Below are positions 1-64,000 of a DNA stretch of 64,000 bases, one piece after another. A model generated the notes under the pieces. That model saw nothing but the letters and a program-made list of their open reading frames with translations, ran no database searches and had not been told where the DNA came from. The number at the start of each line of letters is the position of its first letter. The stretch's first letter is position 1. Both the position numbers and the translations under genes were made by a program. Origin of the DNA: Candidatus Uhrbacteria bacterium (GTDB lineage Bacteria; Patescibacteriota; Patescibacteriia; 2-12-FULL-60-25); contig JAIOPK010000019.1 of NCBI GenBank assembly GCA_021413945.1, positions 1 to 64,000 of the forward strand, written 5' to 3'.

Positions 1-13
1 AGGAGCGACCCTC

Positions 14-259
14 ATGGTAGAAGTAAAACGCAAAAAGAACGAAACTTTCGATGCCTTGCTCCGACGCTTCCAGCGCCGGTTTCAATCCAGTGGCAAGCAA
101 ATTGAAAGCAAAAAGCGCCGTTTCCACGATGGCGGAAAGAACAAGAACCAGCGTCGCGACAGCGCACTGCGCCGCGTCACAATGGGCGAGAAGTACAACT
201 ATCTCACCAAGACCGGACAGCTCAAAGAAGAGCCTAAGCGCAAGTACGGCCGCCGCTAA
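14..259 (+). CDS. rpsU: 30S ribosomal protein S21
   Basis: This 81-residue basic protein matches S21, a small-subunit protein that sits near the anti-Shine-Dalgarno end of 16S rRNA and helps initiation. The N-terminal VEVKRKKNETFDALLRRFQR stretch carries the S21 signature, and the C-terminus is rich in Lys and Arg as usual. An AGGAG sequence lies about 9 nt before the ATG, so the start is well supported. It is followed at once by a perfect hairpin terminator. Any upstream partner lies outside the window. Confidence 0.95.
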   Translation: MVEVKRKKNETFDALLRRFQRRFQSSGKQIESKKRRFHDGGKNKNQRRDSALRRVTMGEKYNYLTKTGQLKEEPKRKYGRR

Positions 260-265
260 AATCCG

Positions 266-297
266 AAACACTCCTCGACGTACGTCGAGGAGTGTTT
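266..297 (+). terminator. Intrinsic terminator after rpsU
   Basis: A near-perfect palindrome centred on GACGTACGTC forms a stem of about 14 bp and is followed by TTTTCGTTTCC. It lies 6 nt after the rpsU stop. The symmetric stem could act on both strands. Confidence 0.85.
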
Positions 298-312
298 TCG
301 TTTCCTTTGTGT

Positions 313-318
313 TATCAT
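313..318 (+). promoter_or_regulatory. Candidate extended -10 for yqeY
   Basis: TATCAT preceded by TGT forms an extended -10 box. The predicted transcript start is near 325, only about 5 nt before the yqeY ATG. No clear -35 box is seen because the region overlaps the rpsU terminator. Confidence 0.35.
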
Positions 319-329
319 AGGCAACAACT

Positions 330-767
330 ATGACTGTCATTGAACGCGTGGAAGCGGATTTCAAAACGGCGATGAAATCCAAGGATGAGCTCGCTCTCTC
401 GGTCATGCGCCTCGTGCGGACGGAGCTCAAAAACAAGCAGATTGAACTCATGCGCGAACTCAAGGATGAAGACGCTCACGCGGTGCTCAAAAAGATGATC
501 AAGCAGTACCAAGACGCTCTCGTCGATTTTCAGGCGGCAGGCCGTCAGGATTTGCTCGAGCGCCAGCAAAAAGAGATCGATCTCATCGCCCAGTACCTGC
601 CCGCATCTCTACCGATGGAAGATCTGGAAAAAATTGTCGTGGAAGCCGTGAAAGCATCCGGCGCAACCGACATGGGTAAGGCGATGGGCGCCGCCATGAA
701 GGCTGTTGCGGGACGTGCCGACGGTAACGAGGTGCGCGCCATTGTTCAGCGGCACATTTCAGGGTAA
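330..767 (+). CDS. yqeY: YqeY/GatB-like domain protein
   Basis: This 145-residue protein belongs to the YqeY family, a helical domain related to the C-terminal tail of GatB in the tRNA-dependent amidotransferase. Its role is uncertain; GatB-like tails bind tRNA. Visible family features are the N-terminal helix ending in RLVRTELKNKQIE, the central EIDLIAQYLP segment and the Gly/Met-rich DMGKAMGAAMK segment near residue 115. The length is normal. rpsU next to yqeY is a common bacterial pairing and supports the call. The next gene starts about 29 nt after the stop. Confidence 0.9.
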   Translation: MTVIERVEADFKTAMKSKDELALSVMRLVRTELKNKQIELMRELKDEDAHAVLKKMIKQYQDALVDFQAAGRQDLLERQQKEIDLIAQYLPASLPMEDLEKIVVEAVKASGATDMGKAMGAAMKAVAGRADGNEVRAIVQRHISG

Positions 768-796
768 GATATCTATGTTGGTTCGATTCTTTTCCC

Positions 797-2686
797 ATGC
801 TTGAGAACGGATCCCGTGTAAGGATTTTTAGACAACGGTTCACAGCCGTGCGACCGCTTTTATTGATGGCGGTTTTTTCTTTTTTGTTCCTTGCGGTTGC
901 ATCGGCCGCGCCTGTCTTTGCGCAGGGTCCGGATACGGCCGGATTGGAAGCCGTCGGCTCGGCCGCGGGCATCGCGGGTAGCTCCGACCTGCTCACGATC
1001 ATCGGCCGCATCATCAACGTTGCTCTTGGTTTTGTCGGTATTCTGCTCCTCGGACTTTTGCTCTATGCGGGCTACCTGTGGATGACCTCCGGCGGCGAGG
1101 CGGCAAAAGTCGATCAAGCAAAGTCGTATATCCGCAATGCGATCATCGGCTTGGTGATCATTACTTCATCATTTGCGATCGTGAGTTTCATTCTCGGTCA
1201 GCTTGCGGGAGTTGCCGGTCTCGGAGGAGGTGGCGCGGGACCGGGAGGCGGTGGCGCATCCGGTTTCCCCGGTTCGGCAGGAGCTCTCGGAGCCGGAATT
1301 ATCGAAACCCATTATCCTCAACGCGGCGCGACCGGCGTTCCGCGTAATACGCCCATCGTCATTACATTCAAAGAGCCGATTCGCCCCGAATCCTTCATCA
1401 AAGACTGGACGGAAGCGACTTCAGGCACAGTGACGGGCCTCAATGATCTCGCGGTGAAGATCTATCCGACGGCGGACAGGACTCTAGCGCTGACTTCCGC
1501 GCAAGCAAGCGTACGCTTCACGGCGGATCGCAAAACTTTTGTCATTCGTCCGGTCGATTTCCTTGGAAACCCGACGACCGACACCGATTACACCGTAGAA
1601 TTGATCGGTGGCCGCACGGGTATCATTCTCGCCGACGGCACCGCCGCACTCGGGAGCAGTGGTTACATTTGGCAGTTCCAAGTCTCGACCGTCGTCGACA
1701 ACACGCCTCCGCGTATCACGGCCGTGATCCCTTCGGACGGCGGAAGATATGCACCCAATGTCGTCATTCAGATCAATTTCAACGAACCGATCGATCCAAC
1801 TGCCGCCGGCGGTCTCTGGGACGGAACAGCTGGTTTTACGAACATTGAAGTCCGCGCAACACCGGCTGTCGGAGCGGAAGTTCGTCCCTCCGGAGAGTTC
1901 CGCATCAGTAACGGCTATCGCACCGTAGAATTCACCACCGACCTTGCCTGTGGAACCAACTCCTGCGGAAGCACAGTCTATTGTTTGCCTCGCGATTCCT
2001 CGATCGCTGTCATCGCCAAGGCTCCAACGCTCTCTGACACGCCCCCGCAAGCCTTTCTTTCCGGTTCCGGCTACGACGGTATCGTCGACATGGTCGGTAA
2101 TGCTCTCGATGGAAACGGGGATGGCGACGCACAAGGATCCGACACCGACTCGACTCCTGGCAATGACGACTACGGCTGGACCTTTGGCACCGAGTCCGAA
2201 CCAAATTTGTCGGCACCTCGCATCGAGTCGACCGATCCGATAGCCGGCGACCTCATCGACTCGAGTAATCAGCCGCTCGACAAGAATCCTGTCGCCAACT
2301 TTGACTCCGTGCTCCAGTCGTCCACGGTCAATTCTGAAACAGTCGAGATCCAATCCAATGAGCCTTCCTCGATGGCCGACACTTGGTGGTATTCGCTTTC
2401 CCAAGATCCGCTGACGGACGCGGGTGTTGTCGCCGGAGTGGGGGACATCGCAACCAAGGGTCGTCTCACGGTCGACCATCGTCTCTACTCGCCGGCCACA
2501 TCGACAGGTCCGGGCGCCGTCGCTCCGACGTACCAGCCGATCATTCACTCCGGAGTCCAGAACGTCTACCAGAACTGCTTTAATCCGGCCGCTTCCGACC
2601 GTTGTACCGCCAACTCGACCGAACCAAATTGCTGTGACGGCAACTCGCAAACCGGCGCCTGTTCCGATCTCATTCCAACCCCATGA
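797..2686 (+). CDS. Membrane-anchored surface protein, VirB2/TrbC-like helices plus Ig-like domains
   Basis: This 629-residue protein has a hydrophobic signal segment (about residues 18-43, ending near VFAQ). It is followed by two transmembrane helices (about 60-135) separated by the loop MTSGGEAAKVDQAKSYIRNA. That layout is like the VirB2/TrbC pilin-type family. A Gly-rich hinge then leads to an ectodomain with bacterial Ig-like (SbsA/Big_5-type) units: the phrases GVPRNTPIVITFKEPI and APNVVIQINFNEPI mark two of them. The C-terminus is Cys-rich. It shares its N-terminal plan with the next gene, which it overlaps by 4 nt (ATGA), so the two are translationally coupled. An interaction or pilus-like surface role is inference. 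The function is unknown. Confidence 0.75.
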   Translation: MLENGSRVRIFRQRFTAVRPLLLMAVFSFLFLAVASAAPVFAQGPDTAGLEAVGSAAGIAGSSDLLTIIGRIINVALGFVGILLLGLLLYAGYLWMTSGGEAAKVDQAKSYIRNAIIGLVIITSSFAIVSFILGQLAGVAGLGGGGAGPGGGGASGFPGSAGALGAGIIETHYPQRGATGVPRNTPIVITFKEPIRPESFIKDWTEATSGTVTGLNDLAVKIYPTADRTLALTSAQASVRFTADRKTFVIRPVDFLGNPTTDTDYTVELIGGRTGIILADGTAALGSSGYIWQFQVSTVVDNTPPRITAVIPSDGGRYAPNVVIQINFNEPIDPTAAGGLWDGTAGFTNIEVRATPAVGAEVRPSGEFRISNGYRTVEFTTDLACGTNSCGSTVYCLPRDSSIAVIAKAPTLSDTPPQAFLSGSGYDGIVDMVGNALDGNGDGDAQGSDTDSTPGNDDYGWTFGTESEPNLSAPRIESTDPIAGDLIDSSNQPLDKNPVANFDSVLQSSTVNSETVEIQSNEPSSMADTWWYSLSQDPLTDAGVVAGVGDIATKGRLTVDHRLYSPATSTGPGAVAPTYQPIIHSGVQNVYQNCFNPAASDRCTANSTEPNCCDGNSQTGACSDLIPTP

Positions 2687-5600
2687 TTAAGCTCCGCTCC
2701 TTGGCTCTCGCCATCCTAACGGCCCTGTCACTTTTGACCGGGTCGGTGGCGTTTATTCCGACCGTCGTTCACGCCCAAGTCGACGCCGGTTTGACCGAGG
2801 TCGGCGGAGTTATCGGATTGAGTGCGACAGATCCGCGCGTGATTGCATCGCGCATCATCAATGTATCGCTGAGCTTGCTCACGATCATCATGCTCGGCTT
2901 GATCATCTACGCGGGCTTCTTGTGGATGACGTCGGGAGGCAATGCGGAACAAGTCGACCGCGCCAAAGCGATGATTCGTAACGCCATCATTGGCGTTGTC
3001 CTGATCTTGTCGTCTTGGGCGATTGCGACATTCGTGATCAACGCCCTCATCGGCGCAACAGGCGGCGGTGGTGGTGGGGGAGCCGGTGGCGGCGGTCCGG
3101 GAGGCGGCGGCGCTTTGCCCGGTGGCGGTGGCTCGACAGCCTTCCAGGTTGTTTCGATTTCCCCGGGAGGCTCCGTCCCGATCCGGAACGTTCAAGTGCG
3201 CTTCATTTTGTCGCGCGACATCGATGGAGCAACGGCCAACGCCAACATCCGTGTTTTGCGCGTATCCGATTCCTCGGTCGTTGCCGGTTCGCTCGCTGTC
3301 GCCGGCCAAGTCGCGACGTTCACGCCAAGCGCACCATGTCCGGCACCGAACGATACCCGATTCTGTTTTGACGGCGACACGGAATTCCGCGCGGAAATCG
3401 CAAGCGGTCTACGCTCAACAACTGGTCAATCTATTGCTTGCGGCGGCTTCTCTCCCGCTTGTCAGATGGGTTTCACGACCGGCAACCTCGTCGACACCGC
3501 GGATCCGACCGCAAACATCACTTCACCATTTAACGGACAGGGTGTTCCGGCCGATGACTTTGTTACGGTTTCTCTCAATGCTTCCGATGACGCGGGCGTT
3601 TCCTTTGTCGAACTTTTTGCCGGTCCCGACTTGATCGGCATCGGTGCCGCCCCAGGCTCATCAACGTTGCGAGACATTTCCGCCGACGTTTCCTGGGATA
3701 CGGCCGGTCTTGTTTCCGGCCCCATGTCGCTTCGCGCCACCGCCCACGACATCGACTCCAACACGGGAGACAGCCCGATTGTTTCCGTCATGGTTCGTCC
3801 ACAGCATTGTTTTAATGGTGTGCAGGATGCCGCAGAGGGAGAAACCGGCATCGACTGCGACGCGCTCGCAACTCCGGAAAGCTGTGGTGCATGTCCCGGT
3901 GGCGCTTGTACAACCGGCTCCATGTGTGCCAGCGGTGTTTGTACCGGCGGCATTTGTGTAGAACAGCCGATCATCACCCGCATTTCTCCTCCGGACGGCC
4001 GTCCGGGCACCATGGTCACGATTTCCGGTTCCAACTTTGGCACTTCCACGGGCCAAATCATTTTTGCCGACGGCCAAGTCGCAACCGCGCCTGCCGCTTG
4101 TGCGGCTTCCGGCATCCGAACCTGGTGGCCAAACCAAGTCGTGGTAGCCGTTCCGGATGCGGCGATCGACGGTCCGATACAGATTATCAATGCCGCCGGA
4201 TTGAATGACATTTCCAACGATGACCGCGGTCCGCGCATTGATCCGTTTGATGTAAACGATGTCGCGCGCCCGGGTTTGTGTGCGGCCGATCCGGAGAGCG
4301 GTATCGTCGGCTCGTCCCTTGCCCTTATCGGTACGGGTCTCGGCGGCGCTTCCGACCGCGTCTTTTTCAATGATCGCGAAATTTCCTCCTTCACGAGCTG
4401 GGCCGATGACCGCATCGTCCTTAATGCTCCCGTTATTACTCCCGCGAGTTATGCCGTGACCGCGCGTTCCGGCGGCGTGTTTTCCAATAGCGTTTCCTAT
4501 CGCATCACGACGCCCGTCGTGACGGCCGGCCCGGAAATTATCAGCCTGTCTCCGGAAAACGGACCGATCGGGGAGTATGTAACTCTTCAAGGCCGCAACT
4601 TTGGATCCGAGGTCGGCAAAGTCAACTTCCGCCGCGGAGCATCCGACATCGCCATCGCGGATACGGATTTCCCAGCCGCTTGCTCCCTCGCGTTCTGGTC
4701 CAATACGGCCATTACCGTCAAAGTCCCGCGCACCATCCGCGCCGGCCTTGGCGATGAACCGATTTCCCCCGGTACCTATCAAGTGGAAGTCGAACGTCGT
4801 GATACGGCTAGAAGCAATACCTTGCCTTTTGCGGTCAACACATCGCCCCAGCGTCCAGGTATCTGTGCGATTCAGCCGATTGCCGGACCCGTCGACACGG
4901 AAGTCGCCATTATCGGCGAGCGTTTTGGTGGAGACGGCACCGCCAGCTTTGCCGGATCTGGTGCAACGCGCGTTCCGGCGATCGTCGGAGCGGGGGCTTG
5001 GTCTTCATCGCGTGTTACGACGCGCGTTCCTACGGCCGCCGTTACCGGTCAGGTGAATCTCACGGTCGCGGGCCAAACCTCTAACGCGGTAAACTTTGCC
5101 GTCCGCAATTGTAATGAGGACGCATCGATTTGTTCCGTCGCCGGATCCGTCTGTTGCCGCAGCGGCGCCTGTTCCGACGCAAGCGGCGTCTGTCCTGCTT
5201 CATCGCCCACGGCCATGTTCGCCTGGCGCGTCTCATCCGGTATTTTGCCCGTGAATCCTCGTGTCATCGAGGAATGTTCCGCCGACCCCGCATCCAAACC
5301 GCCTTCACCTTCCCCGTGGTCAGACCGTAACGGCGGAAATAACGTCTGTGTGAACTCCGATGTCTACATCCGTTTCAATACCCCGCTCAACATCCCGACC
5401 GTCGCCACCAACCTCCTCGTTCGACAGTGTACGGCGGGCGGATCGACTCCGTGTACGACGACGACTCCGGTGTCCGCCGCCGCTGGTTATCCGCAAATTA
5501 GCGTGAACGACGGACAGGGCTTCATCCGTTTCCGACCGGCGGCGCTTTGGAACGGAACATCGACCTATCAGGTAGTTTTGCGAACGGGAATCCAGTCCTC

Positions 5601-8600
5601 GACGAATGTCCCGATGCTTGAAAACGCGGATGATTGCGGTGCCGGTAACGCGTACTGCTTCACGTTCACGACCCGCGCCGCCGGAGCATTGTGCGAGGTC
5701 GGCTCTATCACCGTCGTTCCAGCCCCTCACACCATGGACGATGTCGAGATCGACCAAGCTTACAATGCCGTCCCTCGCGCAGCCGATGACGCCTGTGTCG
5801 TTCTGCGTGGCGACGTATACAACTGGTCGTGGTACGCGGGCGAGAGTCCGACGTCGCTCGACGGCCGCGCTTCCGTCACCAACAATATCGTCGCCGGACG
5901 CGTTTCGGAAAATCAAATCGTAACCTCCCATGCGGAAACCGGTTCCGATCCGGTGCGCATCAACGCCTCGACCATCGACGCCGGACGCTCCGTGAATGGC
6001 CGCGGCGATCTCTTCATCAGCCTTGTTCCTCCCAAGATCGAGGCTTATGGCCCGAATTGCGATGAAGCCTGTCTCAATGGCGCGATCTGGTTCCGCTTCA
6101 ACGTGCCAATGGAACCGAGATCTGTAGACACGAGTAACTACCTCCTCCAGAGATGTACAAATGAAAACTGCCGTACGTTTGACCTGCGCGTCGACCTGAC
6201 GACCGCGCCCGTCCGATTAACGACTATTCCGGGTGCCCCATCCGGCGCTCCGCTCCGCTATGTTGTGGTCGAGCCCACACGTCCCGGTGCCGCCCCCGGA
6301 AGTCCGCCGGAAACTTTGCTCGAGCGCGGACGTTTCTATAAGTTCGTCGTCTATTCGGGCGAGGGCTCGTTCATGTCGCGCTCCGGCTTGCCTTTGACCG
6401 GTTTGAACGACCCGCAAGGCTTCGCGTGGACATTCCGCGTGAAGGACGGGGAGAACGCGCGCTGTACCGTTGAGGCCGTCTCGATGGCTCCGGGTGAAAA
6501 GATCGAATCGTCCGTCGGCGAACGCCAGACCTTTACGGCGAATCCGGAATCCGGTCCTACCGCATGTAACGCGAACGGAGAACCGCTCATCGCCGACACC
6601 ACATTCAATTGGACCATTGAACAAACGCCGACCGTTTCCAAGTTCGTGAATGCCAGCGGCAACGGTTTGGTCGATACGAACCCGCTGATCGGCCAAGGCT
6701 GTAACAATCGATGCACACCGCGCGGTTCCGCCGGTCTTGATGGTCGTGTCGCGTCTTGTGGAAATAGCGTGATTGAAACGACAAACCCGAATTACTGCCG
6801 TAATGCCGCCGGAACCGCTGCTTGCGCAACCTCCGGCGCCGGTGCCGTCGGCTGCCGTACGATTCACGGCGACTCGTGCCGTTTGATGACTCCCGGATCG
6901 CGCGGTTCGGAAGAATGTGACGGCGGTGCACCATCCGCGACCTGTGGTTCAAGCTGTTTATGGCTCCCGGCTGTCGGCGCTGCAACCTGCGGTAACGGAA
7001 CGCTCGATCGCGGAGAACAATGCGATTCGGCTGTTTGCGTACGAGGCTCCTGTGCTCCCGGAACCGTTCCCGGCTGTACCTTGGATTGTCAGCTCCTCGG
7101 CTCAAGCGAAGGCGGATCTGTCTGCGGTAACGGTTCCATTGGCGACGGCGAGGCTTGCGACGACGGCAATACATCCAACGGCGACGGCTGCAGCTCCCAG
7201 TGTTTGCATGAAGGTTCGAACGCTGTTCTCGCCTTGTGCGGCAACCGCGTCATCGATCCGGGAGAAACCTGCGACAATGTCGGCGGTGTTTTCCCGGCTG
7301 GTTGTAATACGACGACCTGTTTGAAAAATGGAACAACCGCCTGTACAAGCGGCGCCAACTGCTGCGGCAACGGCATTATCGATGCGGCGGAAGATTGTGA
7401 CGGCGGCCAAGGCTGTAGCAACCGCTGTCTCGTCGAGGGTTCGTCCGCCGAATACGACACGCCTTCATTCTGCGGCGATGGCGTAACGGGTCCGGGTGAA
7501 ATCAGTGCTTGTGAGTCGGCGGCAGGGGACTCTCTACCCGATGCAACCCAGCTCGCGGAAATCGTCGGCGACACTATTCCCGATGCGTCCGGTCTCATGA
7601 TGTCGACGGTCCGTGCCACCTATGATGAAAAAATCGGCAACGCCTCCTACGGTTTGCAATGCGGATTCACGTTGGAAAGCGACTGTCCCGCAGGAACGGG
7701 CCTCGACGATCACGGCTGCTGCGCCGCGCGCCCATCGATTACATCGCAATATCCGCCATCGCTTCCGGCAGGTGTAGGCATTTGCCGCAACGCGCTCATC
7801 ACGGCCGAGTTCAATACGCGCATGGCGGACGCAACGGTAACGGCAAACTTTGTCGTCGCCGAACGCGTCAGTGGAGCCGCCGCGACCTGTCCGGCCGGAA
7901 CAACGACGACCGTCATGCAGATCGACACGAGCGGCATGCCTTGGTGGAAAAAGATGTGGGTCAGCTTCCTCTCGATCTTTGACGCACAGCCGGCACTCGC
8001 CGACGTCTACTGCGTTGGAAATGTACGAGGCCGTCTCAATATAGATTCAAGCAGTACGAGCACGGGCTCGGTAGCGACCTTTACGCTTGAACGCGCTCTC
8101 AAGGCCGATACGGAATATCGCATCACGTTCAAAGGCGACGGCGATCTCCTTGATAATCCGGGAGTACGCGAAGGTATTCGCAGTGCACGCGGCGTGGTCT
8201 CCGACGGTTCGATTGTATGGAGCTTCCGCACCGGCGCGCGCATCTGTACGGTTTCTTCTGTCGATATTCGCGACCTTGATACCGAGCATCCAAATCTGTA
8301 CGTCGCTCCCGTAGAAACGCATGCATACGTCGCCGCTCCGATTGCCTTGCAGGATGGCCGCAGCGTTCCGCTCTCGACGGTTGCAGAATACGACTGGACC
8401 TGGGATCTCTGGAATACATCCGCCGATACGATCCTCGGCGTAACCGCGTCCGCGGAACCAAACCGCGCATCCGGCGTCTCGCGCAACAAGAACGGAGCCG
8501 CCTATGTTTCCGCCGGCATCCGCATAACGCGCGACGAGGTAACCGTGCCGTCGACCACCGACCGCGTCATCCGCGGCAGTGAACTTGCGACCGTGCTGTT

Positions 8601-11600
8601 GTGTGAGAATCCATGGCCGGCACGCGCCGATGCGCCGTTCTCCGACAGCGATGGCTCTCGTACCATTCCGGCGACATTTGTCGGCGGTCCGTTCTACAAC
8701 TTCTCGACACTCTACTGCCGCGACAAAAACCAGCCCGGCCTCGGCGGCGACCTTCCCGCGATGTCCGTCGTCGGTGTTGCCCCATCGCCGATCGACGTCG
8801 GTCTCGGCATCCTCCGCCAATACCTCTTCACCTTTAACGAGCCGTCGCTTCGCGGCGATGGTATCGGTATTCGCATTGCGACGAACCCGCTCCACCAGTC
8901 TCCATCGGCCTGGTATGCGTCCAAGGGTTTCAGCGGTTCGCCTAAAGCAATCACCGTCGACGGCTATGAAGCGGTACAGGATGGAAATACTGTCTACATC
9001 GGCGCCGTAAACACGACGGGTTTGGCTTCCGGCGACATTTATCCGAATATCTACGTCATTTCCCGCAATCCAGACGCACAGGCGGAAACCATCGATATTT
9101 TTGATCAGATGGTTGCGAACTTTGTCCTCAATGTGAACCTGCAGGAAGACTCGCAAAACGCCTGTGTCTACGCGTTGGACGAAGCCCCGCATTTCTCCGG
9201 CGATTCATTCCGCGGCGCCGACGGCCGTTCCGTCGCCTGTACCGCCGATTGGGAATGTTTGAATCAGAATCGCAATCTCCGCTGTGCGAGCTTCAAGACC
9301 AAGATGCAGCGCGACATCAAGCGCATCGCCGACTTCCAGCGCATGACAAGCGCGCTCGAAGCGACAAAAACTCGCACGAGCAAATACCCCCAGCTTCAAA
9401 CCGGCTCCTTCTTGCAGACCATGAGCAACAGCCGTTGGCCGAGCTGGCAGGGTGCCTTCACCGCCGAAGTCGGTACGACGCCTCCCGCGGATCCGGTAAA
9501 CCGTTTCCTGACTTGCGGTGTTTGTGCAACGGGCGGCTCTCCGTGTATGGATAACGCCGACTGTGCGGCGGGAGTGAGCTGTAACACCAGACCGGGAGCC
9601 GTCTATGACGGAATCGAAACGTCCACCTGCTGGAATCCGACGTCCCGTAACTTTGTCTGCCCGCGTTATAACGACGCGAACCCGGCTTCCGTTTCCCGCA
9701 TTTACCAGTATCGCGCGTTGAACGCCGGTGCCCGCTACGAACTTTCGACAGAACTGGAAGGCCCATCGGCGGACCGCTATCGCCCGCGTCTGCTTGAAGA
9801 AATCAAGCGCTGCACCAATATTGATTCCGTCTGTAACATCGCCTCCGACTGTACGGTTCCGGGCCCCGGCGGCGCCCCATTATCGACCGGAAGCTGTGTT
9901 GCTACCGGCGGCAAGTGGATTTACGCGGGAATTTGCGATGGAAGCACGTATGGAAGCGATACCGTCTGCGGTAACGGCGTTATCGGTCCGGGTGAAACGT
10001 GTGAAGTAGGGGATACGCGTCCGGCTGTTTGTACGACTCCCGGCTCGCTCGTTCCAAATAACGGCACGACCCTACAAGTTTGCGATCTCTGCACGAGCTT
10101 CGTGAACTCTCCTTCAAGCATCTGCGTCGCCAACGCTTTGTGTGGTAACGGACGTATCGATCGCAACCAGTGCTTGGGCGGTTCCGGCTTCCGTTACGGC
10201 CAGGCGTGCAATACCCCGGGCTCCCTCGAGGAATGCCGCGACCCCCGAGATACGGGTGCTCCGACCGGCATCATCTGTACGGCTCTCGCTACAACGGAAA
10301 CCTGCGACGATGGCGCCCTGAACGGAACCTATGGCCGATGCAACCGCTCCTGTACCGGATTCGACGCCTTCTGTGGCGACGGACGTCTCTCGCCTGGAGA
10401 AACGTGCGACCAAGGCGCGGCAAACGGAAGCTACTGTGCACCCGGTACAGCCTGCTCGCCGGCCACAACCTGCAGCATCGATTGCCGCGGCCCAGCTCCA
10501 TACTGCGGCGATGCCGACATCTCTGCTCCTAACGAAACATGTGATGGAAATTCGCAGACCTCCAACAAGGCTTTGTGTATCAACGGACCGAACCTGCACG
10601 AGCCATGCGACTCGGATGCGGATTGCGGCGTGCTTCCGGGAGGTAGCGCGGCAACCTGCGGCGGTTCTGGCGGAGCGGCATTGCTTGCGTGTACCGGAAC
10701 ACTCGGCCTCTGTTCCAACGGCGGTCCCTGTACTGATGATGGCGATTGCGACCGACCCGGACCTCCACGAGATGTCGGAACGTGTGTCCAATATCCGACC
10801 CAGCGTTCCCGTTCCTGTAAGAGCGGCGCGATCGTCGACGCTTGCCACTGGAATGACTGGACCGCTTGTCAGCCGATCGGCTCCTGCGGCGATGGACGCA
10901 TCGATCCGGCGGAAGAATGCGATGACGGCAACCGCAACAGCAACGACATATGTACCAACTTGTGTAAGCGCAACATTTGCGGAGATGCCGCTATCAATGT
11001 CGGCGTGGAAGAATGCGACAACGGAGCCCGCAACGGCACGCTTTCCTGTGATGCCGACTATGGTTCGACGTGTGTCTCTTGTTCCGCGACTTGCCGACAG
11101 GTAGCGAGCTCCGGAGGATTTTGCGGAAACGCGATCAAAGAAGGGCCGGAGCAGTGTGATCGTTCGGATTACGGGACGTCGACGCCGACCTGTCGTGAAC
11201 TGGGATACGACTATGCGCGCGATGTTAGCTGTGCGCACTATGGATTCATGAGAAATACGCGTACAAACGCCATCGAATGTATCGGTGAGACGGCATTCAG
11301 TTGTCGCTTCTCGTTGTCAACGGAGTCCGTGTGGACGGAAGCAAGCCTCACGCCTCGAGCATTCCCCGTGTTGGAAGCGAACCAAATCTGCATGCTCAAT
11401 CAAGAGCTGTGCATGCTGGGCACTCTCTGCGCCACCCCGCATCCTCCGAGACAGGATTCAATCACGTGCAATTCAGGTTGTGGATTTACCGGTTGCGCAC
11501 GTTGCGGTGAAGAAGAAGGTGACGGTGTTATTAGCGCGCAAGTCCTTGACGCTATTTACTCAAACCAGCCGGTACCAAATGCGCGTGTAACCTTGTATAG

Positions 11601-12522
11601 CCGCGGTATTCGCGTCGGTGAAACCTATACAGCCTCGGACGGTACGTTCACTTTCTCAAGCATCAACCGCGTTTCCGCGTGTTCGCAATACCGTATCGTC
11701 GTCGACTTCTATCAGGATAATCCATGTACCGGAAATACGGGCCGTCCAAGCCCGGGCTGTAATGGTCAAGTGTGGCCGGCAGGACTCGCAGCCCCCAATG
11801 AAGCTAGTAACGGAGGCTACTGGCCCTTCGAATCTCAAACATTCGGCTACAACAACTTCCTGTCACGCGGTATCAACGACACAGGCGGAAATATTTTCCT
11901 TGCGCCGCGCGTTGCGCGTGATGAGACGCTTGTGATTGCAACGTGGAACGGAACTCTGCCGCCCGGAGCCTACACGGACGCCCATATCACACTTGCGCCG
12001 GCTGTACGTCCTCCGTCTGATGTCTATTGGGGTGGTCCAGGTAATCAAGACATCGACGGCACAGCCCCTCACGCCTACCTCGCCTGTTTCCACCCAGATG
12101 GATCGGTCGGTTGCGGATCATTCGAGATCGCTCCGGAAACGATTAAATACAAGCGCGGAACATGGGGGCTCACAGGCCGTTATGGCTACTACCTCGTCGA
12201 CTATTCAACGGGCGGTTCGCCGGTACAGTCCTATCGGTACTTTGACTACGTCTCGACAACCGTCCGTATTGTGACCGAGGATCGACTCTTTACCGTCAAA
12301 CCTGCGACGACCGTACCGACGGATAGCGGTTGCTCGGACGATACGGATGATCGCAAAGGAAAATATTGGCACGTCTTTTCCCAAGACGCGGGAAGCGGAG
12401 CTATCACGATTCCGGGAGCGGGTAAAGGCCTGATGCTGTGTGATGGATCCGATCAATACGGTGGCGGATTCGGGCTTCCGGCTGTACCGCTACCGGGTCC
12501 GATTCAAGGCGCAGGATTCTAA
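2683..12522 (+). CDS. Giant (3279 aa) surface protein: VirB2/TrbC-like anchor, IPT/TIG, Ig-like and Cys-rich repeats
   Basis: A signal peptide ends near residue 31 (VVHA/QVD). Two transmembrane helices follow (about 55-122) with the loop MTSGGNAEQVDRAKAMIRNA, then a Gly-rich hinge (about 125-152). The ectodomain holds at least three or four IPT/TIG-like units (about 429-515, 530-608, 615-710, 723-805), Ig-like units with N-x-R/M motifs, and two clusters of CGNG-x-I-x-x-GE-x-CD repeats (DUF4215/Myxococcus Cys-rich type; about 1360-1610 and 2425-2830). A carboxypeptidase-regulatory-like beta domain (about 2944-3010) lies near the C-terminus. A membrane-like WWKKMWVSF segment lies inside it near residue 1754. 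The many Cys residues imply disulfides outside the cell. It is coupled to the upstream gene by ATGA, and the next gene starts 3 nt after its stop. Adhesion or attachment is inferred, not shown. Confidence 0.8.
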   Translation: MIKLRSLALAILTALSLLTGSVAFIPTVVHAQVDAGLTEVGGVIGLSATDPRVIASRIINVSLSLLTIIMLGLIIYAGFLWMTSGGNAEQVDRAKAMIRNAIIGVVLILSSWAIATFVINALIGATGGGGGGGAGGGGPGGGGALPGGGGSTAFQVVSISPGGSVPIRNVQVRFILSRDIDGATANANIRVLRVSDSSVVAGSLAVAGQVATFTPSAPCPAPNDTRFCFDGDTEFRAEIASGLRSTTGQSIACGGFSPACQMGFTTGNLVDTADPTANITSPFNGQGVPADDFVTVSLNASDDAGVSFVELFAGPDLIGIGAAPGSSTLRDISADVSWDTAGLVSGPMSLRATAHDIDSNTGDSPIVSVMVRPQHCFNGVQDAAEGETGIDCDALATPESCGACPGGACTTGSMCASGVCTGGICVEQPIITRISPPDGRPGTMVTISGSNFGTSTGQIIFADGQVATAPAACAASGIRTWWPNQVVVAVPDAAIDGPIQIINAAGLNDISNDDRGPRIDPFDVNDVARPGLCAADPESGIVGSSLALIGTGLGGASDRVFFNDREISSFTSWADDRIVLNAPVITPASYAVTARSGGVFSNSVSYRITTPVVTAGPEIISLSPENGPIGEYVTLQGRNFGSEVGKVNFRRGASDIAIADTDFPAACSLAFWSNTAITVKVPRTIRAGLGDEPISPGTYQVEVERRDTARSNTLPFAVNTSPQRPGICAIQPIAGPVDTEVAIIGERFGGDGTASFAGSGATRVPAIVGAGAWSSSRVTTRVPTAAVTGQVNLTVAGQTSNAVNFAVRNCNEDASICSVAGSVCCRSGACSDASGVCPASSPTAMFAWRVSSGILPVNPRVIEECSADPASKPPSPSPWSDRNGGNNVCVNSDVYIRFNTPLNIPTVATNLLVRQCTAGGSTPCTTTTPVSAAAGYPQISVNDGQGFIRFRPAALWNGTSTYQVVLRTGIQSSTNVPMLENADDCGAGNAYCFTFTTRAAGALCEVGSITVVPAPHTMDDVEIDQAYNAVPRAADDACVVLRGDVYNWSWYAGESPTSLDGRASVTNNIVAGRVSENQIVTSHAETGSDPVRINASTIDAGRSVNGRGDLFISLVPPKIEAYGPNCDEACLNGAIWFRFNVPMEPRSVDTSNYLLQRCTNENCRTFDLRVDLTTAPVRLTTIPGAPSGAPLRYVVVEPTRPGAAPGSPPETLLERGRFYKFVVYSGEGSFMSRSGLPLTGLNDPQGFAWTFRVKDGENARCTVEAVSMAPGEKIESSVGERQTFTANPESGPTACNANGEPLIADTTFNWTIEQTPTVSKFVNASGNGLVDTNPLIGQGCNNRCTPRGSAGLDGRVASCGNSVIETTNPNYCRNAAGTAACATSGAGAVGCRTIHGDSCRLMTPGSRGSEECDGGAPSATCGSSCLWLPAVGAATCGNGTLDRGEQCDSAVCVRGSCAPGTVPGCTLDCQLLGSSEGGSVCGNGSIGDGEACDDGNTSNGDGCSSQCLHEGSNAVLALCGNRVIDPGETCDNVGGVFPAGCNTTTCLKNGTTACTSGANCCGNGIIDAAEDCDGGQGCSNRCLVEGSSAEYDTPSFCGDGVTGPGEISACESAAGDSLPDATQLAEIVGDTIPDASGLMMSTVRATYDEKIGNASYGLQCGFTLESDCPAGTGLDDHGCCAARPSITSQYPPSLPAGVGICRNALITAEFNTRMADATVTANFVVAERVSGAAATCPAGTTTTVMQIDTSGMPWWKKMWVSFLSIFDAQPALADVYCVGNVRGRLNIDSSSTSTGSVATFTLERALKADTEYRITFKGDGDLLDNPGVREGIRSARGVVSDGSIVWSFRTGARICTVSSVDIRDLDTEHPNLYVAPVETHAYVAAPIALQDGRSVPLSTVAEYDWTWDLWNTSADTILGVTASAEPNRASGVSRNKNGAAYVSAGIRITRDEVTVPSTTDRVIRGSELATVLLCENPWPARADAPFSDSDGSRTIPATFVGGPFYNFSTLYCRDKNQPGLGGDLPAMSVVGVAPSPIDVGLGILRQYLFTFNEPSLRGDGIGIRIATNPLHQSPSAWYASKGFSGSPKAITVDGYEAVQDGNTVYIGAVNTTGLASGDIYPNIYVISRNPDAQAETIDIFDQMVANFVLNVNLQEDSQNACVYALDEAPHFSGDSFRGADGRSVACTADWECLNQNRNLRCASFKTKMQRDIKRIADFQRMTSALEATKTRTSKYPQLQTGSFLQTMSNSRWPSWQGAFTAEVGTTPPADPVNRFLTCGVCATGGSPCMDNADCAAGVSCNTRPGAVYDGIETSTCWNPTSRNFVCPRYNDANPASVSRIYQYRALNAGARYELSTELEGPSADRYRPRLLEEIKRCTNIDSVCNIASDCTVPGPGGAPLSTGSCVATGGKWIYAGICDGSTYGSDTVCGNGVIGPGETCEVGDTRPAVCTTPGSLVPNNGTTLQVCDLCTSFVNSPSSICVANALCGNGRIDRNQCLGGSGFRYGQACNTPGSLEECRDPRDTGAPTGIICTALATTETCDDGALNGTYGRCNRSCTGFDAFCGDGRLSPGETCDQGAANGSYCAPGTACSPATTCSIDCRGPAPYCGDADISAPNETCDGNSQTSNKALCINGPNLHEPCDSDADCGVLPGGSAATCGGSGGAALLACTGTLGLCSNGGPCTDDGDCDRPGPPRDVGTCVQYPTQRSRSCKSGAIVDACHWNDWTACQPIGSCGDGRIDPAEECDDGNRNSNDICTNLCKRNICGDAAINVGVEECDNGARNGTLSCDADYGSTCVSCSATCRQVASSGGFCGNAIKEGPEQCDRSDYGTSTPTCRELGYDYARDVSCAHYGFMRNTRTNAIECIGETAFSCRFSLSTESVWTEASLTPRAFPVLEANQICMLNQELCMLGTLCATPHPPRQDSITCNSGCGFTGCARCGEEEGDGVISAQVLDAIYSNQPVPNARVTLYSRGIRVGETYTASDGTFTFSSINRVSACSQYRIVVDFYQDNPCTGNTGRPSPGCNGQVWPAGLAAPNEASNGGYWPFESQTFGYNNFLSRGINDTGGNIFLAPRVARDETLVIATWNGTLPPGAYTDAHITLAPAVRPPSDVYWGGPGNQDIDGTAPHAYLACFHPDGSVGCGSFEIAPETIKYKRGTWGLTGRYGYYLVDYSTGGSPVQSYRYFDYVSTTVRIVTEDRLFTVKPATTVPTDSGCSDDTDDRKGKYWHVFSQDAGSGAITIPGAGKGLMLCDGSDQYGGGFGLPAVPLPGPIQGAGF

Positions 12523-12525
12523 TCT

Positions 12526-13254
12526 ATGGAACGAAAACAACTCATCATTATCGGTTCGGTGGTCGGTAGCATTGCCGTCGTCGCTCTTGTCGCGCTCATC
12601 ATCATGTTGCGCATTCGAGCTACGGCCGACCTCCAGCCGATCACCACCGTAAACACGCCAGCAGGTCCCGCGGTTCAGGTTCCTGTAGGGAATACGCAGA
12701 CGACGCCGGAACGCGAGCGTTTAGCCGCGCAGGAACTCGATATGCTCGCGGCAAGACCAAAAGATACGGATGGAGATGGCTTGAGCGATGATGAGGAAGT
12801 CCAACTTGGGACGAATATCAATGACGGCGATACGGATGATGATGGAAGTAGCGATTGGGAAGAAGTGAAGACGTTGAAGACGGATCCCACGAAGCCTGAT
12901 ACGGGAGTTCTCGAAAAAAGAATTGCGGATCAAAAACAGCGCCTCTCGACCGTCTCGTCGACAAGGCCCGAGCCGACGGTAACCACTCCCGTTGCACCCA
13001 CAACACCTACGGCAAGTCCCGACGCCGACGCCGACGGCCTCACCGCCGAACAAGAAGCCAATCTCGGAACCGACCCCAACAACGCCGACACAGACGGCGA
13101 CGGTCTCACAGATCGCCAAGAAGTAGAGACCTACAAAACCGATCCCCTTAAGGCTGATTCCGACAATGACACATTCAAAGACGGCGCCGAGGTGCAAGCA
13201 GGGTATAATCCACTAGGTCCAGGCAAATGCGCCCGCACAACCTGTATTCCGTAA
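12526..13254 (+). CDS. Membrane-anchored protein with thrombospondin type 3-like calcium repeats
   Basis: This 242-residue protein has one N-terminal transmembrane helix (about residues 6-28). A Thr/Pro-rich linker then joins two blocks of DxDGDGLxDxxE repeats (about 79-125 and 170-225). Such Asp-rich loops bind calcium in TSP3 and dockerin-like families. It ends with GYNPLGPGKCARTTC, a motif echoed by the next gene. It lies 3 nt after the giant gene and 8 nt before the next, so it is part of the same operon. It is likely an extracellular calcium-stabilised stalk. Its exact role is unknown. Confidence 0.75.
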   Translation: MERKQLIIIGSVVGSIAVVALVALIIMLRIRATADLQPITTVNTPAGPAVQVPVGNTQTTPERERLAAQELDMLAARPKDTDGDGLSDDEEVQLGTNINDGDTDDDGSSDWEEVKTLKTDPTKPDTGVLEKRIADQKQRLSTVSSTRPEPTVTTPVAPTTPTASPDADADGLTAEQEANLGTDPNNADTDGDGLTDRQEVETYKTDPLKADSDNDTFKDGAEVQAGYNPLGPGKCARTTCIP

Positions 13255-13262
13255 ACTGAATT

Positions 13263-14081
13263 ATGAACCCTCCACCAAATCTCCCCTTTGAACCGCTCAC
13301 ACCTCCGCCCACGCAGGGGAGTGTTCCCGTTCCGCCACCGACGCCTCCGGCACCGCTTCCTGCTCCGGCTCCGCTCAAGCCCTCTGCACCGTCCGCCAAA
13401 GAGCCGGAGGATATCTTCTCGGACATGGAAAAACCCGGAGGCGGTGGAATGGGTTCGCGTCCGTTCGCGACTGCCATGCCGGAAATCTCGCATCAGGCTT
13501 CCTATGGAAAAATCATCGCGATCGTCGTGATCGTGTTCCTTGTGGTCGCCTCATCCGCTTCAGCCTTCTGGTGGTTTGTCATCCGCACACCGGCTCCTGT
13601 AGCACCGGCCATCGTCGCACCGACGCCGAGACCAACACCGACCCCTCCGCCAACTCCAACACCGATACCAGTGGATACGGAGACGCCGGAACCAGCAACG
13701 GCAACCACTACGACGACCACGCCGGCTTCGCTTCCGACTCCGGTAACAACGCCGCCCGATGGCGTAACCATCCCGTTGCCAACGCCCGTGACCAATGAAC
13801 CATTCCCGGTCGATGAAGCGCCAACGACAACTCCGCCCATCGAGGCTGACACGGACAAGGACGGATTATCGGATCGACGAGAAGCCGAGCTCGGCCTCGA
13901 TCCGAACAATGCCGACTCCGACGGAGACGGCGTCAGTGATGGCGATGAAGTGATGAAGTATGGTACGAATCCTTTGAACCGCGATACAGATCGAGACACC
14001 TACGAGGACGGAATGGAAATTAAGGGCGGGTTCAATCCGCGCGGTGAAGGAAAGTGTTCCAAGCCGGACTGTACACTCTAA
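13263..14081 (+). CDS. Proline-rich membrane protein with TSP3-like calcium repeat
   Basis: The 272 residues start with a Pro-rich cytoplasmic-type region (1-75). A single transmembrane helix follows (about 82-103), then a Pro/Thr-rich linker and a C-terminal block of DTDKDGLSDRREAELG-type repeats (about 198-260). The C-terminus GGFNPRGEGKCSKPDC matches the ending of the preceding paralogue. The start ATG lies 8 nt after the previous stop. The long Pro-rich N-terminus may bind a cytoplasmic partner; that is inference. No enzymatic motif is seen. Confidence 0.7.
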   Translation: MNPPPNLPFEPLTPPPTQGSVPVPPPTPPAPLPAPAPLKPSAPSAKEPEDIFSDMEKPGGGGMGSRPFATAMPEISHQASYGKIIAIVVIVFLVVASSASAFWWFVIRTPAPVAPAIVAPTPRPTPTPPPTPTPIPVDTETPEPATATTTTTTPASLPTPVTTPPDGVTIPLPTPVTNEPFPVDEAPTTTPPIEADTDKDGLSDRREAELGLDPNNADSDGDGVSDGDEVMKYGTNPLNRDTDRDTYEDGMEIKGGFNPRGEGKCSKPDCTL

Positions 14082-14085
14082 AATT

Positions 14086-15405
14086 ATGTTGCCCCCTCCA
14101 CCACCAGGCGCTCCCGTACAACCGCCGACAGGATCCGGCCCGACCAATGTCGGACCGGAGATTGTCGTGATTCCGGAAAAATACTACGGCGTGGCGTTGA
14201 AAATGGAGGGGAAGACGCAGGCGGAGATGGCGGCACCCGTCGCGCCAAAACCCGTCGCCCCGCTACCGCCAAAAGTCCCCATGCCGGGTCCGCTTCCAAA
14301 GCGCCCGATCTGGCCCTTCGTTCTATTGATTATTGTTTTATTGCTCTTGGTCGCGGGCGGCTTTGTCTGGTTCAACCGCGAATTGTTATTCAAGAAACCC
14401 ACGCCGACGCCTGTCACGCCGCCTGTAGTCGTTCGTACGCCGCCTAATGCCGCTTCCAACCTCACGGCGTCATTTGCAAGCGGAACAACGGCCGTGTCTT
14501 TGGCATGGATCGATTCCGCCGGCGATGAAACGGGATACAGATTGGAACGCCGCGAAACGGGAGGTACATATGTTCCGGTGACCAACCTTCCGTCCAATAG
14601 CACAAGCTTCCTCGATGTCAGCGTCCAAGGAGGTCGTTCCTATTCCTACCGCGTCACAGCCATCGGCGCGGGAGGGGAGTCGCAGCCTTCCAACGAAGCG
14701 ACGGTCAGCGTCGACTTAGCTGCGCCGGCTCCCGTTGTACCGGTCTTGCCTCCGGGCGGACTCGACTCCGATTCCGACGGCTTGTCCGACGTTGAAGAAA
14801 CAGTATTTGGCACCGATTCCCGCGTTCCCGATACAGATCGCGACGGTTTCCTCGACGGTAATGAAGTCTTTCATCTCTATAATCCGGCCGCCACGGCCCC
14901 GGTCCGCTTAGTTGATTCCGGCCTCGTGACCCCGCTCGTCGCTCCGGCAGGCTGGTCGATCTACGTACCAAAAGGCTGGACATTCACCCTCGATGCCGCC
15001 GATGGCTCAAAGGCGACGATACGCTCGGGTCAGGGAGAGGTATTCCGCGTAGAACTTGTCGACAACGCCCAGCACTTGGCATTGCTCGAATGGTATTTGG
15101 CAGCCAACCCGGGAATCCCGTCTACTTCAGCACGCGCCATCACGACCAAGGGCGGGCTTGAAGGTCTCCTCGGTGCCGACCGCCTCGACGCGTTCTTTGC
15201 CTGGGATGGCAAGGTCTTCAAGATCGTCTACGACAATGGCACCAAACCATTTATCAATTTCCGCACAAGCTTTGAAATGATACTGAACTCCCTGCGATTA
15301 AGCGGCGCTCCGGTTTTAAGTCCTGAAGTCGTAAACGCGACGCTTCAAGGTCCGGGAGACTTCATTTCAACGACTTCGTCCGCAACGACGACACAGACCC
15401 CATGA
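14086..15405 (+). CDS. Membrane protein with fibronectin type III-like and TSP3-like domains
   Basis: I choose the ATG at 14086, 4 nt after the previous stop, rather than an in-frame ATG at 14044 inside the upstream gene; this gives 439 residues. The order is a Pro-rich N-terminus, a transmembrane helix (about 79-100, FVLLIIVLLLLVAGGFVWF), an FN3-like domain (about 120-210, with AVSLAWIDSAGDETGYRLER), an Asp-rich TSP3 unit (about 225-260), and a C-terminal alpha/beta domain of about 140 residues that I do not recognise. It overlaps ybeY by 4 nt. It completes the five-gene surface-protein block. Confidence 0.7.
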   Translation: MLPPPPPGAPVQPPTGSGPTNVGPEIVVIPEKYYGVALKMEGKTQAEMAAPVAPKPVAPLPPKVPMPGPLPKRPIWPFVLLIIVLLLLVAGGFVWFNRELLFKKPTPTPVTPPVVVRTPPNAASNLTASFASGTTAVSLAWIDSAGDETGYRLERRETGGTYVPVTNLPSNSTSFLDVSVQGGRSYSYRVTAIGAGGESQPSNEATVSVDLAAPAPVVPVLPPGGLDSDSDGLSDVEETVFGTDSRVPDTDRDGFLDGNEVFHLYNPAATAPVRLVDSGLVTPLVAPAGWSIYVPKGWTFTLDAADGSKATIRSGQGEVFRVELVDNAQHLALLEWYLAANPGIPSTSARAITTKGGLEGLLGADRLDAFFAWDGKVFKIVYDNGTKPFINFRTSFEMILNSLRLSGAPVLSPEVVNATLQGPGDFISTTSSATTTQTP

Positions 15406-15848
15406 TCGTGCTTGAGCTCGCAACCAAACTGCCCGCCATACTCGGGCCGGCAGACATCCGGAAGCTCGAGCGCGAGCTTCCTCGCGTTTTGCGTTCGCGT
15501 TCCAAAAAAGTCGCAAGCTTGTCTTTCGTAACAGAATCGGCCATGCGCAAATTGAATCGCGTCTATCGCCAATGCGACAAACCGACAGATGTCCTGTCTT
15601 TTGAACCTGACCCATCGTCACGCAAGGCGGGGGAAGAGGGCAAGTCGTACTTGGGAGACATCGTCGTCTGTGTACCGTATGCAAAACGCGAAGCCGCCCG
15701 CCGCGGAATGACGCTGCGCGAGGAATTATTGCGGCTCATCGCCCATGGGGCTCTCCATTTGTCCGGCTACGACCACGCGACGGCCAAACAAGAGGAAAAA
15801 ATGTTCGGCTTGCAAGAGCGCGTCGTGGACGCGATCATATCCGTATGA
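15402..15848 (+). CDS. ybeY: Endoribonuclease YbeY
   Basis: This 148-residue metalloprotein matches YbeY (UPF0054), which acts in 16S rRNA 3'-end maturation and ribosome quality control. The zinc-binding signature HGALHLSGYDH is intact at about residues 115-125, and the family motif LNRVYRQCDKPTDVLSFE precedes it. It overlaps the upstream surface-protein gene and the downstream dgkA by ATGA, so a housekeeping RNase is translated from the same message as surface proteins and ftsA. The start is fixed by the overlap. Confidence 0.95.
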   Translation: MIVLELATKLPAILGPADIRKLERELPRVLRSRSKKVASLSFVTESAMRKLNRVYRQCDKPTDVLSFEPDPSSRKAGEEGKSYLGDIVVCVPYAKREAARRGMTLREELLRLIAHGALHLSGYDHATAKQEEKMFGLQERVVDAIISV

Positions 15849-16219
15849 GTGTCTTCTCATCACTGGCCCGAAGTTTTGGCCATGCCTTCCGGGGCCTCAC
15901 CCTCGCCTTCAAAAGCGAGCGCAGTTTCCGTCTCCAAGTACTCGCCGCATTCGTCGTTTTAGTCGTCATCATCGTGTTACCGCTTGAGTTATGGGAGCGC
16001 GCGATTCTTTTGCTTGTGACGATGTTCGTCCTAGTGCTAGAATTGCTCAACAGCAGTTTGGAACGTCTCGTCGACCTGGCAAAGCCAAGACTTCACGCTT
16101 ACGCCGGCGATATCAAGGATTTGATGGCCGGAAGCGTGCTCGTCGCCGCGATATTTGCCTTGGTCCTCGGTTTATTGATTCTCGGTCCTAAATTTGTCGA
16201 TCTCGCCATGCGCTTATGA
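15845..16219 (+). CDS. dgkA: Diacylglycerol/undecaprenol kinase
   Basis: This 124-residue membrane protein has three predicted helices, the layout of the DgkA family. The active-site segment ELLNSSLERLVDL corresponds to the family's E-x-N-T-A-x-E-x-x-V-D motif, and GDIKDLMAGSVLVAA matches the second conserved block. Gram-positive-type members phosphorylate undecaprenol to recycle the lipid carrier for cell-wall synthesis, which suits a location between ybeY and ftsA. Lipid versus undecaprenol specificity cannot be decided from sequence. ATGA overlaps exist at both ends. Confidence 0.9.
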   Translation: MSVFSSLARSFGHAFRGLTLAFKSERSFRLQVLAAFVVLVVIIVLPLELWERAILLLVTMFVLVLELLNSSLERLVDLAKPRLHAYAGDIKDLMAGSVLVAAIFALVLGLLILGPKFVDLAMRL

Positions 16220-17481
16220 GAGACCGCATCCTCGCCGGCATCGATCTTGGAAGCTCCGCCATCCGTTTGGCGGTAGGCCAAGTTGTGGTTGGCCAGGATA
16301 AGCGCGAGACGATCAACTTGATCGGCGCGGTTGAGGTTCCTTCGTCTGGCATCTCGAGGGGTGCCATCAGGTCGCTTGATGATGCGACTGCTTCCGTTTC
16401 CGCGTGTCTCGACCGCGTCGAGCGCCAAATCGGCGTACCGATTAACGACGCGTATATCGGCATCGGGGGAGTGCATGTCCATGCCAAAACGGCCAAAGGC
16501 GTCGTCGGAGTCTCGCGCCCCGATTCGGAAATTCGCGAAGAAGACCAAACGCGCGTCATCGACATGGCCGCCGCCAACGCCAATCCGGCCAATTTTGAAA
16601 TACTCCATCGCATTCCCCAGCGTTTTACCGTCGACGATCAGCCAGGCGTTCGCAATCCCGTCGGCATGCAGGGCGTACGCCTCGAGGCGGAAGTCTGTTT
16701 GATCCAAGGTTTGTCGAGTCATGTTAAAAATCTGACGCAAGCCGTCATGCGTACCAATGTCGATATCAGCGGACTCGTCTTCTCGCCGCTCGCCGCCGCC
16801 GATGCTATCATTTCCGACCGCCAGCGCGAGCTCGGCGTCGTCCTCGTAAACATTGGCGCATCCACTACGTCCGTCGCCGTATTTGAGGACGGTGAATTGT
16901 TGCACGCCTCCGTCATTCCGATCGGCGCCGATCATGTGACGAACGATATCGCGATCGGTTTGCGCACATCTCTCGATGTCGCGGAAGCGGCCAAGCGAAC
17001 ATTTGTGAGCGCGGTGCCGGAAGCGGTGAACCAATATGACATGGTCGATCTGCGGGAGCTTGGCGCTCCGGAATCGGAACTCGTCAGCCCGCGCTTCATG
17101 TCGGAAATCGCGCAAGCTCGTGTCGAGGAATTATTTGAAAAAGTGGAACAGGAGCTCCGCAAGATTGAGCGCTCCGGTTTGCTACCGGCCGGTGCAATTT
17201 TGACGGGCGGAGGTTCCAAGCTGCGAGGCATGGTTGAGATGGCACGCACGACATTGCGATTGCCCGCCTCCCTGTCGCCCGCACCGCAGATCTCATCGCC
17301 GCTCGGAGAAGTTTTACATGACCCGGCATTTTCCACGGCCATCGGTTTGCTCATGTACGGTTTTGAAGACGAGCGCTCTCCATCCGGATCGGGCCGCATG
17401 GGCGGATTGCAGGCAGGGGACCAATGGTTGAAAAAAGCGACGAGTCCATTCAAGAAAATTTTCAAGTCTTTCATCCCGTAA
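16216..17481 (+). CDS. ftsA: Cell division protein FtsA
   Basis: This 421-residue actin-like ATPase tethers FtsZ to the membrane. The N-terminal phosphate loop GIDLGSSAIRLAVG, the SHS2 (1C) region (about 85-165, following IGVPINDAYIGIGG), the NIGASTTSVAVFEDG second phosphate loop and the ILTGGGSKLRGM motif are all visible. The C-terminus WLKKATSPFKKIFKSF is an amphipathic helix of the membrane-targeting kind. It overlaps dgkA by 4 nt and ends the long gene train. ftsZ follows after 115 nt with its own candidate promoter. Confidence 0.96.
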   Translation: MRDRILAGIDLGSSAIRLAVGQVVVGQDKRETINLIGAVEVPSSGISRGAIRSLDDATASVSACLDRVERQIGVPINDAYIGIGGVHVHAKTAKGVVGVSRPDSEIREEDQTRVIDMAAANANPANFEILHRIPQRFTVDDQPGVRNPVGMQGVRLEAEVCLIQGLSSHVKNLTQAVMRTNVDISGLVFSPLAAADAIISDRQRELGVVLVNIGASTTSVAVFEDGELLHASVIPIGADHVTNDIAIGLRTSLDVAEAAKRTFVSAVPEAVNQYDMVDLRELGAPESELVSPRFMSEIAQARVEELFEKVEQELRKIERSGLLPAGAILTGGGSKLRGMVEMARTTLRLPASLSPAPQISSPLGEVLHDPAFSTAIGLLMYGFEDERSPSGSGRMGGLQAGDQWLKKATSPFKKIFKSFIP

Positions 17482-17502
17482 GCCACCCTTGACCATTTTT
17501 GC

Positions 17503-17531
17503 TTGCCCCCCATATGCGGTGGGCGTATTGT
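17503..17531 (+). promoter_or_regulatory. Candidate ftsZ promoter with dyad spacer
   Basis: TTGCCC (17503-17508) and TATTGT (17526-17531) are 17 nt apart. The spacer holds an imperfect inverted repeat centred on CATATG. The predicted start near 17538 gives a 59-nt leader to ftsZ. Another reading is TTGACC at 17489 with TATGCG. Confidence 0.35.
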
Positions 17532-17596
17532 CTTTTGGTAAAGAACATTTTTCGTGTCAATGAAGGGCAAATTGAACCATCGATGTACTCAAATAT

Positions 17597-19009
17597 ATGG
17601 CTGAAGTCAAACCCGATATCGAAACATTTGCAAAGATCAAAGTCATCGGAGTCGGTGGCTCTGGAGGCTCTTCTGTCGACCGCATGATCGCGTCCAAAAT
17701 TCGTGGTGTCGAATTCGTCGCCATGAACACGGATGTTCAGGCTCTGCACAAGTCGCAAGCCACACTGAAAGTCCATCTTGGAAAAACCGTGACGCGCGGT
17801 TTGGGAGCGGGTATGAATCCGGAAGTCGGCCAGCGCGCCGCGGAAGAGAGCGCCGATGAAATTCGTGAATTATTGAAAGGCACGGACATGGTGTTCGTGA
17901 CATGCGGACTCGGCGGCGGAACAGGAACGGGCGCGGGTCCGGTCGTTGCGGCCATCGCAAAAGAAGTTGGCGCACTCACCGTCGCCGTTGTCACCAAGCC
18001 GTTCGCTTTCGAGGGCGCACAGAGACGCGCGATCGCCGATCAAGGTTTTGAAAAACTCGTCGGACAAGTCGACGCGATTATCACGATTCCCAACGACCGT
18101 ATTTTGCAGATCATCGATCGGAAGACAACGCTCGTCGAAGCATTTGAAACCGTAGACGACGTTCTCCGCCAAGGCGTGCAAGGCATCTCCGAAGCCATCA
18201 CGGTTCCGGGTTTGATCAACGTCGACTTTGCCGACGTACGCACCGTTATGGCCGGACGAGGGAGCGCGCTCATGGGCATTGGACGCGGACACGGCGACAA
18301 CCGCGCCATCGACGCCGCCAAGGCGGCCGTCGCTTCGCCGCTCCTTGAGGTCTCGATGGACGGCGCCAAAGCCGTACTCTTCATCGTCACGGGCGGTTCC
18401 AACCTCGCGATGCAGGACGTCACGGAAGCGGCCAAGATTATCGGTCAAGCCGCGGATCCAAATGTCGCCATGATTTGGGGAACGATCTTGGACGAGAGCA
18501 TGAAGGATGAAATCAAGATCACCGTCATCGCGACGGGTTTTGAAAAGAACTCGCCCTCTTCCGCCAAGCCCGCAAAAGTAAACTTTGCGCCGGCGCAGAA
18601 TCAGGTTTCGTCGGCACCAAGACAGGCTCCCGTTCCACAGCAAGCTCCGGCACGTTCGTTTGCAAACGACGCGCCTCCGTCGGAACCGTTGAACCGGATG
18701 CCGATTCAAAATCCTCGCCCGGCGGCCAATCAGCAGGCGGGAGGATTCTTTTCCAACATGATGCACTCATTTGGTAATCAACCGGGAGAAGAGGAAGTAG
18801 CTCCGGAAGCGGCGGCGGCCGAACAGGCAAAACCCGCGCCATCTCAACCTGCTCCGGCCGCCCAGCAGCCGCATGTCTCACAGCCGGTCTACGCACCGAT
18901 GAACCAGCGTCCGGTACAGGCGCCACAACCGGCTCCTGCTCCCAAGAAAGCGGCCAGTGAAGATGACGAGTTGGAAATCCCGGCTTTCATCAGGAAGAAG
19001 ATGATGTAG
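17597..19009 (+). CDS. ftsZ: Cell division GTPase FtsZ
   Basis: This 470-residue tubulin homologue forms the division ring. The G-box GGGTGTGAGP (about residues 110-119) and the T7/catalytic segment NVDFADVRTVM are intact. The first glycine loop reads GVGGSGGSSVDRM, with Ser where many FtsZ have Gly or Asn. A Pro/Gln-rich linker of about 130 residues ends in DDELEIPAFIRKKM, the conserved C-terminal peptide that binds FtsA. nrdR begins 9 nt later. The start is set by alignment of the GTPase domain. Confidence 0.97.
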   Translation: MAEVKPDIETFAKIKVIGVGGSGGSSVDRMIASKIRGVEFVAMNTDVQALHKSQATLKVHLGKTVTRGLGAGMNPEVGQRAAEESADEIRELLKGTDMVFVTCGLGGGTGTGAGPVVAAIAKEVGALTVAVVTKPFAFEGAQRRAIADQGFEKLVGQVDAIITIPNDRILQIIDRKTTLVEAFETVDDVLRQGVQGISEAITVPGLINVDFADVRTVMAGRGSALMGIGRGHGDNRAIDAAKAAVASPLLEVSMDGAKAVLFIVTGGSNLAMQDVTEAAKIIGQAADPNVAMIWGTILDESMKDEIKITVIATGFEKNSPSSAKPAKVNFAPAQNQVSSAPRQAPVPQQAPARSFANDAPPSEPLNRMPIQNPRPAANQQAGGFFSNMMHSFGNQPGEEEVAPEAAAAEQAKPAPSQPAPAAQQPHVSQPVYAPMNQRPVQAPQPAPAPKKAASEDDELEIPAFIRKKMM

Positions 19010-19018
19010 GATAGGGGT

Positions 19019-19501
19019 ATGCATTGCCCCGTCTGCAACGATCCCGAAACGCGTGTCTTAGACACGCGTCTTTCGCAAGACGGCACATCCATACGCCGTC
19101 GCCGTCAATGCGATCACTGCGAATATCGCTTCTCGACGCTCGAGGAAATAGAATTATTAAATTTCACCATCGTAAAACGCAACGGTTCGCGTGAAGTTTA
19201 CGACCGCGACAAACTCGAGCGCGGACTCCGCCGTGCCTTGGAGAAGCGCCCCCACACCGCATCCGATTTTCGCGGCCTCGTTCACGCGATCGAGCGCGAC
19301 CTCCAGCGCATCGACTCGACGGAGGTCCGCAGTCAGTCCATCGGCGAGGTTGTCATGGATAATCTCAAATCTTTCGACAAAGTCGCCTACATCAGATTCG
19401 CCTCAGTCTATCGCAGTTTTGAGGACGTCGACACCTTCCAAAAGGAGCTCGACCGTCTGCGGGCAAGCAAGAGCAAGTCAAAAAAGACGGGCAAGAAGTA
19501 A
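19019..19501 (+). CDS. nrdR: Transcriptional repressor NrdR
   Basis: This 160-residue NrdR has the N-terminal zinc ribbon (CPVC near residue 3 and CDHC near residue 31) followed by the RRRRQC DNA-binding surface. An ATP-cone domain (about 49-139) follows, starting FTIVKRNGSREVYDRDKLERG. NrdR senses ATP/dATP and represses ribonucleotide reductase genes. No reductase gene is in the window, so its target is elsewhere. It lies 9 nt after ftsZ and is probably co-transcribed with it, which would link nucleotide supply to division. Confidence 0.95.
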   Translation: MHCPVCNDPETRVLDTRLSQDGTSIRRRRQCDHCEYRFSTLEEIELLNFTIVKRNGSREVYDRDKLERGLRRALEKRPHTASDFRGLVHAIERDLQRIDSTEVRSQSIGEVVMDNLKSFDKVAYIRFASVYRSFEDVDTFQKELDRLRASKSKSKKTGKK

Positions 19502-19515
19502 TCTCGACAATCAGG

Positions 19516-19521
19516 TATAAT
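19516..19521 (+). promoter_or_regulatory. Consensus -10 box before htrA
   Basis: A perfect TATAAT ends 7 nt before the ATG at 19529, predicting a transcript that starts within about 1 nt of that codon. It also overlaps the alternative ATG at 19520, which argues against that start. No good -35 box is visible. Confidence 0.45.
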
Positions 19522-19528
19522 GCCGGAT

Positions 19529-20626
19529 ATGCAGCCGAGAGCGCTATCCGGTCTTTTATTGGTCGCAACCATCTGCGCCGGCTTTGTTTCTGGCGCGGCG
19601 GGCGGTTATTTTGTGGTCGTCCAAAATGAAGCGCGCTTAACCGAGCCTCAGTCCTCGATCATGACACAGCGAGACGAGGAAGAATCTGTTGCCGACCTCG
19701 TCGAGCGCGTCATGCCCTCGGTTGTTTCCATCGATGTCCTATCAAAGGAAGGGGAGGATCCCTTTGGCGACCGCTGGGTCAATGAGCGTGGCCGCGAGCA
19801 AATCGCGGGCGGTTCCGGCTTCTTTGTTTCCTCCGACGGCTTGATTGTGACCAACCGCCATGTCCTCGACGGCAAAGATGTCGAGTATGAAGTTGTCACA
19901 AGCGATGGCCGAGCCTATCCGGCACAAGTTCTTGCGATCGATTCGGTGCTCGATCTCGCGGTACTCAAAGTCGAGGGAACGGGTTTTCCCGCGCTACAGC
20001 TTGGCGATAGCGACACCGTTCGTCCGGGCCAATCGGTCATCGCGATCGGCAATACGCTCGCAGAATTTCAGAACTCGGTAACGATGGGAATCGTATCGGG
20101 CGTGAACCGCCGCCTCTGGGCCGGTGAAGATGAAGCCACGGCGGAAATTCTCGAGGAAGCCATTCAAACTGACGCGCCGATTAACCTCGGTAATTCCGGC
20201 GGTCCGCTTATCGACCTCGACGGCCGCGTCATCGGTGTCAACACGGCGGTCGGAGAAGCACAGTCACTCGGCTTTGCACTTCCGTCCAATGCCGTTCGCC
20301 GCGCCGTCGATTCCGTTCGTCAATTTGGTCGGATTGTCCGTCCATGGATCGGTATTCGATACGACATGGAAGATGGAGGAGCACGTGTCGCCGAGGGGAC
20401 ACGACAGGAGCCGGGTATTATCGCCGGATCTCCGGCTGACAAAGCTGGCTTGAAACCGGGCGACCTCATTGTTTCTTTTGAGCGTGATGCGCTTGATGCG
20501 GACCATCCGCTTGCGGGAAGAATGGCAAAATACAATCCGGGCGATGTTGTTACGCTCGAAGTAGAAAGAGGGGGCGAGGTCGTGAATATACATCTGACGC
20601 TTGGCGACCGAGAGTCTATTGAATAA
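19529..20626 (+). CDS. HtrA/DegP-like serine protease
   Basis: This protein has an N-terminal membrane anchor (about residues 5-28), a trypsin-like domain and one PDZ domain. The catalytic triad is visible: His in TNRHVLDG, Asp in DSVLDLAVLKV and Ser in GNSGGPLI. The PDZ domain follows from about residue 270 with GIIAGSPADKAGLKPGDLI. Such proteases degrade or refold misfolded envelope proteins, which fits a cell exporting giant disulfide-rich proteins. I prefer the ATG at 19529 (365 aa) over 19520 (368 aa) because a TATAAT box overlaps the latter. pyk starts 2 nt after its stop. Confidence 0.92.
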   Translation: MQPRALSGLLLVATICAGFVSGAAGGYFVVVQNEARLTEPQSSIMTQRDEEESVADLVERVMPSVVSIDVLSKEGEDPFGDRWVNERGREQIAGGSGFFVSSDGLIVTNRHVLDGKDVEYEVVTSDGRAYPAQVLAIDSVLDLAVLKVEGTGFPALQLGDSDTVRPGQSVIAIGNTLAEFQNSVTMGIVSGVNRRLWAGEDEATAEILEEAIQTDAPINLGNSGGPLIDLDGRVIGVNTAVGEAQSLGFALPSNAVRRAVDSVRQFGRIVRPWIGIRYDMEDGGARVAEGTRQEPGIIAGSPADKAGLKPGDLIVSFERDALDADHPLAGRMAKYNPGDVVTLEVERGGEVVNIHLTLGDRESIE

Positions 20627-20628
20627 CT

Positions 20629-22029
20629 ATGTCCTATAAACATACCAAAATCGTCTGCACCATCGGCCCTGCCTCGGATACGGTCGAGAAGATCACGAGT
20701 CTCGTCGAGGCAGGCATGAATGTCTGCCGCCTGAACTTCTCGCATGGCACGCATGAACAGCATGCGGAGCTCATCAAGCGTATTCGAGAAGTGTCGACAA
20801 AAACGGGGGAACCGCTGTGCATTTTGCAGGATCTTCAAGGCCCTAAAATCCGCGTCGGTGAAATGCCGGAAGCGGGCGTTGAGCTCGTCGCGGGCAAACC
20901 GATCGTGTTCACGTCGGGTAAGGGAGATATTCCGACCAAGATTCCCGTCACCTATCCCAACCTGCATGAGGATGTAAAAGCCGGCCAACACCTGCTCCTC
21001 GACGACGGTTTGCTTGAAGTCATCGTCAAATCCATAAAAGGGGATGACGTGAATTGCGAGGTAATTACGGGCGGAATGCTCAAATCGCATAAAGGATTGA
21101 ATCTTCCGGAAACTGATACCAAGATTTCGGCCATCACCGACAAAGACAAGGAAGATATCGCCTTTGGCGTACTCCAAGGCGTCGACTGGATCGCCCTGTC
21201 GTTCGTCCGCAAACCCGATGACGTCCGCGAACTTCGTAAGTTAATCGGCGATCCGGGAATCAAGGTTATCGCCAAGATGGAAAAGCCCGAAGCGATCACC
21301 AACATGGATGCTATTATTGCGGAAGTCGACGGCATCATGGTCGCCCGTGGCGATCTTGGGATTGAAATGCCTGCGGAAAAAGTTCCGGTGATTCAAAAAG
21401 AACTCATCGCCAAATGCCGATTAGCCGGCAAGCCCGTCATTGTCGCGACCCAAATGCTCGACTCGATGATCAAAAATCCACGAGCGACCCGCGCGGAAAT
21501 TTCGGATATCGCCAACGCCGTGATCGACCACGCCGATGCGACCATGCTCTCGGGAGAAACCGCGAGCGGTGCCCATCCGATTGAAGCGGTTAAGACGATG
21601 AGCGCGACCATTATCGAAACGGAGAAGAGTAAATACGACGATGTCACGCCGGAAATGCGCGCCAACGAGCACTCGGAAGTCGCCATGACCAACATCGCCT
21701 CCATTCTCGGCCGCGCGAGCAATGCCAAGGCCATCATCGTCGCCTCGCTCTCGGGAGAATCGGCGCGGCTTGTGTCGCGCGAGCGCCCGGATCAACCTAT
21801 TTATGTGATGACGACTTCCGATCGAGTTGTTCGTCAGCTTAACGTGTCATGGGGCGTCCGCGGCTTCGTCGTCGCAAAAGCCGACACGGTGTCAAAGCTC
21901 ATCGATGAAAGTCTGGAAATACTGAAAACCAACAAGCTCATCGCAACCGGCGATGAAGTCGTCATCGTCGCGGGCGAACCGCTGGGGGAGTCGGGATCGG
22001 TGAACCTGGTTGAGTTGCGGAAGGTTTAA
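20629..22029 (+). CDS. pyk: Pyruvate kinase
   Basis: This 466-residue enzyme converts phosphoenolpyruvate and ADP to pyruvate and ATP, the last step of glycolysis. It starts with KIVCTIGPASDT and keeps the active-site block VARGDLGIEMP and the MLSGETASGAHP segment. It lacks the extra C-terminal PEP-utilising domain seen in some Bacillus-type enzymes, so it is of standard length. It follows htrA with a 2-nt gap and is likely in the same transcript, an unusual protease-glycolysis pairing. Confidence 0.97.
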   Translation: MSYKHTKIVCTIGPASDTVEKITSLVEAGMNVCRLNFSHGTHEQHAELIKRIREVSTKTGEPLCILQDLQGPKIRVGEMPEAGVELVAGKPIVFTSGKGDIPTKIPVTYPNLHEDVKAGQHLLLDDGLLEVIVKSIKGDDVNCEVITGGMLKSHKGLNLPETDTKISAITDKDKEDIAFGVLQGVDWIALSFVRKPDDVRELRKLIGDPGIKVIAKMEKPEAITNMDAIIAEVDGIMVARGDLGIEMPAEKVPVIQKELIAKCRLAGKPVIVATQMLDSMIKNPRATRAEISDIANAVIDHADATMLSGETASGAHPIEAVKTMSATIIETEKSKYDDVTPEMRANEHSEVAMTNIASILGRASNAKAIIVASLSGESARLVSRERPDQPIYVMTTSDRVVRQLNVSWGVRGFVVAKADTVSKLIDESLEILKTNKLIATGDEVVIVAGEPLGESGSVNLVELRKV

Positions 22030-22046
22030 ACGTTAATGATCCTTGT

Positions 22047-22631
22047 GTGAATAATTTTGATTTTATCGTCAATGCGTTTAAAAACATCAAAACGGTCGGG
22101 ACGGTGTTTCCTTGTTCGCCTGCCGCCGCACGTAAAATGACCAAACCGGTCGATTTCGCGAAGGCGAAATTTCTCGTCGAGCTTGGCGGCGGAAACGGAG
22201 CGGTGACCAAAGAGATCTTGCGTCAAATGCGGCCGGATACAAAGCTCATGGTCTTTGAGTTGGATCCAAAATACGCCAAGAGCTTACGCGAGCTCGACGA
22301 TAAGCGCATGACCGTCATCAACGATTCGGCCGAACTGATCGAGAAGTATCTGGAACGGGAGGGGATCCATCAGGTGGACGCCGTGATCTCGACGCTTCCG
22401 CTCGTGATCATGGATGAACCGACCAGAAACCGGATCATGGATGCGGTAACCCGCGTGGTAAATCCAAGCGGCTGTTTCATCCAGATCCAGTACTCGCTCA
22501 TGACAAAAAATGAGATGAAGGAACGCTTCAACAACCTGCGTATCGATTTCACGCCATTCAATATCCCACCGGCATTTTTCTATATTGTAACCAAGGACGC
22601 GGAAGAACCCGTCGAATTGCAGAAGGTCTGA
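22047..22631 (+). CDS. SAM-dependent methyltransferase, phospholipid N-methyltransferase/KsgA-like
   Basis: This 194-residue Rossmann-fold methyltransferase starts with GTG. The SAM-binding motif LVELGGGNGAVTKEIL (about residues 46-61) and the acidic VFELD strand end are clear. TVFPCSPAAARKM resembles the N-terminal region of phospholipid N-methyltransferases (PmtA-like, COG3963). KsgA-type rRNA dimethylases are a less likely alternative because the NLPY-type catalytic motif is replaced by STLPLV. The substrate is unresolved. A TAATGA box at 22034 could give a near-leaderless message. Confidence 0.7.
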   Translation: MNNFDFIVNAFKNIKTVGTVFPCSPAAARKMTKPVDFAKAKFLVELGGGNGAVTKEILRQMRPDTKLMVFELDPKYAKSLRELDDKRMTVINDSAELIEKYLEREGIHQVDAVISTLPLVIMDEPTRNRIMDAVTRVVNPSGCFIQIQYSLMTKNEMKERFNNLRIDFTPFNIPPAFFYIVTKDAEEPVELQKV

Positions 22632-22653
22632 TGTAGATGGACAAGGATAGCAA

Positions 22654-22677
22654 AAACCTCCCGTGAGTGGGAGGTTT
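22654..22677 (-). terminator. Terminator downstream of tRNA-Asp
   Basis: The stem AAACCTCCC/GGGAGGTTT has a 6-nt loop. On the minus strand it is followed by TTTTTGC, so it serves tRNA-Asp. It may also stop plus-strand transcripts from the methyltransferase gene. Confidence 0.75.
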
Positions 22678-22682
22678 CCGCG

Positions 22683-22760
22683 TGGCGGGTCGGAAGGGAT
22701 TCGAACCCTCGATCTTCTCCGTGACAGGGAGACGTGTTAACCGGGCTACACCACCGACCC
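22683..22760 (-). tRNA. tRNA-Asp(GTC)
   Basis: The minus strand folds into a full cloverleaf: a 7-bp acceptor stem GGGTCGG/CCGACCC, anticodon loop CTGTCAC (anticodon GTC), TTCGAAT T-loop, discriminator G and an encoded CCA end. Discriminator G is expected for Asp. Confidence 0.95.
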
Positions 22761-22859
22761 ATTGAGCCTTATTCTTGACGGTTCCAAGCGTTGGGTGAAC
22801 GATGACCGTATCTAGGCGCGGAAAACTTTACCAAAACACGCGTCGTTTTGCAAGACCCT

Positions 22860-23288
22860 ATGTTCGCCCTCATTCGCCACGCCGGTTACCACCTTGGCAA
22901 CGGCTCTTTGACCTCCGACGGGGCCACGGACGTGAATGCGTTGGGCGAGCTTTTGCGTAACGCCGGTCCTTGGACGGAGCTCCGCTGTTCTCCGAGCACG
23001 CGCACGCGGGAAACGGCCAATATCCTGTCCATAATGCTCGGCGTACCCGTGACCGAGGACGACCGTATCGGTATGGACGGAGACCTTTCCGACCTCCTCC
23101 CGCCCACAGAGCCGCACGGCATCATCTTTGTGAGCCATTTGCCGGTCTTAAGTCGATGGCTACGCGCCTGGAGCCGTATATTCGGCCAAGACGAGCCTCC
23201 GATTACCGAGATCGCCTGTGGTTATGTCATCGACCCAGAAGGGAGAACTATCCGTCCGGTGGTACCGTTGCCAAAATCGTCAAAATAG
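22860..23288 (+). CDS. Histidine phosphatase family protein (SixA-like)
   Basis: This small (142 aa) branch-2-like histidine phosphatase has the catalytic RHA motif right at the N-terminus (FALIRHAGYH), the phosphate-binding Arg in SPSTRTRETANIL and the second His in VSHLPVL. I use the ATG at 22860; an in-frame TTG at 22848 would add four residues. SixA-type proteins remove phosphate from phosphohistidine, but the substrate here is unknown. The GG at RHG/RHE is replaced by RHAGY. It stands alone, between tRNA-Asp and a small unknown gene. Confidence 0.75.
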   Translation: MFALIRHAGYHLGNGSLTSDGATDVNALGELLRNAGPWTELRCSPSTRTRETANILSIMLGVPVTEDDRIGMDGDLSDLLPPTEPHGIIFVSHLPVLSRWLRAWSRIFGQDEPPITEIACGYVIDPEGRTIRPVVPLPKSSK

Positions 23289-23326
23289 GCCATGCTGTGA
23301 TAGTCCCTTCAACAACGGAGGTTCGG

Positions 23327-23686
23327 ATGGGTCACATGCATCGTGTGGCGACAAGTCCGGATCTCATTCCGGACGATCGTAATTTCGGAGCGCGCTTGGA
23401 AAAAGACGTGCTCATTTTGCCGGAACTATTCCTGCCGCTACTCGTGGAGTACAAGATCGAGACCAGCGAGCTGTTCTACGCCCTCACGCTCACCGAGTCG
23501 CGCGCCGTGGCAAGGGCTCTGGGCTGGGAACTGGAACAAGTCGTCAAAGCCAGGAGAGGTCTTGCACACCTCATCCAGAAGTCGATCGCGCCGCCGCCGC
23601 CATCGCCGCCGGCGTCAACGTATTCCTGGGGTCCGCTTCCCCGGTACCCGCCATCCTCGTTTCCTCCCAAGAAGAAGATCGGCTGA
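23327..23686 (+). CDS. Hypothetical 119-aa protein
   Basis: A strong CGGAGG site lies 6 nt before the ATG at 23327. The protein starts MGHMHRVATSPDLIP, has a helical middle (about 45-85, with SELFYALTLTESRAVARALG that could form a helix-turn-helix), and ends in a Pro/Lys-rich tail (PPPPSPPAS to PPKKKIG). I recognise no family. It is followed by a strong terminator, so it looks like a one-gene unit. A DNA-binding role is only a guess. Confidence 0.6.
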   Translation: MGHMHRVATSPDLIPDDRNFGARLEKDVLILPELFLPLLVEYKIETSELFYALTLTESRAVARALGWELEQVVKARRGLAHLIQKSIAPPPPSPPASTYSWGPLPRYPPSSFPPKKKIG

Positions 23687-23710
23687 GGCCAAACACCTTT
23701 CTATACGAAC

Positions 23711-23745
23711 AAGCTCCACCCCGACGTCTTCGGGGTGGAGCTTTT
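23711..23745 (+). terminator. Intrinsic terminator
   Basis: A 13-bp stem, AAGCTCCACCCCG/CGGGGTGGAGCTT, is followed by TTTTC. It ends the 119-aa gene and may also serve the convergent CYTH gene on the minus strand (AAGC then TTG-rich). Confidence 0.85.
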
Positions 23746-23762
23746 CAGTTGTCGATCATCCG

Positions 23763-24860
23763 TCAGGAGCCGAACGCTCCGAGGACATAGCTGCGTACCT
23801 GCTCGTACTTGTGCGCCCAGCCGTCCAGCTTCGCGCTCTTTACGACCGTGTACGGAGACCAGCTAAAGAACAGTGCATGACCGAGTCGATAGGCCTCGGC
23901 ATGATCCTCGCGACGCGCCGGGTTGTTGGAGCGAATGTCCTCGTACACCGACTCGGGTGCCGGCGCGAGCCAGATCACCCGTGCATAGCGGGCCGCCTCA
24001 TCGTGCGCCTTGATGCTGCAGATGCGCTCGAGGTCCTTCACACCACCGTCCAGATAGGCGGCGCTGTCGAGGGTCCCGCGATCAAGCAGAACGGCCTTCT
24101 TGCCGTCGCGTATCGCTTGGTCAACCGCCGCCTCCTCGAATGCGCGCTGGATGCGCAGGAGGGTCTGCTGGAACCTGGCGATGCCGACCGGATCATCCGA
24201 TGGCGGAACGATGCCGACTTGCGAGATGAGAATCGTCGCCGCCTCGGGCACGAACTTGATCTCGTTTCCGAACTCCTTCTTGAGTGCCTCCATCGCCGTC
24301 GTCTTGCCGGAGCCGGGTCCGCCGGTCAGCACGATCATCGGAATGGGGGAGGGAAGGTAGTGATGCAGAGGCTTGGGTGGTGTCGAGTCGCCCAAGATCG
24401 TAGCGAGCTTGGCGAGCATCAAGTTGCTGATGCTCTCCGTGACCTCGACGGCGCCCTCGAGCCAGTCGGGGAGCGGAACGTCCTCGATCTTCTCGTCCTC
24501 CCGGTACTCGATCTCGACGAGCATGAGACCCTTGAGCGGCCCATGAAACACATCGATCTCGCAGCGCCCGACGAAATAGCGCGTCTTCTCGAGCTTGTCC
24601 GAACAGCAGTACTCGTACAGCTCGACCGCCGCCTTCATCGGGATGGAGACCTCGGTCTCCGGCCGCGACTGCCCCTTGCCTCGCTTGTGCGTCATCTTGG
24701 CCTCGAGTTTGATCGGCTCTTCCTCGATGATGCGGACGCGCAAGCTCTCGCCCGGCACAGTGTTGAAGTACCCCTGTTGGAAGTGCTTCCTCGGGGCATC
24801 TCGGTACACCTTGGGATCCAGCGATGTCACCAGCCATCGACGCTCTCTCTCAATCTGCAT
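23763..24860 (-). CDS. CYTH domain fused to P-loop ATPase/kinase-like domain
   Basis: This 365-residue fusion starts at MQIERERRWLV, where GAGGA lies 8 nt upstream. The N-terminal CYTH (triphosphate tunnel) domain (about 1-165) keeps the I-E-x-E-R start, LRVRI, KLEAK, RPETEVSI and LVEIEY strands that line the tunnel. The C-terminal domain (about 172-365) has Walker A GGPGSGKTT, a KKAVLLDRG Walker B-like strand and the VIWLAPAP strand, like AAA_28/NadR-type ATPases. CYTH enzymes hydrolyse triphosphates; the fusion may use a nucleotide or polyphosphate substrate, but which one is unknown. Plant TTM1/TTM2 also fuse CYTH to a P-loop kinase, in the opposite order. Confidence 0.8.
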   Translation of the reverse strand: MQIERERRWLVTSLDPKVYRDAPRKHFQQGYFNTVPGESLRVRIIEEEPIKLEAKMTHKRGKGQSRPETEVSIPMKAAVELYEYCCSDKLEKTRYFVGRCEIDVFHGPLKGLMLVEIEYREDEKIEDVPLPDWLEGAVEVTESISNLMLAKLATILGDSTPPKPLHHYLPSPIPMIVLTGGPGSGKTTAMEALKKEFGNEIKFVPEAATILISQVGIVPPSDDPVGIARFQQTLLRIQRAFEEAAVDQAIRDGKKAVLLDRGTLDSAAYLDGGVKDLERICSIKAHDEAARYARVIWLAPAPESVYEDIRSNNPARREDHAEAYRLGHALFFSWSPYTVVKSAKLDGWAHKYEQVRSYVLGAFGS

Positions 24861-24890
24861 CGTATCTTCCTCGGTTAAAGGGCCTTGGCG

Positions 24891-24919
24891 AGTTTGGCAG
24901 GGTAAAACGCGTGCGTCAA
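24891..24919 (-). promoter_or_regulatory. Secondary candidate promoter for CYTH gene
   Basis: On the minus strand, TTGACG and CAAACT are 17 nt apart, downstream of the hairpin at 24922-24952. It would give a leader of about 25 nt containing GAGGA. Confidence 0.3.
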
Positions 24920-24921
24920 AC

Positions 24922-24952
24922 AAAAAACCCTCAAAATGAATCGAGGGTTTTT
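24922..24952 (-). terminator. Hairpin terminator between tkt operon and CYTH gene
   Basis: The stem AAAAACCCTC/GAGGGTTTTT is followed on the minus strand by TTTTTTG. It can end the transketolase transcript. It also lies only about 12 nt after a consensus promoter at 24971-24999. Confidence 0.8.
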
Positions 24953-24970
24953 CTTTGGGCACTCGCGTTA

Positions 24971-24999
24971 ACTATAGCACATTTTGGACCTTTTGTCAA
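24971..24999 (-). promoter_or_regulatory. Consensus sigma-70-type promoter
   Basis: On the minus strand, TTGACA (24999-24994), a 17-nt spacer and TATAGT (24976-24971) form a near-perfect promoter. The transcript would start near 24964 and run straight into a terminator hairpin before the CYTH gene. Confidence 0.6.
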
Positions 25000-25030
25000 T
25001 CAAATAGTGTTATATTGCTGGCACATTTTG

Positions 25031-26020
25031 TTATTTTTTGCTCACTTTACGCTTGTGCGCGCGCTTCACAGCTTTGACGATGTCGGCCGACTTCATGCCG
25101 TACTTGGTTAATAGCTCCTCCGTCTCTCCGGACTCGCCAAACGAGTTTTGCATGCCGATATTCTCGATCGGCGCCGGCTCCCGTCGGCCGAGCGTCTCTG
25201 CGACGGCGCCCGCCAACCCGCCAATAATTTGATGTTCCTCGACGGTCACGCAGCAGCCGGTCTTCTTCACGCTCTTCGTGAGCGTCTCCTCATCAAACGG
25301 TTTGAGCGTATGGCAATTCAGAACCTCAACGTCGATCCCATCTTTCGCAAGCATCTCGGCCGCAACCATCGCTTCATACACAAGGGGACCACATGCCGCG
25401 ATGGTCGCGTCTGTCCCTACACGCATCACATTCGCCTTGCCGATCTTAAACGGCGTCTTCTCGACCGTCATCACCGGCGTTTTCTCGCGGGCAAATCGGA
25501 AGTACGCGGGACCGATCATTTTCGCGAGTGCAATCGTTGCCTTCTTTGTCTCCAAATAGTCGCAAGGCACAACCACGGTCAGATTGGGGAGGACACGCGT
25601 GATCGCGATATCCTCGAGCGCCTGATGCGTCGCTCCATCCGGTCCGACGGAAATTCCCGCATGTGCGCCGGCGACCTTCACATTCGCCTTTGTGTAACAC
25701 ACCGACACGCGCAGCTGATCCCAGTTTCGTCCCGGCACAAACACGGCATAGGAGCTCACGAACGGAATTTTTCCCGCAAGCGCGAGACCGGCCGCAACAC
25801 CCATCATGTTCTGTTCGGCGACACCGCATTCGACAAATCGGTCGGGAAACGCTTTCTGAAACAAATGCGCACGCGTCGACTCCGCCAAATCGCCCGTCAG
25901 GACAACGACGCGTTTATCTTTTTTGCCGATCTCAACCAAGCCGTCCCCATAGCCATTGCGCGTCGGGATTTGCTCGACGTCCTTGCGGAATAATTTTGGA
26001 TTGAGAGGAACGGCTGGCAT
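25031..26020 (-). CDS. Transketolase, C-terminal subunit
   Basis: These 329 residues correspond to the pyrimidine-binding and C-terminal domains of transketolase. Visible features include AEQNMMGVAAGLALAGKIPF (the catalytic Glu region binding the thiamine ring), the GPDGATHQALEDIA segment and the C-terminal TVEEHQIIGGLAGAVAE block. With the N-terminal half at 27090-27962 it forms the split transketolase common in archaea and CPR bacteria, moving two-carbon units in the non-oxidative pentose phosphate pathway. It follows the DUF4349 gene by 4 nt. Confidence 0.93.
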   Translation of the reverse strand: MPAVPLNPKLFRKDVEQIPTRNGYGDGLVEIGKKDKRVVVLTGDLAESTRAHLFQKAFPDRFVECGVAEQNMMGVAAGLALAGKIPFVSSYAVFVPGRNWDQLRVSVCYTKANVKVAGAHAGISVGPDGATHQALEDIAITRVLPNLTVVVPCDYLETKKATIALAKMIGPAYFRFAREKTPVMTVEKTPFKIGKANVMRVGTDATIAACGPLVYEAMVAAEMLAKDGIDVEVLNCHTLKPFDEETLTKSVKKTGCCVTVEEHQIIGGLAGAVAETLGRREPAPIENIGMQNSFGESGETEELLTKYGMKSADIVKAVKRAHKRKVSKK

Positions 26021-26024
26021 AGGT

Positions 26025-27047
26025 TTAGCGATTGCCCATCATGCGTCGGATCAACCAGCGCACAAACCAGGCGGCGAGACCGAGAACGATGAGAACCGGC
26101 AGGACAAGTCCGACAAAGAACACGGCAAAGGCGATGAGTGCGTCTACCATGCCTTGGAGGCTTTCGACGAGAGCGCGCATCGCTTCCTTAAACGTCTCAA
26201 GCGGCTTCCAGACGCGCGTCGGCGCTTCCACGCGGGCTTCCTCCGTCATCGTGACCGTCAAAGTAGCATAGCTTGTCCGATCCTCAAGTCCGCGCATCTG
26301 TCCCTGCATCTGCTCGATGCGACTGCGAACCTCGCCAAGACGCGCCGCGACATTTAGTGTGTCCTCGATGCTGCGAGCATTCTTCAAAATTTCCATGTAC
26401 TGCGCTTCTTCCGCTTTTGCGGCCTTGAGACGCGCATCCAAATCGACATATTGATCCGTCACATCCTGCCCGCTTTCCGACTCGTCAAACACCGTCGACG
26501 CCAAACGTTTCAGCGAGTCCGCGACGGCACGGAACTTGTCCGTCGGAATGCGCAGGGTCGCATACGCGGTCTTCACACCGGCACGATCCGTCAGATTGGC
26601 GCTGGCGACAAAGCCTCCGGCCTGTTCAGCGATCATGCGCGCCTCTTCAAGCCGTTTGGCCGCATCATCGACGCGGAGTGTAAGCGATCCGTTGCGGATA
26701 ATTTTCTGCCCGACGCGGTTGCGATCTTCCGGTGTCGCTCCAGGGGCAGGCGACGGATACGGCATCATGATCGACTTCCCGACGTATTCATCGCGCGCGA
26801 TCATCCCGGATTCGGCAACGCCCTCCTCGGTCATCATCGGGGGCGTGGCAGGCATGCCGACGGCTCCACCGCCGTATCCGCCAACCGTCCCGGCCGTGTC
26901 ATAGCCGATATTCGACTGCTTCAGCTCCAAGACTTGCTCCGTAGCTTTCCAAATCAAACCGACGGTTACGAGCGTTAATACGATCGATGAAATAATGACA
27001 TAGACCAAGGCGCGCGCGGGGCGGACAGGGGATGGTGATGGGGGCAT
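26025..27047 (-). CDS. DUF4349 membrane protein
   Basis: This 340-residue protein has an N-terminal transmembrane helix (about 13-34), a Gly/Pro-rich linker and a DUF4349 domain (about 115-300). The domain contains IIRNGSLTLRVDDAAKRLEE and a coiled coil (about 205-250, RLKAAKAEEAQYMEILKNA). A C-terminal helix (about 305-332) ends in a basic RWLIRRMMGNR tail. DUF4349 proteins are envelope proteins of unknown role. Its position between the two halves of transketolase is odd and points to no shared biochemistry that I can name. The gap to tktC is only 4 nt. Confidence 0.8.
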   Translation of the reverse strand: MPPSPSPVRPARALVYVIISSIVLTLVTVGLIWKATEQVLELKQSNIGYDTAGTVGGYGGGAVGMPATPPMMTEEGVAESGMIARDEYVGKSIMMPYPSPAPGATPEDRNRVGQKIIRNGSLTLRVDDAAKRLEEARMIAEQAGGFVASANLTDRAGVKTAYATLRIPTDKFRAVADSLKRLASTVFDESESGQDVTDQYVDLDARLKAAKAEEAQYMEILKNARSIEDTLNVAARLGEVRSRIEQMQGQMRGLEDRTSYATLTVTMTEEARVEAPTRVWKPLETFKEAMRALVESLQGMVDALIAFAVFFVGLVLPVLIVLGLAAWFVRWLIRRMMGNR

Positions 27048-27089
27048 ATTTGGGTCGTTGTTAGTGGTTAGTGATCAGATTTCAGTCGT

Positions 27090-27962
27090 TTACTGGTGTT
27101 CGCTCGTTATCTGTCCCTGTAGTGTACGCAGCTCGAGCATTGCTTGTTTCGCTTCCTCCGGACTTGGCGGCTTTCCGTGCCATTCAAAGCGGTTTTCCAT
27201 AAAGCTGACACCTTTACCCGGTATGGTGTGGGCAAGGATAACCGTCGGCTTTTCATACACCGCCTTGGCTTCCCCGACCGCATCGATGAACTGCCCGATA
27301 TTGTGTCCGTCGATCTCGATCACATGCCAATTAAACGCCCGCCACTTATCGGCTAATGGCTCGAGCGGCATAATATTTTCCGTATACCCATCGATTTGGA
27401 TGTTATTGCGATCGACGATCGCTGTCAGATTCCTCAAACGCTCTTTTCCGGCAAGCATGACAGCCTCCCAGCTCTGACCCTCGTCGAGTTCGCCGTCGCT
27501 CATTAAACAATACGTGCGCCACTTGGCATCATCCATGCGCGCGGCAAGCGCCATGCCTACGGCTTGCGATAATCCTTGTCCGAGCGGTCCGCCGCACGTC
27601 TCGATACCAATATCAAAATGATTGTTTGAGTGCCCTTGGAACGGACTGCCGAGTTTGCGCAATGTTTTCAAAAACTCGTCGCGCTTGGCAAAGCCGCGCT
27701 GGGCAAGCGTTGCATAGAGCACGGGGCAGATGTGGGCGTTCGACAGCACAACGCGGTCTCGATTCTTATCGTTCCGCGTCTCCGGCGTGACATTCAAAAC
27801 GCGGAAATACAATGCGGTAAAAATATCCGCCATGCCAAGCGGTCCGGCCGAGTGCCCGCTCTTTGCCGCAACGAGCGCGGTAATGATGTCCTGACGTATC
27901 GCATACGCCTTTTTCTCAAGGTCCGAGATGGTCATCATCGGTTGTGAATTGGCTCGCGCCAT
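27090..27962 (-). CDS. Transketolase, N-terminal subunit
   Basis: These 290 residues form the pyrophosphate-binding half of transketolase. The thiamine-diphosphate motif is present as MSDGELDEGQSWEAVMLAG with the downstream VDRNNIQIDG, and the active-site His region reads AAKSGHSAGPLGMADIFTALYF. It is the first gene of a three-gene operon with DUF4349 and the C-terminal half. Its promoter (CTGACA-17-TATCAT) predicts a message starting about 2 nt before the ATG. Confidence 0.94.
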   Translation of the reverse strand: MARANSQPMMTISDLEKKAYAIRQDIITALVAAKSGHSAGPLGMADIFTALYFRVLNVTPETRNDKNRDRVVLSNAHICPVLYATLAQRGFAKRDEFLKTLRKLGSPFQGHSNNHFDIGIETCGGPLGQGLSQAVGMALAARMDDAKWRTYCLMSDGELDEGQSWEAVMLAGKERLRNLTAIVDRNNIQIDGYTENIMPLEPLADKWRAFNWHVIEIDGHNIGQFIDAVGEAKAVYEKPTVILAHTIPGKGVSFMENRFEWHGKPPSPEEAKQAMLELRTLQGQITSEHQ

Positions 27963-27970
27963 ATTTGCCC

Positions 27971-27999
27971 ATGATACACCGCGGTTGACCTGATGTCAG
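27971..27999 (-). promoter_or_regulatory. Promoter of the transketolase operon, near-leaderless
   Basis: On the minus strand, CTGACA (27999-27994) and TATCAT (27976-27971) are 17 nt apart. The predicted start near 27964 lies about 2 nt before the ATG at 27962. It overlaps the divergent promoter of the phosphatase gene. Confidence 0.6.
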
Positions 28000-28013
28000 T
28001 TATTTGCTATTGA
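27985..28013 (+). promoter_or_regulatory. Promoter of the phosphatase gene at 28043
   Basis: TTGACC (27985-27990), a 17-nt spacer and TATTGA (28008-28013) form the promoter. The transcript would start near 28020, giving a 23-nt leader with an AGGAGGA ribosome site. Confidence 0.55.
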
Positions 28014-28042
28014 AAGAACGCATCAAGCAAAGGAGGAACGCT

Positions 28043-28708
28043 ATGGGATGGCCGGAATTACTGGTACTGGTTCGACATGCGGAGTCCGAGGGGAATGTGT
28101 TGAGCTCGGACGAACGTGGGGGATTGGCGACGCCAAGCCACCGCTACGGACTCACCGAGCGCGGCCGCAAGCAGGCCGCGATCACGGGAGCGTATCTCCG
28201 CGAAACGTATCCCGAAGGATTCCACCTCTACTACAACTCGCATTACCTGCGCGTGCAGGAGACGATGCGCATTATGTGCCCGAACCCCAAGATCGAGATC
28301 TACGAGGATCCACGTCTGGCGGAGGGGAACCGCGGCATCTGGTCGGACATGACGGAGGCTGACATCCGCAAGTACTACCCCGCGGAGTTCGACCGCAAAC
28401 AGAAGCAAGGGTTCTACGACTATCGCCCCATCGGCGGCGAGAACTGGCCCGACGTCGAGCTGCGCATCCACAGCTTTATCGGGACGCTCTCGCGCGACGC
28501 CGAGGGCAAGAAAGTCCTCGTCGCCGTCCACGGCTTCTGGTTCTTTCTCTTCCGTCGTCTCGTCGAGCGCTTCTCGGTGCAGGAGGCTCGAGAGCGCTGG
28601 TCAACGGAGAATGTCGAGAACGCCTCGGTCTCGGTGTACAAGGGCAATGCGTATTTTGGTCTCGAGCGTGTACAGCTCAACTTCGTTCCTTGGCAGGACA
28701 AGCTCTGA
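28043..28708 (+). CDS. Histidine phosphatase (phosphoglycerate mutase-like)
   Basis: I start at ATG 28043 because AAAGGAGGA lies 6 nt upstream; this gives 221 residues. The catalytic LVRHAESEGN is at residues 8-17, the second His is in VAVHGFWFFLFRR, and YGLTERGRKQA and NSHYLRVQETM are the other family segments. It belongs to branch 1 of the superfamily (PGAM/phosphatase). Insertions such as YYPAEFDRKQKQGFYDYRPIG argue against true PGAM, and the substrate is unknown. It has its own promoter and a terminator 8 nt after the stop, so it is a single-gene unit. Confidence 0.82.
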   Translation: MGWPELLVLVRHAESEGNVLSSDERGGLATPSHRYGLTERGRKQAAITGAYLRETYPEGFHLYYNSHYLRVQETMRIMCPNPKIEIYEDPRLAEGNRGIWSDMTEADIRKYYPAEFDRKQKQGFYDYRPIGGENWPDVELRIHSFIGTLSRDAEGKKVLVAVHGFWFFLFRRLVERFSVQEARERWSTENVENASVSVYKGNAYFGLERVQLNFVPWQDKL

Positions 28709-28715
28709 ATCGCAA

Positions 28716-28749
28716 AACCCCCGCTCGACGTTCTGTCGTGGCGGGGGTT
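28716..28749 (+). terminator. Intrinsic terminator
   Basis: The stem AACCCCCGC/GCGGGGGTT has an inner CGAC/GTCG pairing and is followed by CGTGTATTTTC. It ends the phosphatase gene and faces the convergent FecR gene. Confidence 0.75.
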
Positions 28750-28768
28750 CGTGTATTTTCTCTTGGCT

Positions 28769-29719
28769 CTAGTACGTTCCTGCGTTGAATTCCTGCATGT
28801 ACTGCTGTTTCACCTCGTCCGGAATCTGCGCCTGTACTTGGCGCATGTATTCCATGAACGCGGCGCGGTCAAAGTCGGCCGGCATCTGATCAGCCGGGAT
28901 CTGGCTCAAGATCATCTCGACGAAGGCCATCCATTCCATGTCGAGATATTCTTGCGGTACCTTGATGTTACCCTCCATCAGGAACAAATCCTTTTCAATT
29001 TCCCCCTTGGTCATCGCGATCGGTTTCGGCAAAGACATTTCTTTCTCGGCCATATCCATGCGCTGCATCGGGTCCATAATGATCGGGGAACCGACGACTT
29101 CATCCGAGTCGGCCGTTGTTGTGCGGGAAACCGCCACGTGTGATTCCGCAACCTTGATCTCGACACGACCCGGTTGATCGAGACCGATACCAAAGCTCGT
29201 TCCGCGCACCGTGGCGACCACGTTCGATGCCTTCACCTCAAAGCTCGATCCGCTAGACAGTAATCGTTCAAGACGCGTCCAAATGCGGCCGCTTTCCAGT
29301 TTCATCTTTGCCATGATTCCGTCATCGCTGTCTCCATGCTCCGCGACGGTAATCGTTAGCTTCGTATTGGATGCGATAAGCGTGCGGCCATATCCGGTCC
29401 AGCCGATTTCGGCTCTTCCATCGGCTCCGGTCTCGATGCGATCACCGACCATGAGCGTCATGAACGGGCTAAGCGCGAGCGCTTCTCCGTCGCGCGTCAC
29501 CGTAACGCTGCCGGTCGCATCACCAAGAGTGGCAACCGTTACGGAAACAGGTTCCTCGTCACCCTCAAGAGGTTCCACCGGAGAAAAATCCGAATTCGCT
29601 AATTGATTCTGGATGAGCGCTGTCCATTTGCCACGGATATCGCTTTGGCTGAGCCAATAGCCCTCACCGACGATAATGAGCAGTAACAACGCGATGATCC
29701 CTAAGGTTTTCTTAAACAT
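28769..29719 (-). CDS. FecR domain-containing membrane protein
   Basis: I start at MFKKTLGIIALLLL (29719), which puts a transmembrane signal anchor at residues 3-23; total 316 aa. A FecR domain (about 55-175) follows, with ATGSVTVTRDGEALALSPFM, GDRIETGADGRAEIGW and VVATVRGTSFGI. In classical FecR proteins this domain senses outer signals; in CPR genomes such proteins are often orphan surface proteins. The C-terminal 120 residues are helical and unknown. A TAGAAT box at 29733-29728 predicts a 2-nt leader. Confidence 0.82.
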   Translation of the reverse strand: MFKKTLGIIALLLLIIVGEGYWLSQSDIRGKWTALIQNQLANSDFSPVEPLEGDEEPVSVTVATLGDATGSVTVTRDGEALALSPFMTLMVGDRIETGADGRAEIGWTGYGRTLIASNTKLTITVAEHGDSDDGIMAKMKLESGRIWTRLERLLSSGSSFEVKASNVVATVRGTSFGIGLDQPGRVEIKVAESHVAVSRTTTADSDEVVGSPIIMDPMQRMDMAEKEMSLPKPIAMTKGEIEKDLFLMEGNIKVPQEYLDMEWMAFVEMILSQIPADQMPADFDRAAFMEYMRQVQAQIPDEVKQQYMQEFNAGTY

Positions 29720-29727
29720 ATGGCGAT

Positions 29728-29733
29728 ATTCTA
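29728..29733 (-). promoter_or_regulatory. Candidate -10 box of the FecR gene
   Basis: TAGAAT on the minus strand predicts a start near 29721, 2 nt before the ATG. A weak TTGTGT lies 16 nt upstream. Confidence 0.35.
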
Positions 29734-29753
29734 CGCCAAAATAGGGAAAACAC

Positions 29754-29777
29754 AAACCCCGTCTTTCGACGGGGTTT
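29754..29777 (-). terminator. Intrinsic terminator after the cupredoxin-like gene
   Basis: A perfect 10-bp stem, AAACCCCGTC/GACGGGGTTT, has a 4-nt loop and is followed on the minus strand by GTGTTTTCCC. It lies 20 nt after the stop at 29798. Confidence 0.8.
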
Positions 29778-29797
29778 ATAGCTGTGTACCGCTCCGA

Positions 29798-30595
29798 TTA
29801 CGGATTCACGACGTTGATCGTGGCCGTGTTGGCCGGGTTGATCGTGTCGCGATATTCGAAGGATCCGTTGGTGTCGAATTTGCGCGAGTACTCTCCGCCA
29901 TTCTTGGCGATGTCGCCCGATGTCCAGCCGGCGCCGGTAACATTGTGGACGTTGTTGTCGCGGTTCGTCCAGGTGACGTTTGTTCCGCGCTTAATCGTGA
30001 TGGTCTTCGGCACAAAACCGTTATCGACGTCTCCGATCGAGATCGTGATCTTGGTTTCATCCATCTGCTTGTCCTGAGCGATGGTCGCCGTAAGCGTCAT
30101 CACATCAGCCGGCTTGTACTCGGCCGAGAACTCGATCGGGTTGCCGACGCGGTAGTTGGTGAAAAACGCATCCGGGATGTCGTCGATGCGGCTCTTCCAA
30201 GCGAGACCAAATAACGATTCGGCAATCTGTTCCGTCTTGACCCAGCGCAGCACGCCGTTCTGGTCGACGGCATAGGTCTTAGGATCCGTCGTGATCTTTA
30301 CCATCTTTACACCCGGGCGGTAGGTGACGTTGCCTCCCAGCGGAATCGTCGAGAGAGCGCCGTTTGAGATCTGGCGGACGCCGCTGAAATCGGTGTACCA
30401 AGTAAAGTACGTTTTGTCGTTCGGGAAAACAAAGCGCTTTCCGTTGGAAGCAAAGTAGTAAACCGTGGAACCGGAGCCCTTGATGAGATCACCGGCGGAA
30501 AAAGCGCTGGTGACGGCTGCATGAGAGGCGAGCGGAGCGGCGATCATGGCGAGTGTGCCGACCGTCGCTAAGCTGCGGCGAAGCAATTGCTTCAT
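29798..30595 (-). CDS. Secreted protein: shared N-terminal module plus degenerate cupredoxin fold
   Basis: This 265-residue protein has a signal peptide (cleavage near SHAA, residue 27). The N-terminal module (about 32-150) contains GKRFVFPNDKTYFTWYTDF and TYRPGVKMVKITTDPK and is shared with the neighbouring gene. The C-terminal domain (about 165-265) has the cupredoxin pattern PKTITIKRGTNVTWTNRD and NNVHNVTG. The usual C-terminal Cys-His-Met copper ligands are missing (it reads FEYRDTINP), so a type 1 copper site is unlikely. A promoter inside the end of the upstream gene and a following terminator make it separately expressed. Confidence 0.75.
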   Translation of the reverse strand: MKQLLRRSLATVGTLAMIAAPLASHAAVTSAFSAGDLIKGSGSTVYYFASNGKRFVFPNDKTYFTWYTDFSGVRQISNGALSTIPLGGNVTYRPGVKMVKITTDPKTYAVDQNGVLRWVKTEQIAESLFGLAWKSRIDDIPDAFFTNYRVGNPIEFSAEYKPADVMTLTATIAQDKQMDETKITISIGDVDNGFVPKTITIKRGTNVTWTNRDNNVHNVTGAGWTSGDIAKNGGEYSRKFDTNGSFEYRDTINPANTATINVVNP

Positions 30596-30631
30596 AACGT
30601 AAGGAAGAGATGAAAAGAATTAAGCACTCCT

Positions 30632-30660
30632 AGAATGGCACAAACGCGGTTATTGCACAA
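30632..30660 (-). promoter_or_regulatory. Candidate promoter of the cupredoxin-like gene
   Basis: On the minus strand, TTGTGC and CATTCT are 17 nt apart, overlapping the end of the upstream gene. The leader would be about 30 nt. Confidence 0.35.
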
Positions 30661-32038
30661 AGACCGTTGTGGATGTGCCGTAGCCGATGAATCCATCGGT
30701 GTCCTGCGCTTTGCCGACGGCTCGGACTTGTCGGACCACGCTCCATGGTCCGATGTTGGACGTACAGATGCCCGCGGCACAATGCTTGATCATGACGTTG
30801 TCCACCCAAATTTCCGTCCAAGCCAACCCGCTATCATCGACGGCGCGCACCGTGACATCGACCTGCTCGCCGCGGAATATTGTATTCTTGCCCGTTTCAA
30901 CCGTCACGGTCGGATGCTCGTTTAGAACGACCGTAAATTGTTTTGTTTCTGTCTGCAGGGCAAACCCTCCGCTATCGCGCAAAATGGCATAGACATTATG
31001 AACGGTTCCGACCGGCGAGAGTTCTTCCCCTGCATAACGGCATGACTGCTGGCTCGAGCAGCCTCGAACATTGTTTCCGTCGATAAAAATGTCGATCGTC
31101 GAGGCCACATAGCTATCGTCCACATCGACCACGACCTCGCGCGTACCATTCACGCGCACCTCCGGGCGGGTGATCGTGAGCGTAATGCCCGGAACGCCGG
31201 CTTGCAGCGTTACCGTGCTCGTCGCATAAGCCGTCTGTCCCGTGATCCATTGGAACTTGGCGACCGCGTCGACCGTGGGCTTCGTGCCAATCATTTGCAC
31301 GTCGCTGCTGCAGGGATTGTATTCACAACGCTTGTAGAAGACGCCGTCAAAGGTCAGGGTAATGGCGGAAATTTCCGACGGTCGAGTGGCATTCGCATAC
31401 GCATTGATCGTCGCATTTGCCGCGGCGCTATTGCTTGAGAGCTCGATCGTTCCGGAATACGGATTCGTCGGTGTCGGTGTTGGTGTGGGAGTTGGCGTCG
31501 GTGTCGGCGTCGGCGTCGGGCTGATCAGTCCGCGGTCCGCGGCGATCGAGCTCGCATTAGAGGTTTCTTGGGTTCTCGAGTAATCCGTCGCCGTCGCGAT
31601 AGGAGCGCCAACGCGATAGTTGATAAAAAAGGAGTCCGGAATGTCATCGACCATGGTATTCCAATTCATGCCGTACAAGTCCTGCGCGGCTCCTTCCGTC
31701 TGGACCCAGCGCAATGTTCCGTTAGCGCCCACCGCATAAACCTTGGGATCCGTCGTGATCTTTACGAGTCGGATGCCCGGGCGATACGTGACATTCCCGC
31801 CGATCGATAACCCGCCAAGCTCGGCATCGCTAATTGTTTTAACGCCGGCAAAGTCCGAGTACCACGTGAAATAGGTTTTCTCGGTAGGAAACACATAGCG
31901 CTTACCGTCGACGCCGTAATAATAGACGGAACTCATCGATCCCTTGATGAGATCGCCGGGATTCAGCGTTGCGGCATGCGACAGGAGGGGAGCGAGCGCC
32001 ATGGCGGCGGTCGCTAACATGAGGGAAAATCGCTTCAT
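30650..32038 (-). CDS. Secreted protein with shared N-terminal module, TP-linker and Ig-like domains
   Basis: This 462-residue protein has a signal peptide (to about residue 22, LSHA). The N-terminal module (about 27-145) is homologous to that of the next gene (GKRYVFPTEKTYFTWYSDF; TYRPGIRLVKITTDPK). A Thr-Pro repeat linker follows (about 173-192), then about 260 residues of Ig-like beta sandwiches with paired Cys (CEYNPC, CSSQQSC, CAAGIC). It overlaps rpe by 4 nt, so it is in the rpiB-rpe transcript. A surface role is likely; the ligand is unknown. Confidence 0.75.
   Translation of the reverse strand: MKRFSLMLATAAMALAPLLSHAATLNPGDLIKGSMSSVYYYGVDGKRYVFPTEKTYFTWYSDFAGVKTISDAELGGLSIGGNVTYRPGIRLVKITTDPKVYAVGANGTLRWVQTEGAAQDLYGMNWNTMVDDIPDSFFINYRVGAPIATATDYSRTQETSNASSIAADRGLISPTPTPTPTPTPTPTPTPTNPYSGTIELSSNSAAANATINAYANATRPSEISAITLTFDGVFYKRCEYNPCSSDVQMIGTKPTVDAVAKFQWITGQTAYATSTVTLQAGVPGITLTITRPEVRVNGTREVVVDVDDSYVASTIDIFIDGNNVRGCSSQQSCRYAGEELSPVGTVHNVYAILRDSGGFALQTETKQFTVVLNEHPTVTVETGKNTIFRGEQVDVTVRAVDDSGLAWTEIWVDNVMIKHCAAGICTSNIGPWSVVRQVRAVGKAQDTDGFIGYGTSTTVFVQ
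31468..31520 (-). repeat. Thr-Pro coding repeat
   Basis: A run of six-base units of the GTCGGT/GTCGGC type encodes an alternating Thr-Pro linker between the N-terminal module and the Ig-like part of the secreted protein. Such tracts are prone to length change. Confidence 0.8.
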
Positions 32039-32664
32039 ATGGTGGAAAGTATAGCACGCAATGTCTCGCGTGGGTCAGGGGTTTGGAATAGCGCTGAAGC
32101 CAGATTGATGCGGTCGGCACCGGCTTCGACAATCGATTTCAGATTGTCGACTGTAGCCCCGCCATCAAATCCGACATCGACTTCTGCATGGATGCGCTTA
32201 ATCGCGGCGATTTTTTCGAGCGTCGATGGAATGAGTGCCTGCCCGCTCCATCCCGGATTCACGCCAAGCACTAATACTTCGTCGATACGATCGAGATATG
32301 GCGCAATTTTCTCGACGCTCGTCTCCGGCGATATCGCCAAACCACATTCGATCCCAAGCTTGCGGCACTCCCGTATGAGCGCCGCATGGTCGATCGGAAT
32401 TTCACTATGCCAGACCACGCGCGTGAGCTGAGGGATCCGTCGCCAGAGCCAAATCGTCGACAAAGGATCGCTCACCATCAGATGTAATTCGATTCCAAGC
32501 GTCGTCTCAATCGGCTCCGCCTCATACCATGTTCTATTTTTTACAAAATGCCCGTCCATGCAGTCGACCTGCACGACCGTCGCCAAACCCTCGACCATGC
32601 GTAATCGCTCGACAAAAGTCTTTTGATCCTGAACAAGGATCGCCGGTACAATTTCTGTCTTCAT
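32035..32664 (-). CDS. rpe: Ribulose-phosphate 3-epimerase family protein
   Basis: This 209-residue TIM-barrel matches Rpe, which interconverts ribulose-5-phosphate and xylulose-5-phosphate. The catalytic Asp-containing VQVDCMDGHFVKNRTW, the ELHLMVSDP strand, the metal and phosphate region VLVLGVNPGWSGQ and VDVGFDGGATVDN are visible. Some positions differ from the classic form (SIL becomes AIL, and HIDVMDG becomes QVDCMDG), so the substrate could differ. It overlaps rpiB upstream and a secreted-protein gene downstream, each by ATGA. Confidence 0.85.
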   Translation of the reverse strand: MKTEIVPAILVQDQKTFVERLRMVEGLATVVQVDCMDGHFVKNRTWYEAEPIETTLGIELHLMVSDPLSTIWLWRRIPQLTRVVWHSEIPIDHAALIRECRKLGIECGLAISPETSVEKIAPYLDRIDEVLVLGVNPGWSGQALIPSTLEKIAAIKRIHAEVDVGFDGGATVDNLKSIVEAGADRINLASALFQTPDPRETLRAILSTI

Positions 32665-33104
32665 GTATCGAGTTGTTTTACGCGCCTCACATGTCTTTCA
32701 ACCTTGCTCGGTTTTGTTTTCAAAAATTTCATCACAATCTTTTTTGCCAGCGCCGGTTTCGTGACCCATCCGCCTAATACTAAAACATTTGCATGATTGT
32801 GTTCGCGTGAAAGCTTTGCATCCTGCTCGCTCCTCGCCACGATAGCCCGCACGCCTTTGTAGCGATTCGCCGCGATGTCCATGCCATGACCCGTTCCGCA
32901 GACGAGCACGCCCAAACTTCCTTCCTCGTGCAAAATCGCCAGCGCAACTTTTTTTGCGGCCAGCGGATAGTCGTCGTCCTTGACGAGACGGGGAGATAAA
33001 TCGCAGACAACAAGCTTCGCTTTCGCTAACGCTTCTCTGAGCGACTCCTTTAATTTGAACCCTGCATGGTCGGCTCCGAGATAAATGATGGGCTTGATTG
33101 GCAT
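32661..33104 (-). CDS. rpiB: Ribose-5-phosphate isomerase B
   Basis: This 147-residue protein starts at MPIKPIIYLGADHAG; an in-frame TTG at 33128 would add eight residues. RpiB interconverts ribose-5-phosphate and ribulose-5-phosphate. The GADHAGF start, the active-site Cys in VCGTGHGMDIAANR and the HNHANVLVLGG block are intact. It heads a tightly overlapped operon rpiB-rpe-secreted protein, supplying the same pathway as the split transketolase nearby. Confidence 0.93.
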   Translation of the reverse strand: MPIKPIIYLGADHAGFKLKESLREALAKAKLVVCDLSPRLVKDDDYPLAAKKVALAILHEEGSLGVLVCGTGHGMDIAANRYKGVRAIVARSEQDAKLSREHNHANVLVLGGWVTKPALAKKIVMKFLKTKPSKVERHVRRVKQLDT

Positions 33105-33113
33105 AAAAATGGC

Positions 33114-33142
33114 TTGACCTCGAATCAAATTCGACGCATTCT
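33114..33142 (+). promoter_or_regulatory. Candidate ileS promoter, near-leaderless
   Basis: TTGACC (33114-33119), a 17-nt spacer and CATTCT (33137-33142) predict a start near 33149, 3 nt before the ileS ATG. A TATTAT closer in overlaps the start codon. Confidence 0.45.
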
Positions 33143-33151
33143 TCTCCTATT

Positions 33152-36091
33152 ATGCCAGAACCAGCCAAGTCGGGGGAGGACCGTGCTCCGCTCTTCCCCA
33201 AGATCGAGGAAGAAATCCTTGCTTTGTGGAAAAAGCAGGGGATTTTTGAACGTTCCATCGAGGAGCGCCCCGAGTCCAAGGGCTATGTGTTCTACGACGG
33301 TCCGCCCTTTGCGACCGGTCTTCCGCATTCCGGCCACTTGCTCCAGTCGACGATCAAAGACGCCGTTCCGCGCTATTGGACGATGAAAGGCTACCGCGTG
33401 CCTCGCGTTTGGGGCTGGGATTGCCATGGACTGCCGATGGAAGCGCTGATCCAGAAAGAATTAAAACTCAAAGGCAAACCCGAGATCGAGGCATATGGCA
33501 TGGACAAGTTCAACCGAGCTTGTGCCGACGCCGTCCTTCGATACTCCGACGAATGGAAACGCTACGTGGAGCGTATCGGCCGCTGGGTCGATTTTGACGG
33601 CGCCTACAAAACGATGGACCGCGATTATATCGAGTCCGTGTGGTGGGTGTTCTCGGAACTTTGGAAAAAGAAACTTGTCTACAAAGACTTGCGTGTTTCC
33701 TTCTACTCGCCCGTCAACGGAACGCCGCTGTCCAACTCGGAAGTCGCGATGGAGAACTCGTATGTCGACAAAGAGGATCCGTCCGTCATCGTGAAGTTCA
33801 AGGCCGTTGGGGAGGAGAAATCATTTTTCCTCGCCTGGACAACGACGCCATGGACGCTTCCCGCCAACGTCGCGCTCGCGGTGCATCCGGAAGAGATGTA
33901 TCTCAAGGCACGCATCAACTCGACGGGTGAAACGTATTATTTTGCCGAGAAATTGCAGTCGCAGGTATTTCAACAGTTCTATCCGCTCGGGGAGGAGCAG
34001 GGCGACTTTGAGGTCGTGCAAAAGATGCAGGGCTCCGCGCTCATCGGTCTCAAGTATGAACCGCTCTATCCGCTGAAGAAAGATGTTTGGGAATCGCTCG
34101 TCGAGCGCGAGGGACGCATTTCATTCGAACTTGTCGGTATGGACTACGTCACCATGACCGACGGAACGGGCATCGTTCATACGGCTCCGGCATTTGGCGA
34201 GGATGACTTTCGTGCCGCCGGCGAGCACGGACTTCCGGTGCTCGTGACGCTCGACCACGTCGGTATCCAGCGTCCCGGCGTCCCGGTAGTCGCTGGAACA
34301 TTTTTTAGTGACTCCAATGACGCGATCGTCGCGGATCTGGAAGAGCGTGGACTCATGTACCGCAAAGAAACAGTGACTCACTCGGTCGCGATTTTTGCGC
34401 GCAACAATACGCGCCTTATCTACAAAGCTCAGCCCGCTTGGTATGTCGATATTAAAAAGCTGCGTCCCAAGATGATCAAGACCGCGGCAAAGATTAATTG
34501 GCATCCGGCGCATTTGAAAGACGGCCGATTCGGCAAAGGACTCGAAACGGCTCCCGACTGGTGTATTTCCCGCAGCCGCTTCTGGGGCGCTCCGATTCCC
34601 GTCTGGACCAACGCCGATGGAACCGATGTCCGTGTCTTTGCGTCCGTCGCCGAGCTCGAGAAAGCCACAGGAACAAAGATCGATGAGAAAGACGTGATGG
34701 CCATGCATCGCCCTAATATCGATGAGCTAACGTTCAAGAATGCCAAGGGCGAGGAAATGCGCCGTATTCCTGACGTATTCGACTGCTGGTTTGAATCCGG
34801 CTCGATGCCATACGCCGCCCCGCATTATCCATTCGAAGGCAAAAAATGGTTCGAAGGAAATTTCCCCGCCGACTTCATCGGAGAAGCACTCGATCAAACG
34901 CGCGGCTGGTTTTATAACTTGCACGTCCTGTCGACAGCCCTCTTCAACAAGCCTGCGTTCACGAACGTCACTTGTACCGGTTTCATTCTCGCGGAGGATG
35001 GCACCAAGATGAGCAAGAGCCAAAAGAACTACACGGATCCGTGGGAGATTTTCCAGATCTACGGCGCCGATGCGATGCGATACTATTTGCTCTCGTCGCC
35101 CGTCGTGGAAGGCGAAGTGCTTAACTTCTCCGACCGCGACCTGCAAAGCATCGTTCGTGGATTCTTGAACTTGTTTTGGAATGTCAAAACGTTCTACGCC
35201 ACCTACGGAGAAGGGGAGACCGTCCGCGTCGACAAACCCCGCAGCGCCCACATCCTCGACCGCTGGATGTTCTCGCGTTTGCACAAGCTCATCGAGGACG
35301 TTACAAAAGAAATGGATGGTTATGAAATCGCACGCGCCACGCGTCCGCTTCGTGCGTTCGTCGAAGATTTGTCGACCTGGTGGCTTCGCCGTTCTCGCGA
35401 CCGCATCAAATCGGAAAATGCATATGAACGCCTCGATGCGTTGAAGACGCTTCTTGAAGTCATGCTCGACTTCACGCGCCTCATGGCCCCCTTCACGCCC
35501 TTCCTCGCCGAGAAGGTCTATCTCGACATGGGCGGCCCCAAAGCTTCCGTCCACCTCGACAAATGGCCCAAGGCCGATGCGCGTCTCATTGACGAGCGGT
35601 TGCTCGCCGACATGCAATGGCTGCGCGAGGCTGCTTCGAAAGCTCACGAACAGCGTTCCATCGCCAAACTACCGGTACGCCAAGCTCTCGCAGCGGCAAT
35701 TATTCGTATTAAAGATGCCGAGGAAGTCGCGCGTTTGAACCGTCAAAGCGATCTCGCAACGCTTCTCGCGGAAGAGCTGAACGTTGAGGCCGTCCGCATC
35801 GAGCACAACTCCGGACAAGAAGAGCCGTGGACCATCACACTCGATACCGTCATCACGCCGGAACTAAAGCGCAAAGGACTCCGCCGAGAATTTATGCGCA
35901 TGGTCATGAACGCCCGAAAAGAAAAAGGTATGCAGCCTTCCGACCGCGTCCGCCTGACGATCACGGCCGATGCGGACATGGTTGAGGCCGTAAAAGAAAA
36001 AGAACATGAAGTTATGCGCGATTTGAAGGCGGAAGCCCTCGATATCTCCGCCGGAGAAGGGGAGCCCACGGTTGGGATAGAACTGGTATAA
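33152..36091 (+). CDS. ileS: Isoleucyl-tRNA synthetase (type 2, eukaryote-like)
   Basis: This 979-residue class I synthetase charges tRNA-Ile. The HIGH motif reads PHSGH within FATGLPHSGHLL, followed by RVPRVWGWDCHGLP, and KMSKSQKNY carries the KMSKS loop. DCWFESGSMPYA belongs to the catalytic domain after the editing insert. The phrasing of these motifs and the C-terminal ITPELKRKGLRREFMRM region are of the eukaryotic/archaeal type 2 enzyme. Members of that type are known for mupirocin resistance, but whether this one resists is untested. It faces rpiB divergently. Confidence 0.96.
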   Translation: MPEPAKSGEDRAPLFPKIEEEILALWKKQGIFERSIEERPESKGYVFYDGPPFATGLPHSGHLLQSTIKDAVPRYWTMKGYRVPRVWGWDCHGLPMEALIQKELKLKGKPEIEAYGMDKFNRACADAVLRYSDEWKRYVERIGRWVDFDGAYKTMDRDYIESVWWVFSELWKKKLVYKDLRVSFYSPVNGTPLSNSEVAMENSYVDKEDPSVIVKFKAVGEEKSFFLAWTTTPWTLPANVALAVHPEEMYLKARINSTGETYYFAEKLQSQVFQQFYPLGEEQGDFEVVQKMQGSALIGLKYEPLYPLKKDVWESLVEREGRISFELVGMDYVTMTDGTGIVHTAPAFGEDDFRAAGEHGLPVLVTLDHVGIQRPGVPVVAGTFFSDSNDAIVADLEERGLMYRKETVTHSVAIFARNNTRLIYKAQPAWYVDIKKLRPKMIKTAAKINWHPAHLKDGRFGKGLETAPDWCISRSRFWGAPIPVWTNADGTDVRVFASVAELEKATGTKIDEKDVMAMHRPNIDELTFKNAKGEEMRRIPDVFDCWFESGSMPYAAPHYPFEGKKWFEGNFPADFIGEALDQTRGWFYNLHVLSTALFNKPAFTNVTCTGFILAEDGTKMSKSQKNYTDPWEIFQIYGADAMRYYLLSSPVVEGEVLNFSDRDLQSIVRGFLNLFWNVKTFYATYGEGETVRVDKPRSAHILDRWMFSRLHKLIEDVTKEMDGYEIARATRPLRAFVEDLSTWWLRRSRDRIKSENAYERLDALKTLLEVMLDFTRLMAPFTPFLAEKVYLDMGGPKASVHLDKWPKADARLIDERLLADMQWLREAASKAHEQRSIAKLPVRQALAAAIIRIKDAEEVARLNRQSDLATLLAEELNVEAVRIEHNSGQEEPWTITLDTVITPELKRKGLRREFMRMVMNARKEKGMQPSDRVRLTITADADMVEAVKEKEHEVMRDLKAEALDISAGEGEPTVGIELV

Positions 36092-36092
36092 T
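36084..36092 (+). promoter_or_regulatory. Extended -10 promoter before coiled-coil gene
   Basis: TGGTATAAT is an extended -10 box inside the last codons of ileS. The predicted start near 36099 is 3 nt before the ATG at 36102. An AGGAAG in the same gap could also serve a read-through message. Confidence 0.45.
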
Positions 36093-36101
36093 AGGAAGCA
36101 T

Positions 36102-36884
36102 ATGAAAAAATCCCTTTCTTTAGCCGTGGCTTTGTCCATGGCCTCGACCCTTATTGCTCCCGTCGCCGTTTTTGCCGAAGAAAATTCCGCCGACCGAATC
36201 ATGGCCCGCCCGGAGGTTTCCTGCTCCGACCGCAGCATCAAGTGGGAAGCGGAATATGCCGAGCGTCAGGTCAAAGAGGCCGATCGTCTCTCAAAAATGC
36301 GCGCCGATCAGGACTCGCGCATCATCAAGAACCGCGACGAGTGGAACGGCAAAGTGCTCTCCAACCGAAGCGACTCGGAAGCCAAACGTCTCGAGAATCG
36401 CGTACGTCAGGATGCTAAGCTCGACGAGCGCAACGCGAATGAAGCCTTGAAGGCCGCCATCGCAACCTATCGCGCTTCTATCGATGCCGCGATCACGGCT
36501 CGCAAGGCCTCCGTCGATTCCGCGAACGCCGCGTTCAAGACGAGCCATGACGCATCGCTTGCCAAGCGCCGCGCCGCCATCGACGCCGCCATCGCCACAC
36601 GCAAAGCCGCTGTCGACTCCGCCTACGCGGAATGGAAGACCCGCTGTGAAGGATCTACCGATGAACGCAAGGCTGCGAACGAGAAATTTCGTTCTGCCGT
36701 CAAAGCCGCCCGCGAAACGTTCTACAAGTCCGTGAGCGCCGCCCAGGACGCCCACAAGGCCTCGATGAAGTCCGCCCAAGACACGCGCCAAGGCACACTG
36801 AAGTCGGCTCTCGAAACCTACAAGAAGGCCGTAGAAGCCGCGCAAGCCGTCTTCAAGGCCGCCCGCGAAGCCGCCAAGGTCTAG
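36102..36884 (+). CDS. Secreted Ala-rich coiled-coil protein
   Basis: This 260-residue protein has a clear signal peptide (residues 1-25, ending VFAE). The rest is almost wholly helical, rich in Ala, Lys and Arg, with repeating ASIDAAITARKASVDSAN-type units of about 18-20 residues (about 110-185). Only two Cys occur after the signal. I know no named family; similar proteins are common in CPR genomes. A filament or wall-associated spacer is possible. It starts 10 nt after ileS and is followed by a terminator. Confidence 0.7.
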   Translation: MKKSLSLAVALSMASTLIAPVAVFAEENSADRIMARPEVSCSDRSIKWEAEYAERQVKEADRLSKMRADQDSRIIKNRDEWNGKVLSNRSDSEAKRLENRVRQDAKLDERNANEALKAAIATYRASIDAAITARKASVDSANAAFKTSHDASLAKRRAAIDAAIATRKAAVDSAYAEWKTRCEGSTDERKAANEKFRSAVKAARETFYKSVSAAQDAHKASMKSAQDTRQGTLKSALETYKKAVEAAQAVFKAAREAAKV

Positions 36885-36896
36885 TCGTCAAAAATC

Positions 36897-36925
36897 AAAA
36901 ACCCTCCGTTTGTCGGAGGGTTTTT
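36897..36925. terminator. Bidirectional terminator
   Basis: The stem AAAAACCCTCCG/CGGAGGGTTTTT with a TTTGT-type loop separates the coiled-coil gene (plus) from tRNA-Arg (minus). T-rich runs lie on both exits. Confidence 0.85.
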
Positions 36926-36928
36926 GTA

Positions 36929-37005
36929 TGGTGCACTCGACTGGAGTCGAACCAGTAACCTCTTCCTTCGGAGGGAAGCGCTCTATCCAGTTGAGCTACG
37001 AGTGC
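36929..37005 (-). tRNA. tRNA-Arg(CCG)
   Basis: The minus strand folds as a cloverleaf with acceptor stem GCACTCG/CGAGTGC, anticodon loop CTCCGAA (anticodon CCG), T-loop TTCGACT, discriminator A and an encoded CCA. Confidence 0.95.
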
Positions 37006-37037
37006 GAGTCGTCGGATCGTAACGTAGACAGGTAGGT

Positions 37038-37065
37038 TTGACAAACGACAAGCCTTTGCTATCAT
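37038..37065 (+). promoter_or_regulatory. Promoter of tRNA-Lys
   Basis: TTGACA (37038-37043), a 16-nt spacer and TATCAT (37060-37065) predict a start near 37072, 13 nt before the tRNA. Confidence 0.6.
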
Positions 37066-37084
37066 TAGCGCACTTTTAGTATAG

Positions 37085-37160
37085 GCAGCGGTAGCTCAAT
37101 TGGTAGAGCAGGGGCCTCTTAAGCCCAAGGTTCTGGGTTCGATTCCCAGCCGCTGCACCA
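37085..37160 (+). tRNA. tRNA-Lys(CTT)
   Basis: A full cloverleaf has acceptor GCAGCGG/CCGCTGC, anticodon loop CTCTTAA (anticodon CTT), T-loop TTCGATT and an encoded CCA. The outermost anticodon-stem pair is a G-A mismatch. Confidence 0.93.
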
Positions 37161-37162
37161 CA

Positions 37163-37190
37163 GCAAAAACGACCTCACGGTCGTTTTTGC
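37163..37190 (+). terminator. Terminator after tRNA-Lys
   Basis: A perfect 12-bp stem, GCAAAAACGACC/GGTCGTTTTTGC, has a 4-nt loop and is followed by TTTG. Confidence 0.85.
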
Positions 37191-37191
37191 T

Positions 37192-37221
37192 TTGACCATT
37201 TCAGTAAAGGATGACTACGCT
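37192..37221 (+). promoter_or_regulatory. Candidate promoter of the sigma-factor gene
   Basis: TTGACC (37192-37197), an 18-nt spacer and TACGCT (37216-37221). The leader of about 23 nt contains GGAGGA. Confidence 0.4.
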
Positions 37222-37250
37222 GTTCATGGCTTTGGATTCCGGAGGACGTC

Positions 37251-38327
37251 ATGGGTAACAGCAAGGCCAACAACATGGTTTTCCTTCGGGGAACCGACAT
37301 CACCAACGACGAGCGCGACGCCTGGGACTCCTATCGCCGCCATCGTGCCTACGAGTTGATGAACGAGGAAGAGTTCCTCCGCCGCTTCGAGATCTATCGA
37401 GAAGCCGAGCGCGCCTTCATCGCCGTCGAGAACCGCTTCAAAAAACTGGTCGCCGATGGCGAGCCTGTTCCCGTCGACACGGTCGAGGAGCTTGAAAGTT
37501 CCCGCAGAAAGCGCGACCGTCTGCGCAATCCGCTCATCCTCGCCAACATGCGTCTCGTGTTCAAGATCGCGGGGCGCTACACTGGCCGCGGACTCGATTT
37601 CGTTGACCTGGCGCAGGAAGGATACTTTGGTCTCGTGCGGACCTTGGAGAACTACGAACCGGAACGCGGATTCCAGTTCTCTACCTACGCTGCCTGGTGG
37701 GTACGCTCGTTCCTCCAGCGCGCGATCCTCGATATCTCGATCCGCCGCGCCATGCGCGTACCCGTGCACTTCCAAGAGCAGGGGGTGGCGCTGCGCCGAG
37801 AAGAAGCTAAGTTCGAGAGTTTGTACGGACGCTGTCCGGACGATACCGAGCTCATCGCCTTCATGAGCACAGGTAAGACCAAGGTCTCGCGCCTGTCCAA
37901 AGAAGTCGTGAATAAGCTCCGACTCGTTCCGTTCATGGGCGGCAAAGTGTCCATCGACGCCTCGATATCGGGCGACGACGAGCGCAGCGTACTCGCATTC
38001 ATGCGTAGCGGGTGTTACTCGCCAGAAACGCTCGCGCTCGCCCGCCAACGCCTCGCTGAAGTCGAAGAAGAGATCAAAGACGTCGTGGAAAACGCAAATC
38101 TCGGCATGCTTGAGCGCAATAACGCGATCATGCGGATGCGCTTTGGCATCGGCGGAAGACTGCAGACCCTGAACGAGATCGGCGCGGCTTTCGCCATCAC
38201 GCGGGAACGCGTACGCCAGATCACCGCAAGACGGCTGAAGGATCACGGCTACACGGAACAGGAGTTCCGTAACCTCCTCGAATCCGCGGAAACCATTCGT
38301 GAAGCTCTGGCAACGACTCAAGGCTGA
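37251..38327 (+). CDS. Sigma-70 family RNA polymerase sigma factor
   Basis: This 358-residue protein keeps sigma region 2 (about residues 90-165). It has ILANMRLVFKIAGRYTGRG and DLAQEGYFGLVRTLENYEP, and FQFSTYAAWWVRSFLQRAI matches the -10-binding part. Region 4 (about 300-335) has a helix-turn-helix reading LNEIGAAFAITRERVRQITARRL. Region 3 is diverged, and no long region 1.1 is present. It is an alternative or stress-type factor; its regulon is unknown. A GGAGG site lies 6 nt before the ATG, and the gene has its own candidate promoter and terminator. A main RpoD is not in this window, so a primary role cannot be excluded. Confidence 0.88.
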   Translation: MGNSKANNMVFLRGTDITNDERDAWDSYRRHRAYELMNEEEFLRRFEIYREAERAFIAVENRFKKLVADGEPVPVDTVEELESSRRKRDRLRNPLILANMRLVFKIAGRYTGRGLDFVDLAQEGYFGLVRTLENYEPERGFQFSTYAAWWVRSFLQRAILDISIRRAMRVPVHFQEQGVALRREEAKFESLYGRCPDDTELIAFMSTGKTKVSRLSKEVVNKLRLVPFMGGKVSIDASISGDDERSVLAFMRSGCYSPETLALARQRLAEVEEEIKDVVENANLGMLERNNAIMRMRFGIGGRLQTLNEIGAAFAITRERVRQITARRLKDHGYTEQEFRNLLESAETIREALATTQG

Positions 38328-38332
38328 ACCTG

Positions 38333-38360
38333 AAACGGCCCGACACCTGTCGGGCCGTTT
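38333..38360 (+). terminator. Terminator after the sigma-factor gene
   Basis: The stem AAACGGCCCGACA/TGTCGGGCCGTTT is a 13-bp perfect hairpin followed by CTCTATTCTG. It begins 5 nt after the stop. Confidence 0.85.
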
Positions 38361-38370
38361 CTCTATTCTG

Positions 38371-38399
38371 TTGACGTTTCAAGTTTCTAGCTTCAAGAT
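38371..38399 (+). promoter_or_regulatory. Candidate proS promoter, near-leaderless
   Basis: TTGACG (38371-38376), a 17-nt spacer and CAAGAT (38394-38399) predict a start near 38406, 3 nt before the proS ATG. Confidence 0.45.
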
Positions 38400-38408
38400 T
38401 CACGCATT

Positions 38409-39677
38409 ATGCGCCAATCCCGCCTCTTCACGCACACCTCCAAAAACGTCCCAACGGACGCCGACTCCGTCAACGCAAAACTCCTGACACAGGCCGGCTT
38501 TGTCCATCAGGAAATGGCCGGCGTCTACTCATGGCTCCCGCTCGGCCTCCGCGTCCTCCACAAAGTCGAGAATATTATTCGAGACGAGCTCGATAAGTTG
38601 GGCGCACAGGAGATTTTGATGAGCGCGCTTCAACCCAAAGAAAACTGGGACACCACTGGCCGATGGGATTCCGTCGACGTGCTCTTTAAGATTCCGTCGC
38701 AAACCGGAAAAGTCTACGGCCTCGGTCCGACACATGAAGAAATCGTCACGCCTCTCGTCAAAACATTTCTCAATTCCTACAAAGATTTACCGATCGCCGT
38801 GTATCAGATTCAATCAAAGTTTCGCGACGAGCTTCGAGCAAAGAGCGGTGTCCTTCGTGGTCGCGAGTTCGGCATGAAAGATCTGTATTCCTTTCACGCA
38901 TCGACAGAAGACCTCGATACCTACTACAGCAAAGTCCTCGAAACCTATCTCACGATTTTCTCTCGATGCGGTTTGAACGCCAAAGTCGTTGAAGCTTCCG
39001 GCGGCTCATTCTCGAAAAAGTTCTCGCACGAGTTCCAAGTGCTCACACCTGCCGGCGAAGACAAGATTCTCACATCGGAAACCGGTACATTCGCCCAGAA
39101 CACCGAGATCGCCACGTTAAAAGAAGGGGATAAGAATCCGGAGAACGGCGAGAAGCTTGAATTGAAGACAGGAATTGAAGTCGGCAACATTTTCGATCTC
39201 GGCACAAAATTCTCCGACGCCTTCGATGTCGCCTTCACAGATGAGAAAGGCGAACGCAAGACCGCCGTCATGGGCTGCTACGGAATAGGAACAACAAGAC
39301 TCGTCGGCACCATTGTCGAAGCAAGCCACGACGACAAAGGAATGATCTGGCCCGTCTCCGTCGCCCCGTTCCACGTCCATCTCGTCGGTTTGAAATCGAA
39401 AGACGCCGCCGTACAATCGCGTATCGATTCGACCGCGAAAGAAATGTACGACGGTTTGTGGTCGGAAGGCGTAGAAGTTTTGTGGGACGATCGCGAAGGC
39501 GTTTCACCGGGGGAGAAATTCGCCGATGCGGATTTGATCGGGCTACCGCTTCGCCTCGTTGTTTCGGAGAAGACGTTGAAGGAAGATTCTGTGGAATGGA
39601 AGGCACGTAATGAATCGGCAGCGAAGTTGGTGAAGACGCAGGACGTGATCGAGCAGATAAAGGGGATGATGAAATAA
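38409..39677 (+). CDS. proS: Prolyl-tRNA synthetase, compact form
   Basis: This 422-residue class II synthetase charges tRNA-Pro. Motif 1 lies in GVYSWLPLGLRVLHKVENIIR, motif 2 is FRDELRAKSGVLRGREFGMKD-like, and motif 3 is YGIGTTRLVGTIVE. E. coli ProRS has about 570 residues, and the difference is the editing insertion between motifs 2 and 3, which is almost absent here. Cis-editing of Ala-tRNA-Pro is therefore probably lost, as in alphaproteobacterial and mitochondrial forms. It is a single gene with a terminator. Confidence 0.95.
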   Translation: MRQSRLFTHTSKNVPTDADSVNAKLLTQAGFVHQEMAGVYSWLPLGLRVLHKVENIIRDELDKLGAQEILMSALQPKENWDTTGRWDSVDVLFKIPSQTGKVYGLGPTHEEIVTPLVKTFLNSYKDLPIAVYQIQSKFRDELRAKSGVLRGREFGMKDLYSFHASTEDLDTYYSKVLETYLTIFSRCGLNAKVVEASGGSFSKKFSHEFQVLTPAGEDKILTSETGTFAQNTEIATLKEGDKNPENGEKLELKTGIEVGNIFDLGTKFSDAFDVAFTDEKGERKTAVMGCYGIGTTRLVGTIVEASHDDKGMIWPVSVAPFHVHLVGLKSKDAAVQSRIDSTAKEMYDGLWSEGVEVLWDDREGVSPGEKFADADLIGLPLRLVVSEKTLKEDSVEWKARNESAAKLVKTQDVIEQIKGMMK

Positions 39678-39684
39678 GCGAAAC

Positions 39685-39712
39685 AAAAAATCTCCCTCTC
39701 GGGAGATTTTTT
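39685..39712. terminator. Bidirectional terminator between proS and HU
   Basis: The stem AAAAAATCTCCC/GGGAGATTTTTT has a 4-nt loop and lies between two convergent genes. It is T-rich on both exits. Confidence 0.9.
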
Positions 39713-39726
39713 GTTTCCTATCGATC

Positions 39727-40074
39727 TTACATCGAAGGGGCCATCGGAGCGCTCGGGGCGGCGGCAGGAGTTGCGGCAGCGGCTGCGGCCAAGCCGGAGT
39801 GCTTGAGGGCGTCCTTGAGGCCCTTGCCGGCTTTGAATTTCGGGACTGTGACGGCGTTGATCTGGATCTTTTCCGTCGGCTTCTGCGGGTTGACACCCAT
39901 GCGGGCGGCGCGGGTCTTGGCCATGAAAGCGCCAAAGCCGGCGATGTTCACTTCTCCACCGCTCTTAAGCGTGGAAGTAACAACTTCGACGAACGATTCG
40001 ACCATGTCTTCCGCCTGCTTCTTGGTAACACCGACCTTTTCCGACAGGTAGTTGATGAGCTCTGCCTTGTTCAT
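39727..40074 (-). CDS. HU family DNA-binding protein
   Basis: This 115-residue protein has the HU fold: MNKAELINYLSEKVGVTKKQAEDM helices, then GGEVNIAGFGAFMAKTRAARMGVNPQ-type beta arms that enter the DNA minor groove. It carries an extra Ala/Pro tail of about 20 residues (AAAAAATPAAAPSAPMAPSM) not seen in E. coli HU. Such low-complexity tails occur in other HU variants and may aid DNA compaction. The leader of about 25 nt has no Shine-Dalgarno sequence. Confidence 0.93.
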   Translation of the reverse strand: MNKAELINYLSEKVGVTKKQAEDMVESFVEVVTSTLKSGGEVNIAGFGAFMAKTRAARMGVNPQKPTEKIQINAVTVPKFKAGKGLKDALKHSGLAAAAAATPAAAPSAPMAPSM

Positions 40075-40105
40075 AGGTTAGGAGGGATGAGTGATTGATG
40101 GCCCT

Positions 40106-40134
40106 ACATTACATTTTTTCGCTAAGTTGCGCAA
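40106..40134 (-). promoter_or_regulatory. Candidate promoter of the HU gene
   Basis: On the minus strand, TTGCGC and TAATGT are 17 nt apart. The start near 40099 gives a 25-nt leader. Confidence 0.4.
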
Positions 40135-40212
40135 TAGATGACTTGTGGACGGATGATACTGCTTCAAGTGCGATATGGGAGAAAGTTGTAAAAATGGCTA
40201 ATATTAGACGAT

Positions 40213-41748
40213 TTACTTCGCATGCTCAATCACGCGTGTTTCTCGAATCAACGTAACCCTCACCTCTCCCGGAAACTTCAATTCACTCTCAATCTTATTC
40301 GCAATATCCCTCGCCATCTTGGTCGCCGCATAGTCATCGACCTGCTTCGGATTCACAAACACGCGGATTTCTCGACCGGCTTGAATGGCATAGACCTTAT
40401 CGACACCCTCAAAACTCATCGCGACATTTTCCAATTCCTGCAAGCGCTTCACATAGAATTCGAGCGAGTCCTTGCGAGCTCCCGGTCTTGCACCTGAAAT
40501 TGCATCAGCCGCTTTGACGATAATTGCTTCAAGCGTCTTTGGCTTATCTTCATGATGCCCAATCGACTGATAGGCGATTTCTTCCGGAAAACCATACTTT
40601 TGCATGATCTGATAACCGATTTCCGGATGCGAGCCTTGCATATCGTGGTCGACTGCTTTGCCGATGTCATGCAGAAGCCCACCGAGTTTGCAGATGTAAA
40701 CGTCAGCTTTCAGTTCCTCGGCCAACATCGCAGAAAGTCGTGCAACCTCCATCGAGTGGAGCAACGCGTTCTGGCCGTAACTTGTGCGGAACTTCAATCG
40801 ACCAAGAATCTGCACGAGCTTTGGATCCAACGTCGATGTCGGCAATCCAAGTTCGAAGAGTGCGTCTTCGCCGGCTTTGCGGATGTCGATCTGAAGATCG
40901 CGCTTTGCTTCGTCAACGAATTCCTCAATGCGCCCCGGATGAATACGCCCATCGACAATGAGCTTCTCAAGCGCGCGTCGTGCAACCTGTCGGCGAATAG
41001 GGGAGAAGCCGGAAACCGTTACGGCGCCCGGTGTATCGTCGATTATGAGCTCGCAACCCGTCAACAATTCGAGTGCCTTAATATTGCGTCCTTCGCGTCC
41101 GATAATACGTCCCTTCATTTCTTCGGACGGCAATTGCACGTGCGTTGTCGTCGTTTCCACCACATGCGATGAAGCCTGCTTCTGAATCGCCACCGCCAAA
41201 ATATTCTTGACCTTGTTATCGATTTCTTCCGCCGTCATCTCATCGAGTTTGCGCAATCGTCCAAGCAAGATCTCCTTGTTTTCATCCTCGGCCATGGTGA
41301 GCAAACGTTCCAGCGCTTGGCCCTGCGTCAGCGATGCGACTTCCTCGAGCTTCTTCATTACATCGGTCTTGATCGTCTCAGCAAGCGCATGTGCTTCCTC
41401 GAGCCGCTTCTGCGCGGCATCGACGTCCTGTTTCGCCTTATCGATATCAAGCATTTTTTGCCCAAACATCGTTTCGCGTTCCGCCAGCGCAGACTGCTGT
41501 TTTACGAGTTCTTCAAAAGCCCGCTTTTCTTCCAAGCGCGCTTCCTCCAAGATTTTGATCGCTTTCTCCTTTGTCTTAGCGATCGCCTCTGCCTGCTTGG
41601 CTTCCGCCTCGCGCAGAATCTGTTCCGCTTTGCGCGATGCATCGTCCAAATTCGCCTTCGACTTTGAGTCCCTCAAGTAATAACCGATGGCTGTTCCGAT
41701 CCCGATGCCTACCGCGGCAAACAGGAGTCCGATCAAAGCGCTTTCCAT
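40213..41748 (-). CDS. rny: Ribonuclease Y
   Basis: This 511-residue membrane-anchored endoribonuclease starts mRNA decay. It has an N-terminal transmembrane helix (about 4-25), a long coiled coil (about 30-195), a KH domain with GRIIGREGRNIKALE, and an HD domain with HSMEVARLSAMLAEEL and the metal-binding LLHDIGKAVDHD. The length and order are exactly those of the family. No clear terminator follows it, and a 138-nt gap with no gene separates it from HU. Confidence 0.96.
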   Translation of the reverse strand: MESALIGLLFAAVGIGIGTAIGYYLRDSKSKANLDDASRKAEQILREAEAKQAEAIAKTKEKAIKILEEARLEEKRAFEELVKQQSALAERETMFGQKMLDIDKAKQDVDAAQKRLEEAHALAETIKTDVMKKLEEVASLTQGQALERLLTMAEDENKEILLGRLRKLDEMTAEEIDNKVKNILAVAIQKQASSHVVETTTTHVQLPSEEMKGRIIGREGRNIKALELLTGCELIIDDTPGAVTVSGFSPIRRQVARRALEKLIVDGRIHPGRIEEFVDEAKRDLQIDIRKAGEDALFELGLPTSTLDPKLVQILGRLKFRTSYGQNALLHSMEVARLSAMLAEELKADVYICKLGGLLHDIGKAVDHDMQGSHPEIGYQIMQKYGFPEEIAYQSIGHHEDKPKTLEAIIVKAADAISGARPGARKDSLEFYVKRLQELENVAMSFEGVDKVYAIQAGREIRVFVNPKQVDDYAATKMARDIANKIESELKFPGEVRVTLIRETRVIEHAK

Positions 41749-41800
41749 AAAGAAATAGGGATAAGCGCCGGCGCGGTTGAGCGGCCAGTCTTAACATCTC

Positions 41801-41834
41801 TTCCCAGCCAAAGCTGGTCCGCCTTTGGCGGGAA
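41801..41834. repeat. REP-like hairpin between truB and rny
   Basis: The sequence forms a long stem, TTCCC-GCCAAAG/CTTTGGCGGGAA, with one bulged base. It also contains two small nested hairpins (CCAGC/GCTGG and CCGCC/GGCGG). It has no T-tract. The rest of the 177-nt gap holds no gene that I can support. Confidence 0.55.
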
Positions 41835-41925
41835 TTGTTCCAAAAACCTCAAAAAGTTGATGATTTGACCGACATTTCAGCATCAATCCATTCCGGCGCG
41901 GAAAATTGTCAGTACACCCAACGTA

Positions 41926-42594
41926 TCAGAGGATGTGTTTCGCCGCAATGTCCATAGTCAGACCTTCGATAGGCAAGGCATTTTCCACATCAAACTCGCC
42001 AACTTTCGTCCTCCGTAGTTCGACACAATACCCACCAACCCCAAGCTCACGTCCAATGTCGTCGGCAAGCGATCGAATATAAGTCCCGCTCCCGCATTTC
42101 ACATCGATCGTCAGATTCGGCCACTCATATTCAACCACCTCGATCTTATCGATCTTCACCTGCTTCATCGGCCTCATTTCTTCCGTAGCTTTTCCCGCAC
42201 GCGCAAGATCGTACAACTTTTTCCCACCGATCTTCTTCGCGCTATGTAGGGGGGCAAGCTGTTCGTATCCGCCACGAAACTTGTCGAGTGCTTTCTCGAC
42301 TTCGTTACGCGTCGGTTCCTTCGACACGTTCTGTTCGACGATCACGCCCTCCTTGTCGAACGTGTCGCTCGTGGCACCCATACGAACCGACGCCACATAC
42401 TCCTTGTCGACACCAACCAGAGCCGTGAGTCGCTTCGTCCCTTTACCGACCCCAAGCACGAGCAGTCCGGTCGCGAACGGATCAAGAGTTCCTGCGTGGC
42501 CAATCGCCTTCATTTTCAAAATCCCACGCAGTTTTGCAACCACGTCATGCGAGGTCCATCCCTCGGGTTTGTCGATCAGAAGTAATCCGTCCAT
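41926..42594 (-). CDS. truB: tRNA pseudouridine(55) synthase TruB
   Basis: This 222-residue enzyme makes pseudouridine 55 in the T-loop of tRNAs. The start LLLIDKPEGWTSHDVV, the catalytic Asp in GHAGTLDPFATGLLVLGVG, the TKRLT segment and GSGTYIRSLADDIG are all conserved. It is shorter than E. coli TruB (about 314 aa) because the C-terminal PUA-like domain is missing or reduced. It faces the S9 peptidase gene across 54 nt; a TACATT box 2 nt beyond the expected spacing suggests another near-leaderless message. Confidence 0.95.
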   Translation of the reverse strand: MDGLLLIDKPEGWTSHDVVAKLRGILKMKAIGHAGTLDPFATGLLVLGVGKGTKRLTALVGVDKEYVASVRMGATSDTFDKEGVIVEQNVSKEPTRNEVEKALDKFRGGYEQLAPLHSAKKIGGKKLYDLARAGKATEEMRPMKQVKIDKIEVVEYEWPNLTIDVKCGSGTYIRSLADDIGRELGVGGYCVELRRTKVGEFDVENALPIEGLTMDIAAKHIL

Positions 42595-42648
42595 GGACGG
42601 AGAATGTACCGACTAGGCAGAAACGTCAAAAAACGTTACAAATTGGCC

Positions 42649-44451
42649 ATGTCCCTATATTCCATCCAAGACTTTTTGGAAACAAAAACCGCGTGGGCTC
42701 CTTCTTGGAGTCCCGATGCAACAAAGTTGCTGTATATCAGTAACCTGACGGGCGTCGCTCAGGCTTATCTGAAGGATTTGGCATCCGGAGAAGTGCGACA
42801 ACTGACGGATGGGACCGAGCCTATCGAATTTGCCTTTTTTCCTCCCAAAGAGAATGTGATTCTTTTTGGACATAGTAACGGAGGAAATGAACGAACGCAG
42901 ATTAGACTCATGGATCCTACAAATGGAAAAAGCGAATGGCTAATGCACAATGATGAATTTATTTATCGTGTAACAGAATGTTCGGCTGACGGTTCGTTAT
43001 TTGCGTATATTTCCAACGAGAGGAACGGCAAGGATTTTGATGTATACGTTTACAATTTGAAGAAGCGCGAATCCCGACGCGTATTCGATCGTGGCGGATG
43101 GTGTAAAGGTGTTGGCTTTTCGCCGGATAAAACCATGCTCGTCGTGCGCATCGAGTACACGTTTTCCCAAAATCAACTCGTTCTCGTGAACCTACAGACC
43201 GGAGAAGAACTCGACGTCACAGAAAAAGAAGGTCTAAAAGAACATGGTTACGCGCATTGGTTGCCCGATGGATCAGGCTTTTATTTCAAGAACAACCAAG
43301 ATCGCGATTTTTCAGCGCTTGACTTTTATGATTTGAAAAATAAATCAATAACGCCTATCACGGGGTCGCTAGATCTACCAAAGTTTGAATTGGAGATTAT
43401 TCGAATGACGCTGGATGGAGGTCGATTGCTTCTTGGATATAACCGTGATGGATATACAGATGTTTGGTTCATGGATGTAGCGACCAAGCAGCTTACCAAG
43501 GCGCTATTGCCTGACGGAGAACTGGATGGATTTGAATGGACGGAAGACGGATCACGTTTGGCATTTGAGTTTGAAGACGCCAAGCAGCAGCGTGATATTT
43601 GGATTCTTGAAGTGAGCGGATCCGTTGTTCGTGCGACGGAGAGTCCTCGACGCGTTCCGGTAGATGTATGTCAACCGATGGAATTAGTGCGGTATGAATC
43701 GTTTGATGGCAAACAAATTCCCGCGTTCATATACACGCCCAAACGTAAAGGGAACGAACGATGTCCCGTCATTGTGAATGTTCATGGCGGTCCGGAAGGA
43801 CAGTCGCGACCAGGCTTCTATGGATTGATGCAATATTTTGTCTCACAAGGTTGGGCGGTTGTTTTACCGAACATTCGCGGGAGCAGTGGTTATGGTAAGG
43901 AATATATGGCCGCTGATGATAAAGGCAAGCGCTGGGATTCCATCAAAGATATCGAATGGCTAAACAAGTATCTCCGTTCTCGTGATGACGTCGACCCAGA
44001 GAAGATTGTCATCATGGGCGGCAGTTACGGTGGCTACATGACGCTGGTCGGAGTCGCATTTCAGCCCAAGCTGTGGGCGGCCGGAGTGGACATTGTCGGA
44101 ATGTCGAACCTTGTAACATTTCTACAGAATACTTCGGTATGGCGTCGGGCATTGCGTGAAGCGGAGTATGGGTCACTGCAAGATGATCATGTGATTTTGG
44201 AAGATCTGTCACCGATGCGTGTCGTGAAAGACATTCAGGCACCGCTTCTGGTGATCCACGGCGCAAATGACCCGAGAGTGCCATTATCGGAGGCGGAGCA
44301 AATCGTGAAGACAGTCGTCGATCAAGGCGGCGTCGCCGAGCTGCTTGTTTATCACGATGAAGGGCATGGATTAGCCAAATTACAGAACCGATTGGATGCC
44401 TACCCCAAGGTTGCAGACTTTCTGACAAAACATGTGATCGAGAAGCGCTGA
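42649..44451 (+). CDS. S9 family peptidase (acylaminoacyl/dipeptidyl peptidase type)
   Basis: I start at MSLYSIQDFLE (42649), giving 600 residues; a start at 42604 lies in the divergent promoter region. The N-terminal half is a beta-propeller with WD40/PD40-like blades (WSPDATKLLYIS; FSPDKTMLVVR; WTEDGSRLAFEF). The alpha/beta hydrolase half has Ser in GGSYGGYM, Asp in GANDPRVP and His in HDEGHGL. These are cytoplasmic oligopeptidases, and there is no signal peptide. The coding sequence is visibly richer in A/T than its neighbours, which may mean a different history. Confidence 0.9.
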   Translation: MSLYSIQDFLETKTAWAPSWSPDATKLLYISNLTGVAQAYLKDLASGEVRQLTDGTEPIEFAFFPPKENVILFGHSNGGNERTQIRLMDPTNGKSEWLMHNDEFIYRVTECSADGSLFAYISNERNGKDFDVYVYNLKKRESRRVFDRGGWCKGVGFSPDKTMLVVRIEYTFSQNQLVLVNLQTGEELDVTEKEGLKEHGYAHWLPDGSGFYFKNNQDRDFSALDFYDLKNKSITPITGSLDLPKFELEIIRMTLDGGRLLLGYNRDGYTDVWFMDVATKQLTKALLPDGELDGFEWTEDGSRLAFEFEDAKQQRDIWILEVSGSVVRATESPRRVPVDVCQPMELVRYESFDGKQIPAFIYTPKRKGNERCPVIVNVHGGPEGQSRPGFYGLMQYFVSQGWAVVLPNIRGSSGYGKEYMAADDKGKRWDSIKDIEWLNKYLRSRDDVDPEKIVIMGGSYGGYMTLVGVAFQPKLWAAGVDIVGMSNLVTFLQNTSVWRRALREAEYGSLQDDHVILEDLSPMRVVKDIQAPLLVIHGANDPRVPLSEAEQIVKTVVDQGGVAELLVYHDEGHGLAKLQNRLDAYPKVADFLTKHVIEKR

Positions 44452-44455
44452 TCTA

Positions 44456-44484
44456 TTGACTATTGGCTCAATAAAGCCTAAACT
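44456..44484 (+). promoter_or_regulatory. Promoter of infB, leaderless
   Basis: TTGACT (44456-44461), a 17-nt spacer and TAAACT (44479-44484) predict a start at about 44491, one base before the infB ATG at 44492. Confidence 0.6.
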
Positions 44485-44491
44485 CGCACGC

Positions 44492-46510
44492 ATGAACGTT
44501 ACCGAACTGGCACGCCGTCTGCGTGTCACCCCGCAGCAACTCTTGGCAAAAATGCCTGAGCTTGGTTTTGACGTTGGTGCCCGAGCCATCAAGATCGATG
44601 ACCGCACCGCCGATCAGATCTACAAGAAGTGGCTCGAGAACTCCCGCCGCGAACGTTTGCGCGACCAGCTCGTAAAACAGCAGGCCATCGTAACCACCGA
44701 TGGCTCGGCTCCGGAAAACCGTGAAGTCACGCTTCCCGCCGTTGTTGCTGTCCGCGATTTTGCCGGCAAACTTGGTTTGCCTGTCACGCGTGTGATTCAG
44801 CAGCTCATGAAAGCCGGTATTCTCGCTTCCCAAAACGAGCGCATCGACTACATGACCGCATCGATTATCGCGGAAGAACTCGGATACAAGCCGCTTCCGG
44901 AATCCAAGATCGAGGCGGAAATGTTGGCATCCGTGGAAAGTCAGGATCGTTTGAAAGAAATTCTTGGCGGTCAAGAAAAAGTGAGTCTTAAAGAACGCCC
45001 GCCCGTTATCGTTGTCATGGGTCACGTCGACCACGGAAAAACCCGCACGCTCGATGCGATTCGCAAAACCCACGTCATGGAAGGGGAGTCCGGTGGAATC
45101 ACCCAGCACATCGGTGCGTACATGGTTGAAAACAAAGGAAAACCTTTGACCTTCATCGACACTCCGGGTCACGAAGCGTTTACCGTCATGCGTTCGCGTG
45201 GTGCCAAGGTCGCCGACATTGCGATTCTCGTTGTTGCCGCCGACGACGGCGTACAGCCGCAAACAAAAGAAGCGATCAACATCATCACGGCCGCCAAACT
45301 TCCATACGTTGTCGCTCTGAACAAGATCGATAAACCCGACGCCGATCCAAACCGCGTGCTCGGTCAATTGGCGGAATGCGGTGTGAACGTCGAGGAATGG
45401 GGTGGAACAGTTCCGATGGCCAAAATCTCGGCTAAGATCGGTACGGGTATCGATGCGTTGCTCGACTTGGTTTTGCTTGTCGCAGAAATGGAAAAAGAAC
45501 GCATCATGAGCAATCCGGACACGCGCGCCGCCGGAACGATTATCGAATCCCGTGTAGACAAGGGTGAAGGCCCTGTCGCCACAGCCATCATCCAGAACGG
45601 CACGCTTCACCGCAACGACGCTCTCGGCATCGCCGGCGTTGCTTATGGCCGCGTCCGCATGATGCGCGACTGGACCGGTAAAATCATGGATGAGGCCACA
45701 CCTGGAATGCCGGTAAAAATTCTCGGCTTCAAAACCGCTCCCGCTGTAGGCGATATCCTTGAAGTCCCGGTAAATCCGAGCGATCTCGAGGTAAAGAAAA
45801 CCAAGAACGTCTCGCGCCAGAACGTCGAAAGTCTTACCGCGACAAAAGCGCAGCCTGTCGAAGGCGAGGATGCTCACAAGAAAGTGATGCTGAACGTCAT
45901 CCTCAAGACCGACGTGCTCGGTTCGCTTGAAGCGTTGCTCGGCATGACGGAAAAAGTGAAGCATGAACTCGTAGGCGTCGACGTGATTCAGAAAGGTCTC
46001 GGCAACATCACGGAAGGCGATATCGAGCGCGCCGCAAACTCCAAGCCTTCCGTCGTTTACGGATTTAACGTCATGCTTCCTCCGGCTCTTGTACACAAAG
46101 CGCGCGAGAAAGAGGTTGATGTCGTGTTGTATAAAGTTGTTTACGATTTGTTTGACAACATCGTCGAACGCTTGAACAAGCTCCTGCCGCAAGAAAAGAT
46201 TATTACGGAACTCGGCTCCGCCGAGGTTGCCGCCATTTTCCTTACGGAAACCAACCGCATGGTCGTCGGTTTGCGTGTGAAGGAAGGCAAGCTCATCACC
46301 GCCGCAAAACTGCGAGTATTCCGCAACAATGAAATCATCGGAGAAGGAACGATCGAGTCGCTTCAGAGCGGCAAGTCAGCCGTGAAAGAAGTCGGCGCCG
46401 GAACCGAGTGCGGCTTGTCGTATCAGGGTAAAATCAAGCTCCAAGTCGGCGATCGCATTGAGGGCTATACGGAAGAATCCAAGGCGCGTAAAGTAGAGTC
46501 GTTCCGCTAG
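44492..46510 (+). CDS. infB: Translation initiation factor IF-2
   Basis: This 672-residue GTPase places initiator tRNA on the 30S subunit. The N-terminus [25 protein letters not shown] is a short IF2-N-like domain. The G domain has GHVDHGKT (G1), DTPGHE (G3) and NKID (G4), and the C-terminal domains II-IV follow. It is much shorter than E. coli IF2 (890) because the N-terminal extension is reduced. I reject the upstream TTG at 44456, which is the -35 box of the promoter. trxA follows by 19 nt. Confidence 0.96.
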
Positions 46511-46529
46511 TCCTTGTTACACCTAAACT

Positions 46530-46853
46530 ATGGCCCATATTTTTAACGAAGCAAATTTTCAGGCGGAAGTTCTTTCATCGAGCAGCCCCGTCCTTGTCGA
46601 TTTTTGGGCGGAATGGTGCGGTCCTTGCCGTGTCATGGGTCCGATTGTCGAGGAAATCGCCTCGGAAACGGATGAGTCCAAGCTGAAGGTCGGGAAACTC
46701 AATGTCGACGAGAATATGCATCTGTCGACGGAATACCGCATCCTCTCAATTCCGACCATGCTCGTCTTCAAAGACGGCAAACCTGTCGACACCATCGTCG
46801 GCTCGATGTCCAAGCAGGACTTGCTCGCCAAGCTTGCACCGTATTTGGCGTAA
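46530..46853 (+). CDS. trxA: Thioredoxin
   Basis: This 107-residue protein has the active site WCGPC (in FWAEWCGPCRVM), the conserved cis-Pro in SIPTMLVFKDG and normal length. It reduces protein disulfides in the cytoplasm using electrons from thioredoxin reductase, which is encoded 5 nt downstream. The pair forms a complete system. With so many Cys-rich exported proteins in the window, keeping them reduced before export is a plausible extra duty, which is inference. Confidence 0.96.
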   Translation: MAHIFNEANFQAEVLSSSSPVLVDFWAEWCGPCRVMGPIVEEIASETDESKLKVGKLNVDENMHLSTEYRILSIPTMLVFKDGKPVDTIVGSMSKQDLLAKLAPYLA

Positions 46854-46858
46854 GACGT

Positions 46859-47770
46859 ATGCGCGACGTCATTATCATCGGTTCCGGCCCAGCCGGTTGG
46901 ACGGCTGCGATCTACGCGGCGCGCGCCGATTTGAAGCCGCTCGTCTTCGAAGGCCATGAGCCTGGCGGTCAGCTCATGACCACAACGGAAGTAGAAAACT
47001 TTCCGGGCTTCGAACACGGCATCCAGGGTCCCGACCTCATGCAGGTCATGCGCAAACAGGCCGCGCGATTCGGAACCGAGATTATTTCGAATATGGTCGA
47101 TTCGCTCAAGCAAATCGACGGCGGATTCGAAGTTGTTTCAAAAGGCGAAGCCTACCAAGCTAAAACGGTGATCCTGTCGACCGGCGCAACTGCTCGCCGA
47201 CTCGGGCTCGATAATGAAAAGCGTTTGTATGGTCACGGTGTTTCCGCCTGTGCCACATGCGACGGATTTTTCTTCAAAGGTAAAAACGTCATCATCGTCG
47301 GCGGGGGAGACAGTGCCATGGAAGAGTCGTCGTTCCTGACGCGATTCGCCGACAGGGTGTATTTGATGCATCGCCGAGGCGAGTTCCGCGCGTCCAAAAT
47401 CATGCAGGAACGCGTTCGCAACAACCAAAAAATCGAAATCGTTTTGAATACGGAAGTCACCGACATTCTCGGCGCAGACCATGTTGAAGGCGTTGTTTTG
47501 AAAGACACGGTCTCCGGCGAAATTCGCGAAATGAAAATCGACGGCGTGTTCGCCGCCATCGGCCATGAACCCAATGTCGCTCTCGTGAAAGGCCTTATTG
47601 ATCTCGATGAGAAAGGTTACGTAAAAACCGTCCCGGGCACGTCCAAGACCAATATCGAAGGTCTCTTTGCTTGCGGCGATGTCCAAGACTCCCGCTACCG
47701 CCAAGCCGTTACCGCCGCAGGATCCGGATGTATGGCGGCGTTGGATGCGGAAAAATTCCTCTCGCACTAA
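46859..47770 (+). CDS. trxB: Thioredoxin reductase
   Basis: This 303-residue flavoenzyme has the FAD motif GSGPAGWTAAIYAAR at the N-terminus, the redox-active CATCDG, the NADPH motif GGGDSAMEESSFLTR with HRRGEFRA, and the C-terminal FACGDVQDSRYRQAVTAAGSG that binds FAD. It passes electrons from NADPH to thioredoxin. It follows trxA by 5 nt. A repeat element begins right after its stop. Confidence 0.96.
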   Translation: MRDVIIIGSGPAGWTAAIYAARADLKPLVFEGHEPGGQLMTTTEVENFPGFEHGIQGPDLMQVMRKQAARFGTEIISNMVDSLKQIDGGFEVVSKGEAYQAKTVILSTGATARRLGLDNEKRLYGHGVSACATCDGFFFKGKNVIIVGGGDSAMEESSFLTRFADRVYLMHRRGEFRASKIMQERVRNNQKIEIVLNTEVTDILGADHVEGVVLKDTVSGEIREMKIDGVFAAIGHEPNVALVKGLIDLDEKGYVKTVPGTSKTNIEGLFACGDVQDSRYRQAVTAAGSGCMAALDAEKFLSH

Positions 47771-47772
47771 CT

Positions 47773-47847
47773 GTCATTCCTGCGGAGGCAGGAATCCAGC
47801 TGATAAAGGTTATGTTCGGACTGGATCCCAGCGTTCGCTGGGATGAC
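47773..47847. repeat. REP/MITE-like intergenic repeat
   Basis: About 75 nt is bounded by GTCATTCC and GGGATGAC. It holds two hairpins, TTCCTGC-ggag-GCAGGAA and TCCCAGCG-tt-CGCTGGGA. Elements of this design (GTCATTCC...GGAATGAC) are spread through many bacterial genomes. Only this copy is seen in the window. Confidence 0.65.
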
Positions 47848-47863
47848 GACATAGATAACGAAC

Positions 47864-47890
47864 GCCCCACTGACTATGAATCAGTGGGGC
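47864..47890 (+). terminator. Terminator after trxB
   Basis: A perfect 10-bp stem, GCCCCACTGA/TCAGTGGGGC, is followed by TTTCATTTGG. It is 94 nt after the trxB stop. Confidence 0.75.
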
Positions 47891-47914
47891 TTTCATTTGG
47901 ACTTTCGACCAGCG

Positions 47915-48110
47915 CTCGAGCAATCCGCATCCAAGAAACTTTTCCATAGGGGAGAGCGAGTCCGAAGACCTGCGGCACCCTGCGGAAAAATCCCATGCTT
48001 GTCGTGGACGCGGATTGCTTAAGCGTTTGTCTTTATGTGAATTTCTTGGCTAACCCTACTGGCCTGTGGATAAGTGTCAAGAGGCTGACAGCCTCGTCTG
48101 GCACAAAAGC
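47915..48110. ncRNA. Candidate structured RNA of unknown class
   Basis: This gene-free region holds two interleaved complementary pairs: GCAATCCGC (47920-47928) with GCGGATTGC (48010-48018), and CCAAGAAA (47931-47938) with TTTCTTGG (48042-48049). The order A-B-A'-B' permits a pseudoknot or two exclusive folds. Smaller hairpins lie inside (GTC-CGAA-GAC) and after it (GAGGCT-GAC-AGCCTC within GTGTCA/TGGCAC). I could not match it to 6S, tmRNA, RNase P or SRP RNA. The strand is not settled; a minus-strand promoter-like TTGACA/TAGGGT pair lies at 48053-48080. Confidence 0.35.
48053..48080 (-). promoter_or_regulatory. Possible minus-strand promoter with a DnaA-box sequence
   Basis: TTGACA (48080-48075) and TAGGGT (48058-48053) are 16 nt apart on the minus strand. 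A perfect DnaA-box sequence TTATCCACA (48073-48065) lies in the spacer. Confidence 0.3.
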
Positions 48111-48123
48111 GCTGTAGAGAGAC

Positions 48124-48162
48124 AAAAAATGAGCCCGCCTCTGGGAACTGCCATGGCGGCTC
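48124..48162 (-). terminator. Terminator of the hsp20-VanW operon
   Basis: On the minus strand GAGCCGCC/GGCGGGCTC pair across a 15-nt loop and are followed by ATTTTTTG. It lies about 70 nt after the VanW gene stop. Confidence 0.7.
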
Positions 48163-48230
48163 AAAGTGCTAGCCTATGTATACCATAGAAAAAATGATCC
48201 GTCAAGCAGGCTGACTACCTCTATTTTTCG

Positions 48231-50129
48231 CTAATTTGGATTATTGATGCCTGTTTCGTCGACGACGGGTGCGGCCGGGTTCTGGGATGCGGCTACCTCC
48301 TCGGGTGAGGCGCCTATCAAACAGACGGCACCCCACGGCCGATAATAGCTCGTGAACGTTTCTTTTTTCTGTTCGCCCGACGCGTACGTGATGGTGTAGT
48401 CCAAGCTCGCGGTGGCGCCGGCGTGCGCCGATTCCGTGCACTTGCGTTTGCCGATGGGTAATTCCGTTGTCGGGATCAGCTTGAGCGGCGGCGCGGCAAC
48501 GATATTGTAGATACGCGGCTTGGTCTGTTCCGCAACGCGTCCATCCTTGGTACCCCACATGTAGAAAGCGAGCATGTCGCCTTTGAGCTCGGACGTGAGC
48601 AGAATCGTCGAGCTTGTGTCGTTCTTGAAGCGGAAGTCGGGAGAAGGCGAGTAAATCGTCGCATCCGTGCCGGCGGGCTCGTAATAGCGCACGCGATAGC
48701 TGTGATTACGTCGTTCGACAATAGGCATTCCGGAAGCCATCGCCATGCGGAAGCTCGTCGATCCAACCTGACACAATCCTCCGCCATATTCCGGCGTCGT
48801 CTTGTTTCCCTTGATGACAAGCTCCTGATACCAGCCATGCGGTCCATCGATTTCACCTAGAACGCCCAGCTGGCTAAAAATTTCCCCCGGCGCGACCAGA
48901 ACGCCGTTCATTTTCTTTGCACCTAACGCGATATTTTTGCGTCGATTGGACGGCGATCCGTCAAAGTACGATCGTCCGACGCCGAGCAGTTCACGAATAC
49001 CCAAACGCTCCGCATCTGCGCCTTCAATTTTGGGCGAGATACGTGCAAACACAATCGGTACGCTCGATGAGCCGGCGCTCCAGGCTGCAAGAATACCTTC
49101 GCCTGTCAGACGGCCATCAACCCGCACACCCTCGATCGGCGCCACAAATTCTTTGAGTTTTCCGTCCTCGTCGAGTGTCAATTTTCCATCACGAGGTTCT
49201 TTCAGATAATCCGCGGTAAACGTCGCCATCGATTTCTCGATACGTTCGGGATCGAGAGCCAAAACCGCGCCCGATGGCGTCGAGCTTGCCGTAATCCAAC
49301 CCGCGATCGTCGAGCTCGTCACGGTTTGTTTCTTGAGTTCATTCGTCAGTGTAAACGGAGCCTTGGCGATCCAAGCGGGGATTCCGGGCAAAACGGAGCG
49401 GATCTCACTGACCGTCAATGTCGGTAAAACGTTCAGGATGCGAATCGTAATCGGCTGGAAAGAGATACGCCGGGCCTGCGCCTCAAGCGTCGTGATCGCC
49501 GACCGGATATCTGCCGACTTGCCAACTTGTTCGGCTTGAATATCGGACACAAAGCCACTTTCTGTCGATGTCGTGATCCGCACGTGCAATTCGGCATCGC
49601 GCATGAGCGGCAAGGAGTCGCCAACTTCCTCGTGTAGCAAATTTTCCGCCAAATCGCGGTTAAAAATCGTTTTCAAGTCGATGTCCAAGGGCTGCATGTA
49701 CAGCCGCACTCGATTGACGACATTCCAAATAGGGCTGGAATCGCGGCCTGCCTGAAAAGCCAGATCAACGGCCGGTGCCGGATCATAGCTGACGAGGTCG
49801 CGCGACAAATCGGGATCTTCAATAGGTACGGTACTGCGCGGCAAGGTGATCTGTCTGTCCTCCAATCGAAAAATGAATCCCGGCTCAAGCGCGGCATCGA
49901 TTCGTTTCTGTAGCGCCGCTTCCGCCTGCGCGCGCGTCATTCCGTCGAGCTTTAAGCCCGCAATGCGTACGCCGGGGAACATCTTGTCGCGAAAAACAAG
50001 TTCATAACCATACGCCGCGGCACCTAGTCCGGCCAAAATCGAGGCAAAAAGACCTACGGCAATGGCGATACCGATGACAGAGGCGGAAACGATGCGTTTT
50101 CCGTGATGTTTTGCTTCGAGTAAGTTCAT
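48231..50129 (-). CDS. VanW family protein with peptidoglycan-binding-like repeats
   Basis: This 632-residue protein has an N-terminal transmembrane helix (about 15-42). Two PG_binding_4/YoaR-like repeats follow (about 50-330, with GVRIAGLKLDGMTRAQAEAAL marking the first). A VanW domain then runs from about residue 385 to 545, with NIALGAKKMNGVLVAPGEIFS, EYGGGLCQVGSTSFRMAM and RNHSYRVRYYEP. VanW proteins occur in some vancomycin-resistance clusters and widely in CPR and Firmicutes; the biochemical role is unknown but is tied to the wall. It overlaps the 77-aa gene by 4 nt. Confidence 0.88.
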   Translation of the reverse strand: MNLLEAKHHGKRIVSASVIGIAIAVGLFASILAGLGAAAYGYELVFRDKMFPGVRIAGLKLDGMTRAQAEAALQKRIDAALEPGFIFRLEDRQITLPRSTVPIEDPDLSRDLVSYDPAPAVDLAFQAGRDSSPIWNVVNRVRLYMQPLDIDLKTIFNRDLAENLLHEEVGDSLPLMRDAELHVRITTSTESGFVSDIQAEQVGKSADIRSAITTLEAQARRISFQPITIRILNVLPTLTVSEIRSVLPGIPAWIAKAPFTLTNELKKQTVTSSTIAGWITASSTPSGAVLALDPERIEKSMATFTADYLKEPRDGKLTLDEDGKLKEFVAPIEGVRVDGRLTGEGILAAWSAGSSSVPIVFARISPKIEGADAERLGIRELLGVGRSYFDGSPSNRRKNIALGAKKMNGVLVAPGEIFSQLGVLGEIDGPHGWYQELVIKGNKTTPEYGGGLCQVGSTSFRMAMASGMPIVERRNHSYRVRYYEPAGTDATIYSPSPDFRFKNDTSSTILLTSELKGDMLAFYMWGTKDGRVAEQTKPRIYNIVAAPPLKLIPTTELPIGKRKCTESAHAGATASLDYTITYASGEQKKETFTSYYRPWGAVCLIGASPEEVAASQNPAAPVVDETGINNPN

Positions 50130-50359
50130 GCGGCTGTGGCTCCTTCACCGAGTAGGCGATTTAACATAGCGCGTGCGACTTCTTGATCCGTGTCCTGTTG
50201 TTTCCCCGGAGCGATCGCGACTAACTGTAATGTATCACCTTTCACCGGATTCCCCGCTATCATCGATCGGGGGATGCTGAGCGGCTGACCGCCAACATCG
50301 ACCTGTACGGTCGCGTCATCCATTTCTACCACTTTCACCGGCATCGGAAGAAATCCCAT
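50126..50359 (-). CDS. DUF3006-like small protein
   Basis: These 77 residues form a small beta-rich protein: VKVVEMDDATVQVDVGGQ, then LSIPRSMIAG and GDTLQL. The layout resembles DUF3006 (one strand-rich unit ending in a P-R/K-x-x-L turn). A helical tail follows. It lies 15 nt after hsp20 and overlaps VanW by ATGA. The start could also be the internal Met at residue 6. The function is unknown. Confidence 0.6.
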   Translation of the reverse strand: MGFLPMPVKVVEMDDATVQVDVGGQPLSIPRSMIAGNPVKGDTLQLVAIAPGKQQDTDQEVARAMLNRLLGEGATAA

Positions 50360-50374
50360 AAATGCGATCGTCGA

Positions 50375-50761
50375 TTAATTAACCGGTATATGCCTCTCAC
50401 TGCCCCGAATCGGAATGCGTACCTCGAGGATTCCGTCGCGGAGTGTCGCATCGGCCTGATCGGCAACGACATCGACCGGAAGAATCAGACTTCGGCTGAA
50501 TGTGCCCCAATGGCATTCTTGATGAAACCAGTCGTCCTCGTTGATTTCACGTTTGTCCTCGCGCGTTCCGCGAATCGTCAGCAAGTCGCCATTCACGGCG
50601 ATATCGAGATCTTCCGGCTTGGCGCCGGCGAGCGTGGACCGGACCACAAGCGTATTGCCCTCGCGGAATACGTCGACGGAGAGTTGTCCCTCGGCCTCGC
50701 TTTTGAACCAGTCGGGGGCGGGGGATTCGGTATTCAATAATCGGTATTCTTCGAAAGCCAT
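50375..50761 (-). CDS. Hsp20/alpha-crystallin small heat-shock protein
   Basis: This 128-residue small heat-shock protein binds unfolding proteins without ATP. The alpha-crystallin domain starts QLSVDVFREGNTLVVRSTLAG, contains the PEDLDIAVNGDLLTIRG core and ends with DATLRDGILEVRIPIR, the I/V-x-I/V C-terminal motif. It leads an operon with the DUF3006-like and VanW genes. A 14-bp palindrome lies over its -10 box, so it may be repressed by an unknown factor until stress. Confidence 0.92.
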   Translation of the reverse strand: MAFEEYRLLNTESPAPDWFKSEAEGQLSVDVFREGNTLVVRSTLAGAKPEDLDIAVNGDLLTIRGTREDKREINEDDWFHQECHWGTFSRSLILPVDVVADQADATLRDGILEVRIPIRGSERHIPVN

Positions 50762-50764
50762 ATT

Positions 50765-50778
50765 TTACACAAGTGTAA
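50765..50778. promoter_or_regulatory. Perfect palindrome, candidate operator of hsp20
   Basis: TTACACAAGTGTAA is a perfect 14-bp inverted repeat that overlaps the -10 box and start site of the hsp20 promoter. It differs from CIRCE and HspR (HAIR) sites as I know them. Confidence 0.5.
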
Positions 50779-50800
50779 GCCTCGTTTCCGCTTTTGTCAT
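50772..50800 (-). promoter_or_regulatory. Promoter of hsp20, near-leaderless
   Basis: On the minus strand ATGACA (50800-50795) and TACACT (50777-50772) are 17 nt apart. The start near 50765 is 4 nt before the ATG. Confidence 0.55.
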
Positions 50801-50801
50801 G

Positions 50802-50810
50802 TGGTATGAT
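50802..50810 (+). promoter_or_regulatory. Extended -10 promoter of the TSP3 gene, leaderless
   Basis: TGGTATGAT is an extended -10 box whose predicted start (50817) is the A of the ATG. No strong -35 box is seen, as expected for extended -10 promoters. Confidence 0.5.
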
Positions 50811-50816
50811 ACCCCC

Positions 50817-51539
50817 ATGCCTTTGGCGCCAGTGCAGCGTGTCAAAGAGTGGTGGCGTTCCTTGCCGACGGAGACGCGTTTTTCGACGTCCATCCTGGGT
50901 GTTTGCGGGATCGTCATCATCATTCTCTCAACCGTGTATATGCGATCCAATGTCCTTTCACCATTCCGCGTTTCCAACAATGTCCTCAAGCCGGCACAGG
51001 AGCTGTATGCCCGCCAATCGGAACGCGCGAATGAATTGGAAGCTTCCAAAACAAAAGATACGGACCGTGACGGTTTGAGCGACTACAGCGAGCTGTACGT
51101 CTACCGTACGTCGCCGTATCTTGGCGATACCGACTCCGACGGAATCCCCGACGCGATCGAGATCGCTCAAGCGAGCGATCCAAATTGTCCTGCCGGAACA
51201 ACCTGTATCCAAATTGCTAACCAACAGCCAACCGGTTCCGCGAGCTCGACCTTTAGCGACCTGATCGACGTGACACAGTTCAACGCCGATCCCAACATGC
51301 CTTCGGAAATCCGCAATGCCCAACAATTTATTCAGGAAGCCAAAGACCCGTCGCTCGTGACCCCTCAGCAGATTCGGGAAACACTCACCAAGTTTAGTCT
51401 CGTCTCCCCGGAGCGCCTCACAGCGCTGACGGACGATGAAGTGCGAGCCGTCTACGCGGCGACCTACGCCCGCATCCTCAAGATTCGCGAAGCCTCCGCG
51501 AACGCGGGTGTTGGCGCGGCCAGTACCACCACCCCTTAA
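50817..51539 (+). CDS. Membrane-anchored protein with TSP3-like calcium repeats
   Basis: I use the ATG at 50817 (240 aa), which sits exactly at the predicted transcript start; the reading frame is open further upstream, but that part is antisense to hsp20. A transmembrane helix (about 21-41) is followed by KDTDRDGLSDYSELYVYRTS and DTDSDGIPDAIEIAQ, two calcium-binding Asp-rich units. A helical C-terminal domain (about 155-230) follows. It precedes the 3355-residue giant by 9 nt, echoing the anchor-plus-giant pairing at 2683-14081. Confidence 0.75.
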   Translation: MPLAPVQRVKEWWRSLPTETRFSTSILGVCGIVIIILSTVYMRSNVLSPFRVSNNVLKPAQELYARQSERANELEASKTKDTDRDGLSDYSELYVYRTSPYLGDTDSDGIPDAIEIAQASDPNCPAGTTCIQIANQQPTGSASSTFSDLIDVTQFNADPNMPSEIRNAQQFIQEAKDPSLVTPQQIRETLTKFSLVSPERLTALTDDEVRAVYAATYARILKIREASANAGVGAASTTTP

Positions 51540-51548
51540 TATTACGTT

Positions 51549-54500
51549 ATGAACCATCGACCTTTGCTCCAACGCTTCCTCATCGCGATCCTCGGCTTGT
51601 TTGCCGCGATCGTCGTGGTTGGAAGTCCGTTGGTGACGCATCCGGTACGCGCCATCCCGGTTGAGGTCGTCACAAACGTGCCGGAACAAACCAACGATGT
51701 TCTCGATGAGATCTTTCAGGCGCTCTCCCAAGCGGCCGTCACAGCCTTCTTCAACGCCGCCCGCACCTTTGCCGGCCAAATCGCTTATGATGCGGCCAAC
51801 TATTTGGCAAGCGGAGGCACGGGACAGGGCGCTCTCGCGTTTGAAGACGGTTTTGGGAAGTATTTGGAGAATGTCGGTCAGGATGCCGCCGGTGAGTTCA
51901 TCGGTTCTTTGTCGGAAGATTTTTTTCAGGAAGCCGGCTTTGATCTGTGCCGACCTCCGAATCCGGGTCAATTACTTAATTTGCAGATTTCCATCACCGG
52001 ATCCATTCCGGGTTTGAATGAGCTCTGTCCAGAGGGCCAAGACTGTAACAATCGCCCTCGCCCGCGCTGTGATTTTCAAGAAATCATTTCCAACTACGAG
52101 AATTTGTATACGACGTTGTCCAATTCGGAAATTACGGATTTCGTGAGCGCGAGTTTCAATACCAATGCGAGCGAGCTCGGTATCAGCGCGACGATTCTCG
52201 GCCGTGCCAACGTCAACATCGCCGATGAAATCAAGAAGGCCACGGCCGAGCGCGAGGAAGGCGCCGGATTCAAGCCGGTGGAGGGTAAAGTAGACGAGAA
52301 AATCAAAACACCGGCAAAACTCGTCGGAGATCAGACGACGGAAGAAATCGTCGCCAAGCCTTCCAAGAGCGAGTCCGATGCATTTTTGGCAACGATGACC
52401 ACGGCATTCGAGCAGGGCTTTTCCCAGCTTGCCTCGTACACCGCGTCGATGTTTATCAATACGCTCGCCAATAAATTGCTGGCACGCGTTTTTGAAAAGG
52501 GAATCATCGGCGCCTTCAACTTTACGGCGACACAAGTCGGCATTAGTCCGGATGCGATCAGCGTCCGCAGTAAAACCGACGCGCGCAAAGCCAACATCGA
52601 TTTGAAGAACGTTACCTTGCTGCGTGTCAGCGATATCGAGATCAGCGGTGAATTGATCGCGTGTCCGGATAACCGCGGTTTGTGGAACTGTACGGCGGAT
52701 GAAACGCTCGCCCAGCTGATCCAGGGAAAAACGGCGGAAGGCAATCCGACGATCCGTTTGGCGGTGGACAAGAATTGGTTGAAAGGGGATTGGGAATTGA
52801 TTCCAACGAGCAACGTCCAGAGAAATCAGGACCGCAACTGTTATAAGGAGGCGTATTGCGCCGGTAACCTGCAGAAGCTCCGAGCCATGCGTATTTTGCC
52901 CGTCGGTTTTGAATTTGCCGCCAACTCGATCGAGAACATCAACCGCTGTGCCGGAGCCGGAGGCTGTGTGAAATTGCGTGAAGTCGTCGAGGGCTTCTCG
53001 AACTGTAATGACGCAGGCAAACGCGATGCCGAACACCCATGGTGCAACCTGATCGATCCGAACTGGGTCATCACATCGTTCCAACAGCAGTGTCAGCTGA
53101 CCGGTTATGGCGATACGCTGATTTCCAATCGATTAGGCCAGCGCCGTGAAGAGTGCCGCGATATCCAGACCTGTCTGCGCCGTAACGATATCGGTGAATG
53201 TGTCGGCGGTTATGGTTCCTGTGTCGCCGATAAAACCGTGTATCGATTTAACGCGAACGAGTGTCAGGAGGACTATGCAAGCTGTCGCAGTTTCTCCAAC
53301 CGCGCCGGACAAACCGTTTCCTATCTCCGCAACACCATCGATTATTCCGTCTGCCGCGCGGAAAATGTCGGCTGTTTGAGCTATGCCACCACGCGCGACG
53401 CGTCCGGAACTTGGGAGGGGACATCGCCAAAAGTCTATTTCGATAAAACGCTCGAGACCTGCGCCGCAACCGATGAGGGATGTACGCGCCTCTTGAGTGC
53501 CGAGGTCGGAGTGTCGGCATTGAATGTCATTCAGAACCCGTCTTTTGAAACAACTAACGGCACTCCGCTCGCGCTCGATCATTGGCGCAAGCTTGATGCC
53601 ACTCCTTATGTAACGCCTTCGTTGCTCGTTAACGCGGCTTCGGATGGTGCGGTTGCAACGGACGCCGGAAACAGTTTGCGTCAGGATGTGGACATGGTTC
53701 CCCTCCGTTTGTACACGATTTCCGCCTGGGTTCGTGCAAATGGCGCATCACCAAGCGCAACGGTAACGGTTCGCCAGATGCGAAGCGCGCCCGGCGCGGC
53801 AGTTGTCGAATCGCCAGATCCGGAACTCAGAAACGCCTACAGAAGCTCCGGATGTACATTGACGGGAGAACAAATGCAGGTCTCCACCGTCGGCCGTTCC
53901 ATCGACAACAACTGGAGCCGTCTCGAGTGTTCCTTCTTGTCCGTTTCATCGACGCGCTACGCCGTTATAGAAATCGACGGTTCGAATGCGCTCGTCGATG
54001 CCGTCCAGCTGGAAGAAGGACAATTTGCCACCAACTTCCTAACCGGAAGCAATCGCGCGTTGCCGACCTTGCACATGAAGGTCGCTCCGGACGATCTGAA
54101 CTGCACCGGAGCCGCCTCCGATCCCGTCGCTTGTAACGCCTTTGCCAAAGTCTGCCGACAAGTCGACGCCGGTTGTCAGGGATACACGGATAAACTCGGC
54201 GGTCCGGAAGTTCCGGCTATTCTCACATCTAATGATGTTTGTCCGCAGGAATGTGTCGGCTATGCCGAGTTCCGCAAACAGCCGGCCGCCTTTGACCTCG
54301 TCAACGATCCGGACACGCGCTTTAGCGATCCTTCCGATGCGACCTCGAGCTTCTTTATTCCAAAGACGGCGCTCCAGTGTACGCAGGAACAAGTCGGTTG
54401 TGAGGCCTTTACGAATGTTGCCGCCGCCGCTGAAGGCGGAGAGCAGGCTACCTATTGGAGCTATTTGCGCGCCTGCCGTTTGCCGAGCGCAACGTTGAGC

Positions 54501-57500
54501 AAGACTTTCTTTACCTGGGAAGGTTCCGAGTCCGCGGGCTTCCAGCTGCGTACCTTCTCGCTTATCTCGGAATCAGGTATTCCGAATCCGGGTCCGGAAG
54601 TCCTGACCAAGCGCGGTCCCGATGGAGCGTTCAAGGAACCGACATCGTGTAATGAGGGGCTATGGAGAACCGGTATCGATCCGGATTGTCGCCAATTCTA
54701 CGACCGCGACGGAAATGTCTACTACCGTTTCTATTCCCAGACCATTCTCTCCACATCCGACTGTGTCAATTTGCGCATCTCGCGATCCACGAGCCGCGAC
54801 GATTGTGCCAAAACCGGCGGCGACTTCAGCACGGTCACCGGTGAATGTTTGTACAACGCCAATCTTGGTGAGAGCCGTTCCTGTCCCGCAACGGCCGCGA
54901 GCTGTCGCGCCTACTCGGGCGCGGCCGCCGGAAACGTCCAAGTCCTCGTCAATGAGAATTTCCGCGGAGGACTCGGCGGCTTCAGCGCCGGCACGCCGTC
55001 TCCGGAATCCCTGCTCGTCGGCGACCAGAGCTTGCGCTTGAATGAGGGAACGCCCGTTACCAACGTCAGCTTTGCCAGCGAGTCCGCCGGACTCTATCGT
55101 GTCAGTTTCTGGGCCAAAGCCGCCGGCCGCAACGATTTGAACCTCACCTTTGGCATCCGCGATACCGCCGCACCGGCCGCGACACCGACCCAGGTCGGAA
55201 ACATCCGCTTATCAACAGACTGGCAGCGCTACACCGTCGGCTTGTTCTCCGGCGCCTCGCTCGCTTCCTCATCGACACTCATCACCACGATGACGGGCTC
55301 CGGCATCCGCGCCGTCTTCATCGATGAAGTCCGCATCGAGCGCATCCGCGACACCGCGTTTGTCATCCAAAACTCCTGGAACACGCCGATCTCCTGTGAC
55401 CGTTCCTTCTCCGGCGCGATTGAACCGCAAGCTATGCTGGGCTGCCGCGCCTACAACGACCGCTTCAACCGCGAGGTGAACGCCTTCCGCTTTACGCGTC
55501 TCTGCCGTGCAGAGGGGATTGGCTGCCGCGCCTTTGTCGACACACGCAACTCCGACAGCCCATACGCCGAAAGCTTCAATCAGCGCGATGCGGCACCAGT
55601 TCCGGTCTTCAATAGCTCGGCCCTCGTCTACGGTTCATCGACCACCACGCGTCTCGGTGATCGCATGAAGTATCTCGTCTACGACCCATCCAAAGTGTGT
55701 CAGCGCGAGAACGCTTCCTGCCGAGCTTTTGGAAAACCGCTCTATTCCGTCGACCGCTCAACCATCGAGTCCTATACGAGCGTCTATTATAAGGATGACA
55801 TCACCAAGTACGGCGATGCACTCTGTAAGCCGTCCGAGGAATTCTGCGAAGAATATAAGTACAACGGCGCTAACGACTATTTCCGCGATCCTCAGCGCAA
55901 GGTGTGTGAATTCAAGCAGGGCGTTCGATTATCGTTCCGCGATTTCCCGAGCGCTCCCGTAGGTTCGGTGCTCGCCGGCCTCGCGGAAGCCGAGTACGAC
56001 GGTTGGTTTAGACAAGGTTCAAGTCCGTCGATGCCGTGTTATCCGGATGCATTGGAAGGCGGCCGTAACTTCCCGCTGCCAAAGCGCGGTGACGAGATTT
56101 GGGCCGGTTGGACGGGTTTGTGTCCGGGAACGGCGGCCGAGTGTACGGAATTCCGCGACATCAATGATACAAGCGACGTGCTCCATCGCACCGGCAAGCC
56201 TTACTTCTTTGTGAATGACGATCGTCTTGATAAGACGAGCTGTCAGGGCAACGTCGATGTCGGCCAAGGCTGTGTGCTCATGCGCGACATGAGCGATCCG
56301 GTGCTCAAATACTCCGTCGCCGCTTCCTACGCCAAATACGCGTCAAACGATTTCCGTCCGACGCCTCCAATCAATTGTTTCCTCACTCCGACGCATCCAT
56401 CCTGTCTCGCCGCCGGCGCCAGCACCTCAACCGACGCCAACTTGCTCCTCAAGATCAAGATCGACCGCGACTGCGCCCAGTGGCTCGGCTGTAAGAGCTC
56501 GGAGTCCGTCTTTGATGCCGCCACGAGCCAATACAAGGAAATCTGTACCAACGTCGCTCTCTGCGATAAATCCACCGACCGCCCGGGAGAAATCTTCTGC
56601 GCCAACTACGTCGACCGTGCCGCCACCTCCACGGAAGCCGTGATGCAGCGCGGAAAATTCTTTGACATCAACGCGTATACGGAACGTCCGGTCGGACTAG
56701 GGGAGAAAGATTACTCGGGCTACGCGCTACCAAATACGTTCCAAATTCCGGAACTCGTTACGGCACGTGTCGGTTCCGAGGGTGCCAACAATGTTGAGAA
56801 CAATAAGTATCGCTTTGCACTGGACTATCGATTGGCGGCGGCTGTGCAGATGCCTACCGAGCCTCGCGTCGGAGGCCCTGGTCTCCAATTTAAGCTGAAT
56901 CCTGGCCCGAACTTTGCGCGTCCACTCGCAATCACACCGACCGGGGCGCCGATTCAGTTGGCAAACCCGGCGGTAAAGCTGTGTGAGCATGTTGGAACAG
57001 GGATCATCGGCTACTACCTCGCAACAGAAGTCGGCTCGCTCGGCTTCCCGGTAAAACCCATCGTGAATTGCTATCTCCCGGTTAAGTCCGGAGGAGAAAA
57101 CTATAACTTCCAGAATGTCTCGACACGTTTCTCGCTCGATGATCCTCGCACGGATCCGACGCTCACAAATGCCTTCCCTCCGGCCGAGTGCCGTGTAAAC
57201 CCGGAAGCCGATTCACCGTTCGGCGCAAGCTATGTAACGGAATGGGACCTCACTACCAATCCGCCGAAGCCCGTCACTAAAGTCGGCGGTTTCACGAGCG
57301 CCAATACCTGTGAATTTGGAGAGGACTGCGTCTGTAACTACAAGCGCGCCAACTATGGTTCGGTGGCTTTCAGCCGATTCTTTAGCCCGCTGTCGCAGAG
57401 CGTTCCTCCGGGAATTTGTCAGGGCGGTCCGCGTGACGGACAAGCCTGTTTGCCGTCGACCCTCTTCCAGCTGCCTACCCAGGCCTCACGCACCGGAGCA

Positions 57501-60500
57501 GGCACCGGTGCTACGGCCGAGCTCGTTCAAGGCTTGGAAGGTTCCAATGCTGCTCAAACGTGTGGTCCCGTGGAAGGCGGCGGGCGCTGTGTCGCCTTCA
57601 ACAAGCTTGAAATTATCAAGGGCGTATTTGGCCAATGTCTGGAACGTGATGAGACTCGCATCATCGGCCAAGACCAGGCGAACAAGCCTTGTCTGACATG
57701 GAATCCGACGCCGATTCTCTTTGGAGACAAAGACTCCTTCCACTATCAGCCGACATCGGGTTATCTCCCCCCGCAGAACTCGGGCCAATACTATTGCGTC
57801 TCGCCGATAAAAAAGCCCTCCAAAGCCAGCCTGACATGGAATTCGATATCCCAGTACGATTCTCCGCATGGTGAAGCGGAGGGACTCGGTGCGGGCGATA
57901 GCGAGGAGCCGGCGGCTTCCATGTATTACGCCCACGACGATGATTGGGACCATACGATTTTTGGAACAAATCGTAACAGGCTAAGGTTCTATGCGGGCTG
58001 GATGACAAGGATTGACTTTGATGACGATTGGGTTTCTTCGGATAATAACGGCCTTCTTGGCGAGGACCAGAACTACTTCGCCTCCATCTTCGGTGTCGCT
58101 CCCGCTTCGTATTACACGGGAACAACGGATTGCGAATACGCGGACGATGACCAGGACGATTCGAGAGATGAGGATGCGTTGGCACTTCGCCTCGTCGATG
58201 CCGGTTCCGGTTATGCGGAGTACTTCTTGCGCACGAATGATACGAATTTGGCGACATCGCTACAGATTGCCGGCATTCCTCCGCAAGATGCGGCTTCCGG
58301 ATGGACGCGGACATCGGAGTCGGCCAGCCGTACCGAGTTCTTTGAGTCGACGTTAAGCGATAGCACAATCTCGTACTTCAAAATCGATCCGATCAACAAC
58401 GGGAGCTATGGGCGTATCGCCTGCGGTTACCAAGCTGGCTGGGTCGATAACTTGGGCAGTGTGGACTATGACAATGCCGATTCCAATCGTCCCAAGGACG
58501 CGGAGTGGCGTACCAAGTTCTACGAAAATTATAATCCGTATCTCACGCGCGGACAGGAGGGCGTGTATTCCAATACCGGAGGCCGGCCATTCCAAGTCGA
58601 TTGTGTCGGTGCCGCCGGTTCTTGTTACCTCAAATACTGGGAGCTGGATTATCGTTCGGCAAATCAACCAAAGAAGTTCGTCGGTCTTCAGCGCATCGGT
58701 CAGGATGGTTCTGTCACGGATATCATTGTTCGCGGATTGCACGACATCCGGAAAAATCCGATCCAGTCGACCTGCGAGAATAGCAAGCCGTACTTCGCCG
58801 TTCGCGCCGTGTTTGAAGCAAGAGCATCAAATACAACCGTTCCCGCACCGGAGTTGACCGCCGATAACGTGAATGGTCCTTGGCGCTTTGTCGGATTCTG
58901 GGTATCCGCTTGCGGCGGCGACACGGGTGGCGATCAGCGCTATATCTACATGAGTATCGATGTGGGTACTGCGAGCGTCTGTAAGGAGTTGGCGGAAGTC
59001 CGTAGCAAGGATTCCAGCCAAGATGCCGCATTCACGGACCGCGTTTGGCGCCGTAGCGATTTCCGAGAGCCCGGTACTGGTCTGCAGTATTCGGATAGCG
59101 GATCTCCGTTTTCAAGCGCAATTAATACCGGTCCTGCGGGAAGAGATCCGCTGTTCCAGAATGGAGCGGAGATTACCGGCTTCTCGCCGCTCAATCCTCC
59201 GATTTTCCTCGCGCCTCCTTCACAGACGTACTATCGTCCGGCAACCGTTCCGAAGGATAAGTGGGCATATCTTTCCAACTTGTTTGCGCGCATTTACCGT
59301 GTCTACCGCTTCCAGTTCTTGCCGGTAGGCAAAGACAATACGGCTTGTACTGTCGGTCCATTCCGCGGCACGCGCTGCACAAACGTATTGCGTTGTTCAA
59401 ATGATATCGGTCTTGCATGCCCTACGGCGGGCCTGACGACCGGATGCGCTTCCGGCGGAACCTGTATTCAGACATCTCCGGCTTGTTCCTATGATGGAAG
59501 CTGTCGTGCGGCTCTCGACCAGAGCGAGTTGAATTCGATGAAGATTTGCAGTCAAGGAATCAGCCGTCTGCTTTCTTGTAGCGAATCGGATGATGTCTGT
59601 AAGGCGCCTACGTTTGTAAAAAATGATGGCTCCCTCGTTTCGCTTACCAATCCTTGCAGTGAGGCTACTGGTTGGAGAGTTGTTGATGCGACGGCCAGAA
59701 CGTATCAACGAACGAGCGGTGACACAACGATCCTTTCGCTTGAGCAAGCGGCCGCGGTCAACGCGTTTGCTTGTGGCGCGGGTTCTGTAAACACGGCCGC
59801 CGGCAGCTGTAAGTTCCCGGAGGCAGCAAGTATCGATTGTCCGGTGGAAATTAATGGGGGACTCATAGGGACTTGCAATGCGACCGACTTCAAGTGCGAT
59901 TACCCGGCTTCAATGGATGCGATTTTCAGCGCACGAGGAATTACGACTGTGGCGGAAAAACGCAACACATGTAACCCTGCCACAGCTCGCAAGGATTGTT
60001 CGTTCACGGATGAAAACGTTGACGGCTTCGGTGCATCCAACGCCATTTCTTGTATCACGCCTCCCTACAGCGCTTTGGGTCGCTGTTCCGGCGGTGAACG
60101 AGACACGCAGATCTGTTGGTTAAGCAGCAAGCCGCGCGAAGGAACCATTGGTTCATGCATTAGTACGGCGGATGCCGCGACGTTAAAGAATCCCGCCGCG
60201 AATTCCTGTATTCCTGTTTCCGGTCCCGCACCCGACTACTCGCCGATTGCCACCTGTCTAAAACCGGGTGCGACCGCAGGCCTTCCGAATAGTTCGAATG
60301 ATCCGGATACGGACGATAACATCTGCACGCATTCCGGCGGATACCAGCCGCGCATCGACATGTGTCCCGATCCGGCTGACGAGTTCTGCGGATTGATCGC
60401 TTACAGAATCGGCGGAACAGGCTCCACGGCATCCCTGAATCCAAGCGGCCCGCCGCTCCCGACCGACCACACGCTCGGCATGTATACGCCAACCCGTCTT

Positions 60501-61616
60501 GGCTACACCGCCGCAGGCATTACCGCCGCCACCTTCCGCTACATGGCGTATTACAACCCGTTGCCTCCGCGCTTGGCCGCTCCGGACACGCGCAACTGCC
60601 CCATCCCGGGCCAGTGTCCGATCTCTCGTGTCGATACCTTCGCCTTCAACGGTCAAACCGACGGCGTCATCAATGTCGGCGGTGGTTCCCACAAGTCGAC
60701 GATGCGCTTCTACGCATGGGCCGCGCATAACCAGATGCCTCTCCGCCAAGTCGTGATCGATTGGGGCGACGGTTCCAACCAGCGCGTCGATGACACGCGT
60801 ATGAAGAATCGCAAACCGTTCTGTGGAGTCCAGCGCGAATGCTCCAACACGCCGGGTCTTACGTGTCAGACTAACGCCGATTGTCCGCCGGCTGCGGGAA
60901 CCTGTGTCGCTATCGGAACCTGTTCCCAAAACCCGAACCTCGCCTGCTCACAGGATTCCAACTGCACCGTCGCCGGTGTGAAAGACACATGTAATATCCG
61001 CACGATGTTCGGCAATGCAACCGAAGCCTGTCAGTCCGACTACTTTGACTTTGCTCACCTGTACTCCTGTGGAGCACAACAGAAGGCGGAACCGATCGAT
61101 GGCGGCTTGCAACGCTGTACAAACCAACCGCGTTGCTCTCGTGACACAAACCGCACTTGTCCGACACCGGGCTTGAATGATGGTTGTGCTCCGGGTGACA
61201 TCTGTCTTGAAGGCTTGGCCCCTGTCGATGGTTGCTTCGACCTCGAGTTCCGCACTTGCCGCTTCAGCCCCCGCATCATGATCCAAGACAACTTTGGCTG
61301 GTGTACCGGTGAGTGCCGCAACGGTTTGACCGGAGGTCAGCCGGATGACCTCGCAGCAAACACGGTGAAGCATCCGAATGGCGGATGCTGGGCGGGTTCG
61401 ACATTGGGCAATGATCCGAATATTCGATTCAATGATCGCGCAAATCAAAGCAATGATCGTCTAAGTGTTGTGCTCAGTATAAGCGAATGTAAAGAAGACG
61501 CATTGAACGCTGTGCCCACTGCCATCCCAGTTCCTGCCACGGAACGTAATAACAGAAGTTGGATCGTATATCCTGGTTCCCTGCAGCTTCGTGAAAGCGG
61601 TGAACTAGCTCCGTAA
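51549..61616 (+). CDS. Giant (3355 aa) secreted Cys-rich protein with CBM-like and PKD-like domains
   Basis: A signal peptide ends near residue 36. Helical segments (about 55-130 and 280-325) are followed by Cys-rich sequence. From residue 572 to 1525 there are ten copies of a C-x6-C-x2-[F/Y/L] motif (572, 602, 638, 869, 944, 1112, 1319, 1384, 1426, 1525). Two carbohydrate-binding-like beta sandwiches (about 658-820, NPSFETTNGTP; about 1130-1270, NENFRGGLGGFS) lie among them. Near the C-terminus a PKD-like domain (VVIDWGDGS near 3068) is interrupted by a Cys-rich insert before FDFAHLYSC near 3166. It lacks the VirB2/TrbC-like anchor of the other giant. A TAATAT box lies 6 nt before its ATG. 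Adhesion or glycan binding is inference. Confidence 0.8.
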   Translation: MNHRPLLQRFLIAILGLFAAIVVVGSPLVTHPVRAIPVEVVTNVPEQTNDVLDEIFQALSQAAVTAFFNAARTFAGQIAYDAANYLASGGTGQGALAFEDGFGKYLENVGQDAAGEFIGSLSEDFFQEAGFDLCRPPNPGQLLNLQISITGSIPGLNELCPEGQDCNNRPRPRCDFQEIISNYENLYTTLSNSEITDFVSASFNTNASELGISATILGRANVNIADEIKKATAEREEGAGFKPVEGKVDEKIKTPAKLVGDQTTEEIVAKPSKSESDAFLATMTTAFEQGFSQLASYTASMFINTLANKLLARVFEKGIIGAFNFTATQVGISPDAISVRSKTDARKANIDLKNVTLLRVSDIEISGELIACPDNRGLWNCTADETLAQLIQGKTAEGNPTIRLAVDKNWLKGDWELIPTSNVQRNQDRNCYKEAYCAGNLQKLRAMRILPVGFEFAANSIENINRCAGAGGCVKLREVVEGFSNCNDAGKRDAEHPWCNLIDPNWVITSFQQQCQLTGYGDTLISNRLGQRREECRDIQTCLRRNDIGECVGGYGSCVADKTVYRFNANECQEDYASCRSFSNRAGQTVSYLRNTIDYSVCRAENVGCLSYATTRDASGTWEGTSPKVYFDKTLETCAATDEGCTRLLSAEVGVSALNVIQNPSFETTNGTPLALDHWRKLDATPYVTPSLLVNAASDGAVATDAGNSLRQDVDMVPLRLYTISAWVRANGASPSATVTVRQMRSAPGAAVVESPDPELRNAYRSSGCTLTGEQMQVSTVGRSIDNNWSRLECSFLSVSSTRYAVIEIDGSNALVDAVQLEEGQFATNFLTGSNRALPTLHMKVAPDDLNCTGAASDPVACNAFAKVCRQVDAGCQGYTDKLGGPEVPAILTSNDVCPQECVGYAEFRKQPAAFDLVNDPDTRFSDPSDATSSFFIPKTALQCTQEQVGCEAFTNVAAAAEGGEQATYWSYLRACRLPSATLSKTFFTWEGSESAGFQLRTFSLISESGIPNPGPEVLTKRGPDGAFKEPTSCNEGLWRTGIDPDCRQFYDRDGNVYYRFYSQTILSTSDCVNLRISRSTSRDDCAKTGGDFSTVTGECLYNANLGESRSCPATAASCRAYSGAAAGNVQVLVNENFRGGLGGFSAGTPSPESLLVGDQSLRLNEGTPVTNVSFASESAGLYRVSFWAKAAGRNDLNLTFGIRDTAAPAATPTQVGNIRLSTDWQRYTVGLFSGASLASSSTLITTMTGSGIRAVFIDEVRIERIRDTAFVIQNSWNTPISCDRSFSGAIEPQAMLGCRAYNDRFNREVNAFRFTRLCRAEGIGCRAFVDTRNSDSPYAESFNQRDAAPVPVFNSSALVYGSSTTTRLGDRMKYLVYDPSKVCQRENASCRAFGKPLYSVDRSTIESYTSVYYKDDITKYGDALCKPSEEFCEEYKYNGANDYFRDPQRKVCEFKQGVRLSFRDFPSAPVGSVLAGLAEAEYDGWFRQGSSPSMPCYPDALEGGRNFPLPKRGDEIWAGWTGLCPGTAAECTEFRDINDTSDVLHRTGKPYFFVNDDRLDKTSCQGNVDVGQGCVLMRDMSDPVLKYSVAASYAKYASNDFRPTPPINCFLTPTHPSCLAAGASTSTDANLLLKIKIDRDCAQWLGCKSSESVFDAATSQYKEICTNVALCDKSTDRPGEIFCANYVDRAATSTEAVMQRGKFFDINAYTERPVGLGEKDYSGYALPNTFQIPELVTARVGSEGANNVENNKYRFALDYRLAAAVQMPTEPRVGGPGLQFKLNPGPNFARPLAITPTGAPIQLANPAVKLCEHVGTGIIGYYLATEVGSLGFPVKPIVNCYLPVKSGGENYNFQNVSTRFSLDDPRTDPTLTNAFPPAECRVNPEADSPFGASYVTEWDLTTNPPKPVTKVGGFTSANTCEFGEDCVCNYKRANYGSVAFSRFFSPLSQSVPPGICQGGPRDGQACLPSTLFQLPTQASRTGAGTGATAELVQGLEGSNAAQTCGPVEGGGRCVAFNKLEIIKGVFGQCLERDETRIIGQDQANKPCLTWNPTPILFGDKDSFHYQPTSGYLPPQNSGQYYCVSPIKKPSKASLTWNSISQYDSPHGEAEGLGAGDSEEPAASMYYAHDDDWDHTIFGTNRNRLRFYAGWMTRIDFDDDWVSSDNNGLLGEDQNYFASIFGVAPASYYTGTTDCEYADDDQDDSRDEDALALRLVDAGSGYAEYFLRTNDTNLATSLQIAGIPPQDAASGWTRTSESASRTEFFESTLSDSTISYFKIDPINNGSYGRIACGYQAGWVDNLGSVDYDNADSNRPKDAEWRTKFYENYNPYLTRGQEGVYSNTGGRPFQVDCVGAAGSCYLKYWELDYRSANQPKKFVGLQRIGQDGSVTDIIVRGLHDIRKNPIQSTCENSKPYFAVRAVFEARASNTTVPAPELTADNVNGPWRFVGFWVSACGGDTGGDQRYIYMSIDVGTASVCKELAEVRSKDSSQDAAFTDRVWRRSDFREPGTGLQYSDSGSPFSSAINTGPAGRDPLFQNGAEITGFSPLNPPIFLAPPSQTYYRPATVPKDKWAYLSNLFARIYRVYRFQFLPVGKDNTACTVGPFRGTRCTNVLRCSNDIGLACPTAGLTTGCASGGTCIQTSPACSYDGSCRAALDQSELNSMKICSQGISRLLSCSESDDVCKAPTFVKNDGSLVSLTNPCSEATGWRVVDATARTYQRTSGDTTILSLEQAAAVNAFACGAGSVNTAAGSCKFPEAASIDCPVEINGGLIGTCNATDFKCDYPASMDAIFSARGITTVAEKRNTCNPATARKDCSFTDENVDGFGASNAISCITPPYSALGRCSGGERDTQICWLSSKPREGTIGSCISTADAATLKNPAANSCIPVSGPAPDYSPIATCLKPGATAGLPNSSNDPDTDDNICTHSGGYQPRIDMCPDPADEFCGLIAYRIGGTGSTASLNPSGPPLPTDHTLGMYTPTRLGYTAAGITAATFRYMAYYNPLPPRLAAPDTRNCPIPGQCPISRVDTFAFNGQTDGVINVGGGSHKSTMRFYAWAAHNQMPLRQVVIDWGDGSNQRVDDTRMKNRKPFCGVQRECSNTPGLTCQTNADCPPAAGTCVAIGTCSQNPNLACSQDSNCTVAGVKDTCNIRTMFGNATEACQSDYFDFAHLYSCGAQQKAEPIDGGLQRCTNQPRCSRDTNRTCPTPGLNDGCAPGDICLEGLAPVDGCFDLEFRTCRFSPRIMIQDNFGWCTGECRNGLTGGQPDDLAANTVKHPNGGCWAGSTLGNDPNIRFNDRANQSNDRLSVVLSISECKEDALNAVPTAIPVPATERNNRSWIVYPGSLQLRESGELAP

Positions 61617-61636
61617 GAAAATAAAGATACTGAATA

Positions 61637-61668
61637 GCCCCCGTTCCGCAGTAATGCGGGACGGGGGC
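61637..61668. terminator. Bidirectional terminator after the giant gene
   Basis: A 13-bp stem with two mismatches, GCCCCCGTTCCGC/GCGGGACGGGGGC, lies between the convergent giant gene and the lipoprotein gene. Confidence 0.75.
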
Positions 61669-61695
61669 GTTCAGGTAGGGATGAGGAGCGCGAGC

Positions 61696-62325
61696 TCACT
61701 CACCGACGTAGTAGGCTTGGCTGACGACCGGATCTGTGAGATCAGGTGCCCAGCATTCAGTCGTTGCGACGGAGCAGTCCGGAAGGAAGCTCACGCGGCA
61801 GTGACTGTAGTTGCTGACCGGGTTGGCCCAGTTCAGCCAGCAGCGACCTTCGTTGCCGCAGGTGAACTCCATGATCGTGCTGGTCGGCATGTACAGACCG
61901 GTGTTGGCTCGTGCGAAGGCCAGGAAAGCGTAGAGAACTCCACCTTCCTCGCGAGTGTACTCGCGCTCGGGCACCGAACCCACGACGTCGGTGATCCACT
62001 GGTCGTTGTTGATGAACGACGCGCAGATGAACCCGTCGCGGTTGTACGCCATGCCCGTGGGCAGGTTGCACATGAGCCCGACGAACTCGGGATCCTCGCA
62101 CACGCTCGGAAGCGTGCCCGTGTCGGTGCCGCCGCCATCCCCGGGGGGGATGTTGGCGTCGACGCCGGCGTCGACGGGATCGGTCCCGCTGTCGAGGTCC
62201 GGCATGCCGGAGTCGCCAGGGGGCGTGCCCGTGTCGCTGTCGACAGGGGGATTGGGAGTCGTGGGACACCCGGTGAGGGCCGCCATGAAAGCGGCCGCGA
62301 TGAAGAGACGCAGCTGCTTCTCCAT
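61696..62325 (-). CDS. Putative lipoprotein with Asp/Gly/Pro-rich linker
   Basis: I start at MEKQLRLFIAAAFMAALTGC (62325); GGAGGA lies 6 nt upstream. The signal ends in the lipobox LTGC, so Cys20 would be lipid-modified; total 209 aa. A linker rich in D, G, P and T (residues 21-75) leads to a Cys-containing domain (about 76-209) with six or more Cys that I do not recognise. The TGCPTTPNPP...DSGTD style is typical of Myxococcota lipoproteins, so transfer is possible. It is a single gene with its own promoter and terminator. Confidence 0.7.
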   Translation of the reverse strand: MEKQLRLFIAAAFMAALTGCPTTPNPPVDSDTGTPPGDSGMPDLDSGTDPVDAGVDANIPPGDGGGTDTGTLPSVCEDPEFVGLMCNLPTGMAYNRDGFICASFINNDQWITDVVGSVPEREYTREEGGVLYAFLAFARANTGLYMPTSTIMEFTCGNEGRCWLNWANPVSNYSHCRVSFLPDCSVATTECWAPDLTDPVVSQAYYVGE

Positions 62326-62416
62326 GACGAATCCTCCACTTGAGATAAGGAACGCAGGTTTTCCTCGAGAGACCATCCCTCTTGGAACCTACTAAAATCC
62401 TATCACAGGTAGCCAG

Positions 62417-62445
62417 ACCTAACCATATTTTTAATAAAATGTCAA
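62417..62445 (-). promoter_or_regulatory. Candidate promoter of the lipoprotein gene
   Basis: On the minus strand TTGACA and TTAGGT are 17 nt apart, giving a leader of about 85 nt. The gap 62326-62586 otherwise holds no gene. Confidence 0.4.
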
Positions 62446-62513
62446 GGGGAGTTGACAGATTTGCGGCGGATGTGTTGCCTTAATAAAGGCTTATTTTTTG
62501 CGTAATCTGTCTG

Positions 62514-62555
62514 AAAAAACAGCGCGCCCCCGTACCAAGTTTCGGTACGAGGGCG
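62514..62555 (-). terminator. Terminator of the 312-aa gene
   Basis: The stem CGCCCTCGTACC/GGTACGGGGGCG has a 7-nt loop, followed on the minus strand by CGCTGTTTTTTCAG. It lies about 30 nt after the stop at 62587. Confidence 0.8.
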
Positions 62556-62586
62556 TGTGGAAGAAAAGGAAGAGAGGGGAGCGGGA

Positions 62587-63525
62587 CTACTCGCCGGAGG
62601 CGGCCTTGCCGACGTACGGCGCGTCGGGGCCAAAGCTGGCACGCGACTTGCGCGCCTTGGGCTCCGCGAGACCGAACGTGGTCTTGAGCGCCGCTTCGGT
62701 GACCCCCTTGAACACCAGCGCCTCGATCACGTTCGTGTCGATCCGACGATCGGCTCCGTTGCCGATGTAGCGCACGCAGTCGCGAGCCGCGAGCAGGATC
62801 TCCTCGACGCTCTGATGCGCCTTGGTCTGCATCCCGCGCGCCAAGGCCTTCTTGGCGTGGCTCGCGAGGATCTTCTGCATCCGCGCGTACCGATCCACGG
62901 CACCGTCGTCGACGCGGTCGTCGATCTTGATCTTCAGGTCCCGTGCGGCGAGGGTGAGGCCGGCGCGGAAGATGCCGAGATAGGCATCCGGCCGCTGAGG
63001 CATCGAGTCCCACACCACGGTGAAGTGCTTGAGCGTCGTGAACGCCTTGGTCCACAGGCCCTTGTTGAGCAGGAGCCCGGGATCGGTGTCCGTGATGACG
63101 AGGAGCCCGGCCGGCGGATGCGCCTTGGGCCTGACCCCCTGGATCTCGTGGGGCGTTGCCCCCGCCTTCATGCGCTTCTGGATGTACTCCTCGTCTCCGC
63201 CGGGAGGATCGTACCGCTCGAGGATGAGCTCCTGCATGTCGATCGGGATGCGCGAGTCCGCGCTCTCGATGATCACGATCAGGCTCTTTGCCTTGTCGAG
63301 CAGGTACTGCTCCTGCGTGTGGACGTCGCCGGCGTCGATGAGCAGGGGGATGAGCCCGAGCCGCTCGGCCATCTGGCTGACGGTCGACACGAGCTCGTGT
63401 CGGTTCGGCTGTTCCATGATGAGGACGAAGGGACGCTGATGCGTCTTCATCGCCTCGGTCAGGGCGCCGACGACGGGTGGTCTGCGGCCGCAGAGGGGAA
63501 TCTGGGGCGGAAGTGCTCGCTTCAT
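62587..63525 (-). CDS. Unknown 312-aa protein
   Basis: An AGGAGAG site lies about 8 nt before the ATG at 63525. The protein has alternating strands and helices: PFVLIMEQPNRHELV, GLIPLLIDAGD, KSLIVIIESADS, AGLLVITDTDPGLLL and HFTVVWDSMPQ look like the strands of an alpha/beta P-loop or Rossmann-type fold, but no Walker A motif is present. There is no signal peptide or membrane helix. Third codon positions are mostly G or C. I recognise no family. It has its own promoter (overlapping that of nusA) and terminator. Confidence 0.65.
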   Translation of the reverse strand: MKRALPPQIPLCGRRPPVVGALTEAMKTHQRPFVLIMEQPNRHELVSTVSQMAERLGLIPLLIDAGDVHTQEQYLLDKAKSLIVIIESADSRIPIDMQELILERYDPPGGDEEYIQKRMKAGATPHEIQGVRPKAHPPAGLLVITDTDPGLLLNKGLWTKAFTTLKHFTVVWDSMPQRPDAYLGIFRAGLTLAARDLKIKIDDRVDDGAVDRYARMQKILASHAKKALARGMQTKAHQSVEEILLAARDCVRYIGNGADRRIDTNVIEALVFKGVTEAALKTTFGLAEPKARKSRASFGPDAPYVGKAASGE

Positions 63526-63599
63526 CTGTGTTCTCTCTCCTGAGAAGGTACAACCGGATGCCGCCGGTTCGGCTTGCCCTTAAAGTAGGACAGTGCTTC

Positions 63600-63628
63600 A
63601 ACCTAAGCCAAATAACAGAACTTGTCAA
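63600..63628 (-). promoter_or_regulatory. Promoter of the 312-aa gene
   Basis: On the minus strand TTGACA (63628-63623), 17 nt and TAGGTT (63605-63600). It shares its -35 region with the nusA promoter. Confidence 0.5.
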
Positions 63629-63650
63629 CCTTTGCTTAACCTGCTATCCT
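63622..63650 (+). promoter_or_regulatory. Promoter of nusA
   Basis: TTGTCA (63622-63627), a 17-nt spacer and TATCCT (63645-63650). The start near 63657 gives a leader of about 46 nt. Confidence 0.5.
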
Positions 63651-63702
63651 CTTGCCATTGCTCGATCTGGATGATCGGGCTTCTTTATTACCTACACGAA
63701 CT

Positions 63703-64000
63703 ATGGCCTCACCTATCTCATCCGCGATGAAGCAGATCGCCGACGAAAAGAATATTCCTTTCGAATCGGTGCTAGAAACGGTAGAAAACGCCCTTGCCGC
63801 CGCCTATCGAAAAGACTTCGGTAACAAGAACCAGAACCTCCGAGTTGAATTTGACCCGGAGAAATACGACGGCATGACCGGCGGTATTCGCGTATTCGAC
63901 GTCAAAACCGTTGTCGAGGACATGGTGCTCGACGAGGACTACTTTGCGCGTCTCGAGATCGCAACGGCTCCTAAGAAGGACAAGCCATTTGACCGCTCCT
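63703..64000 (+). CDS. nusA: Transcription termination/antitermination protein NusA (partial)
   Basis: Only the first 99 residues are in the window; the gene runs off the right edge. The N-terminal NusA domain that binds RNA polymerase is clear: MKQIADEKNIPFESVLETVE followed by ENALAAAYRKDFGNKNQ and the acidic GGIRVFDVKTVVEDM strand region. NusA promotes pausing and termination. In most bacteria it precedes infB, but here infB lies about 19 kb away with its own promoter. Confidence 0.92.
   Translation, partial: MASPISSAMKQIADEKNIPFESVLETVENALAAAYRKDFGNKNQNLRVEFDPEKYDGMTGGIRVFDVKTVVEDMVLDEDYFARLEIATAPKKDKPFDRS

Follow-up and report, generated by a model that had tools for sequence, protein, structure and literature searches.

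A repeated Cys-x6-Cys motif in a giant secreted protein conserved across the patescibacterial class ABY1

A giant secreted protein of 3355 residues encoded in the window (the 64,000-nucleotide stretch of genomic DNA analysed here; gene at 51549..61616, on the forward strand like all features described below) contains ten copies of a C-x6-C-x2-[FYL] motif which, judged from their sequences, are homologous to one another and constitute one repeat family. On balance, we favour the interpretation that these motifs are disulfide-closed turns of a secreted giant that is present throughout the class ABY1 and is a probable extracellular component of the T4SS.

The original prediction listed ten motifs, and a regular-expression scan reproduced all of them: CQEDYASCRSF (residue 572, 53262..53294), CRAENVGCLSY (602, 53352..53384), CAATDEGCTRL (638, 53460..53492), CRQVDAGCQGY (869, 54153..54185), CTQEQVGCEAF (944, 54378..54410), CPATAASCRAY (1112, 54882..54914), CRAEGIGCRAF (1319, 55503..55535), CQRENASCRAF (1384, 55698..55730), CKPSEEFCEEY (1426, 55824..55856) and CPGTAAECTEF (1525, 56121..56153). 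The series thus ends at 56153 rather than at 56145 as initially given, and the rest of the protein is free of the motif. All ten copies are also seen in the orthologue alignment and in the AF2 model. Within residues 501-1700, the ten occurrences compare with a mean of 0.32 and a maximum of 4 in 5000 shuffles, and the plain C-x6-C pattern occurs 12 times versus 2.0 by shuffling. When an HMM of the copies was searched against the whole genome, exactly the ten were returned, with no other match at E < 0.3 (the next best has E 0.39), so that the unit was detected neither in other proteins of the window nor elsewhere in the genome; individually, the copies score only 6-19 bits. The list of ten is nevertheless under-inclusive because similar strand-Cys-loop-Cys-strand elements with other loop lengths exist in the same region, which holds 50 largely conserved Cys residues. 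These variants are C852-x9-C862-xx-F (54102..54143; scan and AF2), C898-x3-C902-xx-Y (54240..54263; scan and AF2), C1034-x12-C1047-xx-F (54648..54698; AF2), C1283-x15-C1299-xx-Y (55395..55454; partial match to the unit HMM and AF2) and C1565-x9-C1575-xx-M (56241..56282; scan and AF2).

Comparison of the copies with hhalign yielded E < 1e-3 for 41 of the 45 pairs, with 42 pairs in register. When the Cys residues were masked, 35 of the 45 pairs still aligned in register, compared to 11 of 144 controls, so the homology of the copies appears to extend beyond the Cys residues. Among 89 non-redundant orthologues, both Cys residues are kept in 86 to 89 and the six-residue gap in 78 to 89, depending on the copy, with occasional shortening of the gap to four; position +3 after the second Cys is aromatic or aliphatic. 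In the AF2 model of the ten-copy region (pLDDT 85.6), all ten copies show helix at positions +2 to +4 and a strand from about +7, that is, a shared local shape consisting of a Cys, a three-residue helix, the second Cys and a beta-strand bearing the aromatic residue. The pairing of the two Cys residues within each copy is putative and is supported indirectly, by this predicted secondary structure and by adjacent C-xn-C pairs at other sites of the giant, which are lost jointly: residues 431/437 are jointly absent in 8 orthologues, 467/473 in 27, 852/862 in 7 and 1086/1100 in 8, with zero discordant losses for any of these pairs. The Cys residues of the ten copies themselves are near-invariant and offer hardly any co-loss signal of their own. 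Taken as modelled, the C-x6-C element appears to be a new disulfide-braced structural module.

The copies had been originally envisaged as small disulfide knobs set between other domains. Local elements of disulfide size are indeed predicted, but the copies are not isolated; rather, they look like beta-hairpin turns, several of which share a domain, with three copies in residues 572-650 and four in residues 1281-1605 (the Cys-hairpin domain, copies 7-10, 55389..56363; pLDDT 84.8 and pTM 0.58 when modelled alone with AF2). The only true separators are two domains within the ten-copy region that, according to the models, appear to adopt the jelly-roll fold of carbohydrate-binding modules. The first (about residues 655-845, 53511..54083) was delineated by HMM, the beta-rich AF2 model and Foldseek; the second (about residues 1130-1280, 54936..55388) resembles CBM_4_9 and was delineated by HMM, AF2, Foldseek and a Pfam match to PF02018 (residues 1182-1230, E 2.7e-5) whose 25.0 bits fall below the gathering score of 25.9. 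Foldseek placed CBM22 and CBM16 structures somewhere in the model with TM 0.62-0.67 by target length and prob 1.00. The likeness to these three families is confined to the jelly-roll stretches and does not include the Cys repeats. The same stretches account for all cross-class HMM matches, through which the profile reaches proteins of other Patescibacteria classes. The predicted jelly rolls suggest that the giant binds a ligand, and this would probably be a glycan.

Single-copy orthologues of the giant were identified in 53 of 57 relatives and in 214 of 240 genomes of the class (counts limited by fragmented assemblies), and none in the other Patescibacteria classes sampled. The class, ABY1, was assigned from the names of the relatives. 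The original attribution of the DNA to a CPR bacterium is supported. The N-terminal domain (residues 40-470, 51666..52958), delimited from an alignment, is restricted to the class: it was matched in 18 of 240 genomes from across the phylum, every one of which belongs to ABY1. It is preceded by a hydrophobic signal segment (about residues 1-35, 51549..51653), which all 68 full-length orthologues that include a start codon possess at their N-terminus and which, by hydropathy, is the sole hydrophobic segment of the window protein. At the other end, much of the window's family shares the C-terminus RPWIVYPGSLQLR. A 26,141-residue open frame that holds the core in one relative (G390) was discarded as masked sequence: 12,000 of its first 20,000 bases are N, and two further stretches that were read consist entirely of N. 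A spread by way of plasmids was discounted, as a tblastn search of 72,556 plasmid records for the four-copy domain produced no match.

The claim that the repeat belongs to no named family stands, with nothing above threshold in Pfam, NCBIfam, PDB (sequence and fold) or BFVD (fold); across these collections, the Cys unit could be placed neither in a described repeat family nor in a fold family from PDB or from viruses. For the window protein, CBM_4_9 was the only Pfam match and NCBIfam gave none; 86 orthologous domains compared to curated family models revealed no consistent family, and two sequence profiles (A3 and A4) had no match in PDB. At a fold-match threshold of E <= 1e-3, residues 1281-1605 remained unmatched, the best hits having E 5.2 (prob 0.02) among 350,542 PDB chains and E 1.7 in BFVD. 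No literature on a cysteine-rich giant protein of ABY1 was found.

Several known systems resemble the giant in part. When the 1200-residue model was compared by Foldseek, the best-ranked structures, with E 2e-9 to 2e-7, were the ectodomains of Reelin and ELAPOR1 (PDB 2e26, 5b4x, 9vqm), in which beta-sandwich domains also alternate with small disulfide-rich modules; however, the matches are only local (rmsd about 40 angstroms, TM 0.09-0.14, about 10% sequence identity), the Cys-hairpin domain modelled by itself is unmatched, and homology is not claimed. DUF4215 and other bacterial Cys-rich repeats are likewise found in CPR surface proteins, but their spacing differs from that of the C-x6-C unit and the giant has no DUF4215 match. 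Another giant protein encoded in the window matches DUF4215 weakly. In the ABY1 member Patescibacterium danicum, giant exoproteins of 4939-6025 aa with FhaB and DUF2341 domains have been reported without full-length homologues and proposed to function in adhesion, in a survey that covered only proteins over 4000 aa (PMC11809585). The protein described here, in contrast, lacks FhaB and DUF2341 domains in Pfam searches and is conserved class-wide. As an analogue we propose the PrgB-type adhesins of monoderm conjugation, given the position of a large putative surface protein beside a VirB6/PrgI/VirB4 locus, although the giant has a wholly different sequence, no PrgB domain in Pfam searches and no C-terminal LPxTG; PrgB-type adhesins have reportedly not been detected in Patescibacteria (PMC12102498).

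The gene immediately upstream (50817..51539) encodes a protein with one transmembrane segment, Ca repeats of the TSP3/EF-hand type (a weak TSP3_bac match below the Pfam cut-off) and a C-terminal helical region, and its stop lies 9 nt before the ATG of the giant. Of the 82 loci that extend upstream of the giant, 74 have this gene, traced by synteny and alignment, as the immediate 5' same-strand neighbour. Downstream, within 20 kb on the same strand and often directly adjoining, a TrbL/VirB6-like gene is present in 75 of the 77 genomes outside the window's family that have both genes on one contig (the TrbL assignment is weak, with a best E of 1.4e-4, below the Pfam cut-off), followed by PrgI and VirB4 in the loci that were read through. 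The giant is not itself a polytopic membrane protein of the VirB6/TrbL type, the TrbL-like protein being the product of a separate gene. Within the family of the window genome this linkage is missing, the giant and the secretion locus lying on different contigs in 10 genomes and more than 700 kb apart in 2, so for the window genome the T4SS connection rests on orthology. DsbA-like proteins are present in 20 of 20 genomes, including that of the window, which also encodes DsbB, and VKOR is found in 12 of 20.

Under the interpretation we favour, each copy would be a beta-hairpin-like turn in which a local disulfide between the two Cys residues of the C-x6-C pair closes the three-residue helix, and the outgoing strand holds the aromatic residue at position +3 after the second Cys. 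Arrays of such turns, interleaved with the two carbohydrate-binding-like jelly rolls, would make up a rigid extracytoplasmic stalk of a protein of roughly 3000 residues that is exported via its N-terminal signal and whose Cys residues DsbA-type enzymes would oxidise once they are outside the membrane. The giant is probably retained at the cell surface together with the membrane-anchored Ca-repeat protein encoded next to it, and it probably represents the host- or glycan-contacting extracellular part of the ABY1 T4SS (TrbL/VirB6-like, PrgI, VirB4). Of these elements, the motifs with their conservation and homology, the predicted local shape and the neighbouring genes were observed; the disulfides, the position at the surface, the tie to the T4SS and the binding of hosts or glycans are inferred.

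Other readings of the Cys pairs fare considerably worse. That the motif arose by chance from a Cys-rich composition and is no repeat family could be suspected from its shortness and the weak scores of individual copies, but this is hardly credible in view of the excess over shuffled sequences, the in-register homology after Cys masking and the identical predicted structure of all ten, and is already refuted by the near-total conservation in 89 orthologues. Cys pairs at a fixed spacing could also bind metal (Zn or Fe-S) or act as redox switches; column frequencies of the unit reveal neither another conserved pair nor a conserved His, and the export signal along with DsbA-like and DsbB proteins in the genome make such a function very improbable. 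A less remote, yet still improbable, possibility is that the bonds connect different copies or chains into a cross-linked extracellular mesh, as the near-invariance of the core Cys residues and the presence of Cys 976, 1453 and 1497 without a near partner in sequence would allow; the largely fixed gap, the same predicted helix-turn in every copy and the joint disappearance of adjacent pairs at other sites of the giant favour local loops instead.

The most serious competitor, albeit an unlikely one, concerns the giant as a whole, which might be a structural cell-surface or S-layer-like coat without a role in secretion, with hairpins that serve stability and an ancestral T4SS neighbourhood. Single-copy, class-wide occurrence fits such a coat, as do the median identity among orthologues, which is higher in the ten-copy core (0.39) than in the preceding domain (0.29) or in residues 2091-2450 (0.23), and the lack of T4SS linkage in the family to which the window genome belongs. 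Some loci also include housekeeping neighbours, namely rsmA (recognised by eye), YidC and NusA, and the gene order around rsmA and YidC may be merely ancestral. Conversely, outside that family nearly all genomes with both genes on one contig retain the TrbL-like gene close by, no S-layer domain, SLH included, was detected by Pfam in the giant, and the jelly rolls point to ligand binding. PKD domains are absent from the source genome.

Little is established about how Patescibacteria contact and exploit their hosts. According to work cited in PMC12102498, T4SS are widespread in these bacteria and essential for epibiotic growth of Ca. S. epibionticum. No surface adhesin partner of the Patescibacteria T4SS has been recognised so far, and the giant, as a single-copy, class-wide protein of roughly 3000 residues encoded beside the T4SS in most of the class, is a concrete candidate. 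It may have been overlooked because its repeats match no Pfam or NCBIfam model and because most of its orthologues fall below the 4000-residue cut-off of the one published survey of long ABY1 proteins that was found (PMC11809585). In the broadest form of the proposal, which we advance tentatively and hold to be somewhat less probable than the general interpretation above, an undescribed disulfide-closed helical-turn hairpin forms the stalk of a class-defining exoprotein, an unrecognised surface component of the ABY1 T4SS that contacts hosts. If this is true, the giant would be the means by which ABY1 bacteria touch their hosts.

The 3355-residue secreted protein (window 51549-61616, forward strand; hereafter, the giant) contains the motif C-x6-C-x2-[FYL] at exactly the ten places of the original prediction (first cysteines at residues 572, 602, 638, 869, 944, 1112, 1319, 1384, 1426 and 1525, which serve here as names of the copies) and nowhere else in the protein, compared to a mean of 0.32 and a maximum of 4 upon shuffling of residues 501-1700. 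Similar elements are present with loops of 3 (residue 898), 9 (852/1565), 12 (1034) and 15 (1283) residues, and the series is therefore somewhat longer than ten. When one 33-residue profile per copy, with the orthologues as rows, was compared using hhalign, 41 of the 45 copy pairs gave E < 1e-3 and 42 aligned in register; with every cysteine masked, 35 of the 45 were in register vs 11 of 144 control-window comparisons. The HMM of the copies that had been proposed as a check recovers the ten copies in the window's own genome (E 6e-8 to 8e-5), and across that whole genome yields no further match better than E 0.39. Given the in-register profiles and the restriction of the HMM matches to these ten, the copies are a true repeat family, confined to the giant as far as seen, and each step leading from the sequence to this conclusion is documented. 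The non-significant match at E 0.39 falls in another open frame, of 4,838 residues (G000:C2:35790).

Among 89 non-redundant orthologues aligned over the ten-copy region (the core), the cysteine pair is retained without exception in copies 869, 944, 1112, 1319 and 1384 and is missing in at most two orthologues for each of the other five. The six-residue gap is found in 78-89 orthologues per copy, an altered gap being mostly 4, and the third residue after the second cysteine is F, Y, W, L or similar in nearly all. Few long parts of the giant are as well conserved as the core.

The AlphaFold2 model of residues 500-1699 (40 orthologues; mean pLDDT 85.6, pTM 0.62) places a three-residue helix at +2 to +4 from the first cysteine and a strand with the aromatic residue starting at or just after the second cysteine in all ten copies, with a bridge residue immediately preceding the first cysteine in nine. 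In Foldseek, this model matches proteins of the beta-sandwich and jelly-roll kind (CBM22, CBM16, reelin, ELAPOR1). The domain containing the last four copies (residues 1281-1605), modeled separately from 86 sequences, reached pLDDT 84.8 and pTM of only 0.58, so that the model is less certain for the overall arrangement of the domain than for the local elements; searched alone, it gave best E values of 5.2 against PDB and 1.7 against BFVD folds. Local pairing of the cysteines within copies is likely. Indirect support for local disulfides comes from other close pairs of the giant (431/437, 467/473, 852/862 and 1086/1100), which are gained or lost jointly, never singly, and from the extracytoplasmic thiol oxidation machinery that these genomes encode: a DsbA-like Thioredoxin_4 protein in all 20 genomes, VKOR in 12 of the 20, and DsbB in the window's own genome.

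A single giant open frame was detected in 53 of 57 relatives (tblastn, residues 471-1717), complete frames being mostly 2,500-4,600 amino acids long. The relatives that bear names include Ca. Uhrbacteria, Falkow-, Komeili-, Magasanik- and Buchananbacteria, a set that corresponds to the class ABY1; two are labeled otherwise (Methylomirabilis and Paceibacter). Of 240 genomes in the class, 214 match the profile of residues 500-1699; among the 200 with completeness of 90% or more and contamination of 5% or less, 186 do. When genomes were drawn from the whole phylum, the 22 of this class among the matches listed all match over the core, and matches in other classes are restricted to the two carbohydrate-binding-like jelly-roll stretches (residues ~655-845 and ~1130-1280); these are thus shared with open frames of other Patescibacteria, unlike the cysteine hairpins. 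The N-terminal domain profile matches 18 of 240 genomes of the phylum, all of the same class. A 26,141-residue open frame (G390:C8, loci L161-L163) was rejected as an artefact of masked N sequence.

The gene upstream of the giant, which ends nine bases before its ATG, encodes a protein that has a single transmembrane segment, TSP3-type Ca repeats and, at its C-terminus, a conserved region of helical appearance. This gene is the first 5' neighbor, on the same strand, in 74 of the 82 loci with upstream sequence. Within loci L031-L150, rsmA/ksgA and a Sua5-type gene (by eye) recur upstream of the giant, and YidC and NusA (Pfam) downstream, in some families.

Outside the window's family, the giant is followed by a gene for a polytopic protein of ~900 residues with weak, below cut-off Pfam matches to TrbL/VirB6 (best E 1.4e-4). 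The profile of this TrbL-like protein matches 210 of 240 class members, and the 28 genomes in which copies were counted have one each (that of G055 being reported as two pieces). When core and TrbL-like coordinates were joined for genomes outside the window's family carrying both genes on one contig, the latter lay within 20 kb downstream on the same strand in 75 of 77. In G344, two inverted core copies of equal score (C2:645709-649083 and 691463-694837) accompany two TrbL-like genes, which suggests an assembly duplication. In the loci read through, genes for PrgI (PF12666), a VirB4-type ATPase (TraG P-loop, PF19044) and a ComF-like protein then follow, in keeping with the T4SS locus published for ABY1, which contains comF, recG and radA (PMC12102498). 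A clean example is L184 (G041:C1:110500-130000), with the order TrbL-like, two unknowns, PrgI, unknown, VirB4, unknown, ComF-like; the genes beyond resemble, by eye, recG and radA. In the window's own family, the giant and the T4SS locus lie apart: ten genomes have them on separate contigs, and in two they are over 700 kb from each other. The T4SS locus of the window's own genome (TrbL-like, PrgI and VirB4 genes) is at G000:C2.

The window encodes a second giant, of 3279 residues (2683-12522, forward strand), adjacent to a 629-residue protein (797-2686, forward strand). Both start with a T4SS_pilin (VirB2-like) segment, the match in the larger one being just below the cut-off, fused to Big_5, TIG and other surface domains; in the second giant this segment resembles a pilin-like anchor. 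Two TSP3 Ca-repeat proteins (12526-13254 and 13263-14081, forward strand) follow directly, such that a giant and TSP3-type proteins are paired twice in the window, after the 3279-residue protein and before the 3355-residue one.

Surface display of the giant would follow from the predicted signal segment together with the oxidation machinery. On the favored reading, the disulfide-closed hairpins would form a rigid extracellular stalk bearing glycan-binding-like jelly rolls, and the protein may work at the surface with the T4SS of the class; this partnership, which we infer from gene order, is the weakest link, especially for the window's own genome. A published survey of Patescibacteria was limited to proteins longer than 4000 residues and found no full-length homologues of its giants (PMC11809585); the protein described here mostly falls below that cut-off. 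Patescibacteria are reported to have yielded no PrgB-like adhesin (PMC12102498); the giant, although not a member of that family, is therefore a candidate for such a role.
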